From positions 1,229,870 to 1,293,869 of the forward strand of contig NC_020055.1 in NCBI RefSeq assembly GCF_000331025.1: a stretch of 64,000 bases of DNA, given 5' to 3'. The stretch comes from Maridesulfovibrio hydrothermalis AM13 = DSM 14728 (GTDB taxonomy: Bacteria; Desulfobacterota; Desulfovibrionia; Desulfovibrionales; Desulfovibrionaceae). Shown here one piece after another: positions 1 through 64,000 of this stretch; the first letter of the stretch is position 1; every line of letters begins with the position of its first letter. The notes beneath the pieces are model-generated. The model was not told the DNA's origin. It did no database searches and was given only the letters and a program-made list of their open reading frames with translations. A program made the position numbers and the translations under genes.

Positions 1-2
1 TT

Positions 3-1688
3 TTCAGGCTTCAACCCCAGCCTTTTGCAGAGCAGTCAGCGCGCTTTCTGGAAGTGGGCGCAAAGTTTATAGGCGGCTGTTGCGGAACCGGTCCGGATCA
101 TATCCGTGCGCTTAGAAAAGCTGTCGGTGATGCCACGTGGAAAAAGCCTGTGCCGCAGGACGATTGTCAGGTGGTGCTTACATCCCGCGGTCAGTCCGTT
201 GCAATCGGTTTTGAGCAGCGCGGTGTAATCATCGGGGAACGCATCAATCCCACCGGAAAGAAAGTGCTCATTGAAGAATTGCAGAAAGGGCAGTTTACCG
301 AGGCTATGAAGTTTGCGCAGGAGCAGATTACGGCTGGCGCACCTGTTCTGGATGTAAATGTCGGCGCAGCAATGGTGGATGAAGTTAAAACTCTTCCCGC
401 ATTGACCAAAGAAATTTTTGCTCAGCATTCGGCTCCTTTGAGTCTGGACTCCACTAATCCCGATGCCATTGAAGCGGCTCTCTGGGAATATCCGGGTTCG
501 CCTCTTGTGAACTCTATCAGCGGTGAACCCGGACGCATGGAAAGGCTTGGGCCTCTGTGTAAAAAGTTCGGCGCACCTTTTATTTTGCTGCCTATTATCG
601 GAAGCAAACTTCCTTTCACTTGTGAGGAGAAGGTCGAGGTCGTTTCCAGACTCTTGAAACAGGCTGATGATCTGGGGATTCCTCGTAGATTGATTATGGT
701 CGATGCCCTTGCACTGACTGTTTCGTCCAAGCCTGTTTCGGCCCGTCACTGTCTGGATTTTATCCGCTATTGCAGAGAAGAATGGAATCTGCCTTGTGTA
801 CTGGGGCTTTCAAATATTTCTTTTGGTCTGCCTGCGCGCGAATTGCTTAACTCCACCTTCCTGACACTTTGTCAGGGGCAGGGAATGGCTGCGTTTATCG
901 CCAACCCTAATTCCACCAGATTGCGTGAAGCTCTTTATTCCGCAGAAGTGCTGCTTGCCCGCGATCCGCAGGCGGAGCAGTATATTGATAAGTTTGCAGA
1001 CTGGACTCCTTCCGGAGACGGCGGCGCAGGCGGTGGCGGCGGGACAAAGGAAAAAGATAAAACAGGCGCAGAAAATCTTTTCGATGCAGTTGTCAAAGGT
1101 GAGCGCGGCTCGATTCTGGATCTTGTCGAAAGAGACCTTGAAGGGGGGCGTGAGCCTTTTGCATTGGTCAATGAAGATCTAATCCCCGCTATTATGGAAG
1201 TTGGGGAAAAGTACGAGCGTAAAGAATATTTTCTGCCTCAGCTTTTGCAGTCGGCGGAGACTCTTCAGAAGGCTTTCGGAAGACTCAAACCATTGCTGGA
1301 AGCGGCCGGTGGAACTAAAGAGCAGGACACCATCGTGATGGCGACCGTAGAAGGTGACATTCATGATATCGGCAAAAATATTGTCTGCCTTATGCTCCGT
1401 AACCACGGTTTTAATGTGATTGATCTAGGCAAGGATGTTTCTGCTGAAGCAGTAGTTGATGCGGCGCAGGAGAATGGGGCTAAAATTATAGGTCTTTCCG
1501 CGCTGATGACTACCACTATGGTCAAGATGGAAGATACTATAAATCTTATTAAAGAACGGGGTCTTGATATCAAAGTCATGATCGGCGGAGCTGTGATTAC
1601 CGGAGGATTCAGTGAATCAATCGGTGCTGACGGCTGGTCCACTGATGCTGTGTCGGCAGTGAAAATTGCCAAAGAGTTATTGCAGTAG
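3..1688 (+). CDS. metH: Cobalamin-dependent methionine synthase (MetH), 5'-truncated by the window edge
   Basis: The reading frame is open from base 3, so the start lies left of the window. Methionine synthase transfers a methyl group from methyltetrahydrofolate to homocysteine via cobalamin, in the cytoplasm. Visible in order: the end of the homocysteine/zinc domain with the GGCCGT cysteine pair (bases 72-89), a pterin-binding domain, a Gly-rich linker (GGAGGGGG, near base 1020), and a B12-binding module with the EGDIHDIGKN cobalamin-ligand His motif near base 1350. The protein ends right after the B12 domain, so the C-terminal AdoMet-dependent reactivation domain of E. coli MetH is absent, as in many anaerobes, where a separate reactivator is expected. 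A terminator follows directly. The family call is very secure. Confidence 0.93.
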   Translation, partial: FRLQPQPFAEQSARFLEVGAKFIGGCCGTGPDHIRALRKAVGDATWKKPVPQDDCQVVLTSRGQSVAIGFEQRGVIIGERINPTGKKVLIEELQKGQFTEAMKFAQEQITAGAPVLDVNVGAAMVDEVKTLPALTKEIFAQHSAPLSLDSTNPDAIEAALWEYPGSPLVNSISGEPGRMERLGPLCKKFGAPFILLPIIGSKLPFTCEEKVEVVSRLLKQADDLGIPRRLIMVDALALTVSSKPVSARHCLDFIRYCREEWNLPCVLGLSNISFGLPARELLNSTFLTLCQGQGMAAFIANPNSTRLREALYSAEVLLARDPQAEQYIDKFADWTPSGDGGAGGGGGTKEKDKTGAENLFDAVVKGERGSILDLVERDLEGGREPFALVNEDLIPAIMEVGEKYERKEYFLPQLLQSAETLQKAFGRLKPLLEAAGGTKEQDTIVMATVEGDIHDIGKNIVCLMLRNHGFNVIDLGKDVSAEAVVDAAQENGAKIIGLSALMTTTMVKMEDTINLIKERGLDIKVMIGGAVITGGFSESIGADGWSTDAVSAVKIAKELLQ

Positions 1689-1708
1689 TTTTTCCTGATT
1701 AAAAGTAT

Positions 1709-1746
1709 TAACGCCGTAAAGGTCGCCTTTACGGCGTTTTCTTTTT
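1709..1746 (+). terminator. Rho-independent terminator after metH
   Basis: A GC-rich stem (AACGCCGTAAAGG paired with CCTTTACGGCGTT) with a tiny loop is followed by TTTTCTTTTTT. It sits 21 bases after the metH stop and separates it from the downstream lipoprotein gene. Confidence 0.9.
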
Positions 1747-1877
1747 TACTTGTTTTAAGTTTGCTGACTCTGTTTTATCAGTATCTTCCGACTATAGTGC
1801 ACTTTTGAGTTCTTTCATGGAATCTGCTAGTGCAGTGTACATATGTTTCTTATTAAACAAGCAGTATTGAGGTTGGT

Positions 1878-2366
1878 ATGAAATTTTTCAATAAGACCAG
1901 TGTGATAATGGCCCTTATGCTTCTCTTTGTTGTCGGTTGCAACAAGGCGGAGACTGCGCAGAAGGGTGTAGAAAATATAAATGCTCAGGCTGTTCAGGAC
2001 CTGATCAGCAACAATAAAGGCAAGGTTGTGCTTGTAAACTTCTGGGCTACATGGTGTCCTCCCTGCCGCGCTGAGATTCCTGAGCTAGTAGAGCTGCGTA
2101 AAAAATTCTCTGATGATGAGCTGGTGATGATCGGTGTTTCTGTTGACGCAGAACCCGGCGCGGTGACTAAATTTCTGGCTGACGGCAATGAGTTTAACTA
2201 TCCGGTTTATTTTGCAGATCAGGATGTAAGCAGCTTTTTCAGAATTCAGTCTATCCCCAGAACCATGCTCTACGATGGCAACGGGAAGCGTGTTTTTGAT
2301 AAAGAAGGAAGCTATCCCGGAGCGATGTTTGAAAATTATATTAAAAAGCTTTTGAAGGATCGGTAG
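1878..2366 (+). CDS. TlpA/ResA-like thioredoxin-fold lipoprotein
   Basis: A 162-residue protein with a lipoprotein signal peptide (basic start, hydrophobic core, lipobox FVVGC with the lipidated Cys at residue 21). It is followed by a thioredoxin fold with the active-site motif WATWCPPC and the later cis-Pro loop (SIPRT). Proteins of this family reduce disulfides outside the cytoplasmic membrane, often for cytochrome c maturation; no cytochrome gene is next to it here, so the substrate is unknown. A GAGG ribosome site precedes the ATG. The next gene starts 6 bases after the stop, suggesting co-transcription with the GNAT gene. Confidence 0.88.
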   Translation: MKFFNKTSVIMALMLLFVVGCNKAETAQKGVENINAQAVQDLISNNKGKVVLVNFWATWCPPCRAEIPELVELRKKFSDDELVMIGVSVDAEPGAVTKFLADGNEFNYPVYFADQDVSSFFRIQSIPRTMLYDGNGKRVFDKEGSYPGAMFENYIKKLLKDR

Positions 2367-2372
2367 AAGTAA

Positions 2373-2831
2373 ATGGCGAAGATTAGAAAGGCGATGATGA
2401 AGGATGCAAAAGATATTCATCTCATCATCAAAGAGAGAACAAGGGATGCAATGGTTCTGCCGCGTCCGCTTAACTCTATTTACAGTCATTTGCGTGATTT
2501 TTTTGTTGCCGAATCGGATGACGGGAAAATTATAGGCTGTTGCGCACTTGCCATAAGTTGGGATTTTCTGGCAGAAGTCCGTTCTCTGGTTGTTGTTCCT
2601 GAAGCGCGCGGAGCCAGACTGGGAGCCAGAATGGTTCAGGCCAGTATTCAGGAAGCACGTGATCTGGGCGTGCGTGAAGTATTTGTACTTACCAATATTG
2701 AGAGCTTTTTTGACAAATTGGGATTTGCGGAGACTGATAAAAATATTCTGCCCCAGAAAATCTGGGCGGACTGTATAAACTGTCCTCAGTTTCCTGATTG
2801 CGATGAAGTTCCCATGATTATGAAACTTTAA
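2373..2831 (+). CDS. GNAT N-acetyltransferase, short ArgA-like
   Basis: A 152-residue GNAT-fold protein. The acetyl-CoA-binding segment is seen as VVPEARGARLGARMV (about residues 75-89). The C-terminal part carries a KIWADCINCPQFPDCDE cysteine-containing tail that I associate with stand-alone N-acetylglutamate synthase-like proteins of Desulfovibrio and relatives. If so, it makes N-acetylglutamate, the first step of arginine synthesis. There is no arg gene beside it, so the substrate rests on the tail motif alone. It lies 6 bases behind the TlpA-like lipoprotein gene and 25 bases ahead of hpt, probably one transcript. Confidence 0.72.
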   Translation: MAKIRKAMMKDAKDIHLIIKERTRDAMVLPRPLNSIYSHLRDFFVAESDDGKIIGCCALAISWDFLAEVRSLVVVPEARGARLGARMVQASIQEARDLGVREVFVLTNIESFFDKLGFAETDKNILPQKIWADCINCPQFPDCDEVPMIMKL

Positions 2832-2856
2832 AAATTAAATAATAAGGAAAACTGAA

Positions 2857-3381
2857 ATGGGCCATAGCCTCAAAGAAGTGTTTTCTAAAGAAATAATTGC
2901 TGGAAGAATTGAAGAATTAGGTAAACAGATCTCTAAAACATATGGCGAAGAGCCTCTTATATGTGTATGCGTACTTAAAGGAGCGTACCTTTTCTTTGCC
3001 GATATTACCCGTGCTTTAAGTTCTGATCCTGAAATTGATTTTGTGCGTCTCTCAAGCTACGGCAGCGGCACCAGCAGAACAGGAAACATGAACTTTTCTA
3101 AAGATTTGGAAGTTTCCATTGCCGACAAGCATGTTCTTATTATAGAAGATATTGTTGATACTGGACATTCTGTTGAGTTTCTTAAGCATGTATTTATGAA
3201 GCGTAATCCTTTAAGTGTGAAAACTTGCGCTCTGATTGATAAAAGAGAGCGTCGGGAAATTGATTTAGAAGTGGAATTTCCCGGTTTTGTGCTTGAGAGC
3301 GGCTTTCTTGTAGGATACGGAATGGACTATGCTGAAAAATACAGGTATTTAAGTGCTGTCTATGAACTGGAAAATGTCTAG
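2857..3381 (+). CDS. hpt: Hypoxanthine phosphoribosyltransferase
   Basis: A 174-residue type I phosphoribosyltransferase. The PRPP-binding loop is IIEDIVDTGHS (about residues 95-105), and the early LICVCVLKGAYLFFADI segment matches the hypoxanthine/guanine PRTase family, as does the normal length of 170-185 residues. It salvages hypoxanthine and guanine with PRPP to IMP and GMP in the cytoplasm. A good ribosome site (AAGGAAA) lies before the ATG. A 74-base gap leads to the next gene. Confidence 0.93.
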   Translation: MGHSLKEVFSKEIIAGRIEELGKQISKTYGEEPLICVCVLKGAYLFFADITRALSSDPEIDFVRLSSYGSGTSRTGNMNFSKDLEVSIADKHVLIIEDIVDTGHSVEFLKHVFMKRNPLSVKTCALIDKRERREIDLEVEFPGFVLESGFLVGYGMDYAEKYRYLSAVYELENV

Positions 3382-3455
3382 TTTTTAGCCGGTTGATTAA
3401 ATATAATCTAATATTACATTTGTTTAAAACCATTGAATAGCAGGTAGAGCGGTCC

Positions 3456-4925
3456 ATGATTATTACGTGTTCCAACTGTGAGACCAAGTTCAATTTACCG
3501 GAGAGTAAAATTCCGGCTGGCGGAGCAAAAGTAAAGTGTTCCAAATGCGGAAATATTTTTAAGGTAACGCCTCCCGTTCAGGAGCCGGAGGACGAAGTTG
3601 CGTCCATGCTCGAAGAAGAGCAGGCTCCACCTGTGCCTAAACCTAAGCCTAAGCCTGAATCTAAGCCAGCTCCGGCAGCAGTCCCTGAGCCTGAGTCTAA
3701 ACCTGCTCCGGAACCAGAGCCTGAATCTAAGCCGAAGTCTAAACCTGCTCCAGCTCCGGAGCCTGAGCCTGAAGCAGAAAAGTCGCTTCCTGATGACGAT
3801 GATCTTTTTGCTGAAGCCGCCGACGAGCTTGGGGGAGACCTTGATGATGAGCTTTTCGGTGAGACCGGCGGGGAAGAATCGTCAGCTCCATCTGGTGGGA
3901 GCGATGATCTGGAAGACGATCTTTTCGGTTCAGATGATACTTCTGAGGATGCAGATCTTGGCGCAGATCTTTTTGAGGATGATGACTTTGCAGATAAGCC
4001 TGCAAGCGCAGCCGCTCCTGAAGATTCTGCAAAAGAAGATGATTTCGATATAGATGACGAACTGTTCGGCGATGACGATGATGAATCTGCAACTGGTTCA
4101 GAAGAGCCTGCTGCCGCCGCTGAGGAAGACGATCCTTTTGATGATGAACTGTTCGGTGATGACGATGATAAAGCCGAAAGTGAGGATTTCTCGGAGGATG
4201 AACTTTTCGGAGATGACGACGCAACTGCGGACAGTGGTGACGACTTTGAAGAGGACGAAGATTTTGAAGAAGAGAATTTTGATGAAGATGACGATCTTGA
4301 TCTTGATGACGGCGAAATAGCCGGATTTGATCTCGACGAAGATCTTGATACCCAGCCGGATAAGAAGAAGGGTAAAGGGATGATCATTACTCTCGTTCTT
4401 CTGCTTTTCTTTGGTTGCGGAGCCGGAGCAGCGTGGTATTTCAAGGTATGGGAAAGCCTGCCTTTTGATATTCCGTTCATTTCGTCCAATGATGCCGGAA
4501 ATTCCGATGCAAATGAGCCTCCTTCAAAACGTTTCAGCAAGTTTTCTTTTAAGGATCTGCGTCAGTTCTATGTGAACAACGATAAGGCCGGGCAGCTTTT
4601 CATCATTGAAGGTAAAGTTGTCAACAATTTCAGCCAGCCTAAAGAGCTGATTGAAGTTGAGGCACAGCTTTTTGATGATAAGAGTCAAGTGCTTGATTCT
4701 AAACGACTGCTTTGCGGAAACACGCTTTCCCTCTTTCAGCTCGAAGTGCAGTCCCGTGAAGAGATCGAAGCAGGCTTAGCCTCAAAAGTAGGCATACTCT
4801 CCAACAACACGCTGCTCAAGCCGGGGATGGATACTCCTTTTATGGTCGTATTTTTCAAGCCTTCACCAGCGGTTAAAGAGTACGTCATAAACGTCATAGA
4901 GGCCAAGAATCCTCCTAAAAAATAG
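3456..4925 (+). CDS. Zinc-ribbon/DUF3426 membrane protein with a long acidic repeat region
   Basis: A 489-residue protein of unknown function. It has an MJ0042-type zinc ribbon at the N-terminus (CxxC at 5/8 and 28/31), then a Pro/Lys/Glu-rich stretch (about 45-110). A very acidic region follows (about 110-305) built from irregular copies of the D-D-E-L-F-G-D-D-D unit. Next come one transmembrane helix (about 310-330) and a C-terminal DUF3426 domain (about 345-489). The zinc ribbon should be cytoplasmic and DUF3426 periplasmic. In this family the two ends are recognisable but no activity is known; the acidic spacer is unusually long. It lies alone between hpt and a hairpin-rich spacer. Confidence 0.82.
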   Translation: MIITCSNCETKFNLPESKIPAGGAKVKCSKCGNIFKVTPPVQEPEDEVASMLEEEQAPPVPKPKPKPESKPAPAAVPEPESKPAPEPEPESKPKSKPAPAPEPEPEAEKSLPDDDDLFAEAADELGGDLDDELFGETGGEESSAPSGGSDDLEDDLFGSDDTSEDADLGADLFEDDDFADKPASAAAPEDSAKEDDFDIDDELFGDDDDESATGSEEPAAAAEEDDPFDDELFGDDDDKAESEDFSEDELFGDDDATADSGDDFEEDEDFEEENFDEDDDLDLDDGEIAGFDLDEDLDTQPDKKKGKGMIITLVLLLFFGCGAGAAWYFKVWESLPFDIPFISSNDAGNSDANEPPSKRFSKFSFKDLRQFYVNNDKAGQLFIIEGKVVNNFSQPKELIEVEAQLFDDKSQVLDSKRLLCGNTLSLFQLEVQSREEIEAGLASKVGILSNNTLLKPGMDTPFMVVFFKPSPAVKEYVINVIEAKNPPKK

Positions 4926-4984
4926 GGTGGCAGCTAAATGCGCTTTGCGCTTTTTTAAAGAATGAATGATTTTGCTTCCGGTGA

Positions 4985-5014
4985 CTTAAACCCTTTTTTA
5001 AAAAAGGGTTTAAG
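4985..5014. repeat. 30-base palindrome, first copy of a GGGTTTAAGAATCCC-bearing repeat
   Basis: CTTAAACCCTTTTTT is followed at once by its exact reverse complement. The right arm runs into GGGTTTAAGAATCCC (5006-5020), a 15-mer found again at 6746-6760. After it both copies read AAAAC, one or two variable bases, then TTTAG, so this is a dispersed intergenic repeat. It may also work as a terminator for the DUF3426 gene, although no T-run follows. Confidence 0.7.
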
Positions 5015-5241
5015 AATCCCAAAAACATTTAGCTTGGTTGAAGCTGGAGTGTTTAAATATAGTTTTTGTTAAGATAAAGTAGGCAGGAGGACTTTGGCTG
5101 TTGTTTGTCAAAGCCTTCTGCTTTTAAATTATGTATCATCTAAAAGCGTTTTATTGGGGAGCAGGGCTATGCTTGGCGCAAATTTGGTCAAGAAAGCAGG
5201 GCGTAAGCTTACTAAAGCGTTTTGAAAAAGGGATGGGGAAT

Positions 5242-5301
5242 CCAAAGGGGAAGGGAAAAGACTTTTTGGTTTTGGAAAAAGTTTTTTCCCTTCCCCTTTG
5301 G
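5242..5301. repeat. 60-base near-perfect hairpin
   Basis: An 18-base left arm, CCAAAGGGGAAGGGAAAA, pairs exactly with 5284-5301. Inside it ACTTTTT pairs with AAAAAGT, leaving only a small G/T loop. The stem is about 25 bp. It lies 54 bases upstream of radA and may be a repeat-element relic, a transcription barrier or a processing site. Confidence 0.75.
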
Positions 5302-5322
5302 CCGCCGGAGGCAACCCTGTCC

Positions 5323-5345
5323 GGTCCTAAAAGGACCGCCGGAGG
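5323..5345 (+). promoter_or_regulatory. Small hairpin abutting the radA ribosome site
   Basis: GGTCCT-aaa-AGGACC (5323-5337) is followed within four bases by the GGAGG ribosome site (5341-5345), nine bases before the radA ATG. GCCGCCGGAGGC occurs just upstream (5301-5312) and CCGCCGGAGGC again at the ribosome site. A related GACCGGAGGC precedes wecB, so the start region seems to be part of a repeated module. Confidence 0.5.
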
Positions 5346-5354
5346 CATTAGCTG

Positions 5355-6674
5355 ATGAAGACCAGAGATGTGTTTGTCTGTTCCAATTGTGGTGCTCAGG
5401 CTTTGAAATGGCAGGGGCAGTGCCCGCGTTGCGGGGAATGGAATACTTTGCAGGAAAAGGTTGTGGTTCGCAAAAAGGGCGGCATCAGCCATGTTCCAGC
5501 TGGAACTCTCGCTGTGGCTTTGCAGGATATTCCAATCGAACATACCGAGGCCCGTTCTACAGGGTTCAAGCCGCTTGATGTTGTGCTTGGCAAAGGGTTT
5601 GTTCCGGGCGGGGCGGTTTTGCTGGGCGGTGAGCCGGGGATCGGCAAATCCACATTGCTGCTGCAACTTGCCGCTGCGCAGGCGCAGATGGGCAATCAGG
5701 CTGTATATTTTTCTGGAGAGGAGTCGCTCGCACAGATCAGAGGCCGTGCTGAAAGGCTGGGGCTGCTTGATTCGGGACTGCTGGCGGTCGCTTCGACTAA
5801 CGGAGAGGAAGCCCTTGCGCTGCTTGAAGGGCCTGAGAAGCCTGCCTTGATTATTATTGATTCGGTGCAGACACTGACCTCTCCACGTGCGGACGGGATT
5901 CCGGGTAGCGTCAGTCAGGTGCGTGCTGTTTCATCAGAACTTGTTGAAGCAGCCAAGAAGACCAGTACAACTCTGGTGCTTGTAGGGCATGTGACTAAAG
6001 ACGGGCAGATTGCCGGACCTAAGCTGCTTGAACATATGGTTGATACTGTTCTGTACCTTGAAGGCGACCGCAAGCACATGATGCGTATCATGCGGGTGCT
6101 TAAAAACAGATTTGGTCCGAGTGATGAGCTGGTGGTCTTTTCCATGCGTGAATCAGGCATGGAGATAGTTGAAGATCCGTCTACGCTTTTTCTGGGCGAC
6201 CGCGACGATTCCTGTTCCGGAGCTGCGGTAGTCATGGCTATGGACGGGCATAAACCCTTTGCCGTAGAGGTGCAGGCCCTTGCCAGCCGCACGGTACTTT
6301 CCATTCCCAGACGTACCGCGCTGGGGTTTGATACAAACAGGCTTAACTTGATTCTTGCGGTTCTCGAAAAAAGGCTGAACCTTAATCTCGGGCAGCTTGA
6401 TATTTACGCCAAAATTGGTGGTGGACTGGCTATGCGTGACCCGGGCCTTGATCTCGGGGTGGTCGCTTCTGTGCTTTCATCTTTTTATGACCGCCCATTG
6501 CAGCCCGGAGCTGTTTTCTGGGGAGAGGTTGATCTTAATGGGCGTATTCGTCCTGCGTCAGGCGGGGAAACACGAATGAAGCAGGCTCAGCGGCTTGGCT
6601 ACGGGCCTATTTATCATTCTGAAAGCTGCCGTACTCTGGATGAATTGCAAGCCAAATTATTCGGCCCTGAGTAG
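5355..6674 (+). CDS. radA: DNA repair protein RadA
   Basis: A 439-residue RecA-family ATPase that promotes branch migration during recombinational repair. It has all three RadA signatures: a C4 zinc finger (Cys 9, 12, 23, 26), Walker A GEPGIGKST (about residues 92-100) and the RadA-specific KNRFG motif in the middle. A Lon-like C-terminal domain follows. Length is standard. The start is fixed by GGAGG nine bases ahead of the ATG. The gene stands alone between two repeat-bearing spacers. Confidence 0.96.
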   Translation: MKTRDVFVCSNCGAQALKWQGQCPRCGEWNTLQEKVVVRKKGGISHVPAGTLAVALQDIPIEHTEARSTGFKPLDVVLGKGFVPGGAVLLGGEPGIGKSTLLLQLAAAQAQMGNQAVYFSGEESLAQIRGRAERLGLLDSGLLAVASTNGEEALALLEGPEKPALIIIDSVQTLTSPRADGIPGSVSQVRAVSSELVEAAKKTSTTLVLVGHVTKDGQIAGPKLLEHMVDTVLYLEGDRKHMMRIMRVLKNRFGPSDELVVFSMRESGMEIVEDPSTLFLGDRDDSCSGAAVVMAMDGHKPFAVEVQALASRTVLSIPRRTALGFDTNRLNLILAVLEKRLNLNLGQLDIYAKIGGGLAMRDPGLDLGVVASVLSSFYDRPLQPGAVFWGEVDLNGRIRPASGGETRMKQAQRLGYGPIYHSESCRTLDELQAKLFGPE

Positions 6675-6872
6675 TGCGCTGTGAGGCTTGCTATGTTTTT
6701 AAGAATATAAGCTGGCTCCATCGGTTTAAGCTTTTTTGAAAAAACGGGTTTAAGAATCCCGAAAACTTTTAGTAGTTTTAAATTTGAGAGTAGCACGGGG
6801 CTGGTACATGTTAAAATTTAATTTTTGTTTAGTGGAGCGAACTTGCTAAAAGTTCGGGGACCGGAGGCCTAT
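6675..6872. repeat. Spacer with second copy of the intergenic repeat and a hairpin before wecB
   Basis: GGGTTTAAGAATCCC at 6746-6760 repeats 5006-5020 exactly and is again preceded by a T-run/A-run inverted repeat (TTTTTTGAAAAAA). Further on, GAACTT-gctaa-AAGTTC (6839-6855) forms a small hairpin just before the GGACCGGAGGC ribosome region of wecB. No gene is seen. Confidence 0.6.
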
Positions 6873-7970
6873 ATGAAAAAAGTATTTCTTGTTGCGGGAG
6901 CACGTCCAAATTTGATGAAGGTAGCTCCCATTTTCAGGGCCTCGCGCGGTCTTGATTCCGTTCAGTGCGAGATGGTCTATACTGGTCAGCATTATGACCG
7001 CCAGATGTCGCAGGTCTTTTTTGAAGATCTGGACATTGCCGAACCCAGATTTAATATGGGCAAATCCACCGGGACTCATGCCGAGCAGACCGGAGCGATC
7101 ATGGTCGCTTTTGAGAAGATGTGTATGGATGAGAAGCCTGATCTTGTCGTTGTTGTCGGGGATGTTAATTCCACTCTGGCTTGTTCAGTTACTGCCCGCA
7201 AGCTGCATATTCCGGTTGCGCATGTTGAAGCAGGACTGCGCAGCGGTGATATGGATATGCCCGAAGAGATTAACCGGATGGTGACGGATTCGATCAGTAA
7301 TCTGTTTTTCACCACTGAGAATCATGGTCGCGAAAATCTGCTGCGTGAAGGCAAAAGAGCAGATGATATTTTTCATGTCGGCAATGTTATGATTGATAAC
7401 CTTTTCTACAATGTCGGCAGGCTGGGGCCTGAGGTTGTAGCTGATTATGAATGCCGTAAGCTGAAAGAAAGAATCGGGCGGTATGGTTTTATGACCCTGC
7501 ATCGCCCTTCGAACGTAGATTACAAGGACGTGCTTGAAGGCATCGTTGCAGCACTCAATAAAATATCAGAAGACTTGCCCCTGCTGTTTCCTATTCATCC
7601 GCGCACTGAAAAGATGATGAAGGAGTTCGGAATTTCATTCTCCGAGAATGTGCATACTTTTCCTCCTCTTTCATTTCGAGAATCACTTTATCTCTGGAAA
7701 GATGCGCAGGTTGTGGTTACCGACAGCGGCGGCTTGCAGGAAGAGACTACGGCTCTTGGCGTGCCCTGCGTTACAGTGCGCGAAAATACAGAGCGTCCGG
7801 TTACCATTGAGCAGGGCACGAATGCGCTTGCCGGTGTGTCCGGCGATAAAATTTTGTGCGAAGTTGAAAAAGCTCTTAAAAAAACCGGAAATCCTGCTCC
7901 AAAGATTGAGGGCTGGGACGGCCATGCGGCTGAACGCATCTGGGATGTATTGATTAAGTATTTGAGCTGA
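6873..7970 (+). CDS. wecB: UDP-N-acetylglucosamine 2-epimerase (non-hydrolysing)
   Basis: A 365-residue epimerase interconverting UDP-GlcNAc and UDP-ManNAc, a precursor of surface glycans. Family signatures are the N-terminal GARPNLMKVAP, the HVEAGLRSGD and PEEINR segments in the middle, and TDSGGLQEE near residue 285. The start at 6873 is chosen over an in-frame upstream codon at 6825, because GGAGG lies five bases before it and homology begins at MKKVFLVAGARPN. It ends before a strong bidirectional terminator. It is separate from the big glycan cluster but may feed it. Confidence 0.93.
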   Translation: MKKVFLVAGARPNLMKVAPIFRASRGLDSVQCEMVYTGQHYDRQMSQVFFEDLDIAEPRFNMGKSTGTHAEQTGAIMVAFEKMCMDEKPDLVVVVGDVNSTLACSVTARKLHIPVAHVEAGLRSGDMDMPEEINRMVTDSISNLFFTTENHGRENLLREGKRADDIFHVGNVMIDNLFYNVGRLGPEVVADYECRKLKERIGRYGFMTLHRPSNVDYKDVLEGIVAALNKISEDLPLLFPIHPRTEKMMKEFGISFSENVHTFPPLSFRESLYLWKDAQVVVTDSGGLQEETTALGVPCVTVRENTERPVTIEQGTNALAGVSGDKILCEVEKALKKTGNPAPKIEGWDGHAAERIWDVLIKYLS

Positions 7971-8049
7971 TTAAGCGGTATTTGCAAAACGGTTGATGAG
8001 GAAATATTGAAGACTCCTTTCCGCAAAGAGGTGTCTTCATTATAATAAA

Positions 8050-8093
8050 TAAAACAGCCCTGAATGGTGTGCACACCAATTCAGGGCTGTTTT
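8050..8093. terminator. Bidirectional terminator between wecB and the convergent KAS III gene
   Basis: AAAACAGCCCTGAAT pairs with ATTCAGGGCTGTTTT around an inner GGTGTGCACACC palindrome, with A-rich and T-rich edges on both strands. A weaker hairpin (GAAGAC...GTCTTC, 8010-8039) precedes it. It suits convergent genes. Confidence 0.9.
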
Positions 8094-8119
8094 TTCAATC
8101 ATTAAACTAATTTTATTAT

Positions 8120-9094
8120 CTAATATTCTAAAACGACTCCGGACCAGCTAAGCCCGATTCCAAAGCCGAACAGCATTACTTTGTCTCCTCGTCTCAGTTT
8201 GCCACTCTCTTCGGCCCGTTTCATTGCTATGGGGATAGAGGATGAAGTCGTATTGCCGACATCATGAAGGTCTATGATAAGTTTCTCGTCGGGAATTTTC
8301 AGCTTTTTACCGATGGTTTCAAGAACCTTGCGGCTAGCTTGATGAAATACAAATAAATCAATATCATCCATCGTAGTTCCGGCGTTGGCGGCGAGTTTTT
8401 CGATTTCCTGCGGTATTGTTTTTACCGTGAATTGAAATACATTATAGCCGTCCATCTGGAAGTCGGGGTTCTTAATGGGGCTGCCGGCATCTTTCCCGGT
8501 CATTGGTCCGATCCCTGAGTTATGACAGATGATGGATTTACAGCGGCTTCCGTCAGTTCCGAAAAGAAACACAGGAGGTTTGGCCGGTTTTTCCAGCAAT
8601 GTTGCGGCTGTTCCGTCGGAAAAAATTATGTACGAGGTCTTGTTTTCGGGGTCTATCAACTTGGAGTAATTATCCACGGTAACGAAAAGAACTTTGTCAG
8701 CTATTCCCGCAGCCATGTATCCGTACGCAATGGACAGGCCGTAGCTGTACCCACTGCATCCGAGGCTGATGTCAAAACACTTGGTGGTGGATGGCAACCC
8801 AAGCTCATGCTGCAGGCACGCAGACACATGAGGAAGTAAATTATCCGGTGTCTGAGTGCAGACGATAAGCGTGTCAGGCATTTCGTCTTCAGAAATATCT
8901 TCAAGAAGTTTTGAAGCAGATTTATAGGCCATCTGCAAGGTGGTTTCGTCTTTTTCTGCATGATGCAGATTCCGCACTCCTGTTTTAGGAAGTGAGTTCT
9001 GTACGTGCCAGTGGGGCTTGCTTTCAGCAAGTTCATAGCAGTCTACAGTATTTTCCGGAAGATAGAACTCTATTTTATTAATGAAATTAGTCAT
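8120..9094 (-). CDS. 3-oxoacyl-ACP synthase III family protein (FabH-like)
   Basis: A 324-residue thiolase-fold enzyme with the complete KAS III triad: nucleophile Cys in LGCSGYSYG, His in FVFHQAS and Asn in VGNTTSSS, plus the glycine-rich end GFGIGLSWSG. It condenses an acyl-CoA with malonyl-ACP, or transfers an acyl group. It is not in a fab operon. A decayed C-terminal copy about two-thirds identical over 42 residues lies at 36223-36372 beside an acyl carrier protein gene, which suggests this one also serves glycan-acyl synthesis rather than bulk fatty acid synthesis. That role is inferred. Confidence 0.87.
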   Translation of the reverse strand: MTNFINKIEFYLPENTVDCYELAESKPHWHVQNSLPKTGVRNLHHAEKDETTLQMAYKSASKLLEDISEDEMPDTLIVCTQTPDNLLPHVSACLQHELGLPSTTKCFDISLGCSGYSYGLSIAYGYMAAGIADKVLFVTVDNYSKLIDPENKTSYIIFSDGTAATLLEKPAKPPVFLFGTDGSRCKSIICHNSGIGPMTGKDAGSPIKNPDFQMDGYNVFQFTVKTIPQEIEKLAANAGTTMDDIDLFVFHQASRKVLETIGKKLKIPDEKLIIDLHDVGNTTSSSIPIAMKRAEESGKLRRGDKVMLFGFGIGLSWSGVVLEY

Positions 9095-9307
9095 AGCTGT
9101 TACAAATATATTGCAGTGTTGGTCGCAAGATTGGAAATATGTTGTTGTGGCAATGTGTTACAAATGTAGCGAGCAGGGCAGAACAGACGGTTACATTCAG
9201 CAGTGCATTTAATCCCCTGCATGGTTTGGAGGGGTTCTAATAGCGGTTATTCACAGTCCATGCAAGCGTGAAAAAGTAAAATAATTTACCTTCTTTAGTG
9301 TATGGTT

Positions 9308-9340
9308 AAGGTCCGGAGCAGAAATTCCGCTCCGGACCTT
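9308..9340. terminator. Strong hairpin between two minus-strand genes
   Basis: AAGGTCCGGAGC pairs exactly with GCTCCGGACCTT over a nine-base loop. A short T-run follows on the plus strand (ATGTTTTT) but not on the minus strand. It lies just past the end of the minus-strand secreted-protein gene, so it probably ends that transcript. Confidence 0.65.
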
Positions 9341-9367
9341 ATGTTTTTAAAATTATTTCTGTGCCAT

Positions 9368-9952
9368 CTATTTATATTCATTAATTGTTTTCAATGCTTG
9401 AGGCAGGAAGACGCCAAAGACATCATGAAGTCCTGCCATGAGTTTGCCGGCATTATCTCCGGTATTGGCCATATTTTTTTCCTGCTTGGAAGTGTAGTTC
9501 TGGGCGAAAAGAAGTTTATTCTTCTTGGTGACCATGCCGTCAATGCGCACTTTATATTTCATTTCAAGCTGGCCGGGGCGGTCAATATAGACCTTGTTTG
9601 CTATGCCTGTAATAATAAAATTATCCCCGGCATCATCCATTGTTTCAAAATATTCAACATTAAACCCCGCAGACTTGAGCTGTTTAAACACAGCCTGCCC
9701 CATCCATGAACCGATATCAGTGGAGGGCAGATAATTGAATACTTTGCTTTGTCCTATTTTTTTGATGGGGGTGCTTTCAGAAAATTTAACCACAGCAATT
9801 TTAACAGGGCATGCGGGGAGAGTTATTTTGATTGGAGTGTAATCAAGTTGCAGGATAGTATTCTTCATTTTTTTGTCGCCGGTCATGCCTGTGCCGGGCA
9901 GAATAAGTACTGCGGACAGCAGCAAAAGAATGGATAATGTAAGCTTTTTCAT
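9368..9952 (-). CDS. Secreted protein of unknown function
   Basis: A 194-residue protein with a clear N-terminal signal peptide (MKKLTLSILLLLSAVLILPG) and no other membrane segment, so it is probably periplasmic. I do not recognise a family. A single Cys sits near residue 48, and the later beta-rich part (KVYIDRPGQLEMKYKVRIDG) recalls small lipoproteins of the YajG/LptE kind only in general look. AGGAG lies six bases ahead of the ATG. It is a single-gene unit divergent from the glycosyltransferase gene at 10201. Confidence 0.7.
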   Translation of the reverse strand: MKKLTLSILLLLSAVLILPGTGMTGDKKMKNTILQLDYTPIKITLPACPVKIAVVKFSESTPIKKIGQSKVFNYLPSTDIGSWMGQAVFKQLKSAGFNVEYFETMDDAGDNFIITGIANKVYIDRPGQLEMKYKVRIDGMVTKKNKLLFAQNYTSKQEKNMANTGDNAGKLMAGLHDVFGVFLPQALKTINEYK

Positions 9953-10200
9953 AATTTCTCCTGTGGTTAGATCAGGTGTTGAGGGCGTAAGGATATACTG
10001 TATGATAATCTAATTGAACTGTACTCTTATTGTCAAAGTTCTTTTTGTTTCAAGTACAGACTGATGCAGGCAATTGCTTGTTTTAAGATAAGCGGCAGGT
10101 TGCAGTCATGCGGGTTGACCGTAGCCATGCGCTGGTCTATCTGCTGTAGCAGTTTCAGAATATTTAAAATAAGAACTGACGAACAGGGTTTAATATAAAA

Positions 10201-11718
10201 ATGATTCGTACTTCAGATCAGAATAGTTTTTCAGAAAAAACTTCAGAACCATTGCTTGTTGCTGGAATTTTCATTTTTGCGATTGTTGTAAGGCTTATCT
10301 CGCTGGAATACATTGAGATAGGCGGGGACTCATTATGTGTATGGGAAAATACCGTCAATCTGGTCAATGCCGGACACTACTTCGAATGGAATCATCATAC
10401 CATGCGTTGGGCTATCAACATGCCCTTGTATTTAATACTTGAATTATTCGGTACTTCTTCCCTTAATTATTATATTTTGCCCATCTGTTATTCAGCTTTA
10501 TCGGCCGTACTCGCTTATTATGTTGGTAAACAGCTTAAAGGGAGGCGGTTTGGACTCTTTGTTGCTGTGCTGCTGGTCCTTTATCCAAAGATGACCACAA
10601 TGGGCAGTCAGCTATGGCCCGGTCTCTATGAAATGACCTATTTGCTGGGCTGTACTCTTGCTTTGCTTATCTGGCGGAAAAATGGAGGCTGGCAGCTTCT
10701 TGCTCTGGCCGGTGTTTTGGCCGGGTGCGCTTGGGGGTCACGTCTTACAAGCATATATTATGGACCGGGAATTCTGGCTCTTCTGGTGCTGGGGAAAAGA
10801 AAATTCAAGCCTGTCTTTATTTTTTCCGCATTTTTCTTTTTGGTTCTCGGGCTGGAATGGTATTATTTCTATAGCGACAGTGGAAATATACTTGGCCGTT
10901 TCGGTATTATCACCCAGACTCATGTGGCACAGGATGAACTTCTGGTCAGCACCGGACAATATCTGCTTAATTTTTTGAAAATGGTTAAGTTCAGGGGGCT
11001 TCTGCCGGTGGTGCTTGCTGCTGCAGGTGTTGGAATCTGGCTGGTCCGGCGGGGCGGTGACGATGAAAAGTGTATCGCCATTTTGTTTTTGGGAGGACTG
11101 TTTTTTAATGTATATATGATATCCAGCTTTTCGCCGCTTAAACTGGCTGCCCCTGTTGGCAGCAGGTATCTAACAGCTGCTGCTCCCTATATGGTGATAA
11201 TACTGCTGCTCGGCCTTGACCTCTGGCGGGAGAAATCTCCGAGAGCTGCCGCCTTTTTTAAATGGGGGCTTATTATTGCCTTTGCAGCATTCACACTTAA
11301 GGAAGTTCCTGCTCAGCATACTCTTTCTCGTTTGCAGGAGGATATAAGCAACGCGCGTACAGTCTCTGATAGTAATATTCCGGTACTCATGCGCTACACT
11401 GCATGGACACCGAACGGAATAGAAAAGACTGTTATGGAATTGTTCGGCGTTGAAAAGCAGGGGCGGTTGAAGATAAATGAAGATACGAAAATGCTTAAGA
11501 ATGCGCGCAGAATGAGGATAATGCTTTTTGGACAATCTACTGATAAAGAGTACAAACCTGAATCCATAGACGGTTACTATTATTTATACAAAGGTGATCG
11601 CAAATCGCTGGCGGAATTTCCTTTGGTCGGAGTTTCTGACTATAGCCGTAAAGGGCATAAGCTGGTGATTGTTCCCGCCGAGTCTTTGCCGCAAGAAATA
11701 CTTCGAGGTGAAAAATAG
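10201..11718 (+). CDS. GT-C type membrane glycosyltransferase (GT39/GT83-like)
   Basis: A 505-residue polytopic membrane protein with about ten hydrophobic segments. An acidic residue pair region lies soon after the first helix (EYIEIGGDSLCVWEN), as in GT-C enzymes that use polyprenyl-phosphate sugars outside the membrane. The C-terminal part (from about 385) is soluble. It is the first gene of a plus-strand set and overlaps or abuts the GT2 gene (stop 11718, next ATG 11720). With a GT2 and GtrA behind it, the trio resembles systems that make a polyprenyl-P-sugar, flip it and transfer it. Substrate unknown. Confidence 0.8.
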   Translation: MIRTSDQNSFSEKTSEPLLVAGIFIFAIVVRLISLEYIEIGGDSLCVWENTVNLVNAGHYFEWNHHTMRWAINMPLYLILELFGTSSLNYYILPICYSALSAVLAYYVGKQLKGRRFGLFVAVLLVLYPKMTTMGSQLWPGLYEMTYLLGCTLALLIWRKNGGWQLLALAGVLAGCAWGSRLTSIYYGPGILALLVLGKRKFKPVFIFSAFFFLVLGLEWYYFYSDSGNILGRFGIITQTHVAQDELLVSTGQYLLNFLKMVKFRGLLPVVLAAAGVGIWLVRRGGDDEKCIAILFLGGLFFNVYMISSFSPLKLAAPVGSRYLTAAAPYMVIILLLGLDLWREKSPRAAAFFKWGLIIAFAAFTLKEVPAQHTLSRLQEDISNARTVSDSNIPVLMRYTAWTPNGIEKTVMELFGVEKQGRLKINEDTKMLKNARRMRIMLFGQSTDKEYKPESIDGYYYLYKGDRKSLAEFPLVGVSDYSRKGHKLVIVPAESLPQEILRGEK

Positions 11719-11719
11719 T

Positions 11720-12676
11720 ATGAAAACAGCAGTATTAATACCCTGTCTCAATGAAGAAGAGGCTATCACAAATGTTGTGCGGGATTTTGCCGCACAGCTG
11801 CCCGGTGCTGATATATATGTTTATGATAACGGTTCAACTGACAGAACCATAGAAGTTGCCAGAGCCGCCGGTGCAATTGTTTCCTATGAGTCTCGTAAAG
11901 GCAAAGGAAACGTGGTCAGCCGTATGTTTGCTGATATTGATGCAGATATTTATGTACTGGTGGACGGGGATGACACTTATGATGCCACAGCTGCCCCGGA
12001 AATGGTCGAGAAGCTCTTAAATGAAAATCTGGACATGGTTGTGGGTATACGTGACCATAAAGATGAAGATGAAGCCTATCGGTCCGGGCATCAGACGGGC
12101 AATGCTGTATTCAATAAATTTCTGGGTGTCATTTTTGAGAAAACATTTACCGATATTTTTTCCGGCTACCGGATTTTTTCAAAGCGGTTTGTAAAGACTT
12201 TCCCCTGTCTGAGCCGCGGTTTTGAGATCGAGATGGAAATGAGCATTCATTCCATCGCCGCCCGTCTTCCTGTTGCCGAGGTAGTCACTACTTATGGCAA
12301 GAGGCCCGAGGGAAGTCACAGTAAGCTCAATACCTATCGTGATGGAATGCGTATCCTTATGACTATGGTTCATCTGTTCAGGCACATTTCCCCTCTAAAG
12401 TTCTATGCCGGTGTTGCCGGACTTTTGGCTTTGTTCTCTTTTTGTCTCGGTCTTCCGGTTATCACCGAATGGATGCAGACCGGACTTGTGCCCAAGCTGC
12501 CTACTGCTGTTCTTGCGGCATCTGTCGGGATAATTTCCTGCCTTTTCTTTGCCATCGGGATTATCCTGAACAGTGTCAGCAGGGGGCATATGGAAATGCG
12601 CAGACTTGTGTATCTGAATTTTCCCTCCATGGCTGCGTGCAGACGGGATGAATGTGAAAATGTTGAAAAGGAGTAG
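11720..12676 (+). CDS. Family 2 glycosyltransferase with C-terminal membrane helices (polyprenyl-phosphate sugar synthase type)
   Basis: A 318-residue protein. The GT-A domain begins AVLIPCLNEEEAI and carries DNGSTDRT and the metal-binding DGDDTYDA motif (about residue 88). Two hydrophobic helices (about 230-300) follow, like undecaprenyl-/dolichyl-phosphate sugar synthases. Such enzymes load a nucleotide sugar onto a polyprenyl phosphate at the inner face of the membrane. The ATG at 11720, one base after the previous stop, is preferred to an upstream in-frame codon at 11669. The downstream GtrA gene fits as flippase for the product. Confidence 0.87.
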   Translation: MKTAVLIPCLNEEEAITNVVRDFAAQLPGADIYVYDNGSTDRTIEVARAAGAIVSYESRKGKGNVVSRMFADIDADIYVLVDGDDTYDATAAPEMVEKLLNENLDMVVGIRDHKDEDEAYRSGHQTGNAVFNKFLGVIFEKTFTDIFSGYRIFSKRFVKTFPCLSRGFEIEMEMSIHSIAARLPVAEVVTTYGKRPEGSHSKLNTYRDGMRILMTMVHLFRHISPLKFYAGVAGLLALFSFCLGLPVITEWMQTGLVPKLPTAVLAASVGIISCLFFAIGIILNSVSRGHMEMRRLVYLNFPSMAACRRDECENVEKE

Positions 12677-12684
12677 CGGTTGAA

Positions 12685-13062
12685 GTGTTAAGTAAAAGCA
12701 GGTTTTTGCGCTTTTGCTGCATAGGCGGTCTGGGCTTTATCATTGATACCGGCATTACTTACGGGCTGGTCTGGATAGGCATGTCATCACTTACCGCGAG
12801 GATTCCGGCAATTCTGGTGGCCTTGACCATCTGCTATCACTACCATCACGGGTTCACTTTCCGCAAAACAGGTAAGGCTCCGTGGAAGGGGTGGTATAAA
12901 TTTGCACTTTCAAACGCCGCAGGCAGCTTAATCAATTACGGGGCTTACGCCGCAGTTCTTTTCTTTTACCCTTCCGCGCCGTTGATAATTCCGCTGATTG
13001 CCGGTTCAGGGGTAGCAATGGTGGCAAATTACATAATGTCAGCTTGTTACGTGTTTCGCTAA
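12685..13062 (+). CDS. GtrA-like membrane protein
   Basis: A 125-residue, four-helix membrane protein of the GtrA family (opening RFLRFCCIGGLGFIIDTG, ending in a Cys-Tyr-Val-Phe-Arg motif). GtrA proteins are thought to flip polyprenyl-phosphate sugars. The start codon is GTG at 12685, eight bases after the GT2 stop, with GGAG upstream in the end of that gene. Its position straight behind a polyprenyl-phosphate sugar synthase supports the role. Confidence 0.87.
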   Translation: MLSKSRFLRFCCIGGLGFIIDTGITYGLVWIGMSSLTARIPAILVALTICYHYHHGFTFRKTGKAPWKGWYKFALSNAAGSLINYGAYAAVLFFYPSAPLIIPLIAGSGVAMVANYIMSACYVFR

Positions 13063-13212
13063 CCGGTAAAATGAATTTGTGATTCATCAGTTAAATGCGC
13101 TTTCTGGACTTTATGCATGCTGTATGCTTATTTGCCCTCAATCAAGGCATTCTGTCGTTGAACGTAAGACAGCTTATAGCTGTTTGAATCGATAAAGTGA
13201 GCTTTTATTAAA

Positions 13213-14247
13213 GTGAAAGATATATCCGCTATCAAACCAAAACGGATTCTGGTCTGTCAGCTTCGTCAGATCGGCGATGTTGTTCTATCCACGCCCTCGG
13301 TGGCTCTTCTTCATAAAAAATTTCCTGATGCTGAAATTCATGTGCTGACCGAAGGCAAGTGTGCTCAGGTTTTTGATAATAATCCAGCTGTCAGCCATGT
13401 CTGGTCTATTGTGAAAAAAGAGCTTGGTAATCCATTTAAGGCTCTGGCTTTTTATCGTAAAGTCGGTCGCTCCGGCTATGACCTTGTCGTTGATTTTCAG
13501 CAGTTGCCCCGTTGTCGCTGGGTGATGCTGTTTTGCGATGCACCCGTTAAACTTTCCTATAATCCGCCGTGGTATAATCGCTTTCTGTATACCAACTGGC
13601 CGGAGCATATCCCCGGGGGATACGCTGCTAAATATAAAGCTGGAGTGCTAAAGCCGCTAGGCATTGAGTGGAACGGCGAGCGGCCAGAGATTTATATCAG
13701 CGATACAGAACGTGAAGAAGCGCAAAGTTGCCTGAAGTCGCTTGGAGTTACGGATAATGAACCGTTGATTACGGTCGATCCCTCTCACCGCAGACATACC
13801 CGCAGATGGCCTGCGGAGCATTATGGAAAGCTTTTACAGCTGATCTCCAGCGAGCGGCCGGAGTTTAAATTTTTCCTTCTTTACGGTCCGGGCGAAAAAG
13901 ATGTCGTCCTGAAAGTCAAAGAGGTTTCGGGGCTGGGCGATAAGTGTGTGATGCTCGAAAAATCAGGTTCATTGAGACTTATGGCCGCACTTATTGAAAG
14001 AGCGGTGCTGCATCTCGGCAATTGTTCTGCTCCCCGTCATTTTGCGGTCGGTGTGGGAACACCCAGTATTACGCCGCCCGGTTCCTCCAGCAGTGCCTGG
14101 ACATTTCCGTCACCAGAGCATGAAGAGGTTGTGCCTGATCTGGACTGCCAGCCCTGCGGCAGTGAAAGCTGTGCAAGGGGAGACTTGGCCTGTTTGCAGA
14201 ATTTGACGCCTGAAGAGGTGCTTTTGAGGGTTTTAGATAAAGTGTAA
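13213..14247 (+). CDS. Family 9 glycosyltransferase (heptosyltransferase-like)
   Basis: A 344-residue GT-B enzyme. Its start (RILVCQLRQIGDVVLSTP) and its nucleotide-binding half (VDPSHRRHTRRWP, later LGNCSAPRHFAVGVGTP) are typical of ADP-heptose:LPS heptosyltransferases. The start is GTG. The C-terminus has four Cys residues (CQPCGSESCARGDLAC) seen in many GT9 members. It probably adds heptose or a related sugar to a core or glycan; acceptor unknown. A 150-base gap separates it from gtrA. Confidence 0.87.
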   Translation: MKDISAIKPKRILVCQLRQIGDVVLSTPSVALLHKKFPDAEIHVLTEGKCAQVFDNNPAVSHVWSIVKKELGNPFKALAFYRKVGRSGYDLVVDFQQLPRCRWVMLFCDAPVKLSYNPPWYNRFLYTNWPEHIPGGYAAKYKAGVLKPLGIEWNGERPEIYISDTEREEAQSCLKSLGVTDNEPLITVDPSHRRHTRRWPAEHYGKLLQLISSERPEFKFFLLYGPGEKDVVLKVKEVSGLGDKCVMLEKSGSLRLMAALIERAVLHLGNCSAPRHFAVGVGTPSITPPGSSSSAWTFPSPEHEEVVPDLDCQPCGSESCARGDLACLQNLTPEEVLLRVLDKV

Positions 14248-14342
14248 ACCTGCTACAAGGGTTAATCTTTTGCTCAGGGATGGCTGGAGTCTTTTGTTTT
14301 CAATTCGCAATAAGTCCAAAAAGCAGGGAATGTAGAAAATAT

Positions 14343-14795
14343 ATGGTTTACGACTTTATAGTGAACCGAATCTTTAAAGGGATTTGGTATCAATTGAAAT
14401 GGGGAGCTGTCAGCTTTACCGATCCCATTTTATACCTGTTTTTTTCATTCGGGCTTATTGGGCTGTACGTTCCCGGTCCAGATATAAAGCTGTCTTTGGG
14501 CTGGTTGTTTTTAAAAGCTTTTTTTGAGGAACTTTTTTTCAGGTTTCTGCTGCAGGAAGGGTTCGACAGGTTATTTTCTTATAAGTGGAGACTGGGACCG
14601 CTTAGTCTGGCCAATGTGTTGGCATCATTGATTTTTTCGTGTATGCATTTAGCCAGTCAACCTGTGCTCTGGGCGTTATTGACTTTTGTCCCATCATTAG
14701 CCTTTGGTTATATCTGGCAAAGATATCGCAGTGTTATCCCCGGTACGCTTGTTCACTTTGCTTACAATTCTTTTTTGTTTTATCAGTTTATGTGA
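14343..14795 (+). CDS. CPBP-family glutamic-type intramembrane protease, possible C-terminal-signal sorting enzyme
   Basis: About 150 residues, four to five membrane helices. All CPBP/Abi catalytic motifs are present: EE(62-63)xxxR67, FxxxH (His 102) and HxxxN (His 138, Asn 142). These proteases cut within the membrane; the bacterial subfamilies linked to MYXO-CTERM, JDVT-CTERM and Synerg-CTERM signals are compact proteins of this size. A protein with such a tail is encoded at 20815-22779 in the same gene run, which points to it as substrate. I chose the ATG at 14343, where membrane-protein character starts; an in-frame ATG at 14280 would add 21 residues. Which CTERM subfamily it belongs to cannot be settled by eye. 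Confidence 0.8.
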   Translation: MVYDFIVNRIFKGIWYQLKWGAVSFTDPILYLFFSFGLIGLYVPGPDIKLSLGWLFLKAFFEELFFRFLLQEGFDRLFSYKWRLGPLSLANVLASLIFSCMHLASQPVLWALLTFVPSLAFGYIWQRYRSVIPGTLVHFAYNSFLFYQFM

Positions 14796-14976
14796 TCTGC
14801 ACTGCCAAGGGCAGCTCTGCTTGACGGATTTTTGCAAGTGTAGGATGCTGAAGCATTATTGAGTGCTTAAATCGATCATATGGAAAAAGTTCTCCATGCA
14901 TAAGGTGCAGAGCTTTTTTTCTTACCTGAAATTAATTTTTGCCGTATTTTTTTCGGCGGAGTTCACGAATTTGAAT

Positions 14977-16995
14977 ATGCTTAAGACATTGAATAAAATA
15001 TTAGTCGCGATGGTGCTAACTTTAGTTGTCCTGACGTCAGGGGCAATGGCTCAGCCGGAAGGCGGGGATGATGTTCATGCCAATCTGGAAAGCATCTCTT
15101 TAGTAGAGTTTATTAAATTCGTAGGCCGTTACACTGGACGCAATATCGTTTTTAATAAAGGATCTCTGCCCGGGACTCACGTCAGTATTTATGCCGGGCA
15201 ATCCTTGAGTGAGCCGGAACTGATGGCTGTTTTTCAGGAAGTTCTCGGTGGCGCAGGGTTTTACGCTGTAACACGTGATAATGTTACCTATGTTCTTCCT
15301 CTTCGGGAAGCTCAAAAAATTTCTCCTGTAATTAAATCCTCGCCGTCATCTGGAGCTGGGGAGGAAATGATTACCTCTATTTTTCAATTAAATGAGGAAA
15401 TGTCTGCTGAAAGAGTGGCCGCAATTTTGAAGCCTTTTGCTTCAAGGGTTGGTCAGGTTACAGCTGTCCCTATGGCAAGCTCTGTGCTGGTCAGAGATTT
15501 ACAGTCAAATGTTTCAAAGATGAAAAAGCTGCTTGCAATAGTTAAGAAAGCGGGCGGGACTCAAGAGACAGCAATTATTGAGCTGGAAAAGACCAATGCA
15601 AAGTCAGTGAAAAGCAAACTTGCTTCATTTTATAAAAAAATGTCCGCTGCCGGCAAAACGGGTACACCGCCCATCATCGAATCAATTGAGTGGGCTAATA
15701 ATTTGCTGATATCCGGTTCTAAGGATCAAGTCAGGACTATTAAGCAGCTTGTTTCCAAACTTGATAAGTCTAATGATTCCTTTTCTGCTCTTAAGGTGTA
15801 CAGACTACATAATATTGAGGCCACTGTCGCAGGCGATGTGCTTAAAAGTTTGATTTCAGGAGGTGGGCTACCCTCTTCCGCCGGGGGAAAGTCTACTGAT
15901 GGGGCAGGAGGCAAATCCAGTAAGTTAGGCTCTTCTGCCAGTTCAAGTTTATCCTCTTACGGGGATGACTCAGACGTTAAGGTTTCAGCAGACGCAAGCA
16001 CAAATACTCTGATTGTAATGGCACCCACTGATCAGATTTCTCAGATTGATAAATTTGTGAACCAGCTGGATCAGGCGCAGGATCAGGTTTATATTGAGGC
16101 CCTTGTTCTAGAGACTACGCTTGATAACGCGAAGGAGTTCGGGGTTGAGTGGCAAGGCGGATTTAAAATGGGAGGAAGTGTCGCAACTCTTGGATTTACA
16201 AAGGTGAAGGACAGTAATCTTCCCGCTTATGGTGCCAACCCTTCCGCTATGCCCGGTGGATATTCCATGGGAGTCCTCGGCGATACTATTTCATATGCCG
16301 GGAAGAGTTTTCCAACAATCGGGGCACTTGTTAACTTTTCTAAATCCGCTACTGATTTTAACCTCATCTCTGCACCGCAGATTATGACCATTGATAATTC
16401 TGAAGCTGAAATTTTTGTCGGTGATAAAATACCATATAAAACAGGTGATAAAAGTTCCGCTGGCGGTGATTCTATCGTTGCGACATATGAGTATAAAGAT
16501 GTTGGTATCAAGCTGAAGGTTAAACCTCACATCAACCGTGAAGAGGGACTGGTCAGGCTTGAACTTTATCAAACTTATAATACGGTTAAAGATGCTGGAG
16601 CCGCAACGGGGCTTCCCACCACAAGTGATCGCGTCACAAAGACCACCGTTCTCATGGCTGATGGTTCGACAATGGTTATCGGCGGCCTGATTGAATCCAG
16701 GCAAGACCGGGGGCAAGGTGCTGTTCCTTATCTTTCAGACCTTCCACTCCTTGGCTGGCTTTTTAAAAGTCAGACAAGAAGCGGTTCAAAGAAAACTCTG
16801 ATGGTTTTTCTTTCCGCCCGCATAATTCAGACAACGGAGCAGCTAGAGGCTCTCAGCAAAGCTAAGATGGATAGATACAGAAATCAGCGTTCCCGTTTTG
16901 ATAGTTTTATTGACAAAGAATTTAACACATACAAGAACAAAGACAGTAAAAAAGCTGAAGATGCAGATGTTTCTTCAACCATGTCTGACAGTTAA
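14977..16995 (+). CDS. gspD: Type II secretion system secretin GspD
   Basis: A 672-residue outer-membrane secretin. A signal peptide ends after AMA (about residue 25). It is followed by the N0 domain (HANLESISLVEFIKFVGRYTG), N1-N3 modules with a Gly/Ser-rich insert (about 290-320), and the secretin core with KLKVKPHI and the terminal VPYLSDLPLLGWLFKS motif. GspD forms the outer-membrane channel for folded periplasmic proteins. An in-frame start 38 codons upstream (14863) would give an odd, longer leader, so the ATG at 14977 is preferred. gspE follows after 12 bases; no other gsp gene is in the window, so the remaining parts must be elsewhere. Confidence 0.9.
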   Translation: MLKTLNKILVAMVLTLVVLTSGAMAQPEGGDDVHANLESISLVEFIKFVGRYTGRNIVFNKGSLPGTHVSIYAGQSLSEPELMAVFQEVLGGAGFYAVTRDNVTYVLPLREAQKISPVIKSSPSSGAGEEMITSIFQLNEEMSAERVAAILKPFASRVGQVTAVPMASSVLVRDLQSNVSKMKKLLAIVKKAGGTQETAIIELEKTNAKSVKSKLASFYKKMSAAGKTGTPPIIESIEWANNLLISGSKDQVRTIKQLVSKLDKSNDSFSALKVYRLHNIEATVAGDVLKSLISGGGLPSSAGGKSTDGAGGKSSKLGSSASSSLSSYGDDSDVKVSADASTNTLIVMAPTDQISQIDKFVNQLDQAQDQVYIEALVLETTLDNAKEFGVEWQGGFKMGGSVATLGFTKVKDSNLPAYGANPSAMPGGYSMGVLGDTISYAGKSFPTIGALVNFSKSATDFNLISAPQIMTIDNSEAEIFVGDKIPYKTGDKSSAGGDSIVATYEYKDVGIKLKVKPHINREEGLVRLELYQTYNTVKDAGAATGLPTTSDRVTKTTVLMADGSTMVIGGLIESRQDRGQGAVPYLSDLPLLGWLFKSQTRSGSKKTLMVFLSARIIQTTEQLEALSKAKMDRYRNQRSRFDSFIDKEFNTYKNKDSKKAEDADVSSTMSDS

Positions 16996-17007
16996 CAGGT
17001 TTATAAA

Positions 17008-18489
17008 TTGAGTAAATCTTATGATTTGAACCTCGTTCCGCGCGAAGTGGTGGATATGTTTTTGACTTTCCCTCAACGCAGTGAATTCATACCTGTTGAA
17101 GTTGGCGAGAAAGAAATCAAAATACTTCTTCAAAATGAAAGTTCCTTACCTATGGCTGACTTTCTTGCCTGGAAGATTGGGAAGAAAGTTAAAACAGAAG
17201 TTGTTGATGAGGAATTTTTTTTCCCGCTTCTTGAGCAGGCACTTACCGTCTGGGAAGAGGAAAGCGCGCTTGAATCTGATTCCGATGAGGAAGACAGTGA
17301 AGACGGGCAGGATCTTTTGGGCTGGTCACATGATGATGCGCCGATTGTTCGTTTAGTTAACAAAACTTTGCATCAGGCTATTTCTACCGGCGCAAGTGAT
17401 GTTCATTTTGAGGGGCAAGGAAACGGGTTTGTTGTCCGTTATCGTCAGGACGGCGTCTTAAAGGCTGTTAAAAGATTAGACAAAGGGTTACATCCTACGG
17501 TCATCGCACGTATTAAAGTTATGGGCGAGATGGACGTGGCAGAAAGCCGTAAACCGCAGGATGGCCGAATTTTTCTTAAACTAGGGCAGAAAGAAGTTGA
17601 TGTCCGTGTTTCCACCATTCCCACCATGAACGGTGAGAAGGCTGTGCTGCGTATTCTGGACAGATCGAAAAACATTTTGAATTTAGAAGATCTCGGCCTT
17701 AAGGGTCAAGATCTTGCGCTTTTTAGGAAGGTTCTCGCCCAGCCGCATGGAATTGTGTTGGTAACAGGGCCTACAGGATCTGGTAAAACAACCAGTTTAT
17801 ATGCCGGTCTTAGTGAACTGCCGCGTGATGATAAAAATATTGTTACTGTAGAAGATCCTGTTGAATATCAGCTTTCCGGAATCAATCAGGTTCAGGTAAA
17901 TAAAGCGGCAGGAATGACTTTTGCCACAACAATTCGATCATTTCTCAGGCAGGACCCTGATATTATTCTGGTTGGTGAGATTCGAGATCAGGAAACTGCC
18001 AGCACCGCTGTTCAAGCTTCTCTCACCGGCCACCTTGTGCTTTCAACCCTGCACACTAATGATGCCGCAACTGCTGTAACCCGTATGCTTGATATGGGGA
18101 TCGAACCGTTTCTTTTGGCCTCCTCCTTATCGTTGGTATTGGGGCAGAGACTTGTGCGTGTCAATTGCAGGCATTGCAGCAGAGAGGTTGAGGTTTCTGA
18201 AAATACGTACAAACTTTTCGATGACCGAGAAGATCTTCCAGCTCGTCAGACAGTTGGCGCAGGATGTGAGCATTGTAACTTCACGGGGTTTAGCGGCCGG
18301 CGTGGAGTCTATGAGCTTATACCCGTAACTGAAGATATGCGCGGTTTAATAATGGACGCTGTTTCTTCTGACACTATCAAAGCCTACGCAAAAAAAATGG
18401 GCCGTGAAACTATGGTTGACCATGGAATAAGACTTGTTCAGGAAGGAGTTACTACGCTTGAAGAGGTTGTCAGGGTAACCAAGCTTTGA
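17008..18489 (+). CDS. gspE: Type II secretion ATPase GspE
   Basis: A 493-residue cytoplasmic ATPase driving pseudopilus assembly for type II secretion. It shows an N-terminal MshE-like/GspE N domain and a Walker A GPTGSGKT (254-261). It also shows an Asp box, Walker B with ILVGEIRD, a His box (HLVLSTLHTND) and the zinc-binding tetracysteine (CRHC...CEHC) near residue 388. The start is TTG at 17008, 12 bases after gspD, with AGG upstream. It could in principle be a PilB, but coupling to gspD and the length favour GspE. Confidence 0.9.
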   Translation: MSKSYDLNLVPREVVDMFLTFPQRSEFIPVEVGEKEIKILLQNESSLPMADFLAWKIGKKVKTEVVDEEFFFPLLEQALTVWEEESALESDSDEEDSEDGQDLLGWSHDDAPIVRLVNKTLHQAISTGASDVHFEGQGNGFVVRYRQDGVLKAVKRLDKGLHPTVIARIKVMGEMDVAESRKPQDGRIFLKLGQKEVDVRVSTIPTMNGEKAVLRILDRSKNILNLEDLGLKGQDLALFRKVLAQPHGIVLVTGPTGSGKTTSLYAGLSELPRDDKNIVTVEDPVEYQLSGINQVQVNKAAGMTFATTIRSFLRQDPDIILVGEIRDQETASTAVQASLTGHLVLSTLHTNDAATAVTRMLDMGIEPFLLASSLSLVLGQRLVRVNCRHCSREVEVSENTYKLFDDREDLPARQTVGAGCEHCNFTGFSGRRGVYELIPVTEDMRGLIMDAVSSDTIKAYAKKMGRETMVDHGIRLVQEGVTTLEEVVRVTKL

Positions 18490-18555
18490 TTTCATTTTAT
18501 TTCAATTCCTAAAACTAATTCATCTACAATATCAATTATCGGAGTATACTTCGTC

Positions 18556-20688
18556 ATGAGGCAGGAATTTCAAAAACCAGCATGGATGAATGACTGGAAA
18601 GTCTTTGTTTTATTTGCGGTAATATCGTTTACTTTTGCCTTTGGGCTTAGGTGTGTGGATCTGCCCAAGTGGGATAACCCTGCATTTATGGTACACGGCG
18701 AGTACATCATGGGGACACATGATGCCTACTACTGGCTGGCAGGGGCAAAAGGGGTGGGGAGTGCTGTCGACAATCCTATGTCGACGTTAGTCCGTTTTCT
18801 TGGTGGTATCAGTGGCTTTCAGTATGGTAATATAGCTTTTTGGTTGCCTGCGGTCTTTGCAGGGTTATGTGCTGCTACTGCATTTGCATGGGGAATGCTC
18901 GTTGCCGGCCCCTGGGTCGGCCTTGTCAGTGCTGTTTATGCTACTTCGATTCCAGCATTCTACTTCAGAACCAGACTTTCGTATTATGATACTGATCTTG
19001 TGACCCTGTTTTTCCCTTTGTTGATATCTCTGCTGCTTGCTAGATGGGTCAGTCTTGGCATTAGAGGTTCATGGATTCCTCAAAAAGCAGGCGAAGCGGG
19101 TAAAGTCGGCAAGGCCGACTTTACGCCGACAGTCTGGGATATGTCTTTGCCGATCATTGCAGGGTGTATAACATCGTATGGTAAGCTTTGGCATAGTGAT
19201 GTATTGACTTTTGGTATAGGTGCTTCTGTTCTTGCAGTTTTTTTGGTTTTTGTCTGCGGGACAAAGTTAACTAAACCATTCTTATTAAGAGGGGTCTTCC
19301 TTTTCTCTCTCTCTGCTTTTTTTGGGTTTTATGGGTTTTTGGCTGCATTGATATCGCTATATATTTTTTTATTTGTCCCAAGTCTTAAGGGGAATAAGTA
19401 TTATAACAATGCGTATGTTTATTTGGGATTGTTCGCTTTAATCCTATTGGTGAGCGGCCTTGGTCAGGGGCTGATTCAGGTTATCTCTGGTAAAATATTT
19501 GCATACCTTAAGCCTGTTGCTTCTGGTTCATTAGCCGGTTCCGGGCCGAAGTATCCCGGAATTGCTCAAAGCGTTATTGAAGCACAGAATTTAAGTTTTG
19601 ATGTCTTTTTCGCGAATCTTACCGGGAGTTCATTTCTCGGGTGGCTAGGCTTTCTTTGCTTTGGCTATGCTTTGCTTGTTAGTCCAACTCTTATCTTTAT
19701 TGCCCCGTTTGCTGCTGTTACTTTTGCTGCGATTTATATGGGGGGCCGTTTTTCCATGTTCGGGGGAATCGCTCTCGGGATAGGGCTAAGTTTTACACTG
19801 CGTTTTTTATTAATTAAGTATTTCAACCATTCAAAATATAAATATTATCTTGGTGGTATCCAAGCTGCTGTCATTGTTTTCCTATTATTTTCCAATATAT
19901 TTGCTGGGTATAAAGCAGCCCCTCCGACTCCGATTATGTCTTCTGCTCATGTTAAGGCTTTAGTTGAATCTGGTAAAGTTATGGACAAAGACAGCACGGT
20001 CTGGACTTGGTGGGACTGGGGCTATGCTACTATGTACTATGCGGGAGTTAATTCTTTTGCCAACGGCGGGCATCATGGTGGTCAGGTTTTGTATCCTCTG
20101 GGATTTGTTTATTCTACACCATCCTTTCTGCAGGCAAATCAGTTGATTAAATTCAGCGCTGCAAATGGAAATAATCCAGCCGCTGTCTGGAATAAGATGC
20201 CAGTTGACGATGTGTTGCAGATGTTAGGTTCCTTTAGTTCTATTAAGTATGAATTTCCTAAAATTCCTAAGCAGTACATCGTGGTAAGTTGGGAGAATAT
20301 TCGTCTTGCATATTGGATTTTATATTATGGTTCTTGGAATTTGAAAACTGGAATTGGGATACATCCTATGGTCCAACCTGTTGCCACAGCATTTAGTTTA
20401 AATCCTGAAAAAGGGTTGATGTTGGTCGAAGGGCAAAATCCACTTAGTTTGTCAGGCTATGAATTGTTTAAATCTGATATGAAAGTAAGTAGGCGATTTG
20501 CCAATTCCGTAGGACCTAACTTGGTATATGATCAGACAAAAAGTGAAGGCTTTCTTGTAGATGAATATGTGTATATGAGTATGTTGACTCAACTTCTTGT
20601 GTGTGATCCTTCTAATCCTATTGTCAGTAAGCATTTCAAACTGGTGTATGAAGGGTTACCTCAAGTTAGAATATATGAGGTTTTGTAA
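18556..20688 (+). CDS. STT3/PglB-type oligosaccharyltransferase
   Basis: A 710-residue membrane enzyme that transfers a preassembled lipid-linked glycan en bloc to Asn in N-X-S/T on the outer face of the cytoplasmic membrane. About 12 helices are followed by a soluble domain. Key residues: Asp 56 in GTHDAYYW, the DxD pair Asp 145/147 in RLSYYDTDL, the external-loop Glu 342 (SVIEAQN) and the WWDWG motif at 485-489 (Campylobacter WWDYG). Twelve residues after Glu 342, where C. lari PglB has Arg 331, I find Asn 354, suggesting no need for an acidic -2 residue. The next gene encodes a protein packed with sequons. It sits 66 bases behind gspE. Confidence 0.92.
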   Translation: MRQEFQKPAWMNDWKVFVLFAVISFTFAFGLRCVDLPKWDNPAFMVHGEYIMGTHDAYYWLAGAKGVGSAVDNPMSTLVRFLGGISGFQYGNIAFWLPAVFAGLCAATAFAWGMLVAGPWVGLVSAVYATSIPAFYFRTRLSYYDTDLVTLFFPLLISLLLARWVSLGIRGSWIPQKAGEAGKVGKADFTPTVWDMSLPIIAGCITSYGKLWHSDVLTFGIGASVLAVFLVFVCGTKLTKPFLLRGVFLFSLSAFFGFYGFLAALISLYIFLFVPSLKGNKYYNNAYVYLGLFALILLVSGLGQGLIQVISGKIFAYLKPVASGSLAGSGPKYPGIAQSVIEAQNLSFDVFFANLTGSSFLGWLGFLCFGYALLVSPTLIFIAPFAAVTFAAIYMGGRFSMFGGIALGIGLSFTLRFLLIKYFNHSKYKYYLGGIQAAVIVFLLFSNIFAGYKAAPPTPIMSSAHVKALVESGKVMDKDSTVWTWWDWGYATMYYAGVNSFANGGHHGGQVLYPLGFVYSTPSFLQANQLIKFSAANGNNPAAVWNKMPVDDVLQMLGSFSSIKYEFPKIPKQYIVVSWENIRLAYWILYYGSWNLKTGIGIHPMVQPVATAFSLNPEKGLMLVEGQNPLSLSGYELFKSDMKVSRRFANSVGPNLVYDQTKSEGFLVDEYVYMSMLTQLLVCDPSNPIVSKHFKLVYEGLPQVRIYEVL

Positions 20689-20703
20689 TATCGTTCTTAT
20701 TAA

Positions 20704-20734
20704 TTGCTTGCATTTTTAACAGCATGAAGATAAT
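20704..20734 (+). promoter_or_regulatory. Possible sigma-70 promoter for the sequon-rich protein gene
   Basis: A GATAAT -10-like hexamer lies at 20729-20734, with TTGCTT (spacing 19) or TTGCAT (spacing 15) upstream. Neither spacing is ideal. A separate promoter is plausible, since the gene has its own strong terminator and probably encodes an abundant surface protein. Confidence 0.3.
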
Positions 20735-20814
20735 GTTTTCAAAATGCATTATACCAAATGAGTGTGGTGCTCTTTTGGGGTGTGTAACTAACCTAAAGCA
20801 TGGAGAGTTTTTTT

Positions 20815-22779
20815 ATGAAAAAACTTATTAGTGTTTTTACAGTATTGCTCGTGCTGGCCGCTTCCAGCGTTTTCGCAGCAGTAACCGCAGAGTTTCCTGC
20901 ATTCTTTAACCAGACTCTTGGCACAACTTACGCTAAAGAAAATGGTACACAACTGTACTTTACAGGTTTTGGGGTTAACGCAACAGCTGGTGTTGCTGCA
21001 GGCCAATCAATCGGCAAAGTCCAGTTTTATTCTTCAAACAGAACTGCTACCAATAAAAGTGAAGTTTTTCTGATCAACGCAACAGGTGTTGATGGTGGAG
21101 CTTTTAACGGTACATTAAATTACTACAATGGTACAATTAAGCAGCAGAAATCTTGGGATAATGGTACTGGAACCATAAGTTTCAATAGTAAGTTTGGTAA
21201 TGTTGCCGGGCTGACCCAAGTGAGTTCCAACTCAACTTTAAACGGAACTCAATACTATGTACCTGCAGGTAACTACCAGATGATGGTGGGTATCGTTAAT
21301 GCGACTATCAACGCTACATCTGGAAAGAGACGTGTAGGGGAGCCTGGTTTTGGTGTCTCCCTTAGTATGATTTACCAGAATGGTACATTTAAAAATATCG
21401 CAAGTTCTTCTGATACATGGGACTACTATGCTTATGGTCAGAGAAAAGGCTACCCAGTAGTTATTTTTGGACAGGTTAAAATTACAGCTCTCAGCGGCGC
21501 AAGCAAAGCTAGCGTGAAGTACTACCTCTACAATGGTACTGATAAAACAGACAAGACCTCTTCCTGGATTGCATACAATGCAACTGGTCTCGAAAAGAAT
21601 AACAATGGTGGATCCCTTGCTCTGACCAGAAATGGTGGTCTGACTCTTTTTGACAACTCAACAATTAATACTGACGGAAACATGGTTACTGGCTACGTAC
21701 GTTCTGGTTCCCAGAGACTTTTCGCAGTGATGGTAAAGAGTGCTTCTAACATCTCTGCTAATGATGTTAAAAATCGCGCTTTTAATATGGTTTACACTGG
21801 TTCCGGTACTGCAACTAAGGGAAATCTTGGTAATGCTACTGCAGGTATCCTCCAGTTTAACGTTGACAACTCTTTTGGTCTTCAGGGTAACAGCCGAGCA
21901 ATTACTTCAGGCAGCAATCGGATGACTGCTGCTAATCAGGGGCTTGGTGGCTACTCCGTTGCTGTTGCTGACACAAATCAGTTCAAATTGTCTCAGTCAA
22001 ATATGACAATTTATCAGGGTGATGGTAAAACAGTTGCTGGTTACTTTATTGGTAAACAGTCTGCTGACAAAGTATTCTCTGTTGGTATATACGAAACCGT
22101 TGATGGTGGTGCAACTCACCGCTCTCTCGCTTTCTTGATTCCTACTGTTGCGGTTACTTCTGCAATCCAGAGCACTGGTGCTGGATATCAGAACAACGCC
22201 ACTGTTAGTGTTACTAACCTGACTGCTAACTCTACAGCGTACAGTCAGATCTCACTTAGAGCTCGCTGGTCCGGCATTCCTTCCAACTTTACTCCTTTGA
22301 CAAGTGTTAAAGGCTACTCTGCCACTGCTGGTTCTAAGCAGAAGGGTGACTTTTATTACTCAACTCAGTTCGAAATGACTGGTGTTGGTGGTCGGGTTGA
22401 CTCACTCCGTTTGTATAAAGTGATGCCAGATTCCACAACTGTACGTGCTTTCTCTTACGCTGGAGCACCTACTCCTGCTGTTGAAGGTTCCTGGTGGATT
22501 TCTCAGTCAACTGCTGATGGTTACCTGAATGATCAGTCCGTACTTGATCCTACTAAAGATTACTTTGTTAACTGGGTAGTTAAAGATAATGGTAGCTATG
22601 ATTCAAACGCTACTGCTCTCGGTATTGTTGACCCCGTTGTCCTCGGTAGCGTGCCTACGTCCTCTTCCTCCAGCTCTTCCGGTTGTGTATTCAACCCCGC
22701 AGCTGGCTTCGGTCTGGAATGGCTGCTTCTGATGCTCGCTCCTATGGTTGCTGTTGTTCGTAGCCGCTTCAAAAAATAA
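20815..22779 (+). CDS. Exported, sequon-dense surface protein with a CTERM-type sorting tail
   Basis: A 654-residue protein of no family I recognise. Signal peptide 1-21 (cut after VFA). The mature part is rich in Asn, Gly, Ser, Thr and Tyr and holds 26 N-X-S/T sequons by hand count, 13 of them between residues 32 and 166; 23 end in Thr. Only one (DSNAT, near the end) has an acidic -2 residue. The tail is tripartite: seven Ser, Gly-Cys 624, Phe-Asn-Pro, a hydrophobic helix (about 632-648), then R-S-R-F-K-K. This matches the layout of glutamic-protease sorting signals. GGAGAG seven bases ahead fixes the ATG at 20815, not 20800. Likely substrate of the adjacent oligosaccharyltransferase and of the CPBP protease. 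Confidence 0.88.
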   Translation: MKKLISVFTVLLVLAASSVFAAVTAEFPAFFNQTLGTTYAKENGTQLYFTGFGVNATAGVAAGQSIGKVQFYSSNRTATNKSEVFLINATGVDGGAFNGTLNYYNGTIKQQKSWDNGTGTISFNSKFGNVAGLTQVSSNSTLNGTQYYVPAGNYQMMVGIVNATINATSGKRRVGEPGFGVSLSMIYQNGTFKNIASSSDTWDYYAYGQRKGYPVVIFGQVKITALSGASKASVKYYLYNGTDKTDKTSSWIAYNATGLEKNNNGGSLALTRNGGLTLFDNSTINTDGNMVTGYVRSGSQRLFAVMVKSASNISANDVKNRAFNMVYTGSGTATKGNLGNATAGILQFNVDNSFGLQGNSRAITSGSNRMTAANQGLGGYSVAVADTNQFKLSQSNMTIYQGDGKTVAGYFIGKQSADKVFSVGIYETVDGGATHRSLAFLIPTVAVTSAIQSTGAGYQNNATVSVTNLTANSTAYSQISLRARWSGIPSNFTPLTSVKGYSATAGSKQKGDFYYSTQFEMTGVGGRVDSLRLYKVMPDSTTVRAFSYAGAPTPAVEGSWWISQSTADGYLNDQSVLDPTKDYFVNWVVKDNGSYDSNATALGIVDPVVLGSVPTSSSSSSSGCVFNPAAGFGLEWLLLMLAPMVAVVRSRFKK

Positions 22780-22832
22780 TTTGAAGTAAGCTATAGAACA
22801 GCTGGCAGATCGTAGGATCTAAAGCTGATATT

Positions 22833-22867
22833 AGGGAGCCGACTTTTTAGTCGGCTCCCTTTTTTTG
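22833..22867 (+). terminator. Strong Rho-independent terminator after the surface-protein gene
   Basis: AGGGAGCCGACT and AGTCGGCTCCCT form a perfect 12-bp stem with a TTTT loop, followed by seven T. It closes the plus-strand gene run. Confidence 0.95.
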
Positions 22868-23074
22868 AGCTTAAGCTGTATAGAGTTAATTGAGACAAAA
22901 AAAAGATGTTACTTAAAAAGTAGAAGATATAGCTGGTTGCCCATTATAGAATATTTAGTAAGCGTCACACCTCTCCCGTCCGTTCATCAATAAAAAAGTG
23001 TAAACCTCCCGTATATTAGTTCCAGCGCAAAGTAGAGATTTCTGATAAAGACAACCATGAAGGAGGTTGTTTAA

Positions 23075-23341
23075 ATGCGGAAATCTAGATTCAGTGAAAG
23101 CCAGATCATCAAGATCCTGAGAGAGGCTGAAGGCGGTCGCAAGGTCGCTGAGGTATGCCGTGAGTATCAAGTCAGTCAGGCCACATATTATAAGTGGAAA
23201 GCAAAATACGGTGGAATGGAAGCCTCTGATATCCGTCGTCTTAAAGAACTTGAGGACGAGAACCGTAAGCTGAAAAATATGTTTGCCAACCTAAGCCTTG
23301 AAAATGAAGCCCTGAAGGACGTCATAGCAAAAAAGCTTTAA
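23075..23341 (+). CDS. IS3-family transposase OrfA (helix-turn-helix)
   Basis: An 88-residue HTH protein ([20 protein letters not shown], then a leucine-zipper-like end) with the usual IS3 OrfA length. It ends at A6G (23329-23335), where the heptamer A-AAA-AAG is a classical -1 slippery site, four bases before its stop. The ribosome site AGGAGG lies upstream. Slipping into frame -1 gives the OrfAB transposase. Confidence 0.92.
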
Positions 23342-24186
23342 AGCCAACTGAGAAACGTGAGCTTGTTGACTATCTTCGTGACGAGTTTTGTCTCAGCATC
23401 CGGCGGGCTTGTGACGCACTGCACTTAAGTCGTTCAGTTTATTGCTATAAGCCTAACCCGCGAGACGATTCCGTAATTATTGAAGTGCTACTCAAGTTGG
23501 CTGACCGCTATCCTCGTTACGGTTTCAGAAAGTTGTTCATTCTGTTGCGCAAGCAAGGACACCGCTGGAACCATAAAAGGGTTTATCGGGTTTACTGCAT
23601 GTTAAAAATGAACTTCCGTCGTAAAGGTAAGAAACGGCTTCCAACCCGAAATAAGAAAACATTAGCAGTTCCTCCGAGAGCCAATGTGTGCTGGTCGATT
23701 GATTTTATGCACGACTCGCTTGTGGGTGGACAGCGATTCAGAACTTTTAACGTGCTTGATGATTTCAGCCGAGAATGCTTGGCGATTGAAATCGACACAA
23801 GTCTTCCCGCAGTACGGGTAACTCGTGTACTGGACAGAATTTCAGCTTGGCGCGGTTTTCCTGAAAAAAAGAGGATGGATAATGGACCGGAGTTAATCTC
23901 TGTAACTTTGGCTGACTGGGCCGAAAGAAATGGTGTCGTACTGGAATTTATTCAACCTGGTAAGCCAACCCAAAACTCGTATGTTGAACGTTTCAATAAA
24001 ACTTTTCGGAATGAAGTATTAGATTTTTATCTGTTTTCAACCTTAACCGAGGTCAAGGACATTACTGAAGACTGGATTCGTGAATACAATGAAGAACGAC
24101 CACATGAGTCGCTCGGTGACATGACTCCTGTTGAATATGTCCAAACACATTCACCACAAGAAAACTCTACTTTTGGATGGCACTAA
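23335..24186 (+). CDS. IS3-family transposase OrfB (DDE integrase domain)
   Basis: The frame is open from the slippery site at 23329-23335 and reads [18 protein letters not shown] onward; an ATG/GTG-type start inside (about 23485) would cut the HTH_21 region, so production by -1 frameshifting is more likely. DDE residues: first Asp in WSIDFMHD, second Asp in MDNGPE, Glu in [14 protein letters not shown]. The end is intact, so the element may be active. Confidence 0.9.
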
Positions 24187-24292
24187 CTTGGGGAGGTTTA
24201 CAGCCATTTCATCAAAAACTGAGAATGGCCGCATAGCCTCTCTTTTTAAGAGCTATTAAAAATACGATGATTACTATTATACTATCAAAAGA

Positions 24293-25678
24293 TTATGGTA
24301 TCAAGTATTTAAGCATAACTTCAACAGGGTCATTGCTTTTGATAGGATAAACCGATGCCGTTTGATCAGTGGCGGTGCGGGGTAATCTGGGGTAAGCAAA
24401 ATTGATTTTTCTATGAACGCGCCCAAGGTATGCACATAATCCTTCCATAGCTGCTTTAGCAGTTATATATTCCCCCATATCGGGTTCTGGCTCTTCAACG
24501 GCAATAGTTGATGGGTTAAATACCATCTTAAGCTTGTCTTTATTAAGTTGTACAAATAAATTTAAAAATGAATGAACATAAAAGTCAGAAAATTGAGCAT
24601 AAAGTTTCTTGGAGAAAAAGCCGCTTTTGCCGTTAAAAATATATGGTGAAGCAAAATAAAATAAATGTGTGAAATCTGTACATTGTATTTGTGAAGGTAT
24701 TCTGGAAGAAAGCACATCGAATTGAATAATATTGGCACTTCCTCCTGCGGAAATAATATCTTGAGCAACCTTTTCCGCGTCTTCCTTTCCTTCACTGTAA
24801 GTAATCGTTACTTCAGAATCTCCAGCTGCAATTAGTTTCGCAGTAACTTCACCAATTCCTCTTGATCCACCAATGACTAGTGATTTAGTATCGGCAAAGA
24901 AAGATTCGGGCACGATTTTAAGGGCTGATTTTGCAAGTAACTGTTTTTGAGGTTCTGGACGTAAAAAGACAGTTAATACTCCAGATCCTACAGGAGTTGC
25001 AACATCAAGAAGAACAAGATTAAATCTTTTATCAAATTTTTTGACAAAATAGGTTGACTCATTATTTTGAGCCGCAACTGTGAAATCTATATCGAGTTCT
25101 GAAAAAATAGAATGAAGGCCTGGGCAGTCCATACCAACAGTTCTGCTTGTTGAAATAAGTAGAGATATTTGAGCTAATGGAATCGCTTTGCATAAAGCCG
25201 GATACAAACGAGAAACTGCTTCTGGCCTGCAGAACAAGGAAATAGAGCCTGAAGTACCTAAGAGGCTCTCTGGAGATCTTTCTAAGCAGAATCCAGTGCC
25301 ATTCTTATGACTTATCTCAAAGTTTGTTTTAAGCTCATTTTGAGTATAAGTAATAGTTGCCTGTGTTTTAATTGTCCCCTCAGAAATTATTGACATGTCG
25401 ACTGTCATAGGTGCATCGGATTCTTTCAAAACTAAAGTAGCTTCAGTATCTATATGAAGAGGTGCATGAAAAAGCGCGTTAACGGACTTAAGAGACAGGT
25501 TGTGAGCAGCTGGAATAGAGTTTTCCATTGCCCAAAGTAGGGCGTTAACTCCATGCACTGCTGGAGCACCTCCAACAAACCGACGCGATTTGAGTGGGTC
25601 TACATGAAATGGGTTAAAGTCACCTGATAGATCGGCAAAACTAAGCTGATCATCAAGACTAAAAATTTTCGTGGCCAT
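24293..25678 (-). CDS. MaoC-like hot-dog / short-chain dehydrogenase fusion
   Basis: A 461-residue fusion. The N-terminal part (about 1-110) is a MaoC-type enoyl/hydroxyacyl dehydratase with the DFNPFHVD active-site motif and an AVHG segment. The middle (about 110-255) could be a second, degenerate hot-dog. The last 200 residues are an SDR reductase with VIGGSRGIGE and a YITAK catalytic Tyr/Lys pair. Together they could reduce and dehydrate an acyl thioester, as in fatty acid or polyketide synthesis, and two acyl carrier proteins lie in the same operon. GGAG ten bases upstream supports the ATG at 25678; one at 25699 is possible. It is the last gene of the operon. Confidence 0.82.
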   Translation of the reverse strand: MATKIFSLDDQLSFADLSGDFNPFHVDPLKSRRFVGGAPAVHGVNALLWAMENSIPAAHNLSLKSVNALFHAPLHIDTEATLVLKESDAPMTVDMSIISEGTIKTQATITYTQNELKTNFEISHKNGTGFCLERSPESLLGTSGSISLFCRPEAVSRLYPALCKAIPLAQISLLISTSRTVGMDCPGLHSIFSELDIDFTVAAQNNESTYFVKKFDKRFNLVLLDVATPVGSGVLTVFLRPEPQKQLLAKSALKIVPESFFADTKSLVIGGSRGIGEVTAKLIAAGDSEVTITYSEGKEDAEKVAQDIISAGGSANIIQFDVLSSRIPSQIQCTDFTHLFYFASPYIFNGKSGFFSKKLYAQFSDFYVHSFLNLFVQLNKDKLKMVFNPSTIAVEEPEPDMGEYITAKAAMEGLCAYLGRVHRKINFAYPRLPRTATDQTASVYPIKSNDPVEVMLKYLIP

Positions 25679-25726
25679 ATAAATGATACTCCAACTCATT
25701 TTGTTGTTAAAAAGATCTAACGATGA

Positions 25727-26686
25727 TTAGCTGATTTCATTGATATACCATTGTATTGATTTATTTAATCCATCCGCAAAAGAGGTTAAATTGAAATCAA
25801 TAAGCTCAGTGAGCTTGTCATTGCTTGCATTATGACAAAAAACATCAGATGATCTGGATGGTTTGCGCAGAATTTCACCTTTGTAATGCATTGCTTCAGC
25901 AATTGTAGTGATGACTTCATTTATGGTTATTTGGTTATGGGTTGAAATATTGACAGATTCACCTTTAGAAAGTTTTTTATAAACTTCCAGAATTGCATCA
26001 ACAGTGTCAGTAATAAAAATGAAGTCACGGCTTTGCTCGCCTGTCCCATGTATTTCAAGAGGGAGATCATTAAGAACACGAAAAACCGTGATAGGAATGA
26101 CCCCGGCAAGTTCACCTTTATGATTTTGACGCGGGCCATAATTATTAAAAGGGCGAACTATAAATGCATCAAGATCGAACATCCTAACATAAGTCTCAAG
26201 GGCGAGATCCGCTGCGGCTTTGCCGGCAGCATAAAGAGTTGTCGGATTACGGGGATGTGACTCATCCATCGGTTCATAAAGAGCTGTACCGTATACTTCA
26301 GAGGTTGAAAAATGGCACAATGTTTTGAATGCCTTCTTGCGTTGCAATTCAAGGAGATTAATTACAACTCTGGTGTTAGTTTCAAAAGAGTTCGATGGAT
26401 TCATGAAAGAATAGTTCAGTGCTTTAGTGGCACAATTAAAAACTATATCGATGTTGTGGCGTTCGAAAATATATTCTAACGAAGTAGTAAACTCGGCATC
26501 ATCCCTGTAAAGAACAGCTCCGCGGTTAAGAGCATTTTTCAGGTTTTCTTCAGTTCCAAGGAAGAGGTTGTCGATAACAACAACCTCTTTTGCTTCCATA
26601 TCAAGAAGGGAATCAACAAGATGACTCCCGATGAATCCTGCACCACCTGTAACCAAGATAGTACTTCCTTTAATACTTGGGCGCAT
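25727..26686 (-). CDS. NAD-dependent sugar-nucleotide epimerase/dehydratase
   Basis: A 319-residue extended SDR. The GGAGFIGSHL nucleotide-binding loop (about 14-23), TSEVYG, and the catalytic YAAGKAAAD (Tyr-x-x-x-Lys) are all present, together with RPFNNYGPRQ. It is like UDP-glucuronate epimerases and dTDP-glucose 4,6-dehydratases. The exact substrate cannot be told. It follows the Gfo/Idh oxidoreductase gene by three bases, so both may work on the same nucleotide sugar. Confidence 0.88.
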   Translation of the reverse strand: MRPSIKGSTILVTGGAGFIGSHLVDSLLDMEAKEVVVIDNLFLGTEENLKNALNRGAVLYRDDAEFTTSLEYIFERHNIDIVFNCATKALNYSFMNPSNSFETNTRVVINLLELQRKKAFKTLCHFSTSEVYGTALYEPMDESHPRNPTTLYAAGKAAADLALETYVRMFDLDAFIVRPFNNYGPRQNHKGELAGVIPITVFRVLNDLPLEIHGTGEQSRDFIFITDTVDAILEVYKKLSKGESVNISTHNQITINEVITTIAEAMHYKGEILRKPSRSSDVFCHNASNDKLTELIDFNLTSFADGLNKSIQWYINEIS

Positions 26687-26689
26687 AGA

Positions 26690-27685
26690 CTACCTCTTGC
26701 ACTTGCAATTGTTACCGCATTCAACAATTTTTAAAGCTAGTGAAAGAGCTTCAAGACCGTCTTCACCTGTAACAAGAGGAGTTTCATTATCAATGCAGCA
26801 TTGTATGAAGGCCTCAATTTCAACACGCAAAGGTTCCTTTTTAACGACTCTAAAGCTGGTGAAATCGCCTTCTGCAATACCAAATTTAGTAGTAAACCAT
26901 TCACTTTTAGTTTCGTTTTGTTCCGCCGCATAGTTTGAGTTGAAAGAAAGCGACTGGTTAAGGTAGTCTACGGTAAACATACCATTTTCGCCAGTAACAG
27001 ATACTTTACGGATTTTTGTTGGAGTAACCCAGTTAACATCGAGAATTCCGAGAATTCCGTTATTGAATCGCAGAAGGCCAAAGACAATATCTTCGTTGTC
27101 AGTGTTCATAACTTTCGATACTTCGGCAGTCATGGTAGTCACTTCAGATTGAGAAATATTACGCATCATATCAAGTTCGTGAGTGGCTAGATCACTAGCA
27201 ACTCCTACATCAGTAATGCGGCCTGGGTAAGGCGACTGTCTGCGAGAGTGGATAGTAAAAATGCGTCCAATTTGTCCGTCAGCAATTCTTTCTTTCAACT
27301 GTTGAATAGCTGGGTTAAAACGTTCTATATGGCCAACCTGTAGGACTTTATTGACTCTTTTGGCTTCATCAATCATTTCTTGAGCTTCTTCAACAGTCTT
27401 TGCAATGGGCTTTTCACAAAGAACGTGTATTCCGGCATTAAGGCAGTCCAGAGTAACTTGGCAATGCATAAAGGTGGGCAAAGCAATCGTTACAGCTTCA
27501 GGCTTTTCTTTATCGATAAGTTCACGATAATCAGAGTAAGCGCGTCCACCGTATAAATCACATAGACGAGTTGTCTGTTCAGTATTCTGATCAGCAATTC
27601 CAACAAGTTCGCATCCTGGAATATCGGAGTATAGTCGAACATGGTTTTGGCCCATGGAGCCGGTTCCAATTACAGCAACTTTCAT
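26690..27685 (-). CDS. Gfo/Idh/MocA-family sugar oxidoreductase (WbpB-like)
   Basis: A 331-residue NAD(P)-dependent enzyme: GTGSMGQNH Rossmann loop at the N-terminus, the CEKPIAKT family motif near residue 92, and HELDMMRN in the catalytic half. Members in O-antigen clusters (WbpB/WlbA) oxidise C3 of UDP-GlcNAc(3NAc) uronates before amination. The acetyltransferase gene upstream (27697-28299) is of the partner WbpD/WlbB type, but no WbpE-like aminotransferase is adjacent; LegC at 51677 is the only DegT-type one in the window. A Cys/Lys-rich tail (CGNNCKCKR) is odd. Confidence 0.87.
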   Translation of the reverse strand: MKVAVIGTGSMGQNHVRLYSDIPGCELVGIADQNTEQTTRLCDLYGGRAYSDYRELIDKEKPEAVTIALPTFMHCQVTLDCLNAGIHVLCEKPIAKTVEEAQEMIDEAKRVNKVLQVGHIERFNPAIQQLKERIADGQIGRIFTIHSRRQSPYPGRITDVGVASDLATHELDMMRNISQSEVTTMTAEVSKVMNTDNEDIVFGLLRFNNGILGILDVNWVTPTKIRKVSVTGENGMFTVDYLNQSLSFNSNYAAEQNETKSEWFTTKFGIAEGDFTSFRVVKKEPLRVEIEAFIQCCIDNETPLVTGEDGLEALSLALKIVECGNNCKCKR

Positions 27686-27696
27686 GATTATTATCC

Positions 27697-28299
27697 TTAA
27701 GTATTATTTTTGAGTTCAGGGCAGGCTGGAAGCGTAATGTTCTTGCTGCACTTAATGCATGCTACTGTTTCAGTTGAGTACAAATCTTCACGTTCAGGGA
27801 GTTTTGCACCACAGTGGCAAACAAATCCCTGAATGCGGGCAGGGTTCCCGAAAACAAGTGCGTGATCTGGAACATCTCGAGTAACAATACTTCCTGCTCC
27901 TATAATTGCCCATTTGCCAATTGTCGTATTACAAACGATTACAGAACCAGCACCAATACCAGCTCCTGTTTTGATTCTTGTTTCATAACATTTCCAGTCG
28001 TGATAATCCTTCAGGTTTCCCTCGGGATCGACAGCACGCGGAAACAGATCATTAGTGAAGCATACTGTGGGGCCGATGAAAACACCGTCTTCAATTGTAA
28101 CTCCACGGAAAATATTTGCATAATTTTGGATTTTTACGTGACTGCCAACGATAACACCAAAGTCGATAAAAGCTCCTTTACCAATAATACATTCAGTTCC
28201 TACTTGAGCGTTTGCTCGTACTTGAGCATTTTGCCAAATATAAGTACCCTCACCAATGATAGCACTCTCTTCAACTAACGCGGTCTTATCAATATACAT
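27697..28299 (-). CDS. Left-handed beta-helix sugar N-acetyltransferase (WbpD/WlbB-like)
   Basis: A 200-residue hexapeptide-repeat protein, with repeats over about residues 1-160 and the GNPAR turn near the end of the helix. A short zinc-ribbon-like tail (CHCG...CIKC) follows, as in the WlbB-type domain of the fusion at 62564. Such enzymes acetylate a 3-amino group of a UDP-sugar uronate. It is paired with the Gfo/Idh gene 11 bases downstream, which supports this. Confidence 0.88.
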   Translation of the reverse strand: MYIDKTALVEESAIIGEGTYIWQNAQVRANAQVGTECIIGKGAFIDFGVIVGSHVKIQNYANIFRGVTIEDGVFIGPTVCFTNDLFPRAVDPEGNLKDYHDWKCYETRIKTGAGIGAGSVIVCNTTIGKWAIIGAGSIVTRDVPDHALVFGNPARIQGFVCHCGAKLPEREDLYSTETVACIKCSKNITLPACPELKNNT

Positions 28300-28363
28300 T
28301 ATGTCATCTCATGTTTTTACTAAGCTGGTTGTTACTGTTATATTAAAGTGAAAGTTTAAATAT

Positions 28364-29083
28364 TTAAAGCTTTGCTGTAATATAAAGAGCAGCTCCATTC
28401 TCAGGGGGGAAGTCAAATCCTAGATCAAAGAATCCTTTGATCTGTTCTTCTGATAATTGAGCAAGGATTGAATTCGGAAAGGCTTTGAAGAATAGGCCTT
28501 CTTTCTTTGTTATTGTATATCCAGCAGCAGTGATGTCTTTTGTGATATGCTCAAGAGTATACACCCTACGGTGATGTACGGTCTTATCGGCCGGCCCAAG
28601 GTCGAAAGTATTCTTTTGTAGATTCATTTTCACGGCATGTTGTCTATGCACAGAGTTAGCACTAGGGACTAATATGTGTACTAGAGAGTCTTTATGAATC
28701 CATTGTTTCATGTTTTTAAGGATTTGAACGGGGTCTGCAACATGTTCAAGAACAAAAGAGCAAAGGATTTGGTCAAACTTTGTTTCTGGAATGTAATCTT
28801 CGAAAAAAGAATGAATAAACTTAACGTTAGGATAATCATCTTTTACTGCGTTGATAAGATCAAGAGATCCTTCAATAATAGTTGATGAACCGAATTTGTT
28901 AAGGACATAACTAGACCATACATTATCGCCTATGCCCATTTCAATAACATTGGGCTTATCAGCGGGCATGTTTGTAAGAACATATCCTGCCATGAGTTCT
29001 ATAATCTGTTTATCAGTGCTCCTGAGAATATCTGGATTTAGATATTTTTGAGCAACGGAATCCAATATTTGTTTTTCATCCAT
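28364..29083 (-). CDS. Class I SAM-dependent methyltransferase
   Basis: A 239-residue methyltransferase. The nucleotide-binding region reads VIEMGIGDNVWSSYV and the post-II segment QILCSFVLEHVADP is typical of Methyltransf_11/23 proteins. It probably methylates a sugar or an acyl decoration; the target is not evident. It lies 11 bases after the GT4 gene. Confidence 0.82.
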   Translation of the reverse strand: MDEKQILDSVAQKYLNPDILRSTDKQIIELMAGYVLTNMPADKPNVIEMGIGDNVWSSYVLNKFGSSTIIEGSLDLINAVKDDYPNVKFIHSFFEDYIPETKFDQILCSFVLEHVADPVQILKNMKQWIHKDSLVHILVPSANSVHRQHAVKMNLQKNTFDLGPADKTVHHRRVYTLEHITKDITAAGYTITKKEGLFFKAFPNSILAQLSEEQIKGFFDLGFDFPPENGAALYITAKL

Positions 29084-29094
29084 TTTATTCTCCT

Positions 29095-30210
29095 TTAGTC
29101 CTCAGCTATATATAATGAGTACATACGGATTAATTCGTCAGTGATAACTTTCCATCCGTGATGAGTATTAATCCACTCTTTTGAAGCAAGCCCAGCTTTT
29201 TTAACAGCTGTTTTGTCTTCACAGTGTACAATCATGTCTAAAATTTCGTCTTCGGTGGAGCATGATAAATTAGGGCAACATGTACCATAAAATTTTTTAT
29301 TCAATTCAACATCGTTACCAATCATAACTGGCGTGCCATGAGCCATTGCCTCTATGGCGAGGGCACCTCCGGGTAATGGGTATGACAGATCATTAAATTG
29401 ATCAATGACAACATCGCATTTGTAAAAAAAATTGGAAAGTTCAATAGGAGTCATTTCATTTTTCCAAGTGATATCCTTTTCAATACCAAGTTGTTTAATT
29501 ATACTCATTGATTGCTTATAATCACTACCTCGCCGAAGAAGTATTAAATGAGCTTTCCCTCCGGCTTTAACATAACGTGCAAAGGCAAATATAAACCTGT
29601 TATTATTTTTAAATACCAATTCGTGTTTGTCTTTAGGAGTAAAGTGAAGTCTGCTAGGCAAAAAGAAAATAGTCTCGCGGGATTGATCGGTGTCGTAAGT
29701 TTTAGGGGCAGTGTTCCCAACAGGAATTTTAAGAAGACCGCAATTTTTAAGCTGTATTTTTTGGGAAACTTGAAGTGTAAGCATGTCAAAGGTATGAGCA
29801 ACATAAGCTGCATTTTTAAAATGGCGACGTATTCTAAATCCGTTCGCTGTTATGCGTTGACCAGCTTCTCTGAGGTCACTCCCAGTTGCATAAGCAAAAT
29901 AGCTTTTGTTTTTTAAAGCAAGAATCAATTCTGCAAGTGGAAGTAGAGAGCAAGTCCATGAGTGCACCAGATCGTATTTTGAAAGTTCTAAAGCTAAGGG
30001 AAACTGATTCGCAAACATAGCCAGCAGATTTTTCCTTGGATACCTGTGTATCCAGTCATAATCTATAACAACATTACCGTTCTCGTAAGGAATTGGGAGA
30101 ATCTTCACCGTGTCATTAACGTATAGGTGTGCGTCAATGCCTGCTTTGCGTAAGAAAAAGCAATGAAGAAATCCAAGATTGGCGAGGTTGCCTATATGTG
30201 CTATTCTCAT
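29095..30210 (-). CDS. Family 4 glycosyltransferase (GT-B)
   Basis: A 371-residue GT-B enzyme. N-terminal Rossmann half starting RIAHIGNLANLGFLHCFFLRKAG; C-terminal donor-binding half with PLPGGALAIEAMAHGTPVMIG, the GT4 EX7E-like segment (residues about 280-300). It transfers a sugar within the growing glycan. Donor and acceptor are unknown. Tightly spaced in the operon. Confidence 0.85.
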   Translation of the reverse strand: MRIAHIGNLANLGFLHCFFLRKAGIDAHLYVNDTVKILPIPYENGNVVIDYDWIHRYPRKNLLAMFANQFPLALELSKYDLVHSWTCSLLPLAELILALKNKSYFAYATGSDLREAGQRITANGFRIRRHFKNAAYVAHTFDMLTLQVSQKIQLKNCGLLKIPVGNTAPKTYDTDQSRETIFFLPSRLHFTPKDKHELVFKNNNRFIFAFARYVKAGGKAHLILLRRGSDYKQSMSIIKQLGIEKDITWKNEMTPIELSNFFYKCDVVIDQFNDLSYPLPGGALAIEAMAHGTPVMIGNDVELNKKFYGTCCPNLSCSTEDEILDMIVHCEDKTAVKKAGLASKEWINTHHGWKVITDELIRMYSLYIAED

Positions 30211-30232
30211 AACTATATCAATCGTACCATAT

Positions 30233-31099
30233 TTATTTGATGACAGGAATATGCCCGACGGATCTGCCTATAACATGGCGTCCCTCGGGAATATCTTCTA
30301 TCACAACAGTGCCTGTACCAACTTGAGCGTGATTACCTATTACAATTTTCGCTCCTATTGTAGCGTTAGGCTCAATATATACATTGTCATGGATAATTGT
30401 AGATCCTGAAATGGAGGTGTTTCCAGCAATAACGCAATTATCACCAATACTAGAGTTATGTGCAATTCTAACAAGTGAATCAATGACAGTATTTTTCCCT
30501 ACAAAGGTGGTGTCTTTGAAGAGCCCCTTGTCGATAACTGTGTTCGGTCCGATTACAGCTCCTTCAGAAATAAATACGGACCCGCCATGAGGTACTATTT
30601 TTTTTGTGCCATTGTAATCAATAACAAACAATCCATCTCCTCCGATATAGGCCCCTGATTTGATATGGCTATCTGCTTTGATATGAACATTAGCTTCAAT
30701 TGTGACAAAGTCTTCGATAACAGCCCCGCCTTCAATCGTCACATTGAAAGGCGAAATAGCAGCTCTTTCACTTACAGTTGCTTTTTCGCTTATGTTGCTT
30801 TTTGTCTTTTTAAAATAAAAGTTTGTCTTTTTTAGCAGAAAATCATGAATTTCAAAAAACTTTGTTTTGGGGTCCTTAGCTTTTATCAGCTCAACCTTCT
30901 TTGTTGCAGGTCTTGTGCAATCAGGAGGAGCTATAATAACTTTGATATTAGTATTATCAAGTACAGATCTCAGAAGATTGCAGTTATTGATAAAAACAAG
31001 TGAGTTGGTTTTGTTCTGAAACAGCAGTTTGAGGTTGTCTATTTTTTGGTCGTTAACAACATCAAACCCGAATTCTTTGCCTATTTTTGATATTAACAT
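30233..31099 (-). CDS. LpxD-like left-handed beta-helix acyltransferase
   Basis: A 288-residue protein with an N-terminal alpha/beta part (1-120) and a long hexapeptide-repeat helix (about 125-285), laid out like LpxD, which moves an acyl group from ACP to an amino sugar. An acyl carrier protein gene lies immediately upstream (4 bases), a strong hint that the donor is that ACP. I start it at the ATG at 31099, just behind the ACP stop; an earlier in-frame codon (31132) would overlap the ACP. Confidence 0.82.
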   Translation of the reverse strand: MLISKIGKEFGFDVVNDQKIDNLKLLFQNKTNSLVFINNCNLLRSVLDNTNIKVIIAPPDCTRPATKKVELIKAKDPKTKFFEIHDFLLKKTNFYFKKTKSNISEKATVSERAAISPFNVTIEGGAVIEDFVTIEANVHIKADSHIKSGAYIGGDGLFVIDYNGTKKIVPHGGSVFISEGAVIGPNTVIDKGLFKDTTFVGKNTVIDSLVRIAHNSSIGDNCVIAGNTSISGSTIIHDNVYIEPNATIGAKIVIGNHAQVGTGTVVIEDIPEGRHVIGRSVGHIPVIK

Positions 31100-31103
31100 A
31101 ATA

Positions 31104-31328
31104 TTAAGATTTGTCTTGCAGCAGGAAAACAATAGAGTTTACATCTGTAAAATTCTCAATTTCAGAACTTTTGAAAACAATATCAAAGGTTTCTTCTATC
31201 GCCAGAATAATTTTGATGTGCTTAAGAGAATCCCATCCTTCAATATCTTTGATCAAGGTGTCTCCACTAATATTGTCAGCGTTGCAGCCAGTAATTTTTG
31301 AAAGTATTTTTTTAATTTTATTAAGCAT
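31104..31328 (-). CDS. Acyl carrier protein (cluster copy 1)
   Basis: A 74-residue acidic ACP with the phosphopantetheine-site motif GWDSLKH (Ser about residue 33). Flanked by FkbH-like and LpxD-like genes, it is likely dedicated to loading and transferring an acyl or glyceryl-type group onto the glycan rather than fatty acid synthesis. Confidence 0.9.
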   Translation of the reverse strand: MLNKIKKILSKITGCNADNISGDTLIKDIEGWDSLKHIKIILAIEETFDIVFKSSEIENFTDVNSIVFLLQDKS

Positions 31329-31333
31329 GTTCG

Positions 31334-33112
31334 TTACTCCATGTATATGTTTATTTCTTTGAAGTAGTCTGGAGGCTCAGGTAGGTCTCCATCAAGATTA
31401 AAAGAAAATGATTTAGTTGATTTATTGAGAGGCTCGTCAAGAAGTGTAAAGCCTGTTTTGCCGTAAAAGTTTTCAACCTGTACGTTTTTCGCTGTTTTAC
31501 GGTAAAGTCCTATAATCTCTGAGCACCCTTTATGTTGAGCTCTTTGCATGGCTATGTTGATGAAGATTTCTTCAATACCACGGCCTAAAACCCTACATGA
31601 AAGTAAGAACGAGTCAATAATTGCTCTTTCAGCCGTATAGTAGAGAATTGCTGTTCCAACAATGCCTGATGGCCCGAATTTGTCATCAAGTTTGAGTGTA
31701 ATAACATCGTAATTTAAAGACTGGACAAAAGCGTTGATATCTCCTTCAGTATATCTTTTTGTCGTAAGGTTGAACTGGTTAGTTTTCTGGGTCTGTTGCG
31801 CAACTCTAGGAATTGAAATTTCATCGCATAACTGTATATTAATGCACATTTCAAGCAAGTGATAATATTCTTTTAGTCCACCTGAATTACTTTTTAATTC
31901 TTTTCTTTTCGCGTTAGCCTTGTACATGGCACCGCGTTGGGCATCTTCTTGGGAGAAAGAATTGATGTCAAATAAATCGCAATCCATGAGTTTTTGTAAA
32001 TGTTTTTCCGGGCTATTCTTGTCAACTTGGATGCAATGAACTTCGGGAATAGAGGTTCTTACCAAGTTGATTTCGAAATCGCTGTCGTCCATGAATACCA
32101 TGCTGTCCAGCCCGATATTTAGTGTTTGGGCAAGCTGTCTTATATTTGAGGCTTTATCATTCCAGTTAATCATTGCAGAGGCGATGTGTTTTTTTTTCAA
32201 AAGCATATCAGGGTGTTTGCTGAAAACTTCCCATACGTCTTTTTCGTTATTCTTACTGCATAGGGCCAGAATAATTCCTCTGTCGTATAGATTAAGTATT
32301 CCTTGTTGGAACTCGTAATATGTGGATCCTGGGTAGTTTCTACTGAGGTTAATTCCTGACAGACCGTCTTCACCGATTATTCCGCCCCATAGGGTATTGT
32401 CACAGTCGAGAACCAAACATTTTCTGTTTTGCCCGAGTGTTGGTCTGATAAAACGAAAAGCTGCTGCTGAAAAATTAAAAAGAGCAGCTTTTGAATAAGG
32501 GGCTTGTCCGATATGCCAATATCGGTCATCAAAAAAATTTTCTTCACCGATTTTGCGTACAATTCGGTCTGTCTCTATGATGTGAACAGAATTATTTGCC
32601 TGAGAAAGGTCTTTAAGATGTAGGTTCAGCTGATTTATACACTGAGATTGTCCATTTTCCATTTGGTAGTCAATGGATCCAAATGCAGGATTTCTAGGAC
32701 TTGCAAAGGAGGTAATCAGTATTTGGGCAGTTGTCTGTTTTTTGATTCCTGCTACTACCTGTTGAAAAAAAGATATGAGCCTTTGGCATTCAGAATCAGC
32801 TTGTTCTTTAGACAGACTGGAGAATCTTCGCGCTAAGTCCCATGACATTTTATCAAGGTAATGCATGATGATAACACAATCAGTCTTGTCGTTAAAAAGG
32901 TTTGTATTTCCGCTGATGGCATCAACAAAGGTGGTATCCAGATCATTGAAGAACGCTTCACAGTTTATATTATGCTCAAACCCGATATATTTAAGATATT
33001 CAGAAAGATTTTCAATGGTAATATCTCTTAATATGGAAATATTGTATTTTTTAAGATTTTTGTTTTTAAATTCAGATATTTTATCTTCTATATCAAGAAT
33101 AGTTGGAATCAT
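31334..33112 (-). CDS. FkbH-like HAD-IIIC protein with SGNH-like N-terminus and GNAT C-terminus
   Basis: A 592-residue protein. An N-terminal SGNH-like region (about 1-200) is followed by a HAD domain with LVLDCDNTLWGG (about residue 232) and a GNAT-like end (about 430-560). FkbH proteins load a C3 unit from 1,3-bisphosphoglycerate, or a similar acyl phosphate, onto an ACP; related ones occur in surface-polysaccharide clusters. The ACP gene starts five bases after its stop, which strongly suggests they work together. Confidence 0.87.
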   Translation of the reverse strand: MIPTILDIEDKISEFKNKNLKKYNISILRDITIENLSEYLKYIGFEHNINCEAFFNDLDTTFVDAISGNTNLFNDKTDCVIIMHYLDKMSWDLARRFSSLSKEQADSECQRLISFFQQVVAGIKKQTTAQILITSFASPRNPAFGSIDYQMENGQSQCINQLNLHLKDLSQANNSVHIIETDRIVRKIGEENFFDDRYWHIGQAPYSKAALFNFSAAAFRFIRPTLGQNRKCLVLDCDNTLWGGIIGEDGLSGINLSRNYPGSTYYEFQQGILNLYDRGIILALCSKNNEKDVWEVFSKHPDMLLKKKHIASAMINWNDKASNIRQLAQTLNIGLDSMVFMDDSDFEINLVRTSIPEVHCIQVDKNSPEKHLQKLMDCDLFDINSFSQEDAQRGAMYKANAKRKELKSNSGGLKEYYHLLEMCINIQLCDEISIPRVAQQTQKTNQFNLTTKRYTEGDINAFVQSLNYDVITLKLDDKFGPSGIVGTAILYYTAERAIIDSFLLSCRVLGRGIEEIFINIAMQRAQHKGCSEIIGLYRKTAKNVQVENFYGKTGFTLLDEPLNKSTKSFSFNLDGDLPEPPDYFKEINIYME

Positions 33113-33142
33113 GGTTTCCTCTCGGTGCTAGAAGTTAAGAGA

Positions 33143-33880
33143 TTATACAATGTTTTTATAAGTGTTATACAGTTTGTTAAGACTGTGAAATTCATAGCCA
33201 TTATTTTTTATCAGCTCGATTATCTGGTTTAGCAAGGTTCTGGCTCCAAAGCCAGAGCAAGCTAGAGATATGTGCTTATTTGACAGGGTCTTGGCAAGAT
33301 TTTTGTAACGGTTGTAGTTTTGCTTGGTGTCTATGTTCAGAAAAACAGAAGTGGGGTGAAAGTTAAAAATCTTCAATCCATCAGATAAAATTACGGTTTT
33401 GGTCTGCTCATTAAGAGAAGTCTGCTTGTAGTAGAAAAGAAAAACTCCATCCTCAAGAAAGGTGGGAAATCTGGTTAACCCCGATTCATGATGCATGGGC
33501 TTAAGTCCTTCCTGCAAGTGCAGGCATAAGTTTGCATCATATTTTATGCCCCTGCGAAACAACTCTCTGGAAATTATGGAGTTGTCAAAATAGGCATGAG
33601 AGCGAAAAGTCTTGGCAGTCGGGTACATTTCAAAAAGAGAGTTAATCACATCCTGATAATCTTCACCATGGGTAGAATTGGGCAGAAAGTTAGGGTGCAA
33701 TCCTAGTTCGATTACCCCCTTTTCACTGTATTCAGTAAGGATTTTGCTCGGGTTTGTTGCAAATACTGTAGGTATAATTCCTTGTTGAATAATCAGATCT
33801 AATGAAAATCGTATAGCTTGATCAGAGGCCCAATCGGTATCAAGGGTGATACAGTATCGTGGTCTGGGGGAGTTTTTCAT
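33143..33880 (-). CDS. Polysaccharide-deacetylase-like (NodB-fold) protein
   Basis: A 245-residue protein with a NodB-like start (YCITLDTDWASDQAI), a metal-site-like LGLHPNF segment and FRSHAYFDN. The Asp/His/His pattern is plausible but not fully standard. It may remove an acetyl or formyl group from a sugar intermediate. Four bases upstream lies the acetyltransferase gene. Confidence 0.72.
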   Translation of the reverse strand: MKNSPRPRYCITLDTDWASDQAIRFSLDLIIQQGIIPTVFATNPSKILTEYSEKGVIELGLHPNFLPNSTHGEDYQDVINSLFEMYPTAKTFRSHAYFDNSIISRELFRRGIKYDANLCLHLQEGLKPMHHESGLTRFPTFLEDGVFLFYYKQTSLNEQTKTVILSDGLKIFNFHPTSVFLNIDTKQNYNRYKNLAKTLSNKHISLACSGFGARTLLNQIIELIKNNGYEFHSLNKLYNTYKNIV

Positions 33881-33884
33881 TTTA

Positions 33885-34418
33885 TCAATTCCTTTTCCTG
33901 ATTAGCTTTGCAGGAACTCCTGCCAGCACTGAATATTTTGAAAAACTCTTGGTTACAACAGAATTAGTCCCGACCATACAGCCTTTATGTAATGTAACGC
34001 CTGCCATGATCATGGCCCCGATACCGATATTAACATCTTCTTCAATGGTAATCGGGGAGAAAATAATTTTTTGAAATGAGGTAGGTACATCAAGTCGATC
34101 ATTTTCATGTTTACACGGATGTATTTTTACCTGTGGTCCGATTCCTACATAATCACCTATTGTAAGTCCACCGGCCCCCATGATAAAGCATTGCTGTCCT
34201 ATCCAGACATTACTTCCAATAATTGTTTCTGTTGCGTAGTACCCTTTAAGTATTGTGTCATGCCCAATATAGACATTGTCACCGAGGGTGATTGTCTCAG
34301 GATGAAAAATACGCACACCGTCTTCGATTATGACATTGGAGCCGCATCCTTTCAGCAATGACAGGTCGGGGATTCCCGGTCCTTCACTTATGAATTGTTT
34401 GGGGGTGAAGTTAAACAT
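33885..34418 (-). CDS. Left-handed beta-helix O-acetyltransferase (WbbJ/maa type)
   Basis: A 177-residue hexapeptide-repeat protein with a long run of repeats and the terminal GVPAKLIR motif of the maltose/galactoside acetyltransferase group. It probably O-acetylates a sugar. It overlaps the upstream epimerase gene by eight bases. Confidence 0.86.
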   Translation of the reverse strand: MFNFTPKQFISEGPGIPDLSLLKGCGSNVIIEDGVRIFHPETITLGDNVYIGHDTILKGYYATETIIGSNVWIGQQCFIMGAGGLTIGDYVGIGPQVKIHPCKHENDRLDVPTSFQKIIFSPITIEEDVNIGIGAMIMAGVTLHKGCMVGTNSVVTKSFSKYSVLAGVPAKLIRKRN

Positions 34419-35226
34419 TGCTTTTGTCCTGTTTTAAAAACTTGGCCAGTCCAGTCGACATCATTGTATTACATGGGTAGGCGCAGTCACAATAAAAATT
34501 TTTGCTTTCACCGTTTTCGACTTCAAATTTTGGTTGAACGTGAAGCTCTCTACCAATTTTTTCAGCTATTTCTCTAATGCTGAGTTGTTCGGAACCGCCT
34601 ATATTGATAATTCTGTTTGTTTCAGAGTTAATGATATCATTGATTATAGCTGCCAAGTCTTCAATAAAAATAGGGTTAAGAACCGGCAGTCCATTTTCAT
34701 TGTTTAGTTTTATAGTTTCCCCGGCAGTTATTTTTCGGGTCAATTCAGGAATCAGTCTTGGAGATTTTTGTCCCGGACCATACGGGAAGAATAATCGTAA
34801 AATGGTGGCTCGGCAGTTGGCTTTCTTGGATATGATGTTTTCCGAAAGCAGTCGGGTCATGGCGTATAAGTTGCCTGGTTTGAGTTCACTTTCTTCCGTA
34901 AGAGCGGTCTCAGAAGGGGAGTATACAGCCCCGCTTGAAACATAAATGATCAATTCAATATTCTTGCGTTTACTATTAATGAATTCAACCAGATCATAAG
35001 TAGCTTTGACGCATTCATTCCAGTAACGGTCTTCAGAATGTTCAGAGCCTGCAGGTCCTGCCGAATGCACTAGTACACGCGTCTGTTTCGGAATGGACGG
35101 GTATGTTTCTTTTTTCCCTAAATCAAAGATAGGACGAGAAAGTCCGCAGACATTCGTACCTTGCTTTTGAAGTCGGTTTTTCAGTGCCGTCCCGACAAAT
35201 CCTGTGGCTCCCAAAATGGTGATCAT
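34411..35226 (-). CDS. NAD-dependent epimerase/dehydratase (SDR)
   Basis: A 271-residue extended SDR, a little short for the family. It shows ILGATGFVGTAL (Rossmann loop), VSSGAVYSP and a YAMTRLLSE stretch. In that stretch the usual Tyr-x-x-x-Lys is Tyr-x-x-x-Arg, an odd feature that may change activity. Substrate unknown. Confidence 0.8.
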   Translation of the reverse strand: MITILGATGFVGTALKNRLQKQGTNVCGLSRPIFDLGKKETYPSIPKQTRVLVHSAGPAGSEHSEDRYWNECVKATYDLVEFINSKRKNIELIIYVSSGAVYSPSETALTEESELKPGNLYAMTRLLSENIISKKANCRATILRLFFPYGPGQKSPRLIPELTRKITAGETIKLNNENGLPVLNPIFIEDLAAIINDIINSETNRIINIGGSEQLSIREIAEKIGRELHVQPKFEVENGESKNFYCDCAYPCNTMMSTGLAKFLKQDKSNV

Positions 35227-35229
35227 AGT

Positions 35230-35783
35230 TTAGTTTTTAATTTGTTTAAATATGGGTGCTAAAACAGATGAAGCATAATTCATATAGCCCTCATGGCTAA
35301 GATGCACTCCATCAAGAGTAAATAGTGGGTTAAGTTGAGAGGTTTCTTTTGTTATCATGGTAGGCCAAGCATCGACATATTCGACATATTCGATTGTATC
35401 GGCCATTTTTTTTTTAACTTTTCGTTGATTTTTTCTAGTTCGTCATTGGTGCAGTGGATAAACTCTTGAGCCATTTGTTCGTTTATGGGCAAAATGCCTA
35501 CAAGAAATATTTTTGCTTTTCCAGAGTATTCATTACAAAGCTCATACATATCGGCAAGGTATCTATTAATGCTATTCTTCTCTCCAGATTTTAAATTGTT
35601 GATGCCAATTAATAAAATAATGGCTGCATGCGGTTTTTCTGCAATACGGGGAAACCATTCTTTAAGTCCTGCAGTTGTTTCCCCACCCAGACCTCTATTT
35701 TTAAAATTTTCCCCTAAATATTCATCCCAAAGTCCATATTCAATAATACTATCACCGACTAGTAAAATATCAGATTCCTTCAC
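35230..35783 (-). pseudogene. SGNH/GDSL hydrolase, frameshifted at an A10 tract
   Basis: The first frame (35355-35783) encodes 142 residues with block I (LLVGDSIIEYG) and block III (LLIGINNLKSG) but then stops. Block V (TLDGVHLSHEGY) lies further on in another frame, ending at 35230. The break sits at a run of ten A on the coding strand (35406-35415); eleven would restore a 184-residue enzyme. Such enzymes add or remove O-acyl groups on glycans. It could be phase-variable, decayed, or a homopolymer sequencing error. Confidence 0.8.
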
Positions 35784-35817
35784 TGTAAGTTTTTGAAAGG
35801 ATTCAATTCTAATCTGT

Positions 35818-36177
35818 CTAAATTTTATTAAATGGAAAAATAATTTTTGACTTGCTGAAAATTTTTTTTAAAACTAAAGCGGAGTTGACTAAAGTTAATA
35901 AGTTATCATTTTCTCCTCCAGAGAAACACTCGTCACTAATAAATAACTTTATTGGCTTGTTTTTTTGAGTTCAATTTATCAATGAAGTTAAATGCTCATC
36001 AACTGCAGAAATATTTAAGGTGCTTAAATCAGAGATATTTATTTTGTAGTCATGGTCAGAGTTTAATGTTTTTCCAACATATAAAACTTCTTTTATTTTA
36101 GGGAAATATTTTTCCTGCAATAGTGAAGTTGCAGTTTTAGGTAAACCAATATGTATAAAGCATTCGAGGTGTTGCAT
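35818..36177 (-). pseudogene. Interrupted, truncated sulfotransferase-like gene
   Basis: The first 68 residues open with CFIHIGLPKTATSLLQ, the PAPS-binding P-loop-like motif of sulfotransferases. An in-frame TGA (35971-35973) then interrupts it, and the same frame continues with LFISDECFSGG, another sulfotransferase segment, up to TAG at 35818. The remaining C-terminal half is missing. So it is broken by a nonsense codon and truncated. Confidence 0.72.
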
Positions 36178-36222
36178 TTGAGAACTTCCTTTTTTTGCAG
36201 GGGGAATTATTAGTTTGTTATT

Positions 36223-36372
36223 TTAATAATTAAAAATTGCTCCGCTCCAACTGAGCCCAATGCCGAAACCAAATATCAGAACTTTGTCACCGCGTTTTAG
36301 TTTTCCGGTATCGGCAGTTCTTTTAAGCGCAATGGGTATCGAAGAGGAAGAGTAAATTGGAGCTGTAGTTTT
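36223..36372 (-). pseudogene. Remnant of a ketoacyl-ACP synthase III C-terminus
   Basis: About 45 codons (SSSIPIALKR to GFGIGLSWSG) match the last residues of the intact KAS III at 8120-9094 at roughly two-thirds identity. The catalytic Cys and His portions are gone. It lies directly behind the second ACP gene, so a KAS III once stood next to its carrier here. Confidence 0.85.
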
Positions 36373-36406
36373 TAATATCACTGGCATTTTGAGTATGATT
36401 CTTAAG

Positions 36407-36622
36407 TTATTTGTCAACTACTTGGATTATTACATCAACTGAAGTACAAGCTATAAGCTGCTCGGGTGTAAGTTTTATGTCTAGTTCTTTTTCAAGGTCC
36501 AAAATGAACTGAACATGTTTTAGTGAGTCCCAGCCATCAATATTTACAAACTGTGTGCTTGTGTCAAAAGAAGAGTCTAAGGAAATATATTTTCCAAGTG
36601 TGTCAATAATGATATCTTTCAT
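36407..36622 (-). CDS. Acyl carrier protein (cluster copy 2)
   Basis: A 71-residue ACP with GWDSLKH at the phosphopantetheine site, like the copy at 31104. It follows the methyltransferase gene by nine bases and precedes the KAS III remnant. It probably carries an acyl or amino-acyl group for glycan decoration. Confidence 0.9.
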   Translation of the reverse strand: MKDIIIDTLGKYISLDSSFDTSTQFVNIDGWDSLKHVQFILDLEKELDIKLTPEQLIACTSVDVIIQVVDK

Positions 36623-36631
36623 GGTAGCCTC

Positions 36632-37846
36632 TTATATTTCTACATTAGGTTTGTGTGTTAGAAGGAAGGTCCACCATAGTGGAAATTCCATAGAGAAGTT
36701 CTGAGCTCTTTTTCCAAATCTGTTTTCACTTTCTTTGGGGGGAGTTGGCTCGAAAATGTCAAGTATAGATAGACCAGAATTTGAGAAATATGATGATATT
36801 TCTGATAAGCTAGGAGTTACCCCTACCTTTTTGTTTAAATATTCTGAAATAATTGTGTAAGGAAGATCTGCCTTACCAAGCCATGGTGTCTGCCAAAAAA
36901 GACCATGAGGTTCCGTCAAATATACGTATCCTGTAGGTTTGAGATGTTTCCTTACGGCATTCAAAAGTTTTGAAGGATTTAAAAAAGTGCCGGGCTTCAA
37001 TCCTTTAGTGTAGAAAAGGAACATGTCGCTTATATAAATGATATCGTATAGATCAGAGTCTTTCAGTGAGTCATTGCCTTCTTCTACTAAGCCAACAGTG
37101 AATTGAGCTTCATGATATTGGTTGCAATTTTTTTTGGCAATTTCAATGTATTCCTTATTAGGATCCACTCCGTGGACAATTGCTCCACGTGACAGAAAGT
37201 GTTTGCTGTAAAATCCAGTCCCGCAACCCAGATCCAGTACCTTTTTATTTTTTAATTTTTCTTGAGTGAAAAAGTTCTTAAAAAAATCGAATTGAATAAA
37301 TTTGTATGCATTATCCAGCAGTTCTCCAGAGCTGTTAAATTTTTGAGTGGGCCACCACTGGTCTGATGTTGTTCGCAATTCTTCGAGAAGCTTTAAACCT
37401 ACTTGTTGGTGAAAAGTACCGATATGTTGGGTGTCGAATAGAGAGTTTTGAGCTGCGAAAAATTTTTTATATTCAACAAAATCATCAATTAAAATGAATC
37501 TTTTTTTCAGAAGAGTAATGATTTCAGTGGGATCATTAATTTTATTTTTCTTAGGAGAATAGTTATTTATAGATATGGACGAGCTGTTTTGAACAGAATT
37601 GTGCGTTATGTCTGCATCAAAAAATCTGGTAGGATCTCCCATTAAGCAGTATAGATTTGAGAAATATGTCCTGTCGATGGCTGATAGCTCTGTTTTTGCA
37701 AAAGTTCCATTTTTCAAAAAGGAGTCAATTGCCTCAAGGGTGGAAGCTGAAACTTCGACATGTGTTAAAGTTCTGATGTTCATAAGTGACCAGAAGTTAT
37801 CTCTCCTATGGATGACAACATCTTGATTAAAGTGCAATTTACTCAT
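36632..37846 (-). CDS. Class I SAM-dependent methyltransferase
   Basis: A 404-residue protein. The methyltransferase core is in the middle (VLDLGCGTGFYSKHF at about residue 199, then VDPNKEY). The first 180 residues are of unknown fold, and the last 100 may cap the active site. Target unknown. It overlaps the AAC(3)-like gene by eight bases and precedes an ACP, so its substrate might be ACP-bound. Confidence 0.83.
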   Translation of the reverse strand: MSKLHFNQDVVIHRRDNFWSLMNIRTLTHVEVSASTLEAIDSFLKNGTFAKTELSAIDRTYFSNLYCLMGDPTRFFDADITHNSVQNSSSISINNYSPKKNKINDPTEIITLLKKRFILIDDFVEYKKFFAAQNSLFDTQHIGTFHQQVGLKLLEELRTTSDQWWPTQKFNSSGELLDNAYKFIQFDFFKNFFTQEKLKNKKVLDLGCGTGFYSKHFLSRGAIVHGVDPNKEYIEIAKKNCNQYHEAQFTVGLVEEGNDSLKDSDLYDIIYISDMFLFYTKGLKPGTFLNPSKLLNAVRKHLKPTGYVYLTEPHGLFWQTPWLGKADLPYTIISEYLNKKVGVTPSLSEISSYFSNSGLSILDIFEPTPPKESENRFGKRAQNFSMEFPLWWTFLLTHKPNVEI

Positions 37847-38816
37847 TTATGTTCCTTGCAATATAGTGAGTTTTTTTCTCTTCAAAAAAAGATTTTAAAA
37901 TAAGGGGTCTTATAATTTTGTTTAGAAAAAATGTTCGCATCAAAAGGGGGTTATAGGGCCTTTTATCGCTATTGTAAATTGGGCCTAGTTTATCGTAAAA
38001 GAGTCTGGAGTCATAAATATATACAGATATTCCTTTAATAAAGGATTGTTTAAGAATTCCTTCCATTTTAAGGAAATTGATAAATTGGTCTTTGTGATAA
38101 GTACTAAAATTTTTGATAAATGGGTTGTCCGCATAAAATGGTTTTTGTTGCTTTTTACCATCGATTTCAATTTTGCATAGGATCGGTTTTTCAATAACTC
38201 CTGTAATATTTGTAACATTTTCAATGAAATGTTGTCCAACTGATGAGCAATTTAGGCCAATAATGATCTCTTTCCCTACACCATGTTTATAAAGATAGGC
38301 AAAAGGAGATTGTGTAGAGTATGTATGTGGATCTAGATGGTGGGTAGCAGTGATTTCAAGTCTGTCTTTGCCATATACTGAAACGGAATGAGTTGGATGT
38401 ATGCTTCTGCTAATGTTATTCATTCTTCTAAAGAGTTCATTACATAGGCCTAGAGTTGTCGGCGAATGTTCTGCTGAAAAGAGTGGGCTTTGCGATAGAA
38501 ACATTAAAGGACTGCGATCGAATGTGTATGACAGGCTCATTAAGTTGCCATTGCCGCTGTCAACATATTGAAATAGATTATTATAAAAGTTTAGTATTCC
38601 GCCTTCAAGATAAGGTATAACTTGCGATGATAAGCGAATTAATATGTTATTTGAATTATTGACCCCCATTTGTTCAATAATTTCAGCGAATTCTTTGAAA
38701 CTGATATGCCCATCAGGTTGGAAAAGGTTGGAGAAAGAAGTGCTCTTTGCCTTTATTCTAATTTTTTCCTGCTCTTTTCTGTAAGTGTGATATTTATTAT
38801 ATATTTTATGTAACAT
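37839..38816 (-). CDS. AAC(3)-family N-acetyltransferase-like protein
   Basis: A 325-residue protein. The stretch with RSIHPTHSVSVYG, then His-Leu-Asp-Pro, then PFAYLYKHG, IIIGLNCSS and a His-Phe-Ile-Glu matches the aminoglycoside 3-N-acetyltransferase/YokD fold, including the catalytic His. Here it is probably not a resistance gene: it is embedded in a glycan operon, where related proteins acylate amino sugars. The N-terminal 80 residues are diverged. Confidence 0.7.
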   Translation of the reverse strand: MLHKIYNKYHTYRKEQEKIRIKAKSTSFSNLFQPDGHISFKEFAEIIEQMGVNNSNNILIRLSSQVIPYLEGGILNFYNNLFQYVDSGNGNLMSLSYTFDRSPLMFLSQSPLFSAEHSPTTLGLCNELFRRMNNISRSIHPTHSVSVYGKDRLEITATHHLDPHTYSTQSPFAYLYKHGVGKEIIIGLNCSSVGQHFIENVTNITGVIEKPILCKIEIDGKKQQKPFYADNPFIKNFSTYHKDQFINFLKMEGILKQSFIKGISVYIYDSRLFYDKLGPIYNSDKRPYNPLLMRTFFLNKIIRPLILKSFFEEKKTHYIARNINE

Positions 38817-38818
38817 TT

Positions 38819-41050
38819 TTATTCGTAATCTATTGATTGTTTTTCTAAAAACTTATTAATACCAACTGTTTTAAGAGCTGATTTGCCAGATTCTACTTCG
38901 TTAAACCATTTTGCTTCCTGTTCAAGTTTGTTTTGGCAAATGTGGATTACTTCTTCGACCAGTCTTTGCGGAACGACAACTATTCCATCATTGTCGCCCA
39001 TGACAATATCTCCAGGAGATACAGCAACTCCGCCAAAGGAAATCGGGTAGTTGATTCTTCCAAAAGGGGCTTTGATTGGTCCTCCTAAAGACACACCTCG
39101 TGCGTAAATAGGTAAATTGTATTCTTTAATGTCATCATAGTCTCTTACAGCGCCATCAATTATTACTGCTGACGCGCCAACCTTGCAAGCTCGCAGGGTT
39201 TGAAGGCCTCCCCAACATGAGCGGCTTGTAATGCCTTTACCGCTTATAACCATCACATCACCATTTCTCAAAAGGTCTAAAGCTATATGGTTCATCATGT
39301 TGCTACCTTCGACTTCGTCGACGGTAAAAGCTGGACCACAAAAGGGTCTGTTTTTACAAATGGCCTGAATCGCACTGGAAACAGCGCCCATTCTGTTTAG
39401 TGCATCAGAGACTATAGTAGTTGGAAATTCACTAATTCGGGAAATCAATTTATCACTGGGGCGATCTATTTTCTTTTTTACCTTCATTCCGATAGCACAT
39501 TTTTTCACTTCAGGAGCACTTTTGATTGGGCTGAAATCTGATTTTGAAATACGCATCTGTATGATTTTCTTAAGTGTGTTTTTTTGAATTTTACCACTGC
39601 TGCTCATGGGGAATGAGTCTGTTTGAAAAATCATTGAAGGTCTTTTGGATGAGGATATTTTTTGGTCGCAAAGTTGAAATAGTTCCTTTTTAACCGTTGA
39701 AAAATCAGCTCCATTCTTTAGTGAGATCACGGCAACAATATCTTCACCATTAATTTTGTGTGGTATGCCTATTACAGCACACTTGCCAATGGACTCATGT
39801 TGTTGGAGCATGTTTTCAATTGCAAGAGGGCTGATGTTAAGTCCTGACCTTATTATAAGGTCTTTTTTTCTTCCTGAAATGATAAGATGTCCATCATTGA
39901 TGTAACCAATATCTCCTGTTGGGAAAAAACTATCATCAAGTTCAATTTCTCGATTAAAGTAACCTGCCATCAGATACGGGGTTTTTACGTAGATCTCGCC
40001 TTCTTCATCCTTTTCCAAATTTTTATCTTCCAGCTTTCTTATTTCTACATTAACTCCGCTAAGGATTTTTCCTACTCCTTTGCTGTCTTCTGAAGAAGGC
40101 CGTTGGGTAGAAATGAAGAGAGTCTCAGAAAGGCCATAGTTTTGGACAAGTTCCACACCATATCTGTTTTCAAATGCATTTTTGATGGAATCAGTAAGAG
40201 GAGCAGTTCCGACAAGGGTGAGCTTAATATTTTCCTTGCTGTATTGAACTCCTATTTCCTTACGGTCAAATTCAAGAATGATGGAAATTATAGTGGGTAC
40301 AAGCCAAAGTGTATTAATTCTGTGCTTGATAATCGGAGGCCAGAAGTCCATAGCTGAGTGAGGGCTGAAGGCTTCAGCTATAACAACCGAAGACCCTGCA
40401 ACAAAGGGCAGCAATAGTAAATTGTAGTAACCACCCAGGTAGGACATGGATAATAGATTATAAAAGCGGTTTGAATCATCAATTTTCACTTCATTGCAAA
40501 ATAAATAGGCATTATTTATTAAGCTTTTAATTTTATGAATTACTCCTTTAGGAGTTCCAGTCGTTCCTGATGTGAAAACGATAGTTAGAATATCGTTTTC
40601 AGTTACATTTTCGAAGGCTTCAATTTTGTTAGGAGAAGTGAAATTATTGTGCTTACTTTCTAATATATCGGAAAAAAGATGAATCTTAAGATCGGTACGG
40701 ATATTGGTAAGTTTTTCAAGCGATTTTGAGTTGCAAATTATCTGTGTAGTTTTGCTCTCAGATAAAATGACCAAAATTTCATTCACTGTCTGAGTTTGGT
40801 TAATGGGAACAGTTGTAATCCCTGAAAACATACAGGCGAAGAGTAAAACGGCATGTTCAATTGAGTTAGGAAGAATTATTGCAAGTCTATCACCCTTTGA
40901 AAGACCTATTCTTCTAAGTTCTGCAGAAAATAAGAGTGCTTCAGTGTATATTTGTGAGTATGAATATTTCTTGCCATCTACGGAGTTTATCAGAAATGTT
41001 TTCAAGGAATGCTGATCAAAAGTGTTTTTTATTCTCTGTATTGCGTCCAT
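38819..41050 (-). CDS. Acyl-CoA/acid ligase fused to an RraA-like aldolase domain
   Basis: A 743-residue fusion. The N-terminal ANL domain (about 1-510) has the P-loop TSGTTGTPKG, YGLSE, the TGDIG hinge region and a C-terminal SSGKIQKN lysine, so it should adenylate a carboxylic acid. From about 530 to 735 comes an RraA/HMG-aldolase-type domain (TTIVSDALNRMG, VIIDGAVRDYDD), which in enzymes cleaves or decarboxylates 4-hydroxy-2-oxo acids or oxaloacetate. I know no standard protein with this pairing. CCGGAG upstream supports the ATG at 41050 over one at 41098. Confidence 0.88.
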   Translation of the reverse strand: MDAIQRIKNTFDQHSLKTFLINSVDGKKYSYSQIYTEALLFSAELRRIGLSKGDRLAIILPNSIEHAVLLFACMFSGITTVPINQTQTVNEILVILSESKTTQIICNSKSLEKLTNIRTDLKIHLFSDILESKHNNFTSPNKIEAFENVTENDILTIVFTSGTTGTPKGVIHKIKSLINNAYLFCNEVKIDDSNRFYNLLSMSYLGGYYNLLLLPFVAGSSVVIAEAFSPHSAMDFWPPIIKHRINTLWLVPTIISIILEFDRKEIGVQYSKENIKLTLVGTAPLTDSIKNAFENRYGVELVQNYGLSETLFISTQRPSSEDSKGVGKILSGVNVEIRKLEDKNLEKDEEGEIYVKTPYLMAGYFNREIELDDSFFPTGDIGYINDGHLIISGRKKDLIIRSGLNISPLAIENMLQQHESIGKCAVIGIPHKINGEDIVAVISLKNGADFSTVKKELFQLCDQKISSSKRPSMIFQTDSFPMSSSGKIQKNTLKKIIQMRISKSDFSPIKSAPEVKKCAIGMKVKKKIDRPSDKLISRISEFPTTIVSDALNRMGAVSSAIQAICKNRPFCGPAFTVDEVEGSNMMNHIALDLLRNGDVMVISGKGITSRSCWGGLQTLRACKVGASAVIIDGAVRDYDDIKEYNLPIYARGVSLGGPIKAPFGRINYPISFGGVAVSPGDIVMGDNDGIVVVPQRLVEEVIHICQNKLEQEAKWFNEVESGKSALKTVGINKFLEKQSIDYE

Positions 41051-41063
41051 TTTTTTTCTCCGG

Positions 41064-42017
41064 TTATGGCAATTCAATGATATTTCCGTTTTTAACAATT
41101 ATTATTGTGTCAAGAATTACAGTTGGACTTTTAATCACCATGTCTAAGTGTATAGGGGCATAGTTTTTCCCCCCGATAGTGTTATTAGAGCCAAAACCAA
41201 AGTGGACGGTTCCGCGACAGCCCTCGTCGACCAGCATGATCCCGCAAAGGTCGGCATTGGGGTTAAGGCCAAACCCTAGCTCTCCCAATATCTTGGAAGA
41301 TTGATGTCCTGTGTCTTTAAAAAGTTTTCTTAGAACATCACTTTTTTCTCCTTCAAAATTACTGATATATCCGTCCGTTATAGTTATTGTGATTGGAGAA
41401 TTAAGAGTTCCGATCTCGTCGCATGGAATGCTGCCGTCAACGACTATGACTCCGTTGGTTTCTGATTCCAGAGGAGCAATATTTACTTCTGAGTCGGGGG
41501 GAGATGCCAGCTCACCGGGATTGCAAGCAAATCCTGGGCAGGAGTTAGCAACTCGGCTTTTTAAATTAAATGAGATGTCGGTGCCTTTACTGGTGGTAAC
41601 CTTGCACTTCTCAGCTTTTGTTAGGGCTATAGCAAAGCGGTTAGCCTCTTCGGCCAGAAGTCTGAAGTTGAAAGAAAGAGCTTTATGATTCAAAAGTTCT
41701 AGTGAATAGTCGGGAAGACTTAAAAAGCGGCTACCATTTTGCGTTGCATTAAATCTTGCTTTTGTGTGTGCAAGAGATTTGCGGGTTAGCCCGAGTACTA
41801 CGTCGTGTTTAAGCATCAGATCAGCAACTTCAGGTGTCGGCTCTTGTCCATGCATGTTCATTGAAGGAAGAGAGATGCAGTTTGTTTCAGCCATTTTCTC
41901 TGATTCTTCAGCAATAGCCTTGCCGACTTTTTCGGTTTCAGTATCTGTTATTATGAGTACTTTTTCATTAGATTTTAGGCCTGCGCAATTTTGTAATAAA
42001 TTTTTTATAGAGTCCAT
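41064..42017 (-). CDS. M29/AmpS- or NicX-like metalloenzyme
   Basis: A 317-residue protein resembling thermophilic aminopeptidases of family M29 and the related dioxygenase NicX: the N-terminal KVLIITDTET segment, a middle GTDISFNL, and the metal-ligand-like HFGFGSNNTIGGKNYAPIHLD near the end. It may hydrolyse an amide or aminoacyl bond, or cleave a ring; the activity is uncertain. It starts right after the stop of the aldolase gene. Confidence 0.68.
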   Translation of the reverse strand: MDSIKNLLQNCAGLKSNEKVLIITDTETEKVGKAIAEESEKMAETNCISLPSMNMHGQEPTPEVADLMLKHDVVLGLTRKSLAHTKARFNATQNGSRFLSLPDYSLELLNHKALSFNFRLLAEEANRFAIALTKAEKCKVTTSKGTDISFNLKSRVANSCPGFACNPGELASPPDSEVNIAPLESETNGVIVVDGSIPCDEIGTLNSPITITITDGYISNFEGEKSDVLRKLFKDTGHQSSKILGELGFGLNPNADLCGIMLVDEGCRGTVHFGFGSNNTIGGKNYAPIHLDMVIKSPTVILDTIIIVKNGNIIELP

Positions 42018-43850
42018 TTATGCATCTCCATATGGCGAAAATTCAATCTCGGGGACATTCATGTATTCATTTAAGCCTTCATAGGCAGTGTCGAGATTTA
42101 AAAAATAATAATTTTTATTGCCGCAATGAGCTGCAAATGGACTAATTATTTTGCTTTTGCTGTTTAAGCATTTCAGAAGTTTTTTTTCTGTACTAGAGTT
42201 TGGCATCAGTGCTGAGTATACAAGGTCTACCTCCATATCAAGCAATGCCCAGTCATCAATGTTGGTAATATTAACCGCCCCCTTCGTAGGAGTGGCAGCT
42301 GTGTCAACTACAATGATTTGTTCGAGCGATGAGTATTGCAATAGATGTTTTTTGAGGTCTTCATCATCGCCATATATTAGAATAGATCTATTTTCTGGTT
42401 GGTTTGCTAAGAGCGTAAGCGTATTAAAAAGAAATGTTTTTTTAAGCTGTTTAGTATTGATAGGAAATAGACGTTTAGGACCGACTTCGGAAATAATTTT
42501 TTGTAAATCTTCAGGAGATGATTTTGATTCGTGGGTATTGATAATGAATTTGAATGTGCTATCAGCTAGAAGTTCAGCTATTTGCAGGAATACACTGATA
42601 TTGCTGACGGTCAGTCTACCAAGAACAATTCTTTCACTGTCCCAGATATGTTCGGCAACAACTAAGCCTTCTCTTTCTGCCTCAAGAACAACAACTTCAA
42701 TAACCGGGGTAGCCTTTCTGCGCTTGGCACATGTAACAGCAATTCCTTTGATCAGTTCAGTTACAGCTTCATCGTTTAAAGAAATAGAGTCCTGCACAAC
42801 TTTTAGTCCAGGGTATGAAATTAAGGCAGAAGATTCGTATGTTTTTTTGGTGTCTTTGAGTTTTTCAGCCACTTCTTCGAGAACTTTGTCATCAATGTTG
42901 ACGGGGTCAATTCGCCCCATCGTTATGATGAGTTCCTTTTCGTCGGCATTATATTTTAGGCTGGCTTTTTTTATTTTAGGCAGATGGCTAGAGTGAAATT
43001 TTCCATAACCCATGGCAACTTCTTTAGTGTTATACATGGTTAAGTTGTCCATCAGTGGGCATATGTAGGTATCTGCAATTTTCAGAAGCGACGCTATGTC
43101 TATACCAGTCGGGATCCCTGATTCTTCAAGTAAGCAAATAAGAGCTTCAGAAGGGGCGTTTCCTGCTCCCCGTCCAATTCCCATTAGTGTTGCATCAAGG
43201 AATCTAGCTCCACATTCGTGTGCTTTAAGAGTATTTGCAACGGCCATTCTTAGGTTGTCATGCCCATGAAATCCCATTTCACAACTACAATTTTTTTTTG
43301 TTTCTGAAAAATATTCTTCAACTTCATTTGGCGTCATTCCACCAACGGAGTCAACTAGGTATATTATGTCTGCTCCAGCTTCTACAGCCTGCCTTGCCAT
43401 TACCCCGAATTCTTTAGGAGAAACAGCGTAGCTTTTCATGAAATTCATGCCAACTGTCAGTCCGATTTGTTTAGCACGGCTGATATGGCTAAAGGCTTTA
43501 AGTGGTTCTGTGGCATTTGCCCCAATTCTTACGAAGTCAAGTCCTTCACTGGCCGCTATTGAAAGTTGGTCGATTGATGAAAGGCTTGGGATGTAAAACA
43601 TCCCTATATTGGCAGAGGTTTTTTTTCTGGCGGCTTTAAGAAGGGTTAGGTCATTGTTGGGCATGACTCCTTTACCAGCAAGAGATGCTCCCATGCCTAA
43701 CCCGTGCCCAATTTCAATCCAATTAAAACCTATCGTTGAAAGTTCGTTTACTAAAAGTTCAGTATCCGCTGACGTAAAATTAAAATCAATGGCATAGCTA
43801 CCATCTCTAAGGCTGCATTCAAGTATTTCAACGTTTCGTAAATTATCCAT
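42018..43850 (-). CDS. DRE-TIM aldolase (4-hydroxy-2-oxovalerate aldolase type) with a C-terminal extension
   Basis: A 610-residue protein. The first about 300 residues are a DmpG/HMG-CoA-lyase-like TIM barrel: ILECSLRDGSYA (normally D-x-T-L-R-D-G), the EIGHGLG loop, VDSVGGM and metal-binding FHGHDN. Such enzymes cleave or form 4-hydroxy-2-oxo acids from pyruvate and an aldehyde. The last about 300 residues have Rossmann-like strands (ILIYGDDEDL) but no family I can name. It overlaps the aminotransferase gene by one base. A two-step keto-acid then amino-acid synthesis is plausible. Confidence 0.8.
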   Translation of the reverse strand: MDNLRNVEILECSLRDGSYAIDFNFTSADTELLVNELSTIGFNWIEIGHGLGMGASLAGKGVMPNNDLTLLKAARKKTSANIGMFYIPSLSSIDQLSIAASEGLDFVRIGANATEPLKAFSHISRAKQIGLTVGMNFMKSYAVSPKEFGVMARQAVEAGADIIYLVDSVGGMTPNEVEEYFSETKKNCSCEMGFHGHDNLRMAVANTLKAHECGARFLDATLMGIGRGAGNAPSEALICLLEESGIPTGIDIASLLKIADTYICPLMDNLTMYNTKEVAMGYGKFHSSHLPKIKKASLKYNADEKELIITMGRIDPVNIDDKVLEEVAEKLKDTKKTYESSALISYPGLKVVQDSISLNDEAVTELIKGIAVTCAKRRKATPVIEVVVLEAEREGLVVAEHIWDSERIVLGRLTVSNISVFLQIAELLADSTFKFIINTHESKSSPEDLQKIISEVGPKRLFPINTKQLKKTFLFNTLTLLANQPENRSILIYGDDEDLKKHLLQYSSLEQIIVVDTAATPTKGAVNITNIDDWALLDMEVDLVYSALMPNSSTEKKLLKCLNSKSKIISPFAAHCGNKNYYFLNLDTAYEGLNEYMNVPEIEFSPYGDA

Positions 43851-45028
43851 TATGCCCCCTTGATTTTATTGAAAAAACTCATCAGTTTTTTTTGGGCTTT
43901 TAGTTGGGTATCAATTGTACCGCTGAAGGAAATTCTGACGTGATCATCAAATCCGGCTCCAAAGACAGCTCCGGGAACCATGCAAATATGTTCTTCGGAA
44001 AGCATATATTCGCAAAATTGTTCAGAGTTTAAGCCTGCATAAGAAAATCGGGGGAAGAGGTAGAAAGCCCCTGACGGGGGACTATATGAAAAATTACCGC
44101 AGCTATGTATATTTTCAGCCCACACGTTCCTTCTACGTGAGAACTCTTGGATCATTTTAGAAAGAAAGTCGGCATTTTTATCAGATTGGATAAATTTGCT
44201 GACAGCATAATGTACGGTAGAAACTCCGCAGACAGTCAAATATTGATGTATTTTGTTAAAGGCATCTGAGAGGATTGGATTGCAACATACATAGCCAACT
44301 CTCCACCCGGTAATACTATATGTTTTAGATAAGCTGTTCAGATAAATAAGTCTGTCGCTAGATCCCATGATTTCTGCCATTGAGATGAAGCAGTTGTTGT
44401 CGTATATAAAATGGTCGTATACTTCATCGGCAAGAATATAGAACCCATGCTTTTCGGCTAGGTTGGCAAGTTCTTGCAATACTTTTTTAGGTTGGACAGC
44501 ACCGGTTGGGTTGTTTGGGTTATTAAGCACCAACATTTTGGTTTTGCTTGAGATGACTTTTCGAATTTCAGCAGGGTCAATTATGAAGTCCTGATCTGAT
44601 GGAAGGTCTACAGTTATAGCTTTTGCACCTGCAAGCTCTGCGACAGCTTTATAATGGGGCCATGCTGGTTCGGGGATTATTACTTCATCATCATGGCCGA
44701 GCAAGGCGAGCGCGCACATTGCCAGACCTTCACTTGCTCCGGTAGTAACAATTATTTCAGTATCTGGATTGTATTTTTTTTTAGTTTTTGTGTAAATATT
44801 GTTGCATAAAACTTCCCTTAAGAGTCTGTCTCCGCGATTATCCATGTAATGATAGATGTCATTATTCATGGCCTCGTTCAGAAAGTCTTTCATTTGCTGG
44901 GGTATTTTCCAGACAGGGCGGCCTATTTCCATATGAAGAATATCATGTCCTTGTTTCTGTAAGGAGTTTGCCAGATCATAAAATTTTCTGATCCCTGAAG
45001 CTGGTAAATTGCGAGCAAAATTATACAT
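43850..45028 (-). CDS. Class I/II PLP-dependent aminotransferase
   Basis: A 392-residue fold-type I aminotransferase: GASEGLAMC, NNPNNPTGAV, the lysine in SLSKTYSITGWRVGY (Schiff base) and the terminal RISFSG arginine. It should convert a 2-oxo acid to an amino acid. Coupling to the aldolase (overlapping genes) suggests it aminates that product. An 80-base gap upstream is among the larger ones in the operon, where a new transcript might begin. Confidence 0.9.
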   Translation of the reverse strand: MYNFARNLPASGIRKFYDLANSLQKQGHDILHMEIGRPVWKIPQQMKDFLNEAMNNDIYHYMDNRGDRLLREVLCNNIYTKTKKKYNPDTEIIVTTGASEGLAMCALALLGHDDEVIIPEPAWPHYKAVAELAGAKAITVDLPSDQDFIIDPAEIRKVISSKTKMLVLNNPNNPTGAVQPKKVLQELANLAEKHGFYILADEVYDHFIYDNNCFISMAEIMGSSDRLIYLNSLSKTYSITGWRVGYVCCNPILSDAFNKIHQYLTVCGVSTVHYAVSKFIQSDKNADFLSKMIQEFSRRRNVWAENIHSCGNFSYSPPSGAFYLFPRFSYAGLNSEQFCEYMLSEEHICMVPGAVFGAGFDDHVRISFSGTIDTQLKAQKKLMSFFNKIKGA

Positions 45029-45108
45029 AATATGTCTACTCTTAAGTCATTTGTTTCACACTTTGTAAAGAAAAACTGAACAATATGTACACCAGTAAAA
45101 TGTGGGTG

Positions 45109-45972
45109 TCAATAAATGAACAGATCTTTGTATTGTACTGTTTTTATGAGTGTTAATTTTTTAAGTATTCTGTCCAGTTTTTTGTTTTTTATTATATCAT
45201 AGGGATCAAAGTAGTGAGTAAGGAATAAATTGTTCTCACTGATAACTTCTATGGTTTTATTGAATTCATTCACAAATAAGTCGTCATCACCTAAAAAGGG
45301 ATTTTTTTTCCTGAGCATGTTCCATGAATCGAAGATTGCCAGCGGGAAATTCGGGCTGCATCCAGTAGGTATTTCTATGATCCCATGTGAATGAAGAGAA
45401 GGAGCACCATAGCCTTTATATCCGCATGCAGCCGTGGAGCTGCTGTATTTGTATCCCAGCTCTGCAAGTATGGGGTAAACACTTTCTGTGTGCAGATTGC
45501 CGTAGTGAGGGGTGCGGAAGCCTATACACTCAATTCCAAGGATGTTGTGATAGGTTTCGTGCGCTTTTTCTATTTCTGTTTTTTGCTCAGCATATGCAAG
45601 CTTGTTGAAAAAACGGTCCGGTGCCCAATGTGGGTTATCAGGGTGGGTGTATGAGTGGTTGATGATTTCATGGCCTTCCTCAACAGCTCGTTTGTGAATA
45701 TCAGGATATTTTTCAACGAATTTGCCGATTACAGCAAGGCCGGCTTTGATATTATTTTTTTTTAATAAGTCAAGAAGCACAGGAAAAGCGGCGATGTCTT
45801 TTTCAAAATCAAAGTCAAAGGTCAGGGCGTATGCCGCTTCTTTGAACGGATTTTTCTGCTTAAGCATAAACTTCCGGAAGAATGTTTCAGGAAAGGCTCT
45901 GTGAATAATTTCTCTGGCCATTCGGGCTGCATATTTATTAAAGAATGGGCGGACGGCAAAGTCTGGATACAT
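45109..45972 (-). CDS. Polysaccharide deacetylase family protein
   Basis: A 287-residue NodB-domain protein with the canonical YALTFDFDFE start, GHEIINHSYTHPD metal site (His, His) and FRTPHYG. It hydrolyses an acetyl or other amide group from a carbohydrate. Its start overlaps the stop of the capsule-type gene by one base. Confidence 0.87.
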   Translation of the reverse strand: MYPDFAVRPFFNKYAARMAREIIHRAFPETFFRKFMLKQKNPFKEAAYALTFDFDFEKDIAAFPVLLDLLKKNNIKAGLAVIGKFVEKYPDIHKRAVEEGHEIINHSYTHPDNPHWAPDRFFNKLAYAEQKTEIEKAHETYHNILGIECIGFRTPHYGNLHTESVYPILAELGYKYSSSTAACGYKGYGAPSLHSHGIIEIPTGCSPNFPLAIFDSWNMLRKKNPFLGDDDLFVNEFNKTIEVISENNLFLTHYFDPYDIIKNKKLDRILKKLTLIKTVQYKDLFIY

Positions 45973-47354
45973 TATTGATCCATCCTTCTGAAGTATATAT
46001 CTTTATGCGCAAGAACATGCTCGGCTATTTTATGTCCTGATTCAATTTTCTCTTTATAGAACTTGGGACCATTTAAGTTTGTAGAATAAAAGGATGATTT
46101 GTATACAGCAGCGAGAAAACGATTTCTTTTTTGTTCAGAAATTTGTTTAGGATTTTCCCATCTATTCAGAATATCAAGGTGGTTGTCGAGATTCTCAATA
46201 TATTCTGGATCACTGTACCACGGATTCCCTACCGTATAAACAGGTGTATTATATATTAAAGCTTCAATCCCTACTGAGCCATTGATGGTAAGCACTATTT
46301 TGGCATCTTTAATAAGCTCTTTTCCTGGATAGAATGCAGGAGCAAGGTGGACATTGGGAAGCCGGATAAGTTTTTTAAAGTAATTTTTACCGTGCCATCC
46401 AAAGCTCCACGGGTGACCTTTAACAATGATATTAAGGTCCAACGGGGCATTTACAGCAATATCTTCAACAATTTTCCATTGATCCACATAACCTTGAGCT
46501 GCTGATGTCGTTGTACTCTCGGGTTGATGGTGTAGGAAAAAAAGGATGTAGTCTCCAACTGAGTTATGTGTAAAGTTTCGTGTGACTTTATTTAAATACA
46601 TTCTGTTAAGAATGCGTTTAAGCCCGTACTTCATGTTTTTTATTTTAAGTGGAAGCTTCTTTAATTCTGAAAGAGAAATAAGGGAACCAGTTTTCTTCTG
46701 AAGGTATTGTGGAACTTTCTTTTCTTTTGAAAAGTCATTAATTGTTTTAGTGATAAATTTATTTTCTTCTATGCTTAAGGGTTTATTTTCTTTTAAGTTT
46801 TTATAGAAAAGGGGGCTTTTACGTGACATTCCACAAGTTAACAGGACACGTTCATCAAACGCTCCCAACCTAATCAAGGTGTGGTAAAAACCGAAATTTC
46901 TTATTTTTGAGAAAGCCTCAACCATCTGTAATAGGATAAGGTCGATTGTATCATGGAAGCAAAATTTAAGATCATGTTCTCTGGTGATACGTTCAACTAT
47001 ATTGTACGCTCCAACAAATTCTCTAGAGAGTTCTTCTTTGGATTTCCAGTACGAAGTACTACATATATTGGCTTCTTCCGCTAATCGGCCATAATAGAAG
47101 TAGTTTGAATATGACTCATAAAGATTTAGCCCTGTTTCATTTTCAATTTGGTTAACTTTTTGATAAAGTTTTTCAAGTTCAAGGTTCGATTTTATCATAG
47201 GCTTCAATCTTGTATGTCTACCTGTGAACTTTATTTCAGGGTTCGGCTCAATCACCAGAACTTCGTAGTCTTTGTGGAAGACTTCTATCATTCCTTGTAT
47301 GTACTCTGGGAAATAATATCCCCTACTAATTAACAATACAGCTTCTTTTCCCAT
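45972..47354 (-). CDS. Capsule-polysaccharide-type glycosyltransferase (Kps/Kdo-transferase-like)
   Basis: A 460-residue protein. The C-terminal half (from about 265) has IVKGHPWSFGW, ING-SVG-IEALIYNTPVYTVG and PWYSDPEY, the marks of KpsC/KpsS-like glycosyltransferases in capsule export loci. The N-terminal half is variable. It could add Kdo or a nonulosonic acid, fitting the CMP-sugar pathway just upstream. It overlaps the PtmE-like gene by one base. Confidence 0.78.
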   Translation of the reverse strand: MGKEAVLLISRGYYFPEYIQGMIEVFHKDYEVLVIEPNPEIKFTGRHTRLKPMIKSNLELEKLYQKVNQIENETGLNLYESYSNYFYYGRLAEEANICSTSYWKSKEELSREFVGAYNIVERITREHDLKFCFHDTIDLILLQMVEAFSKIRNFGFYHTLIRLGAFDERVLLTCGMSRKSPLFYKNLKENKPLSIEENKFITKTINDFSKEKKVPQYLQKKTGSLISLSELKKLPLKIKNMKYGLKRILNRMYLNKVTRNFTHNSVGDYILFFLHHQPESTTTSAAQGYVDQWKIVEDIAVNAPLDLNIIVKGHPWSFGWHGKNYFKKLIRLPNVHLAPAFYPGKELIKDAKIVLTINGSVGIEALIYNTPVYTVGNPWYSDPEYIENLDNHLDILNRWENPKQISEQKRNRFLAAVYKSSFYSTNLNGPKFYKEKIESGHKIAEHVLAHKDIYFRRMDQ

Positions 47355-48421
47355 TATTCACTTCTTTTAATCTTTTTTATATCGGATTGTGCTTTATTGT
47401 AATCTTCAATCTGTCCAATATCGAGCCAGTATTCCATGATGGGAAAACTGGAGACTGTCTTACCTTCTTTAAGCAGCAATTCAATAACATCAGTCATATT
47501 CATGAATTTATTCTGTGGAATACGGGCATGAACTTCCGGCTCCATAAGGTAAATCCCAGCGTTGACCAGCACATTTTTAACAGGCTTTTCACTAATGGTA
47601 CAAACTCTGGGGCCGGCACACTCAACAACTCCAAATGGAATTTTAAATTCATACATTCTTACGCCGATGGTCAGGGCTGATTTTTGCTCTTTATGGAAAT
47701 TGAGCATAGCTGAAAAGTCTACCTGAGTGAGAATATCACCGTTTATAATCAGTACAGGATGGTTTGATTTTTCAATAAACCCCAGAGCGCCTGCTGTCCC
47801 CAGCGGTTCATCTTCGGTAATGTAGTTTATATTTACGCCATATTTTTCTCCGTTTCCAAAGTAGTCTTTAATTTTTTCCGGTAAATAGTGCGTCGTAATG
47901 TTGATATTATCTATTTTGTTTTTTTTAAGTTGGTCGATAATACGTTCAAGAAGTGGAGTTCCGCCAACTGGAAGCATCGGCTTTGGTGTTGACTTGGTAA
48001 AAGGGCGTAGTCTGGTTCCGAAACCTCCTGCCATGATCACTGCGTTCATTTGTGAAGTTCTGGTCTGGTCGCTGATCTCGCTGCGGAGGATCAGGTCTTT
48101 GACTTTGCCGTGCTCGTCAAGAACAGGCAGTTGATGGACAGTGAACGGGTTTCCAGAACTCATCAAATGAAGTGCCTCTTCGTTTGACGGGCGTCCTGTG
48201 ACAGTCAGTGGAGAGGTATTTGCAATTTTTGAACATGATTTTTCAAAGGAGATATTTTTCAGAAAGGCCCTGCGAATATCTCCGTCAGTAATAACGCCTT
48301 GCAGGCGTGTTTCCGAGTCACATACCAGAAGAATCCCCACTCCAGCCTGATTTAGCCGTTGTAGGCATTCTTTAATAGTGGTTTCCTGTGAAACAATATA
48401 TTTGGGAGTATTTTGATTCAT
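47354..48421 (-). CDS. CBS-domain nucleotidyltransferase (PtmE-like)
   Basis: A 355-residue protein with two CBS domains (1-115) and a NTP-transferase domain (MAGGFGTRLRPFTKSTPKPMLP, about 125 on). The same layout is found in Campylobacter PtmE, which makes GDP-GlcN as the entry to GDP-linked legionaminic acid synthesis. The GDP-sugar assignment rests on this layout and on the leg genes beside it. The ATG at 48421 is preferred to a TTG at 48436. Confidence 0.84.
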   Translation of the reverse strand: MNQNTPKYIVSQETTIKECLQRLNQAGVGILLVCDSETRLQGVITDGDIRRAFLKNISFEKSCSKIANTSPLTVTGRPSNEEALHLMSSGNPFTVHQLPVLDEHGKVKDLILRSEISDQTRTSQMNAVIMAGGFGTRLRPFTKSTPKPMLPVGGTPLLERIIDQLKKNKIDNINITTHYLPEKIKDYFGNGEKYGVNINYITEDEPLGTAGALGFIEKSNHPVLIINGDILTQVDFSAMLNFHKEQKSALTIGVRMYEFKIPFGVVECAGPRVCTISEKPVKNVLVNAGIYLMEPEVHARIPQNKFMNMTDVIELLLKEGKTVSSFPIMEYWLDIGQIEDYNKAQSDIKKIKRSE

Positions 48422-48436
48422 AGACTTCTTGTGCAA

Positions 48437-49477
48437 TTAGTTGATGTCATTCCAGGTGATTGGGAAATCGAATTTAATGTCGCATTTTAATTTTCTGCCA
48501 ACCAGATATTTAGCTTCAACTGGCTTGATTCCAGTTCCCGGTCTTTTGAAAGCAAAGTGTTTTTCTTTGAGAATGGTTCCGGCAGTAAGAGGGGTTGAAG
48601 CTACAATACTGCGGTGAAATCCGCTGCGCATTTCGACTTCTCGGGGAGAGAGGGTCTTTGATTTATGTCCTATAGCAATTTGGATTTCATTAGAATATTG
48701 GACAATTTGTGTCATCTCTTCCGGGGTTGCGGAAACGGCATGGTCCCAACCTTCCATATTGTGGTCAAGGGTAAAGTGCTTTTCGATTACACTTGCACCC
48801 AGAGCAATGGATGCCAAAGGCATGTGAATGCCGATTGAGTGATCGGAAAAGCCGCATGGTACTCCGAATGTCTCATTTAGGTATGGGATTGTTTTCAGGT
48901 TAACTTCGCTTGCTTCCGGAGGGTATAACGAGACACAATGTAGAAGAATAATATCATTATTTCCTTTGCTTCGGATAGTTTCAATTGCGGCTTCAATTTC
49001 AGATAGTTTAGCCATGCCAGTGGAAACAACCATAGGTTTTCTTTTTTCAGCCATGTACCCGATAAGTTGCAGATAGGTGAGATCCCCAGAGGCTACTTTG
49101 AAGAAAGGGACATCCAGCTCCGCGAGCATATCAACCTCATCGAAGCTGAAAGGTGTAGAGCAAAAATCTACATTGAATTCCTGACATATTTTTTTTAATT
49201 CTTTGTGCTGACTTTGATTAAGAGAGTACTTCTTAACTTGGTCCTTTATTTTCTGAATTTCTTTTTCAGTTCCACATTCCTGAAAGCAGGCTTCTGAATC
49301 AACTGAGGTCAAGGTCCATGATTGGAATTTTACAGCATCACAGCCGCACTTGCTGGCTTCGGAAATGAGTTTTCTGGCCAGTTTCATGTCTCCGTTATGG
49401 TTAGCTCCTATTTCAGCGATGATGTAGGGTTTGCAAAATTGGGAAATTTTTTTTTCAGGAGTAATGTATATCTGCAT
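48437..49477 (-). CDS. N-acylneuraminate/legionaminate synthase (NeuB/LegI family)
   Basis: A 346-residue enzyme that condenses PEP with an N-acyl-mannosamine-type sugar to a nine-carbon nonulosonic acid. NeuB signatures: IAEIGANHNGD at the start, KFQSWT, FSDHSIG in the barrel, and a C-terminal SAF/antifreeze-like domain from about 285 (SGFHRSIVA). GAGAGG upstream fixes the ATG at 49477, 11 bases after the GT2 stop. Confidence 0.9.
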   Translation of the reverse strand: MQIYITPEKKISQFCKPYIIAEIGANHNGDMKLARKLISEASKCGCDAVKFQSWTLTSVDSEACFQECGTEKEIQKIKDQVKKYSLNQSQHKELKKICQEFNVDFCSTPFSFDEVDMLAELDVPFFKVASGDLTYLQLIGYMAEKRKPMVVSTGMAKLSEIEAAIETIRSKGNNDIILLHCVSLYPPEASEVNLKTIPYLNETFGVPCGFSDHSIGIHMPLASIALGASVIEKHFTLDHNMEGWDHAVSATPEEMTQIVQYSNEIQIAIGHKSKTLSPREVEMRSGFHRSIVASTPLTAGTILKEKHFAFKRPGTGIKPVEAKYLVGRKLKCDIKFDFPITWNDIN

Positions 49478-49488
49478 TGTTATCCTCT

Positions 49489-50346
49489 CTAGAATATTTC
49501 TTCCCACCAAAGTGGGTAGTTTATGTTGTTTTGTTTGACTCTTTCAAAGTACTTTTTAAAGAAATCCGGATCTTGAATTTCTTTTTCTCTTTTTTTGAAA
49601 TGGGCATATTGTTTTAAAAATAGAGGCTGTATTTTGTTTAGCTCTTCTAACACAACCTTTTTAGCTGTGATGCCACGCAAAATGTACGCTTCAGAAATTT
49701 TGCCTAATCCTGCAGCGTTTTTTTGATGCTGTCGGTACAGTGTCTCGGTGTCATTTGTAAATATCGCCTTAAAATCTTTGGCAAGCATACTTGCAAAAAG
49801 ATGCCAGTCGGTTGCAACAGTATCTTCCCGAACCGAGAAATTTTCATCAATACATTCAGTTCTTATGGAAGTATTGGATAGTCCGAAGATATTTTTGTCC
49901 AAAATAAATTCAAGCCTAATATTGGTGTTATTTTGTAAACGGTTTGAAAACCATTTTCTGCATGAGAAACCCTTTTCATCAAAAAGGCTGACATCGTTGA
50001 CTACGATATCATTTTTTTTAAGATAATCACGGGCCACAGCAATGCGGTTTTCCTTGAAAAAGTCATCAGCGTCACCCAATATAATATATTGATAGCCAGC
50101 TTTTTTAAGTTTTACCAAAGCTTTTTCTCTTATTTTTTCAGGAGAACCTGAAACTTTAAACTCTTTCCAATTTAAAAAAGTGAAATCGTTCATATAAGAA
50201 GAAATATTTTGCATCCCATCATTCACGAAGGTTATGTCAAAATTTTTATATGTCTGTTTTTCAAGACTTCTGGCAAAGTCATTAAAATACAGTTCTGCTC
50301 CAGGATAGAATACAGTAAAAAAAGCTGTTTGCTGGGGGTTATTCAT
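49489..50346 (-). CDS. Family 2-like glycosyltransferase
   Basis: A 285-residue GT-A-fold protein; ILGDADDFF is the Asp-rich donor site (about residue 86) and KTYKNFDITFVNDG precedes it. It is likely to transfer a sugar in the glycan. Start overlaps the preceding gene by eight bases. Confidence 0.8.
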   Translation of the reverse strand: MNNPQQTAFFTVFYPGAELYFNDFARSLEKQTYKNFDITFVNDGMQNISSYMNDFTFLNWKEFKVSGSPEKIREKALVKLKKAGYQYIILGDADDFFKENRIAVARDYLKKNDIVVNDVSLFDEKGFSCRKWFSNRLQNNTNIRLEFILDKNIFGLSNTSIRTECIDENFSVREDTVATDWHLFASMLAKDFKAIFTNDTETLYRQHQKNAAGLGKISEAYILRGITAKKVVLEELNKIQPLFLKQYAHFKKREKEIQDPDFFKKYFERVKQNNINYPLWWEEIF

Positions 50347-50980
50347 TTTTTCTTATGGGTTTTGCAGGGCATCCGTATGCGATAGTGTTGTCCTCTATAT
50401 CTTTAGTGACAACGGCTCCATCGCCGATGATGCAGTTGTTGCCTATGTTTACTTTAAATCCGATAGTCGCACCATCAGAAATAATTGTATCACTACCGAT
50501 AGTTCTACCTGCTAAGTTAACACCCCCTGCAATTAGTGTATTGTCTCCCACTGTTTGGTCATGGTTGATGGCAGTAAACGAATTCAGGATGCAGTGATCC
50601 CCCATGCTCACTCCGTTGGCAATCTTGGTGTATGCTTCAATAATATTGCCACTCCCGATTGTACTGTGAGTCGAAATCTCGGTGTTGGGGTGGATAATAT
50701 TAACAGTGTTTAGGTACTGATCGTAATAAGCGGCTAATTCACGTCTTACTTTTAAGTTGCCTACCCCTAAAAAATAAAAGTCAATATTATACTTTTCAAT
50801 TAATTTGGGAATATCCGAGTCCAGTCCAACAACTTTATAGCCGTACTTTGATAGCCCTATGTCAGAAGGTTGATGAGAGGTCATACCGGCTATTTTGAAT
50901 TTATTTTGTGCTTCAATATTGTCAATAACCATGCCAGCATGTTCGCCACATCCGACAAGTATAATTCTTTTTTTATTCAT
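50339..50980 (-). CDS. NeuD/PglD-family sugar acyltransferase (LegH candidate)
   Basis: A 213-residue protein: Rossmann-like N-terminus (ILVGCGEHAGMV) and a hexapeptide-repeat C-terminus with GCPAK at the end. PglD-type enzymes N-acetylate a UDP-4-amino sugar; in legionaminate synthesis LegH does the corresponding step. Location between LegF and a glycosyltransferase supports that. Confidence 0.87.
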   Translation of the reverse strand: MNKKRIILVGCGEHAGMVIDNIEAQNKFKIAGMTSHQPSDIGLSKYGYKVVGLDSDIPKLIEKYNIDFYFLGVGNLKVRRELAAYYDQYLNTVNIIHPNTEISTHSTIGSGNIIEAYTKIANGVSMGDHCILNSFTAINHDQTVGDNTLIAGGVNLAGRTIGSDTIISDGATIGFKVNIGNNCIIGDGAVVTKDIEDNTIAYGCPAKPIRKNE

Positions 50981-51671
50981 TTTTCATTCCTAGCAGTATT
51001 TTTGCAATTTCAAAGTCCTCCAGCTCATCAATGTCGATTGAATGGAGGAGAGGGATCTTGTGAACGGTTGTTTTGTTATGAAAAAAAGATTTATATTTGC
51101 GTAGAGTTGCTGTGGAACTCCACCAAATGGTGCCGTTGGGGCAATACAGGCTTTCTGTATCTTGACTGCGTTCATTTATTTCAAGCGGGAAGACATGATC
51201 AAATGTTTGGTCCTTATTGATTTTTACTGCCCAGTTGGGCTTAAGCCATCCGTACCCGGAGACAGATATCTGGCTTTGTGTTCCCGTTGTAATTAATTTT
51301 TCGTAGCTGCTTATGATATCAGTCTCATCGCGCATGGGGCAGTTGGCCATGAGTTGGCAGACAAAATTATATTTGTCTTTATTTGGATCTATCCTATCTA
51401 GTGCATCAAGAGTTGCAACAGAAACAGGAGTTGTATTATCTGCAATGTTCTTAGCGCGCAGGAAAGGCACTTCAGCCCCGAGTCCTGAGGAAATTTCGGC
51501 AATCTCTGGACAATCTGTGGACACAACAATTTTATCAAAAATCCCGCTTTTAAAAGCTGCTTCAATGGTATAGCCGATCATGGGTTTGCCTAGCAGTTTT
51601 TTTATATTTTTTTTAAGGATTCGTTTGGACCCACCACGTGCAGGAATAATTGCAATTGCTTTGCTGCTCAT
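50973..51671 (-). CDS. CMP-nonulosonate cytidylyltransferase (LegF/NeuA family)
   Basis: A 232-residue enzyme that activates the nonulosonic acid with CTP. The motif IPARGGSKRILKKNI with LLGKPMIGYTIEAA at the start is diagnostic. Length is that of LegF/PseF. A degenerate copy of this start region is fused to another gene at 53868-54281. Confidence 0.88.
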   Translation of the reverse strand: MSSKAIAIIPARGGSKRILKKNIKKLLGKPMIGYTIEAAFKSGIFDKIVVSTDCPEIAEISSGLGAEVPFLRAKNIADNTTPVSVATLDALDRIDPNKDKYNFVCQLMANCPMRDETDIISSYEKLITTGTQSQISVSGYGWLKPNWAVKINKDQTFDHVFPLEINERSQDTESLYCPNGTIWWSSTATLRKYKSFFHNKTTVHKIPLLHSIDIDELEDFEIAKILLGMKNE

Positions 51672-51676
51672 AGCTG

Positions 51677-52846
51677 TTAAACTCCAATAATCCCTGCGCC
51701 GCTCGGGATGTTAATGACTCTTTTTTCAAGGGATTCAGCAACACTCATATCGGTACGGGGGCAATTCTCAAACATGGGTAGGCGGTGCATGGCTGTCCAC
51801 AGGGGGCGGGTCATATAGGCTGCTCCGTTTGTTGCCTCAAGGATTGAATCTCTTTCCGCTTCCATTCCTTTTTTAAGGATGATGGTGCAGAACCAGTAGT
51901 TGCTTTTGCAGCCGTCAGGCTCGGTGAGGAAGCGGATTCCTTCAATCCTCTTGAAAGCAGCAGTGTACTTCTCTGCTAACGTGCGTTTGCTGGCGAGAAT
52001 TGCATCCAGTTTTTCCATCTGCGCGCAGCCGAGTGCCGCATTGATGTTAGGCATACGATAGTTGTACCCCACCATATCATGGAAATATTCCCACTTATGC
52101 GGGGTCTTGGCTGTGGTGGTTATGTGTTTACACAGGTCAGCCAGGTCGTCATCGTCAGTAAGAATGGCTCCGCCGCCACCTGTTGTGATGGTTTTGTTGC
52201 CGTTAAAGCTGAGTGATGCAACTTTACCGAACCTTCCGCAATGCTTTCCTTTATAGAAAGAGCCAATTGCTTCAGCAGCATCTTCAACCATCGGGATGGA
52301 GAATTTTTCACAAACAGCCAGAAGGGCGTCAACATCAAGGGGGATACCGAAGACATGCATGGGAACAAGGGCTGCAATCCTGCGTCCGGTGTCTTTGTTG
52401 AAGCATTCTCCATTGCGCAGTTCTGTAATTTTGGACAGGTGCATATCAAGTTTGACTGCATCAAGTCCAAGTGTTGTTTCTTCGGAATCCGCAATGTGGG
52501 GAATGGCTCCCGCGTAAGCTACCGCATTCGCCGTAGCCACAAAAGTAAGACCGGGAATGATCACTTCATCGCCGGACTTCACTCCGGCAAGTATAAGGGC
52601 CATATGGAGTGCAGCAGTACCGTTGGTCACAGCAATTGCACGTTTTGCCCCGGTATAGTCGGCGAGCATGTTCTCAAACTGGTCAACAAACTTGCCCACC
52701 GAAGAAACAAAAGTCGTGTCGATGCATTCTTTGGTGTAGGCCAGCTCGTTACCGGGAAATACCGGCTCATGCAGGGGAGTGTACCTTTTGCTAAAGATGA
52801 CTTGGCTTAAAGCTTTAACAACTTGGGCAGAAGTATCCATTATCAA
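51677..52846 (-). CDS. LegC-type sugar aminotransferase (DegT/DnrJ family)
   Basis: A 389-residue PLP enzyme. AVTNGTAALHMAL, FNGNKTITTGGGGA (Schiff-base lysine) and the NYRMPNINAALG segment are family marks. In the legionaminate route it aminates the 4-keto sugar made by LegB, whose gene lies three bases upstream. The first 40 residues and spacing match LegC better than generic DegT proteins. Confidence 0.88.
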   Translation of the reverse strand: MIMDTSAQVVKALSQVIFSKRYTPLHEPVFPGNELAYTKECIDTTFVSSVGKFVDQFENMLADYTGAKRAIAVTNGTAALHMALILAGVKSGDEVIIPGLTFVATANAVAYAGAIPHIADSEETTLGLDAVKLDMHLSKITELRNGECFNKDTGRRIAALVPMHVFGIPLDVDALLAVCEKFSIPMVEDAAEAIGSFYKGKHCGRFGKVASLSFNGNKTITTGGGGAILTDDDDLADLCKHITTTAKTPHKWEYFHDMVGYNYRMPNINAALGCAQMEKLDAILASKRTLAEKYTAAFKRIEGIRFLTEPDGCKSNYWFCTIILKKGMEAERDSILEATNGAAYMTRPLWTAMHRLPMFENCPRTDMSVAESLEKRVINIPSGAGIIGV

Positions 52847-52849
52847 ATC

Positions 52850-53848
52850 CTATATATTGTAAATATGAGATTTGTAAGCAGTTAAGTTTATGGGCTCTTT
52901 GAACCATTCGATTGTTTCACAAAGGCCTTTTTTGAAACCTTCAAGGCTTCCATATTCAGGAGTCCATCCGAGAAGAAGTTTAGCTTTGCTTCGGTCAGCC
53001 ATAAGTCTGTCTACTTCGCTGTTTTCAGGCCTTAGACGCTGTGAATCTGTTTCAATTTTTACTTTAACCCCCATGCATTCAGCAATGAGATTGGCAGTAT
53101 CACCTATAGAAATTTCAAAGCCACTACCTACGTTAATTATTTCGCCAATTGAATTTTTAGATTCCATTATTTTAATAAAACCATTTACGGTGTCAGATAT
53201 ATAGTTGAAGTCACGTGTTGGAGTTAGAGATCCAAGTTTTATTCTATCAGCACCATTAGCCAGTTGAGTAATAATTGTTGGAATTACCGCTCTTGCAGAT
53301 TGGCGAGGACCGTATGTGTTGAAAGGTCTGATTACAGCTATGGGGGTGTCAAAGGAACGAAAAAAAGAAAGAGCTATTTGATCAGCCCCAATCTTGCTGG
53401 CAGAATATGGAGATTGTCCCTGTAGAGGGTGCTCCTCGGTGATAGGTACAAACATAGCACTGCCATATACTTCGCTTGTGGAAGTGTGAACAATTTTTTC
53501 AATATTAAGATCTTTTGCCGCCTGCACAATATTAAGCGTGCCAGTGATATTGGTATCAATGTATGTTGCTGGAGAGTGATATGAGAAAGGAATTGCTATA
53601 AGTGCTGCAAGGTGTAATACCGCATCACATCCATTCATGGCTGTTTTGACCCCATTAAAATCTCTGACATCTCCACAAAAAACATCAACCTCTTTAAGAA
53701 TTTTGGGGTCACACCGGTCAAGCCAGCCCCATGAGTTAAATGAGTTGTATAGTGTGAATGCTCTGACATGATATCCATCTCTGACAAGAGCCTCTGTGAG
53801 GTGTGATCCAATGAAGCCATCGGCGCCAGTAACAAGAATATTTTTCAT
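52850..53848 (-). CDS. LegB-type NAD-dependent 4,6-dehydratase
   Basis: A 332-residue extended SDR: VTGADGFIGSHL, TSTSEVYG, YSASKIGAD (Tyr/Lys), RPFNTYGPRQ. The opening FTLYNSFNSWGWLD after the Rossmann loop is very typical of LegB. It converts GDP- or UDP-GlcNAc to the 4-keto-6-deoxy sugar. Confidence 0.89.
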   Translation of the reverse strand: MKNILVTGADGFIGSHLTEALVRDGYHVRAFTLYNSFNSWGWLDRCDPKILKEVDVFCGDVRDFNGVKTAMNGCDAVLHLAALIAIPFSYHSPATYIDTNITGTLNIVQAAKDLNIEKIVHTSTSEVYGSAMFVPITEEHPLQGQSPYSASKIGADQIALSFFRSFDTPIAVIRPFNTYGPRQSARAVIPTIITQLANGADRIKLGSLTPTRDFNYISDTVNGFIKIMESKNSIGEIINVGSGFEISIGDTANLIAECMGVKVKIETDSQRLRPENSEVDRLMADRSKAKLLLGWTPEYGSLEGFKKGLCETIEWFKEPINLTAYKSHIYNI

Positions 53849-53867
53849 ATTAATCTCCTTGAAAGTT

Positions 53868-54281
53868 CTAATTATGCCCAGTTTTTGTTCGGGGAGTGAA
53901 TCCGGCTGGAGAGTTTTTGGCTACATGGTTAGCTGGAACATCTTTAAGTACAAGTGAATTACTGCCGATAACCACATTACCACCAATGGTCAATTCTTCG
54001 AGGACAAGTGAATTTGCGAACAAGGTGACATCGTTTCCAATTATGCATCTTTTTCCGGCATCTACAGTATGGCCGATGGTGCATCCCTGATAAACCGTGA
54101 ATCTTTTGCCTATGCTGTTTCTGTTGCCGATACCTTGAAGAGTCGGAAATCCTTCATCAATATTATTTGCGGCAAGGGCAGCTTCAACTGTCCAGCCGAT
54201 CAAAGGTTTACCTAGCAGAGGCTTGATGTTCTTATCGGAAAGGTATTTAGTATCTCCCTGCACTGGGGTGATTACGATCAT
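53868..54281 (-). CDS. Chimeric ORF: degenerate NeuA-like start joined to a CysE-like beta-helix
   Basis: A 137-residue ORF. Residues 1-43 resemble the start of a CMP-sugar cytidylyltransferase, with NIKPLLGKPLIGWTVEAAL intact but the nucleotide loop changed (VQGDTK for ARGGSK). Residues from about 50 are a serine-acetyltransferase-like hexapeptide repeat (FTVYQGCTIG, ANSLVL). Neither part is complete: no catalytic cytidylyltransferase remainder and no CysE N-terminal helices. It may be a deletion fusion kept as a small acetyltransferase, or a pseudogene. It starts on the base after the KamA stop. Confidence 0.62.
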   Translation of the reverse strand: MIVITPVQGDTKYLSDKNIKPLLGKPLIGWTVEAALAANNIDEGFPTLQGIGNRNSIGKRFTVYQGCTIGHTVDAGKRCIIGNDVTLFANSLVLEELTIGGNVVIGSNSLVLKDVPANHVAKNSPAGFTPRTKTGHN

Positions 54282-55370
54282 TTAGTCATCTACCCCGTCA
54301 AGATATTTGGCGACAATGAATCCGTGTTCATCAATGTAAGCATTGTTTTCAGGGAGGAAATAGGTTGGATTCCACTGCTGTCTTTCTTTCACTGTGTAAT
54401 TGGTGCGGATATGGAGAAAGCCGTCATCATCTTTTTTGATAATTGAACCTTCATACAAAGTTACCTTCCCTATATATGTCATGAGTGCATAACTGGGTTT
54501 GGCTCTGCCGGATATAACACCTGAAGCGGTGAGTTGTCTGGTCAGGTCGAGTCCTTTTTTCACGGAGGTACGCAGATGGTGTGTACCTTTCATGGGGATG
54601 GAGTGAAAAAGGTAATGGGCTTCAAAGCCGAGGTAGCGTAGCCTGTCGTATAGTTCAGTCAGATCTTCTATGGTGTCGTTAATGCCTTTAAGGAAAACAT
54701 TTTGGGCATAGAGGGTCACGCCGCTCTTTTTAAGTTTTCGGAATATTTTTTCAGTTTCTGGAGTAAGTTCGACTGCATGGTTGCACTGGCAGGCAACTTC
54801 GAATTGTACTTCTTCTCTGTAGGCATTGAAAAACTGATAAAATTCAGTGTTAAATGAGTCGGGGCTGTGAATGGGAAGCCTGGTTCCGATCCTGATGATT
54901 TTGATGTTGGCTGCTTTTTGAACAACTTCTGAAATCAAATACTTGAGCAGGGTGGGGACCATGAAGGGATCGCCGCCGGTGATGAGTAGTTCTCTCAGTT
55001 CCGGGTCTTCGGAGACGTACTTAACTATGTCGTCTACATCGGATTTGGATAGCTGGGTATAATCATAGTTTGCACGTAGACAGTATCGGCAATGAGCGGC
55101 ACAAAGCATTGTAAGGTCGATTACCAACTGTCTTCGGTATAAGCGTTCAATCCCGCGTGGAAGGCCGTCAGTGTGGTCCACACAGGCTTCGTAGTGTTTG
55201 AGGTTTTCCTCCTGTTGCCCTGCTTCTTCTTCAGGTGTGTAGACGAACTGGCGATATAAAGCCTGATAGCCTCGTGAATTATCTCCATACTTTTCTTTTT
55301 GTTCATCCATCAGACGTTGAAGATGTGGAGAAACCTTATTGATAAATTTTCCATTAATAAGACCAGCCAT
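54282..55370 (-). CDS. KamA-family radical SAM aminomutase
   Basis: A 362-residue radical SAM enzyme of the lysine 2,3-aminomutase/EpmB family. The cluster motif CAAHCRYC binds the 4Fe-4S; the LLITGGDPF motif binds AdoMet; a Lys in the TYIGKV segment fits the PLP-lysine position, though the Gly-rich loop there is not the standard one. It should move an amino group from C2 to C3, giving a beta-amino acid. Being next to an acyl-type transferase and an adenylating enzyme, it may supply a beta-amino acid for the glycan. Not part of an EF-P locus here. Confidence 0.85.
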   Translation of the reverse strand: MAGLINGKFINKVSPHLQRLMDEQKEKYGDNSRGYQALYRQFVYTPEEEAGQQEENLKHYEACVDHTDGLPRGIERLYRRQLVIDLTMLCAAHCRYCLRANYDYTQLSKSDVDDIVKYVSEDPELRELLITGGDPFMVPTLLKYLISEVVQKAANIKIIRIGTRLPIHSPDSFNTEFYQFFNAYREEVQFEVACQCNHAVELTPETEKIFRKLKKSGVTLYAQNVFLKGINDTIEDLTELYDRLRYLGFEAHYLFHSIPMKGTHHLRTSVKKGLDLTRQLTASGVISGRAKPSYALMTYIGKVTLYEGSIIKKDDDGFLHIRTNYTVKERQQWNPTYFLPENNAYIDEHGFIVAKYLDGVDD

Positions 55371-55381
55371 TTTCCTACTCC

Positions 55382-56278
55382 TTACTTCTTGCTGAAGGGC
55401 CTGGCCGGAACGCCTGCATATACAGCATCTCCGGGAAGGTCTTTAGTTACAACAGAGCCTATTCCTACCAGAACATTGTCACCAATGCTTACATCCGGTC
55501 TTACAGAGACATTAACACCAATGAAGCAGTCTTTTCCGACAGTCACTCTACCTGAGAAAACAGTTCCTGCAGCCACCTGAGTATTGGCTCCAATACGGAC
55601 TTCATGTCCAACCTGAGCTAAGTCATCAATTTTGGCTCCATTTTCAAGAACAGTGATTCCGAGAGAAGGGCGCTCAATAGATGAACCTGAACCTATCCAG
55701 ACATCATTGCCAATTTTGATTGAACCGATCTGAGGGACGTGCATCAGTTCATTTTCAACTTCCAGAAAACTGAACCCCTCGGATCCGATCACAGCGTTGT
55801 CCTTTATAACGCATCCTGAGCCTATGGTTGTTTTGCCAAGAATGGTGACGTTATTTCCAATGAAAGTATTATTGCCTACTGTCACATCGCCGATGATAAC
55901 TGCATGTTCACCAACGTTGACATTGATGCCTATTTGGGCTGTCTCAGCTATTTTTGCTGAATTTGCGATTGAGTGTGGAAGTTGTTCAATGAAAAATTCG
56001 TTCACTATTCTGTAAAAGGCAATTTTCGGATTAGCGCAGGGGATAAATGCGACATCGCTGTTGATAGATATATCGTAGTCTTCAGGGCAGAATAAAAGCA
56101 CATTTTTAAGTTTTTTAACTTCTTCAACTTCAGTGGGAGGAATGAAGGTGAATCCGTTTTCTTTCATGGTCTTGAAGTGGCACGGAAAGTTTACCGGAAC
56201 ATTTTTACCTGCAATATCAAGTCCAAGATAATGGGCTATTTCCGAGCTGTAGAGGTGGTTTTCTTTGCTTCTAAACAT
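55382..56278 (-). CDS. LpxD-like hexapeptide acyltransferase
   Basis: A 298-residue protein: N-terminal domain with a Cys/Pro-rich segment (NVLLFCPEDYD), then a long left-handed helix (about 120-290) and GVPARPF at its end. Laid out like LpxD and the sister gene at 30233. Likely N- or O-acylation of a sugar with an acyl donor made by the adjoining genes. Confidence 0.84.
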   Translation of the reverse strand: MFRSKENHLYSSEIAHYLGLDIAGKNVPVNFPCHFKTMKENGFTFIPPTEVEEVKKLKNVLLFCPEDYDISINSDVAFIPCANPKIAFYRIVNEFFIEQLPHSIANSAKIAETAQIGINVNVGEHAVIIGDVTVGNNTFIGNNVTILGKTTIGSGCVIKDNAVIGSEGFSFLEVENELMHVPQIGSIKIGNDVWIGSGSSIERPSLGITVLENGAKIDDLAQVGHEVRIGANTQVAAGTVFSGRVTVGKDCFIGVNVSVRPDVSIGDNVLVGIGSVVTKDLPGDAVYAGVPARPFSKK

Positions 56279-56302
56279 GGTATTCCCCTGTTTTCCGATT
56301 TG

Positions 56303-57514
56303 TTAAATTCTAACTATGCTTTTAAGCTTGTTGCCGTTTTTGCTGAGATGTTCAACAAGCTTGATGTCAGGACTGATAAAAAGATTTTTACGGATTTCGG
56401 CCTGTAGCAGTTTTGCAAGTTCTTTGTCTTTTACGTGATGGGCTGTTTCCACTTTTACGGTGATATGCTCAACTGGCTCTTCAGATGGAATTTCTACTTG
56501 ATAATTGCCGGAAAGCTCTGCGTGTTTTGAGATAATGCTGCGTAGTGATTCTGGAAAAAAATTGATCCCTTTGACAACCAGCATGTCATCAGCCCGGCCC
56601 ACAACGTTGAATTTGAAGTCCAGCCCATTGCTGCGTTCTACCTCTGAGATGATATGAAAAATGTCTCCAGAGCGGTAGCGGATAACAGGCTGGCATTCTT
56701 TATCAAGGTTGGTGAAAATAGCTTCACCTATTGCTCCTTTTTCGACCGGAACCAGATTACCGTCAGTGTCCATCAATTCCAGATGGAGATGTGGCCCGGG
56801 GAGGTAGTGCAGTCCATCCCTGTCGAGTCCTTCAGAGCCAATCATGCTCAGCACATCAGACATGCCGTAGTTGGCGTTCATGGCCCGCATACCCCATTCA
56901 TTTTCAATGCGTTCCCGGAAGGCTTTATTCTGCATTCCCGGTTCGCCTCCGAAATACCCTGCTTTCATGCCCAGATCTTTAGGGTTCTTGCCGAATTTTT
57001 CTTTAAGCACACGTTTGATGATGTTCAGGTATGATGGTGTTGAGTGCAGGGACGGACTGTCAAATTCGAGCAGTAAAGCTACAAGGGCCTCTGTATTTCC
57101 AACACTGTAGGGAACTACGGCCGCGCCTGTTCGTTCCAGGCTTGCGTGATCAGTGAAGCCGCCCATCCACATGGAGTAGTTCATGCAATTGAAGACGATC
57201 TCATCCTGGTGCATGCCTGAGATTTTAAAACCACGAGATCCTACTGAAGTGACAACATCTAGGTCGTGGTCAGTCAATGCCAGAAGCAGAGGGCGATTTG
57301 TTGTACCGGAAGTCCTGTGAATGCGGGCAAGGCGGTTGCGGTCAACACACAAATTTGAACCAAAAGGCTGATTTTGAATTTGATCGGCAAGAAGATCCCG
57401 TTTAGACATCAAGGGGACATCTTCAAAACAAGAAATATTACAGTCTCGGTATAGCCCTTGGTAAAATGGGCTTTTGGAAATAATAGATTCAATATATTTC
57501 ATGCGTGATGACAT
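56303..57514 (-). CDS. PaaK/CapK-like adenylate-forming enzyme
   Basis: A 403-residue ANL enzyme of the phenylacetate-CoA ligase group; RIHRTSGTTNRPLLL is the ATP loop, NANYGMSDVLSM and RYRSGDI are later motifs. Such CapK-like proteins activate an acid for attachment in capsule clusters. Together with the KamA-like aminomutase and LpxD-like transferase downstream it could activate and attach a beta-amino acid. Confidence 0.83.
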   Translation of the reverse strand: MSSRMKYIESIISKSPFYQGLYRDCNISCFEDVPLMSKRDLLADQIQNQPFGSNLCVDRNRLARIHRTSGTTNRPLLLALTDHDLDVVTSVGSRGFKISGMHQDEIVFNCMNYSMWMGGFTDHASLERTGAAVVPYSVGNTEALVALLLEFDSPSLHSTPSYLNIIKRVLKEKFGKNPKDLGMKAGYFGGEPGMQNKAFRERIENEWGMRAMNANYGMSDVLSMIGSEGLDRDGLHYLPGPHLHLELMDTDGNLVPVEKGAIGEAIFTNLDKECQPVIRYRSGDIFHIISEVERSNGLDFKFNVVGRADDMLVVKGINFFPESLRSIISKHAELSGNYQVEIPSEEPVEHITVKVETAHHVKDKELAKLLQAEIRKNLFISPDIKLVEHLSKNGNKLKSIVRI

Positions 57515-57525
57515 AACAAGCCTCT

Positions 57526-59232
57526 TTATTTAAGGGAGTTGAAGTCTTTTACTACAACAAGTTTTTTGTTTTCAATCCTATAAATCTTGTCACATGCTTC
57601 AATTGTTGAAATGCGGTGGGCAATGACTAGGATGGTTATATTTTTTCCCAGAGAGTATATTTGCTTCATGATTCTTTCTTCAGTACTGGTATCCAGAGCA
57701 GAAGTGGCTTCATCAAGTATGAGAAGTTGCGGCTCCTGATATATTGCCCGGGCAATTCCAAGGCGTTGCTTTTGTCCTCCGCTAAGAAAAGCTCCATTTT
57801 CTCCAACTTTAGTTTCAGCTCCATCCTGTGCTTGCATGGTCTGATAAAGATCAGCCTTTTTTAATGCTGCATCAATCTTGCCAACATCATAAGGGCGTCC
57901 AAAGGAAATGTTGTCACCGACTGTTGAGTTAAACAACAGCATGTTCTGGGGAATATATCCGATCTGTTGCCACCAGGCTGGAATATTCGTTTCATCAAGC
58001 TTCGTCCCGTCAATTGAAATCGTTCCAGAATAATCTGGGTAGAGGCCTATTAAAATATCAGCAATGGTACTTTTCCCAGAGCCGCTGGGACCGATGAGCG
58101 CGACCTTTTCACCTTTTTTAATATTTAAGCAAGCTTTTTCTAAAACAGTATTACCTTGGTAGCTAAATGATATGTCATGTAAGTCTATTTCATTTTTAAA
58201 TTCAATTGGTGCAGTGCCGAGCTTCTCTTTACTGAGGTTGAAGTCGCGTTGAACAATACGTAAGCTTTCAGTTTGGTAACGTATGTTATTATAGCTGGAG
58301 AGTATGCGATTTAATGAAGGCAGAAGTCTGTATAGTGAGACTGCATAGATTGAAACAATTGGAATCACCGCGGAAGGGTTATCATATTTATATGTTATGA
58401 AAAGTATTATGCTGATAATTGTTGAAAAACCGATAGTTTCCAGAGAAAGTCTGGGAACATGGGAAAGAACTGCGCTATAAACATTTGCTCCGACAACTTC
58501 TCTGCCGGATTTTTTGAATTGGTCCAACATAGATTTTTCACTGGAAAAGATGCGGATAATTTTCAGGTTGTTGAATGTCTCGCTGATGATATTGTAGTAT
58601 GTGTCCTGACTGTTGCAGCGGATTGTGCCAGCGGCGGTCATTTTTTTGGAAACTGTTTTTAGAAAAAGAGCAACCATAGTTCCCAGTCCAAGAGTGATGA
58701 CCAAGGTTATCTGGTAATTAGTATATAAAATAAGGCTGAAAAGCAGCAAGGCAACAAACATTTCTGACATGAGCATAAGCATTGCTCTAAGTACTGCAGA
58801 CATATTTGTCATTTCAGTTACAAGCATTTTGGCAATGGATGATGTTTTGCCTTGATTAAATTTTTTATAATTAAGTCTTAGGTAGTTATTAAAAATGTGT
58901 ATCGCAAGATTGTAGGAAAAATTCTCGCAGTACCTGTTCAAAATGTACATATACAGAATATTTACCATGCTTCGGAAAACATAGTATGCGATTAGAAATA
59001 TGCCTGAATATATAATAAATTCAGAATGTGAGTTGAATTTAAAAAAAGTGTAAACATAATTGAAATATTTGTTGTCTGCAATAATAGAAGGGTCGCTTGC
59101 CATTGATATGAATGGCATTATTGCTCCCACACCGCCGACTTCAATAAGAGATAATAAGATTGTGAACAAAGTTATCAGGATAAACTTGTTCTTATCTTTT
59201 GCATTGAAAAAGGAAAAAATAGTTTTAAACAT
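57526..59232 (-). CDS. PglK-like ABC flippase for lipid-linked glycans
   Basis: A 568-residue half-transporter: six helices (about 15-310) and a nucleotide-binding domain with Walker A GPSGSGKST, LSGGQKQR and LLILDEATSALD. Both halves match Campylobacter PglK closely as I remember it (KDKNKFIL start, VMPFI-like helix, IGYIPQN and LFN-STV-DNISFG), and the length is the same. PglK flips the finished undecaprenyl-diphosphate oligosaccharide for use by PglB, so it links this cluster to the oligosaccharyltransferase at 18556-20688. It also resembles MsbA in general form, but MsbA has an EL/insert pattern not seen here. Confidence 0.84.
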   Translation of the reverse strand: MFKTIFSFFNAKDKNKFILITLFTILLSLIEVGGVGAIMPFISMASDPSIIADNKYFNYVYTFFKFNSHSEFIIYSGIFLIAYYVFRSMVNILYMYILNRYCENFSYNLAIHIFNNYLRLNYKKFNQGKTSSIAKMLVTEMTNMSAVLRAMLMLMSEMFVALLLFSLILYTNYQITLVITLGLGTMVALFLKTVSKKMTAAGTIRCNSQDTYYNIISETFNNLKIIRIFSSEKSMLDQFKKSGREVVGANVYSAVLSHVPRLSLETIGFSTIISIILFITYKYDNPSAVIPIVSIYAVSLYRLLPSLNRILSSYNNIRYQTESLRIVQRDFNLSKEKLGTAPIEFKNEIDLHDISFSYQGNTVLEKACLNIKKGEKVALIGPSGSGKSTIADILIGLYPDYSGTISIDGTKLDETNIPAWWQQIGYIPQNMLLFNSTVGDNISFGRPYDVGKIDAALKKADLYQTMQAQDGAETKVGENGAFLSGGQKQRLGIARAIYQEPQLLILDEATSALDTSTEERIMKQIYSLGKNITILVIAHRISTIEACDKIYRIENKKLVVVKDFNSLK

Positions 59233-59253
59233 CAGAATGTTTTCCCATTACCC

Positions 59254-60213
59254 TTAATCTTCAATCTCGTAGTCATTTACATACCAGTCAACAGTGCGCT
59301 TAAGGCCTTCCCTGAAGCTCATTTCAGGCTGATAGTTAAGGAATTTTTCAGACTTTGAAATGTCAGAACAGCGGTGTTTTACCGCATCCCAGTCACGTCT
59401 TTCTTTGTATATTATTTCAGATTTTGATTTAGTGAATTCTATGATCATTTCAGCCAGAGTTTTGATTTCGGTCTGCTCTCCTGTACCGCCGTTGAATATG
59501 TCCCCGTCGACGGTTTCAGATTGAGCTGCCAGTGTAAGGAGTTGCGCAGTATTACCTACAAAGGTGAAGTCTCTTGTTTCAGTTCCGTCTCCGGTAATAT
59601 TAAGAGGCTCGCCCTTGATGGCCCGTACGATAAAGTTGGGGATAACGTTACGGTATGCGCCATGCGGCTCGTATGGCCCGTAGGTATTGAAAACCCTGAT
59701 GGACACAGAGGGGATTTTATACATGGTAGCGTAATACTTTACATACAGTTCAGCTGTATATTTGTTAATGGCATATGGAGTCTCGTGGGGATAGATATAG
59801 TCATCCTCACGCATGATGGCTGCGTTGCCGTATACACAGGAAGAAGAGGTGTAGACGAATTTATTGAGCTCATCATTTTCTTTGCAGATTTCAAGCAGGT
59901 TCATGGTTCCTATTATATTGGCCTGTACATCCTTGAAGGGATGATCCACAGAATTCTGGTTTGCAAAATGGGCAGCCAGATGGAAAACATAGTTCGGTTT
60001 GAACTTTTCCATATCCTTGCGGTACGCATCAATCTCACCGATATCGGCTTTTACAAAGGTAATACGCTCATCTTTTGGCAGGTAGTCCTTATATCCGGAA
60101 GAAAGGTTGTCAATAACCATGATTGCTGCGGCTCCGTTCTTGAGTAGCCTTTCAATCAGATTCAGTCCGATGGCCCCGGCTCCGCCGGTGACCAGAATTT
60201 TGGCATTATTCAT
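59254..60213 (-). CDS. UDP-glucose 4-epimerase-like SDR
   Basis: A 319-residue extended SDR. GGAGAIGLNL, TSSSCVYGN, YAINKYTAE (Tyr/Lys) and RVFNTYGPYEPHGAYRN. Close to GalE/WbpP-like enzymes. Probably supplies a Gal- or GalNAc-type nucleotide sugar. It overlaps the preceding gene by eight bases. Confidence 0.87.
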   Translation of the reverse strand: MNNAKILVTGGAGAIGLNLIERLLKNGAAAIMVIDNLSSGYKDYLPKDERITFVKADIGEIDAYRKDMEKFKPNYVFHLAAHFANQNSVDHPFKDVQANIIGTMNLLEICKENDELNKFVYTSSSCVYGNAAIMREDDYIYPHETPYAINKYTAELYVKYYATMYKIPSVSIRVFNTYGPYEPHGAYRNVIPNFIVRAIKGEPLNITGDGTETRDFTFVGNTAQLLTLAAQSETVDGDIFNGGTGEQTEIKTLAEMIIEFTKSKSEIIYKERRDWDAVKHRCSDISKSEKFLNYQPEMSFREGLKRTVDWYVNDYEIED

Positions 60214-61384
60214 TTATTAGAGCCTCGCGTATATTTTTATAACTGTTGTTCATGTTGTAAAAGTTTTGACCGTTCTCAATAAGGATAGAACTGTCTGCCT
60301 TTTCTATGCGCCTGAGAAGGGCTGCAATGGAGGGCACATCTGCACTGTCAGCAACCAGAAGGTCTTTCTGGATATCGCGTACAATGCTGGTTGTTGTGGA
60401 TGAAAGGGGGGTCAGTGCCACAACTGGTTTCCCGGCTCCGATATAATCTGCAAGCTTTGAGGGAAAGAACGGAGAGTCTTTGAGAGGGGCGTCAATAACC
60501 ATGAGAATGTCTGCCTCTGAAAGCACCCGTATGGAATCGAGATAAGGAATAGGGTCGAAAAATTTTATAAGCTCAGGACACTTTTCCTCGGCAAGACGGC
60601 GTTCCTCGTCTTTCATGCGGCCATAAAAATGAAATTCCAGATTTTCGGGCCGTACATTTGCGACTGCTTCAATGAATGGAGCAGCGGAGCGCAGTCCATA
60701 AATATTACCGGTGTGAGCCACTATTTTTTTCTGTGATTCAGTTGTCTTGCGGGTGTACAGAGCCGGATCAAAGACATGGGGCAGGACTTTTATTCTGGAA
60801 GCATCGGCGTCAAGGCCGCTGACAAACAGGTCGCGGGTTTTATCAGAGGTGACAGTGATGGTGTCAGCTTTTGAAATGACACTCTTTTCAAATATTTTGT
60901 TGATTTTTTTCTGAAGCCTGCTGCGGTAAGATACATAGGGATTAAGAGTCCAGGGGTCGGAAAAATGCGCAGTCCAGTTCAGCTCGGGGTTAGCCTTTTT
61001 AACAGCAAGGCCCGTCAGATGATTAACCAGCGGGGTGGAGTGAGTGTACAGATTCTCAATGTTAAATTCCGATATCAGTCTCAGTGCTGCTTTTGCAGCC
61101 GGAAATCTCCACCAGAATTTACGGTCGGTAATTTCCAGCCCTGCACAGAGATAATGCAGCCATTTTTCACAGGGAATTCTGTTAATCCGGTGAATAGTCA
61201 AATTGTCATGATAGCGGACTAAGGCCGGATCAAGAAATTCAAAGTCCGGCTGGGAGCAGCAGGTCAGAACATGCACTCGGTGGCCGTTACCGGCCAGAGT
61301 GATGGCCCTGCGCTGTACCTGAATGGACTCCGGCGAAAGGATCGGCGGGAAGTCGTATGCTATGAAAAGGATAGATTTTTTCAT
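60206..61384 (-). CDS. Family 4 glycosyltransferase
   Basis: A 392-residue GT-B enzyme: YDFPPILSPESIQVQRRA N-terminus, HFSDPWTLNPYVS, and a donor site with FFPSKLADYIGAGKPVVAL (EX7E position replaced by Lys/Gly pattern of the GT4-like group). Transfers a sugar in glycan assembly. Three bases after the neighbour. Confidence 0.86.
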   Translation of the reverse strand: MKKSILFIAYDFPPILSPESIQVQRRAITLAGNGHRVHVLTCCSQPDFEFLDPALVRYHDNLTIHRINRIPCEKWLHYLCAGLEITDRKFWWRFPAAKAALRLISEFNIENLYTHSTPLVNHLTGLAVKKANPELNWTAHFSDPWTLNPYVSYRSRLQKKINKIFEKSVISKADTITVTSDKTRDLFVSGLDADASRIKVLPHVFDPALYTRKTTESQKKIVAHTGNIYGLRSAAPFIEAVANVRPENLEFHFYGRMKDEERRLAEEKCPELIKFFDPIPYLDSIRVLSEADILMVIDAPLKDSPFFPSKLADYIGAGKPVVALTPLSSTTTSIVRDIQKDLLVADSADVPSIAALLRRIEKADSSILIENGQNFYNMNNSYKNIREALINE

Positions 61385-61386
61385 AT

Positions 61387-62544
61387 TTATATAGTGCGGC
61401 TGTCCATAAGCCGTTTGTATAGTTCTGAGTATCTGGATTCCGTTTGCAGCGGATTCCAGTTTTTGTGTGAGTATTCCCGTGCTTTTTCGCCAAGGCGTTT
61501 ACGGTAATTTTGGTCTGCCATTTTTTGAATCGCCTCCGCATACCCTGATGCAGAATTTTCAACAAGTGTGACCCAGTCTTCCTCGTATTCGGGAACTTGA
61601 TTTTTCGGTCTTTTATTTACAATGACAGGCAGACCGCTAAGAGATGCTTCCAGAATAGTTTTAGGAATTCCATCATAGTCACAGTGGATGGCAAATACAT
61701 CAAAGGAGGGTATTTTTTCGCAAAGCTCATCATTGTCCATGCGCTCAATGAAAATAGCTTTTCCCGGACCATCAAATCCGGCAGCTTTTTGCTTAAGCTC
61801 TTCACGCAGAGGTCCGTCACCGACGATGGTGATTTCTACACCTTCTGTAATAGCGGCCTTGATGAGGTGTTCGGGATTTTTGCCCGGAATGAGCCGGCCT
61901 ACAGATAAAATTTTTATGGAGCCATCTGTGCTGTAGTCGGACTTGGTTGTGACTTTATCTGGGTTGACAGCGTTGTAGATGGTTTCATGTGAACAGGTCT
62001 GGTAGTCGTTCACGTATGGCAGCAGAGAGCGGTAGATGACAACCACGGAGTCGGCGTTTTTCAGGGTTACCCTCTCCACTGCTGCGGTAAAGTGGTAATA
62101 GAGGAAATTTTTCCAGCCGAAGTTTAAATTGCTGCGGTTTTCATCGGGGTGAGTATGCAGGGATACCACGTATGGGATACCCAGTTCTTTTTTTATTTCA
62201 GATGCAACAAATCCGTTAATGTAATTGCCGTAGCAGCGTATGAGGTCGGGTTTGATTTTTTTTGCCAGTTCAACCCCCTCGGCAGCCCACTTTTTAAGAA
62301 GAGCGGGCCGCCAGAAGAGGGACTTTAGCAATAGTGATTTGCCGGCAGGTAGGTTGTGGATGTGCAATCCGGCATTGCCTGCCATTTTTTGCAGGTTCTT
62401 CGGATTGGGTTGATCCCCGTTGGTCATCAGTATGTGAACATCATCAAAGACATCACCGGGATTATAGTAGCGTGAGGTCATTTCGCCTTTCCCCTCAAGG
62501 TGGGAGAGGCGGTCAGTGATAATATTCAGAAGGACTTTACCCAT
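61387..62544 (-). CDS. Family 4 glycosyltransferase
   Basis: A 385-residue GT-B enzyme. The GT4 donor half is clear: VGRLIPGKNPEHLIKA, IVGDGPLREEL and PKTILEASLSGLPVIV. First two Rossmann strands in the N-terminal half carry SLHTHPDENR. The acceptor is unknown; it is the first complete glycosyltransferase at this end of the window. Confidence 0.9.
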   Translation of the reverse strand: MGKVLLNIITDRLSHLEGKGEMTSRYYNPGDVFDDVHILMTNGDQPNPKNLQKMAGNAGLHIHNLPAGKSLLLKSLFWRPALLKKWAAEGVELAKKIKPDLIRCYGNYINGFVASEIKKELGIPYVVSLHTHPDENRSNLNFGWKNFLYYHFTAAVERVTLKNADSVVVIYRSLLPYVNDYQTCSHETIYNAVNPDKVTTKSDYSTDGSIKILSVGRLIPGKNPEHLIKAAITEGVEITIVGDGPLREELKQKAAGFDGPGKAIFIERMDNDELCEKIPSFDVFAIHCDYDGIPKTILEASLSGLPVIVNKRPKNQVPEYEEDWVTLVENSASGYAEAIQKMADQNYRKRLGEKAREYSHKNWNPLQTESRYSELYKRLMDSRTI

Positions 62545-62563
62545 CTATACCGGCCTTTCAATC

Positions 62564-64000
62564 TTATTTGCAGAGAATAAGGCTGTTTTCGCCTTTTTCT
62601 TCATATTTTTTATTGCAGCGCACGCATTCCAGAGATTGCGGCAGAATTTCACCGCATTCGCAGGTCCAGCCGATTCTGCGGGCGGGGCTTCCTGCCATGA
62701 GCGCGTATGCGGGAACGTCTTTTGTTACCACCGCACCTGCGCCGATAAGGGCGTAGCTGCCGATTTCATTTCCGCAGATAATGGTGCAGTTGGCCCCCAG
62801 AGAGGCTCCTTTTCTGACCAAAGTTTCGCGTACTTCATTCATGCGTGTAACGTGCGCGCGGGGATTGAATACGTTGGTGAAAACCATGGATGGGCCGCAG
62901 AAAACGTCATCTTCAAGGGTTACCCCTTTGTATACAGAGACATTGTTCTGGATCTTGCAACCGTTGCCGATTTTCACATCTGGTCCGGCAACAACGTTCT
63001 GACCGAGATTGCAGTTCCTGCCGATAGTCGTTCCACCTAGGATGTGGGAGAAATGCCAGACTTTACTGCCTTCTCCGATTTCCACACCGTCATCTACGAT
63101 GGCGGTCTTGTGAACCTTGGCAGATGTTTTTTCAGCTTCAGCATTCAGGATAACTTCGCACCCTTTTTTATTAAGGGAAGCCTGTGCGCCATTAAGGACT
63201 TTCAGAACCCGCAGCCCTTCTGCGGCATCGGTTCTGGGAAGTTCTCCGGATTCAATGCAATCAAGGAAGTGTTTGCATTCAAGGAAGAGTGGCTCATCCT
63301 GTGGTACATCAACTTTTTCAGCGTCAGCTTTGTTGGGTACGGGGACATTGTTTTCCCACTCTACTTTGTGCGGATAGAGTACCAGCTTCTCATCCCAGGG
63401 CAGAGTGTCGTCAAAGACTGCCATCTTTTTATCACCCACCACCACAAGTTTCTGCTCTTTAAAAGGATGCAGCCACGAAACAAAGATGTGGGCCTTGGTT
63501 CCGGAGGGGAATTCAAGATGAGTGGTGGTAACATCTGCAATGTGGTTATGCAGATAGTTGCCGCCGGTTGCGATGACCTTATCAGGCTCTTCACCGGTAA
63601 GAGACAGGATCATGGAGATATCGTGAGGTGCAAAAGACCACAGGATATTTTCTTCACGTCTGATTTTACCCAGATTGAGTCTGTTGGAATAAATATAGTT
63701 AATGCGCCCGAGTTCGCCGGTATTGGCGAGGTCGCGCAGTTTTACGAAAATGGGGTGATACTGAAGGAGATGACCGACCATAAGGATAAGTTCTTTATCT
63801 TTGGCAAGTTTTATAAGTTCTTCAGCTTCGCCTTCATTCAGTACCAGAGGTTTTTCCACGTAAACATGCTTACCTGCGAGAAGTGCTTCTCTGGCCAGGT
63901 CAAAATGTGTTTCCGCAGGGGTTGCGATAACTATGCCGTCAATTTCTTTGTTGGAAAGAACATCACCATATGAAAGAACTGTCTCCACCTCGGGGTACTG
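62564..64000 (-). CDS. Gfo/Idh oxidoreductase fused to a WlbB-type acetyltransferase, start beyond the window
   Basis: The frame is open to the right edge, so the N-terminal Rossmann strand is cut off. Residues visible first: Gfo/Idh part with YVEKPLVLN and [10 protein letters not shown] (about to residue 280), then a hexapeptide-repeat helix (from about 290) ending GSPARRIGW and a zinc-ribbon-like CECG...CVRC. It joins in one chain the WlbA-like dehydrogenase and WlbB-like N-acetyltransferase activities of UDP-GlcNAc(3NAc)A synthesis, carried as separate genes at 26690 and 27697. Confidence 0.86.

Follow-up and report, generated by a model that had tools for sequence, protein, structure and literature searches.

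In the window, the 64,000-nucleotide stretch of Maridesulfovibrio hydrothermalis DNA that was analysed (contig NC_020055.1), the gene of an oligosaccharyltransferase (OST) is followed by that of an exported protein, GLP, for which selection as an N-glycosylation substrate is very probable. An initial annotation of the locus had predicted N-glycosylation of this protein, and sequence comparison supports it: only N-X-T sequons are raised, a sequon excess is found in 16/16 GLP sequences and the two genes stay linked in 15/17 genomes of the genus. A broader reading, which we regard as probable, makes GLP a very abundant, type-II-secreted, MrtJ-processed and hyper-N-glycosylated S-layer-like surface coat. 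The locus contains the following parts.

10201-11718, + strand: PMT_2-type GT-C glycosyltransferase (Pfam PF13231; 8/15 loci)
11669-12676, + strand: GT2 glycosyltransferase, AglJ-like but under the cut-off (TIGR04182, 211.8 bits vs 325; 7/15 loci)
12685-13062, + strand: GtrA/DPMS-type membrane protein (Pfam PF04138; 8/15 loci)
13213-14247, + strand: GT9 glycosyltransferase (Pfam PF01075; present at 15/15 loci)
14280-14795, + strand: MrtJ-type glutamic intramembrane protease (NCBIfam NF033192, 80.8 bits, cut-off 75)
14863-16995, + strand: GspD secretin of type II secretion (TIGR02517, 439.3 bits, cut-off 351.35)
17008-18489, + strand: GspE-like secretion ATPase (top match TIGR02533, 564.5 bits, under the cut-off of 630.25; Pfam T2SSE, 460.5 bits)
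18556-20688, + strand: OST, STT3/PglB-type single-subunit N-oligosaccharyltransferase, 710 aa (Pfam cut-offs passed; acidic residues and WWDWG aligned to 5ogl)
20815-22779, + strand: GLP, hyper-sequon exported protein, 654 aa, 26 N-X-S/T including 23 N-X-T, all-beta model
20815-22299, + strand: sequon-rich region of GLP, residues 1-495 (across 15 orthologues, 304/332 sequons precede residue 495)
22300-22659, + strand: C-terminal domain of GLP, sequon-poor (many further proteins in the genus match it)
22660-22776, + strand: sorting tail of GLP, with Ser-rich linker, GCVFNPAA motif, hydrophobic helix and basic end (resembles JDVT-CTERM/Synerg-CTERM, under both cut-offs)
22833-22860, + strand: terminator-like hairpin 3' of GLP (12 pairs, 8 GC, T-run)

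GLP starts at the ATG at 20815, which is preceded by GGAGAG. The reading frames confirm the 126 bases previously given between the OST stop and this start, and the description of an exported 654-residue protein with 26 sequons holds by count and by a start that, judged by eye, is signal-peptide-like. Is the enzyme intact? OST passes the Pfam cut-offs for STT3-PglB_core (62.2 bits, cut-off 23) and STT3 (31.2 bits, cut-off 24.5). Its residues D56, D145/D147 and E342 match acidic residues of Campylobacter lari PglB in an alignment to 5ogl, and WWDWG occupies residues 485-489; we take D56, D154 and E319 to be the catalytic residues of the C. lari enzyme. The aligned acidic residues and the motif are invariant among the 12 OSTs aligned, in agreement with the intact active site that had been proposed. 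The ProtGlycPglB equivalog of NCBIfam gives OST 78.4 of the 1300 bits at which its cut-off lies, and the enzyme is thus classed by domain only. No GT41 enzyme (HMW1C type) appeared, as all Pfam matches of OST at E up to 0.1 are STT3-type.

Are the sequons more than a by-product of composition? GLP holds 26 where shuffling gives 10.2 (z 5.8); N-X-T stands at 23 against 4.7 expected (z 9.4) and N-X-S at 3 against 5.5, and the control motifs are few (10 for the reversed S/T-X-N, 7 for N-X-X-S/T). Summed over 15 orthologues, N-X-T reaches 257 against 85.8 expected (sd 9.1), whereas N-X-S, at 73 against 68.6, is not raised. A rise of N-X-T without N-X-S points to selection by an oligosaccharyltransferase and not to composition, and a compositional artefact was rejected on the shuffles and motif controls. 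Internal repeats were likewise rejected as a source, none being seen when GLP was compared with itself. The excess has z values of 2.2-5.8 in the 16 sequences tested, 15 from the genus (one a fragment) and one from genome G039. That fragment, from G014, where a stop interrupts GLP, was kept in the z-tests, sequon conservation and codon comparison, and left out of the alignment behind the identities, the -2 counts, the pooled N-X-T and +1 figures and the all-beta model. In the aligned comparisons a sequon Asn stays Asn in 63% of cases and any other Asn in 30%, at a mean identity of 41%. Three alignment columns carry a sequon in 16/16 sequences; many other positions turn over among species while the total number remains high.

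In a sample of 601 genes, which covers 23% of the genome, GLP alone stands out. The other 600, built like all gene samples here on longest-ORF calls, hold 459 N-X-T against 447 expected, and 52 sampled exported-like proteins, picked by a crude home-made rule, show no sequon excess (110 vs 119.9 expected). Could the tail bring the sequons with it? The comparison used 27 ORFs with a match to the tail model, drawn from part of 67 tail places (15 being the GLPs themselves) plus one G038 ORF; 26 carry the tail at the C-terminus and 25 are without sequon excess, and the tail was therefore rejected as the cause; the paralogue sum of N-X-T excludes L068 and L097. G012 has a GH64-like tail protein that is N-X-T-rich too.

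The sequons also give GLP the look of an in-genome record of what OST prefers: Thr, a small +1 residue and no acidic residue at -2. The +1 position is A/G/S in 56% of sequons and in 27% of cases after other Asn (column-weighted), and an acidic -2 residue is rare in GLP orthologues (11/332 sequons). At the position of PglB R331, ten aligned OSTs of the genus have Asn (8), Gln or Asp. Loss of this Arg was nevertheless rejected as the cause of the missing acidic -2, because the G038 and G039 OSTs keep Arg and their sequons are equally free of it (1/28 and 1/25, respectively). Escherichia coli assays have shown Desulfovibrio PglBs that use N-X-T acceptors lacking an acidic residue at -2 (PMC4894442). 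Such an acceptor rule would be relevant to glycoengineers who want OSTs without the -2 acidic requirement.

The order glycosyltransferase-MrtJ-GspD-GspE-OST-GLP is preserved in 15/17 genomes of the genus, and GLP orthologues evolve fast (31-59% identity to the window protein). The neighbourhood survey leaves out a stretch running from within L074 to within L079, and it relies on longest-ORF gene calls, which are of low quality where genomes are GC-rich. The initial annotation had made its proposal depend on homologues keeping the sequons and the linkage; this survives within the genus, while in G039 GLP and OST lie on separate contigs. Among the 247 family genomes and the 98 genomes up to the order that were compared, full-length GLP occurs within the family only. 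In two other genera OST immediately follows the gspF gene of a type II secretion operon; the operons of G038 and G039 contain T2SSF and PDZ-domain genes, with T2SSM in G039.

Codon usage sets GLP apart as well. Its index of 0.703 is exceeded by 7/224 sampled genes and that of OST by 210/224; the bias of GLP is ribosomal-like, unlike that of the neighbour genes, which suggests a major coat protein. Reference genes were one found via Pfam and 15 recognised by eye, and the own genome's weights were applied to all species. On this scale GLP has the highest index of the six block genes at 14/14 other loci of the genus, and the G039 GLP has a low bias (0.543 by those weights).

Of the further elements claimed at the outset, the sorting-type protease is borne out by the MrtJ match, 80.8 bits being above its cut-off. 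The C-terminal sorting tail is present, with GCVFNPAA invariant across 9 aligned tails, but at 13.1 bits it lies below the JDVT-CTERM cut-off of 27; for the T2SS genes, GspD is over its cut-off and the GspE-like ATPase under. How near is this to a described system? In PMC11980579 the JDVT-CTERM/MrtJ pair is defined as MrtJ beside one tail protein in a two-gene neighbourhood, type II secretion is described for MYXO-CTERM, and 'glycosyl' occurs 0 times. As in JDVT-CTERM/MrtJ and MYXO-CTERM/myxosortase, MrtJ here is over cut-off and the tail has the invariant Cys, the helix and the basic end. In contrast, the GLP tail scores below the model, genomes of the genus hold 1-8 tail matches each, and GspD, GspE and OST stand between protease and substrate, which departs from the two-gene layout. 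The statement that the locus is not a described system has to be narrowed accordingly, tail and protease being close to these described systems.

How might the parts work together? Sec would export GLP from the cytoplasm, and in the periplasm OST would transfer lipid-carried glycans to many of its N-X-T sites; we infer that site occupancy is massive. MrtJ would process the GC-tail, probably after its Cys has received a lipid. Type II secretion, which has two genes in the block, would bring GLP to the cell surface, where it would form a sugar-covered coat that resembles an S-layer and works like archaeal S-layer glycoproteins.

Does OST instead serve a general PglB-type system, with GLP one abundant neighbouring client at sparse occupancy? 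OST matches occur in 68/98 related genomes and any GLP match, many to the C-terminal domain alone, in 25; Desulfovibrio PglBs are known enzymes (PMC4894442), and G012 offers a second N-X-T-rich tail protein. G002 (with MrtJ) and G011 have OST without GLP, the next gene in G011 coding for a codon-biased 1226-aa protein with the same tail and 13 sequons against 12.7; OST therefore does not need GLP. Because of this wider spread, G002, G011 and the G012 protein, the earlier label of a 'dedicated' substrate is not supported, and GLP is better called the main hyper-substrate of OST. A general system with selected sites would, however, be expected to raise sequons in many exported proteins, which the 52 sampled do not bear out, and 15/17 genomes of the genus retain both the linkage and the sequon excess despite GLP identity to the window protein down to 36%; we consider it unlikely. 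Still less can be said for N-X-T motifs that are structural, set by beta-turns or fold and free of glycans. GLP is modelled all-beta and is rich in Asn and Thr, and N-G-T and N-A-T are turn-like; yet N-X-S is not raised, both control motifs fall far under N-X-S/T, GLP is without internal repeats, 25/27 tail-bearing ORFs lack enrichment and sequon positions turn over while their number stays high, making this reading very improbable.

A coat is also not the only use for a glycosylated surface protein. GLP could be an adhesin or an enzyme with protective glycans, in line with its fast evolution and with the GH64-like nature of the other tail protein with many N-X-T sites. Pfam and NCBIfam place GLP in no family (Pfam has 0 matches to the window GLP and one weak FlgD_ig match in 1/15 orthologues), and a sequence-profile search of the PDB gave 0 matches at E up to 1. 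By fold, the 50 PDB matches listed include weak AttH/TbpB/fHbp-like beta matches, with target-side TM-scores of at most 0.48, and no S-layer relative, which favours this alternative. Against it stand the ribosomal-level codon bias, the fixed genomic place across the genus and the lack of Pfam enzyme families, so that we hold it to be somewhat doubtful and prefer the S-layer-like coat.

Archaeal S-layer glycoproteins are served by AglB and an archaeosortase, and the N-oligosaccharyltransferases known from bacteria mostly belong to general systems with few sites per client. At the level of features, the archaeal proteins resemble GLP in their many N-sequons, STT3-type enzyme and C-terminal sorting tail (PMC2952790), one having 31 predicted sites (PMC2948927). 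GLP differs in being bacterial, in a GC-tail and CPBP/MrtJ protease that replace the archaeosortase and in a predicted route by type II secretion across the outer membrane. PglB enzymes of C. jejuni/C. lari and Desulfovibrio (PMC4894442) have in common with OST the two Pfam domains (STT3 and core), the acidic residues of the catalytic site and WWDxG, whereas OST is far from the PglB equivalog and its gene has secretion genes and that of a hyper-sequon protein as neighbours, and GLP, its presumed substrate, shows no acidic -2 rule. HMW1/HMW1C likewise pairs an N-glycosylating enzyme with one multi-sequon surface protein coded beside it; unlike OST, HMW1C is a cytoplasmic GT41 that adds hexoses without a lipid carrier, and HMW1 uses two-partner secretion (PMC3983070).

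The GLP system may thus be a bacterial counterpart of archaeal sugar-coated shells. Its fullest form, a true equivalent of the archaeal S-layer with one dominant outer-membrane-anchored coat protein, about 20 OST-made N-glycans and an integrated OST/MrtJ/type II secretion block that glycosylates within the secretion line, is put forward tentatively. The block may connect N-glycosylation with myxosortase-type sorting and with type II secretion, and the locus offers a natural setting in which to ask what a bacterium gains from hyperglycosylating a single protein. The bacteria concerned are a group of sulfate reducers, in which this surface protein is probably abundant. A contig scan with two tail peptide patterns confirmed 6 loci, all from Desulfovibrio sp. 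or Desulfovibrionales.

The initial annotation had described an oligosaccharyltransferase adjoining a sequon-rich exported protein, and this description of the locus holds. The genome carrying the window (G000:C2:1229870-1293869) is 3.71 Mb, and the two genes close a plus-strand run (10201-22779) encoding a PMT_2-type GT-C, an AglJ-like GT2, a GtrA-like protein, a GT9, the glutamic intramembrane protease MrtJ, the type II secretion protein GspD, a GspE-like ATPase, the oligosaccharyltransferase (OST) and the sequon-rich protein (GLP). GLP starts at 20815 after a GGAGAG, with the OST stop 126 bases upstream and a terminator-like hairpin 3' of the gene. The features around it are:

18556-20688, plus strand: OST, of the STT3/PglB type
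20815-22779, plus strand: GLP, 654 residues, with a C-terminal sorting tail resembling JDVT-CTERM
23075-24186, directly downstream of the block: IS3-family region, with a transposase over the NCBIfam cut-off at 23485-24186 and a small ORF at 23075 assigned by eye
48437-59232, minus strand, downstream: block of nonulosonic-acid/legionaminic-type sugar genes and a PglK-like ABC transporter

LegB and LegC of the minus-strand block score above their cut-offs, and the NeuB-like and PglK-like proteins below theirs; these genes could supply the lipid-linked glycan or another glycoconjugate.

OST, the only match of its kind in its own genome, retains D56, the DTD pair, E342 and WWDWG when aligned to C. 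lari PglB. GLP has 26 sequons (N-X-S/T) where shuffling predicts 10.2 (z 5.8). Is this a matter of composition, or the trace of an enzyme? The excess lies in N-X-T (23 vs 4.7 expected, z 9.4) and not in N-X-S (3 vs 5.5), and is steepest for N-A/G/S-T (18 vs 1.5, z 13.8). The N-X-S/T excess recurs with z 2.2-5.8 over 16 GLP sequences, 15 from the genus (one a fragment) and one from G039, a genome of another genus of the family. In the alignment of 15 orthologues, which excludes the fragment, N-X-T reaches 257 vs 85.8 (sd 9.1) and N-X-S 73 vs 68.6, and the +1 residue is Ala, Gly or Ser at 56% of sequons vs 27% of other Asn. Judged from sequence, a Thr-only excess of this kind is the pattern expected if an OST's preference had shaped the sites; a broad leaning towards Asn, Ser and Thr would not produce it. 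Sequon Asn is also retained as Asn in 63% of comparisons, vs 30% for Asn elsewhere (mean identity 41%). Three alignment columns hold a sequon in every one of the 16 sequences, a further three do so in 15, and 304 of the 332 sequons lie upstream of residue 495 (3.85 per 100 aa, vs 1.14 in the C-terminal part).

But is GLP special, or are exported and tailed proteins generally rich in sequons? Among 601 longest-ORF genes sampled from 864 kb of its own genome (the window plus 800 kb), GLP stands far ahead at the top, and the remaining 600 show no excess (N-X-T 459 vs 447; N-A/G/S-T 101 vs 102). Nor is there any in the 52 exported-like proteins of a first sample (110 sequons vs 119.9 expected). 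Of 27 ORFs found with the tail model, 26 of them with the tail at the C-terminus, 25 lack an excess (summed N-X-T 106 vs 111; N-X-S 83 vs 124). The two exceptions are the GLP relative of G038, also of another genus, and a GH64-like protein of G012 (beta-1,3-glucanase match; L097:605-2602) with 19 sequons vs 9.3 and 14 N-X-T vs 4.9, which is likely a second OST client. G038 further encodes, near its OST, a C10-peptidase-like exported protein of 1014 residues with 39 sequons vs 17.2 expected, N-X-T and N-X-S both being raised (L068:10-3054). Since N-A/G/S-T is slightly in surplus in the own genome's other tail protein (5 vs 1.2) and in a 1082-residue, membrane-anchored-looking protein that ranks second after GLP in the sample (5 vs 0.6; L046:7998-11246), minor OST clients besides GLP may exist there.

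How tightly are the two genes linked? The order GT9-MrtJ-GspD-GspE-OST-GLP is kept in 15 of 17 genus genomes, the own genome counted, although in one of the 15 (G014) a stop splits GLP near its N-terminus into two ORFs (L039:13031-13139). A strict OST-GLP pair is not borne out, as G002 and G011 keep OST without GLP. G002 has OST and MrtJ; in G011, OST is followed by a 1226-residue protein with a GLP-type tail, a high codon index (0.824) and no sequon excess (L067:10543-14223), possibly one coat protein swapped for another. Across 98 genomes, own and genus counted, OST has a match in 68 and GLP in 25, the GLP matches often covering the C-terminal domain only. Separately, G005 has 10 GLP matches, mostly to that domain, two of them within one 1762-aa open frame (L089:551-18765). 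In G038 (L068:7356-12435) and G039 (L069:8868-15857), two of 20 OST regions retrieved, the gene immediately before OST is gspF, and both belong to an operon for type II secretion. The GLP relative of G038 adjoins this operon (28 sequons vs 12.9 expected); in G039, GLP and OST lie on separate contigs.

Acidic -2 residues are scarce, at 11 of 332 sequons (10/307 in the genus, 1/25 in G039), with 1/28 in G038. In PglB, the acidic -2 residue is read by R331. The corresponding residue is Asn in eight of 10 genus OSTs, Gln in one and Asp in one, and Arg in G038 and G039. Were this position the setter of the -2 rule, G038 and G039 sequons should prefer acidic -2 residues, and no such preference was found. 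The lack of acidic -2 residues is thus a property of the substrates for which this position gives no explanation. In E. coli, some PglBs of Desulfovibrio have been demonstrated to follow relaxed -2 rules (PMC4894442).

GLP is predicted by codon bias to be abundant. The reference set is 16 genes for ribosomal proteins and EF-G, most of them identified by eye, with a mean codon adaptation index of 0.710. Measured against it, GLP has an index of 0.703, exceeded by seven of 224 sampled genes; 210 score above OST, 175 above the other tail protein and all 224 above MrtJ. GLP tops the six block genes at each of 14 other genus loci (0.681-0.815 vs <=0.630 for the rest), and the G039 GLP scores 0.543, own-genome weights being applied to all species.

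What route might GLP take? A chain can be put together from the gene families present: GLP would be exported by Sec, glycosylated in the periplasm, processed by MrtJ at its GC tail, moved by type II secretion and then anchored at the surface. In PMC11980579 it is for Myxococcus that cleavage and anchoring at the surface are described as depending on myxosortase, and that type II secretion is given a role for MYXO-CTERM proteins; the support presented for MrtJ is comparative genomics. The AlphaFold model of GLP is all-beta with helices at the N- and C-termini (pLDDT 72.3, pTM 0.78); no convincing fold relative of this model was found, and the window GLP matched no Pfam family. Among the papers listed on JDVT-CTERM/myxosortase, PglB of Desulfovibrio, N-glycosylation together with type II secretion, and S-layers, from a literature set with little coverage of subscription journals, none describes the combination in its title or abstract opening. 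The parts are known; joined in this way, they seem to form a novel variant of surface-protein N-glycosylation. Archaeal S-layer glycoproteins are closest to it in way of working, and HMW1/HMW1C, as presented in PMC3983070, in gene arrangement.
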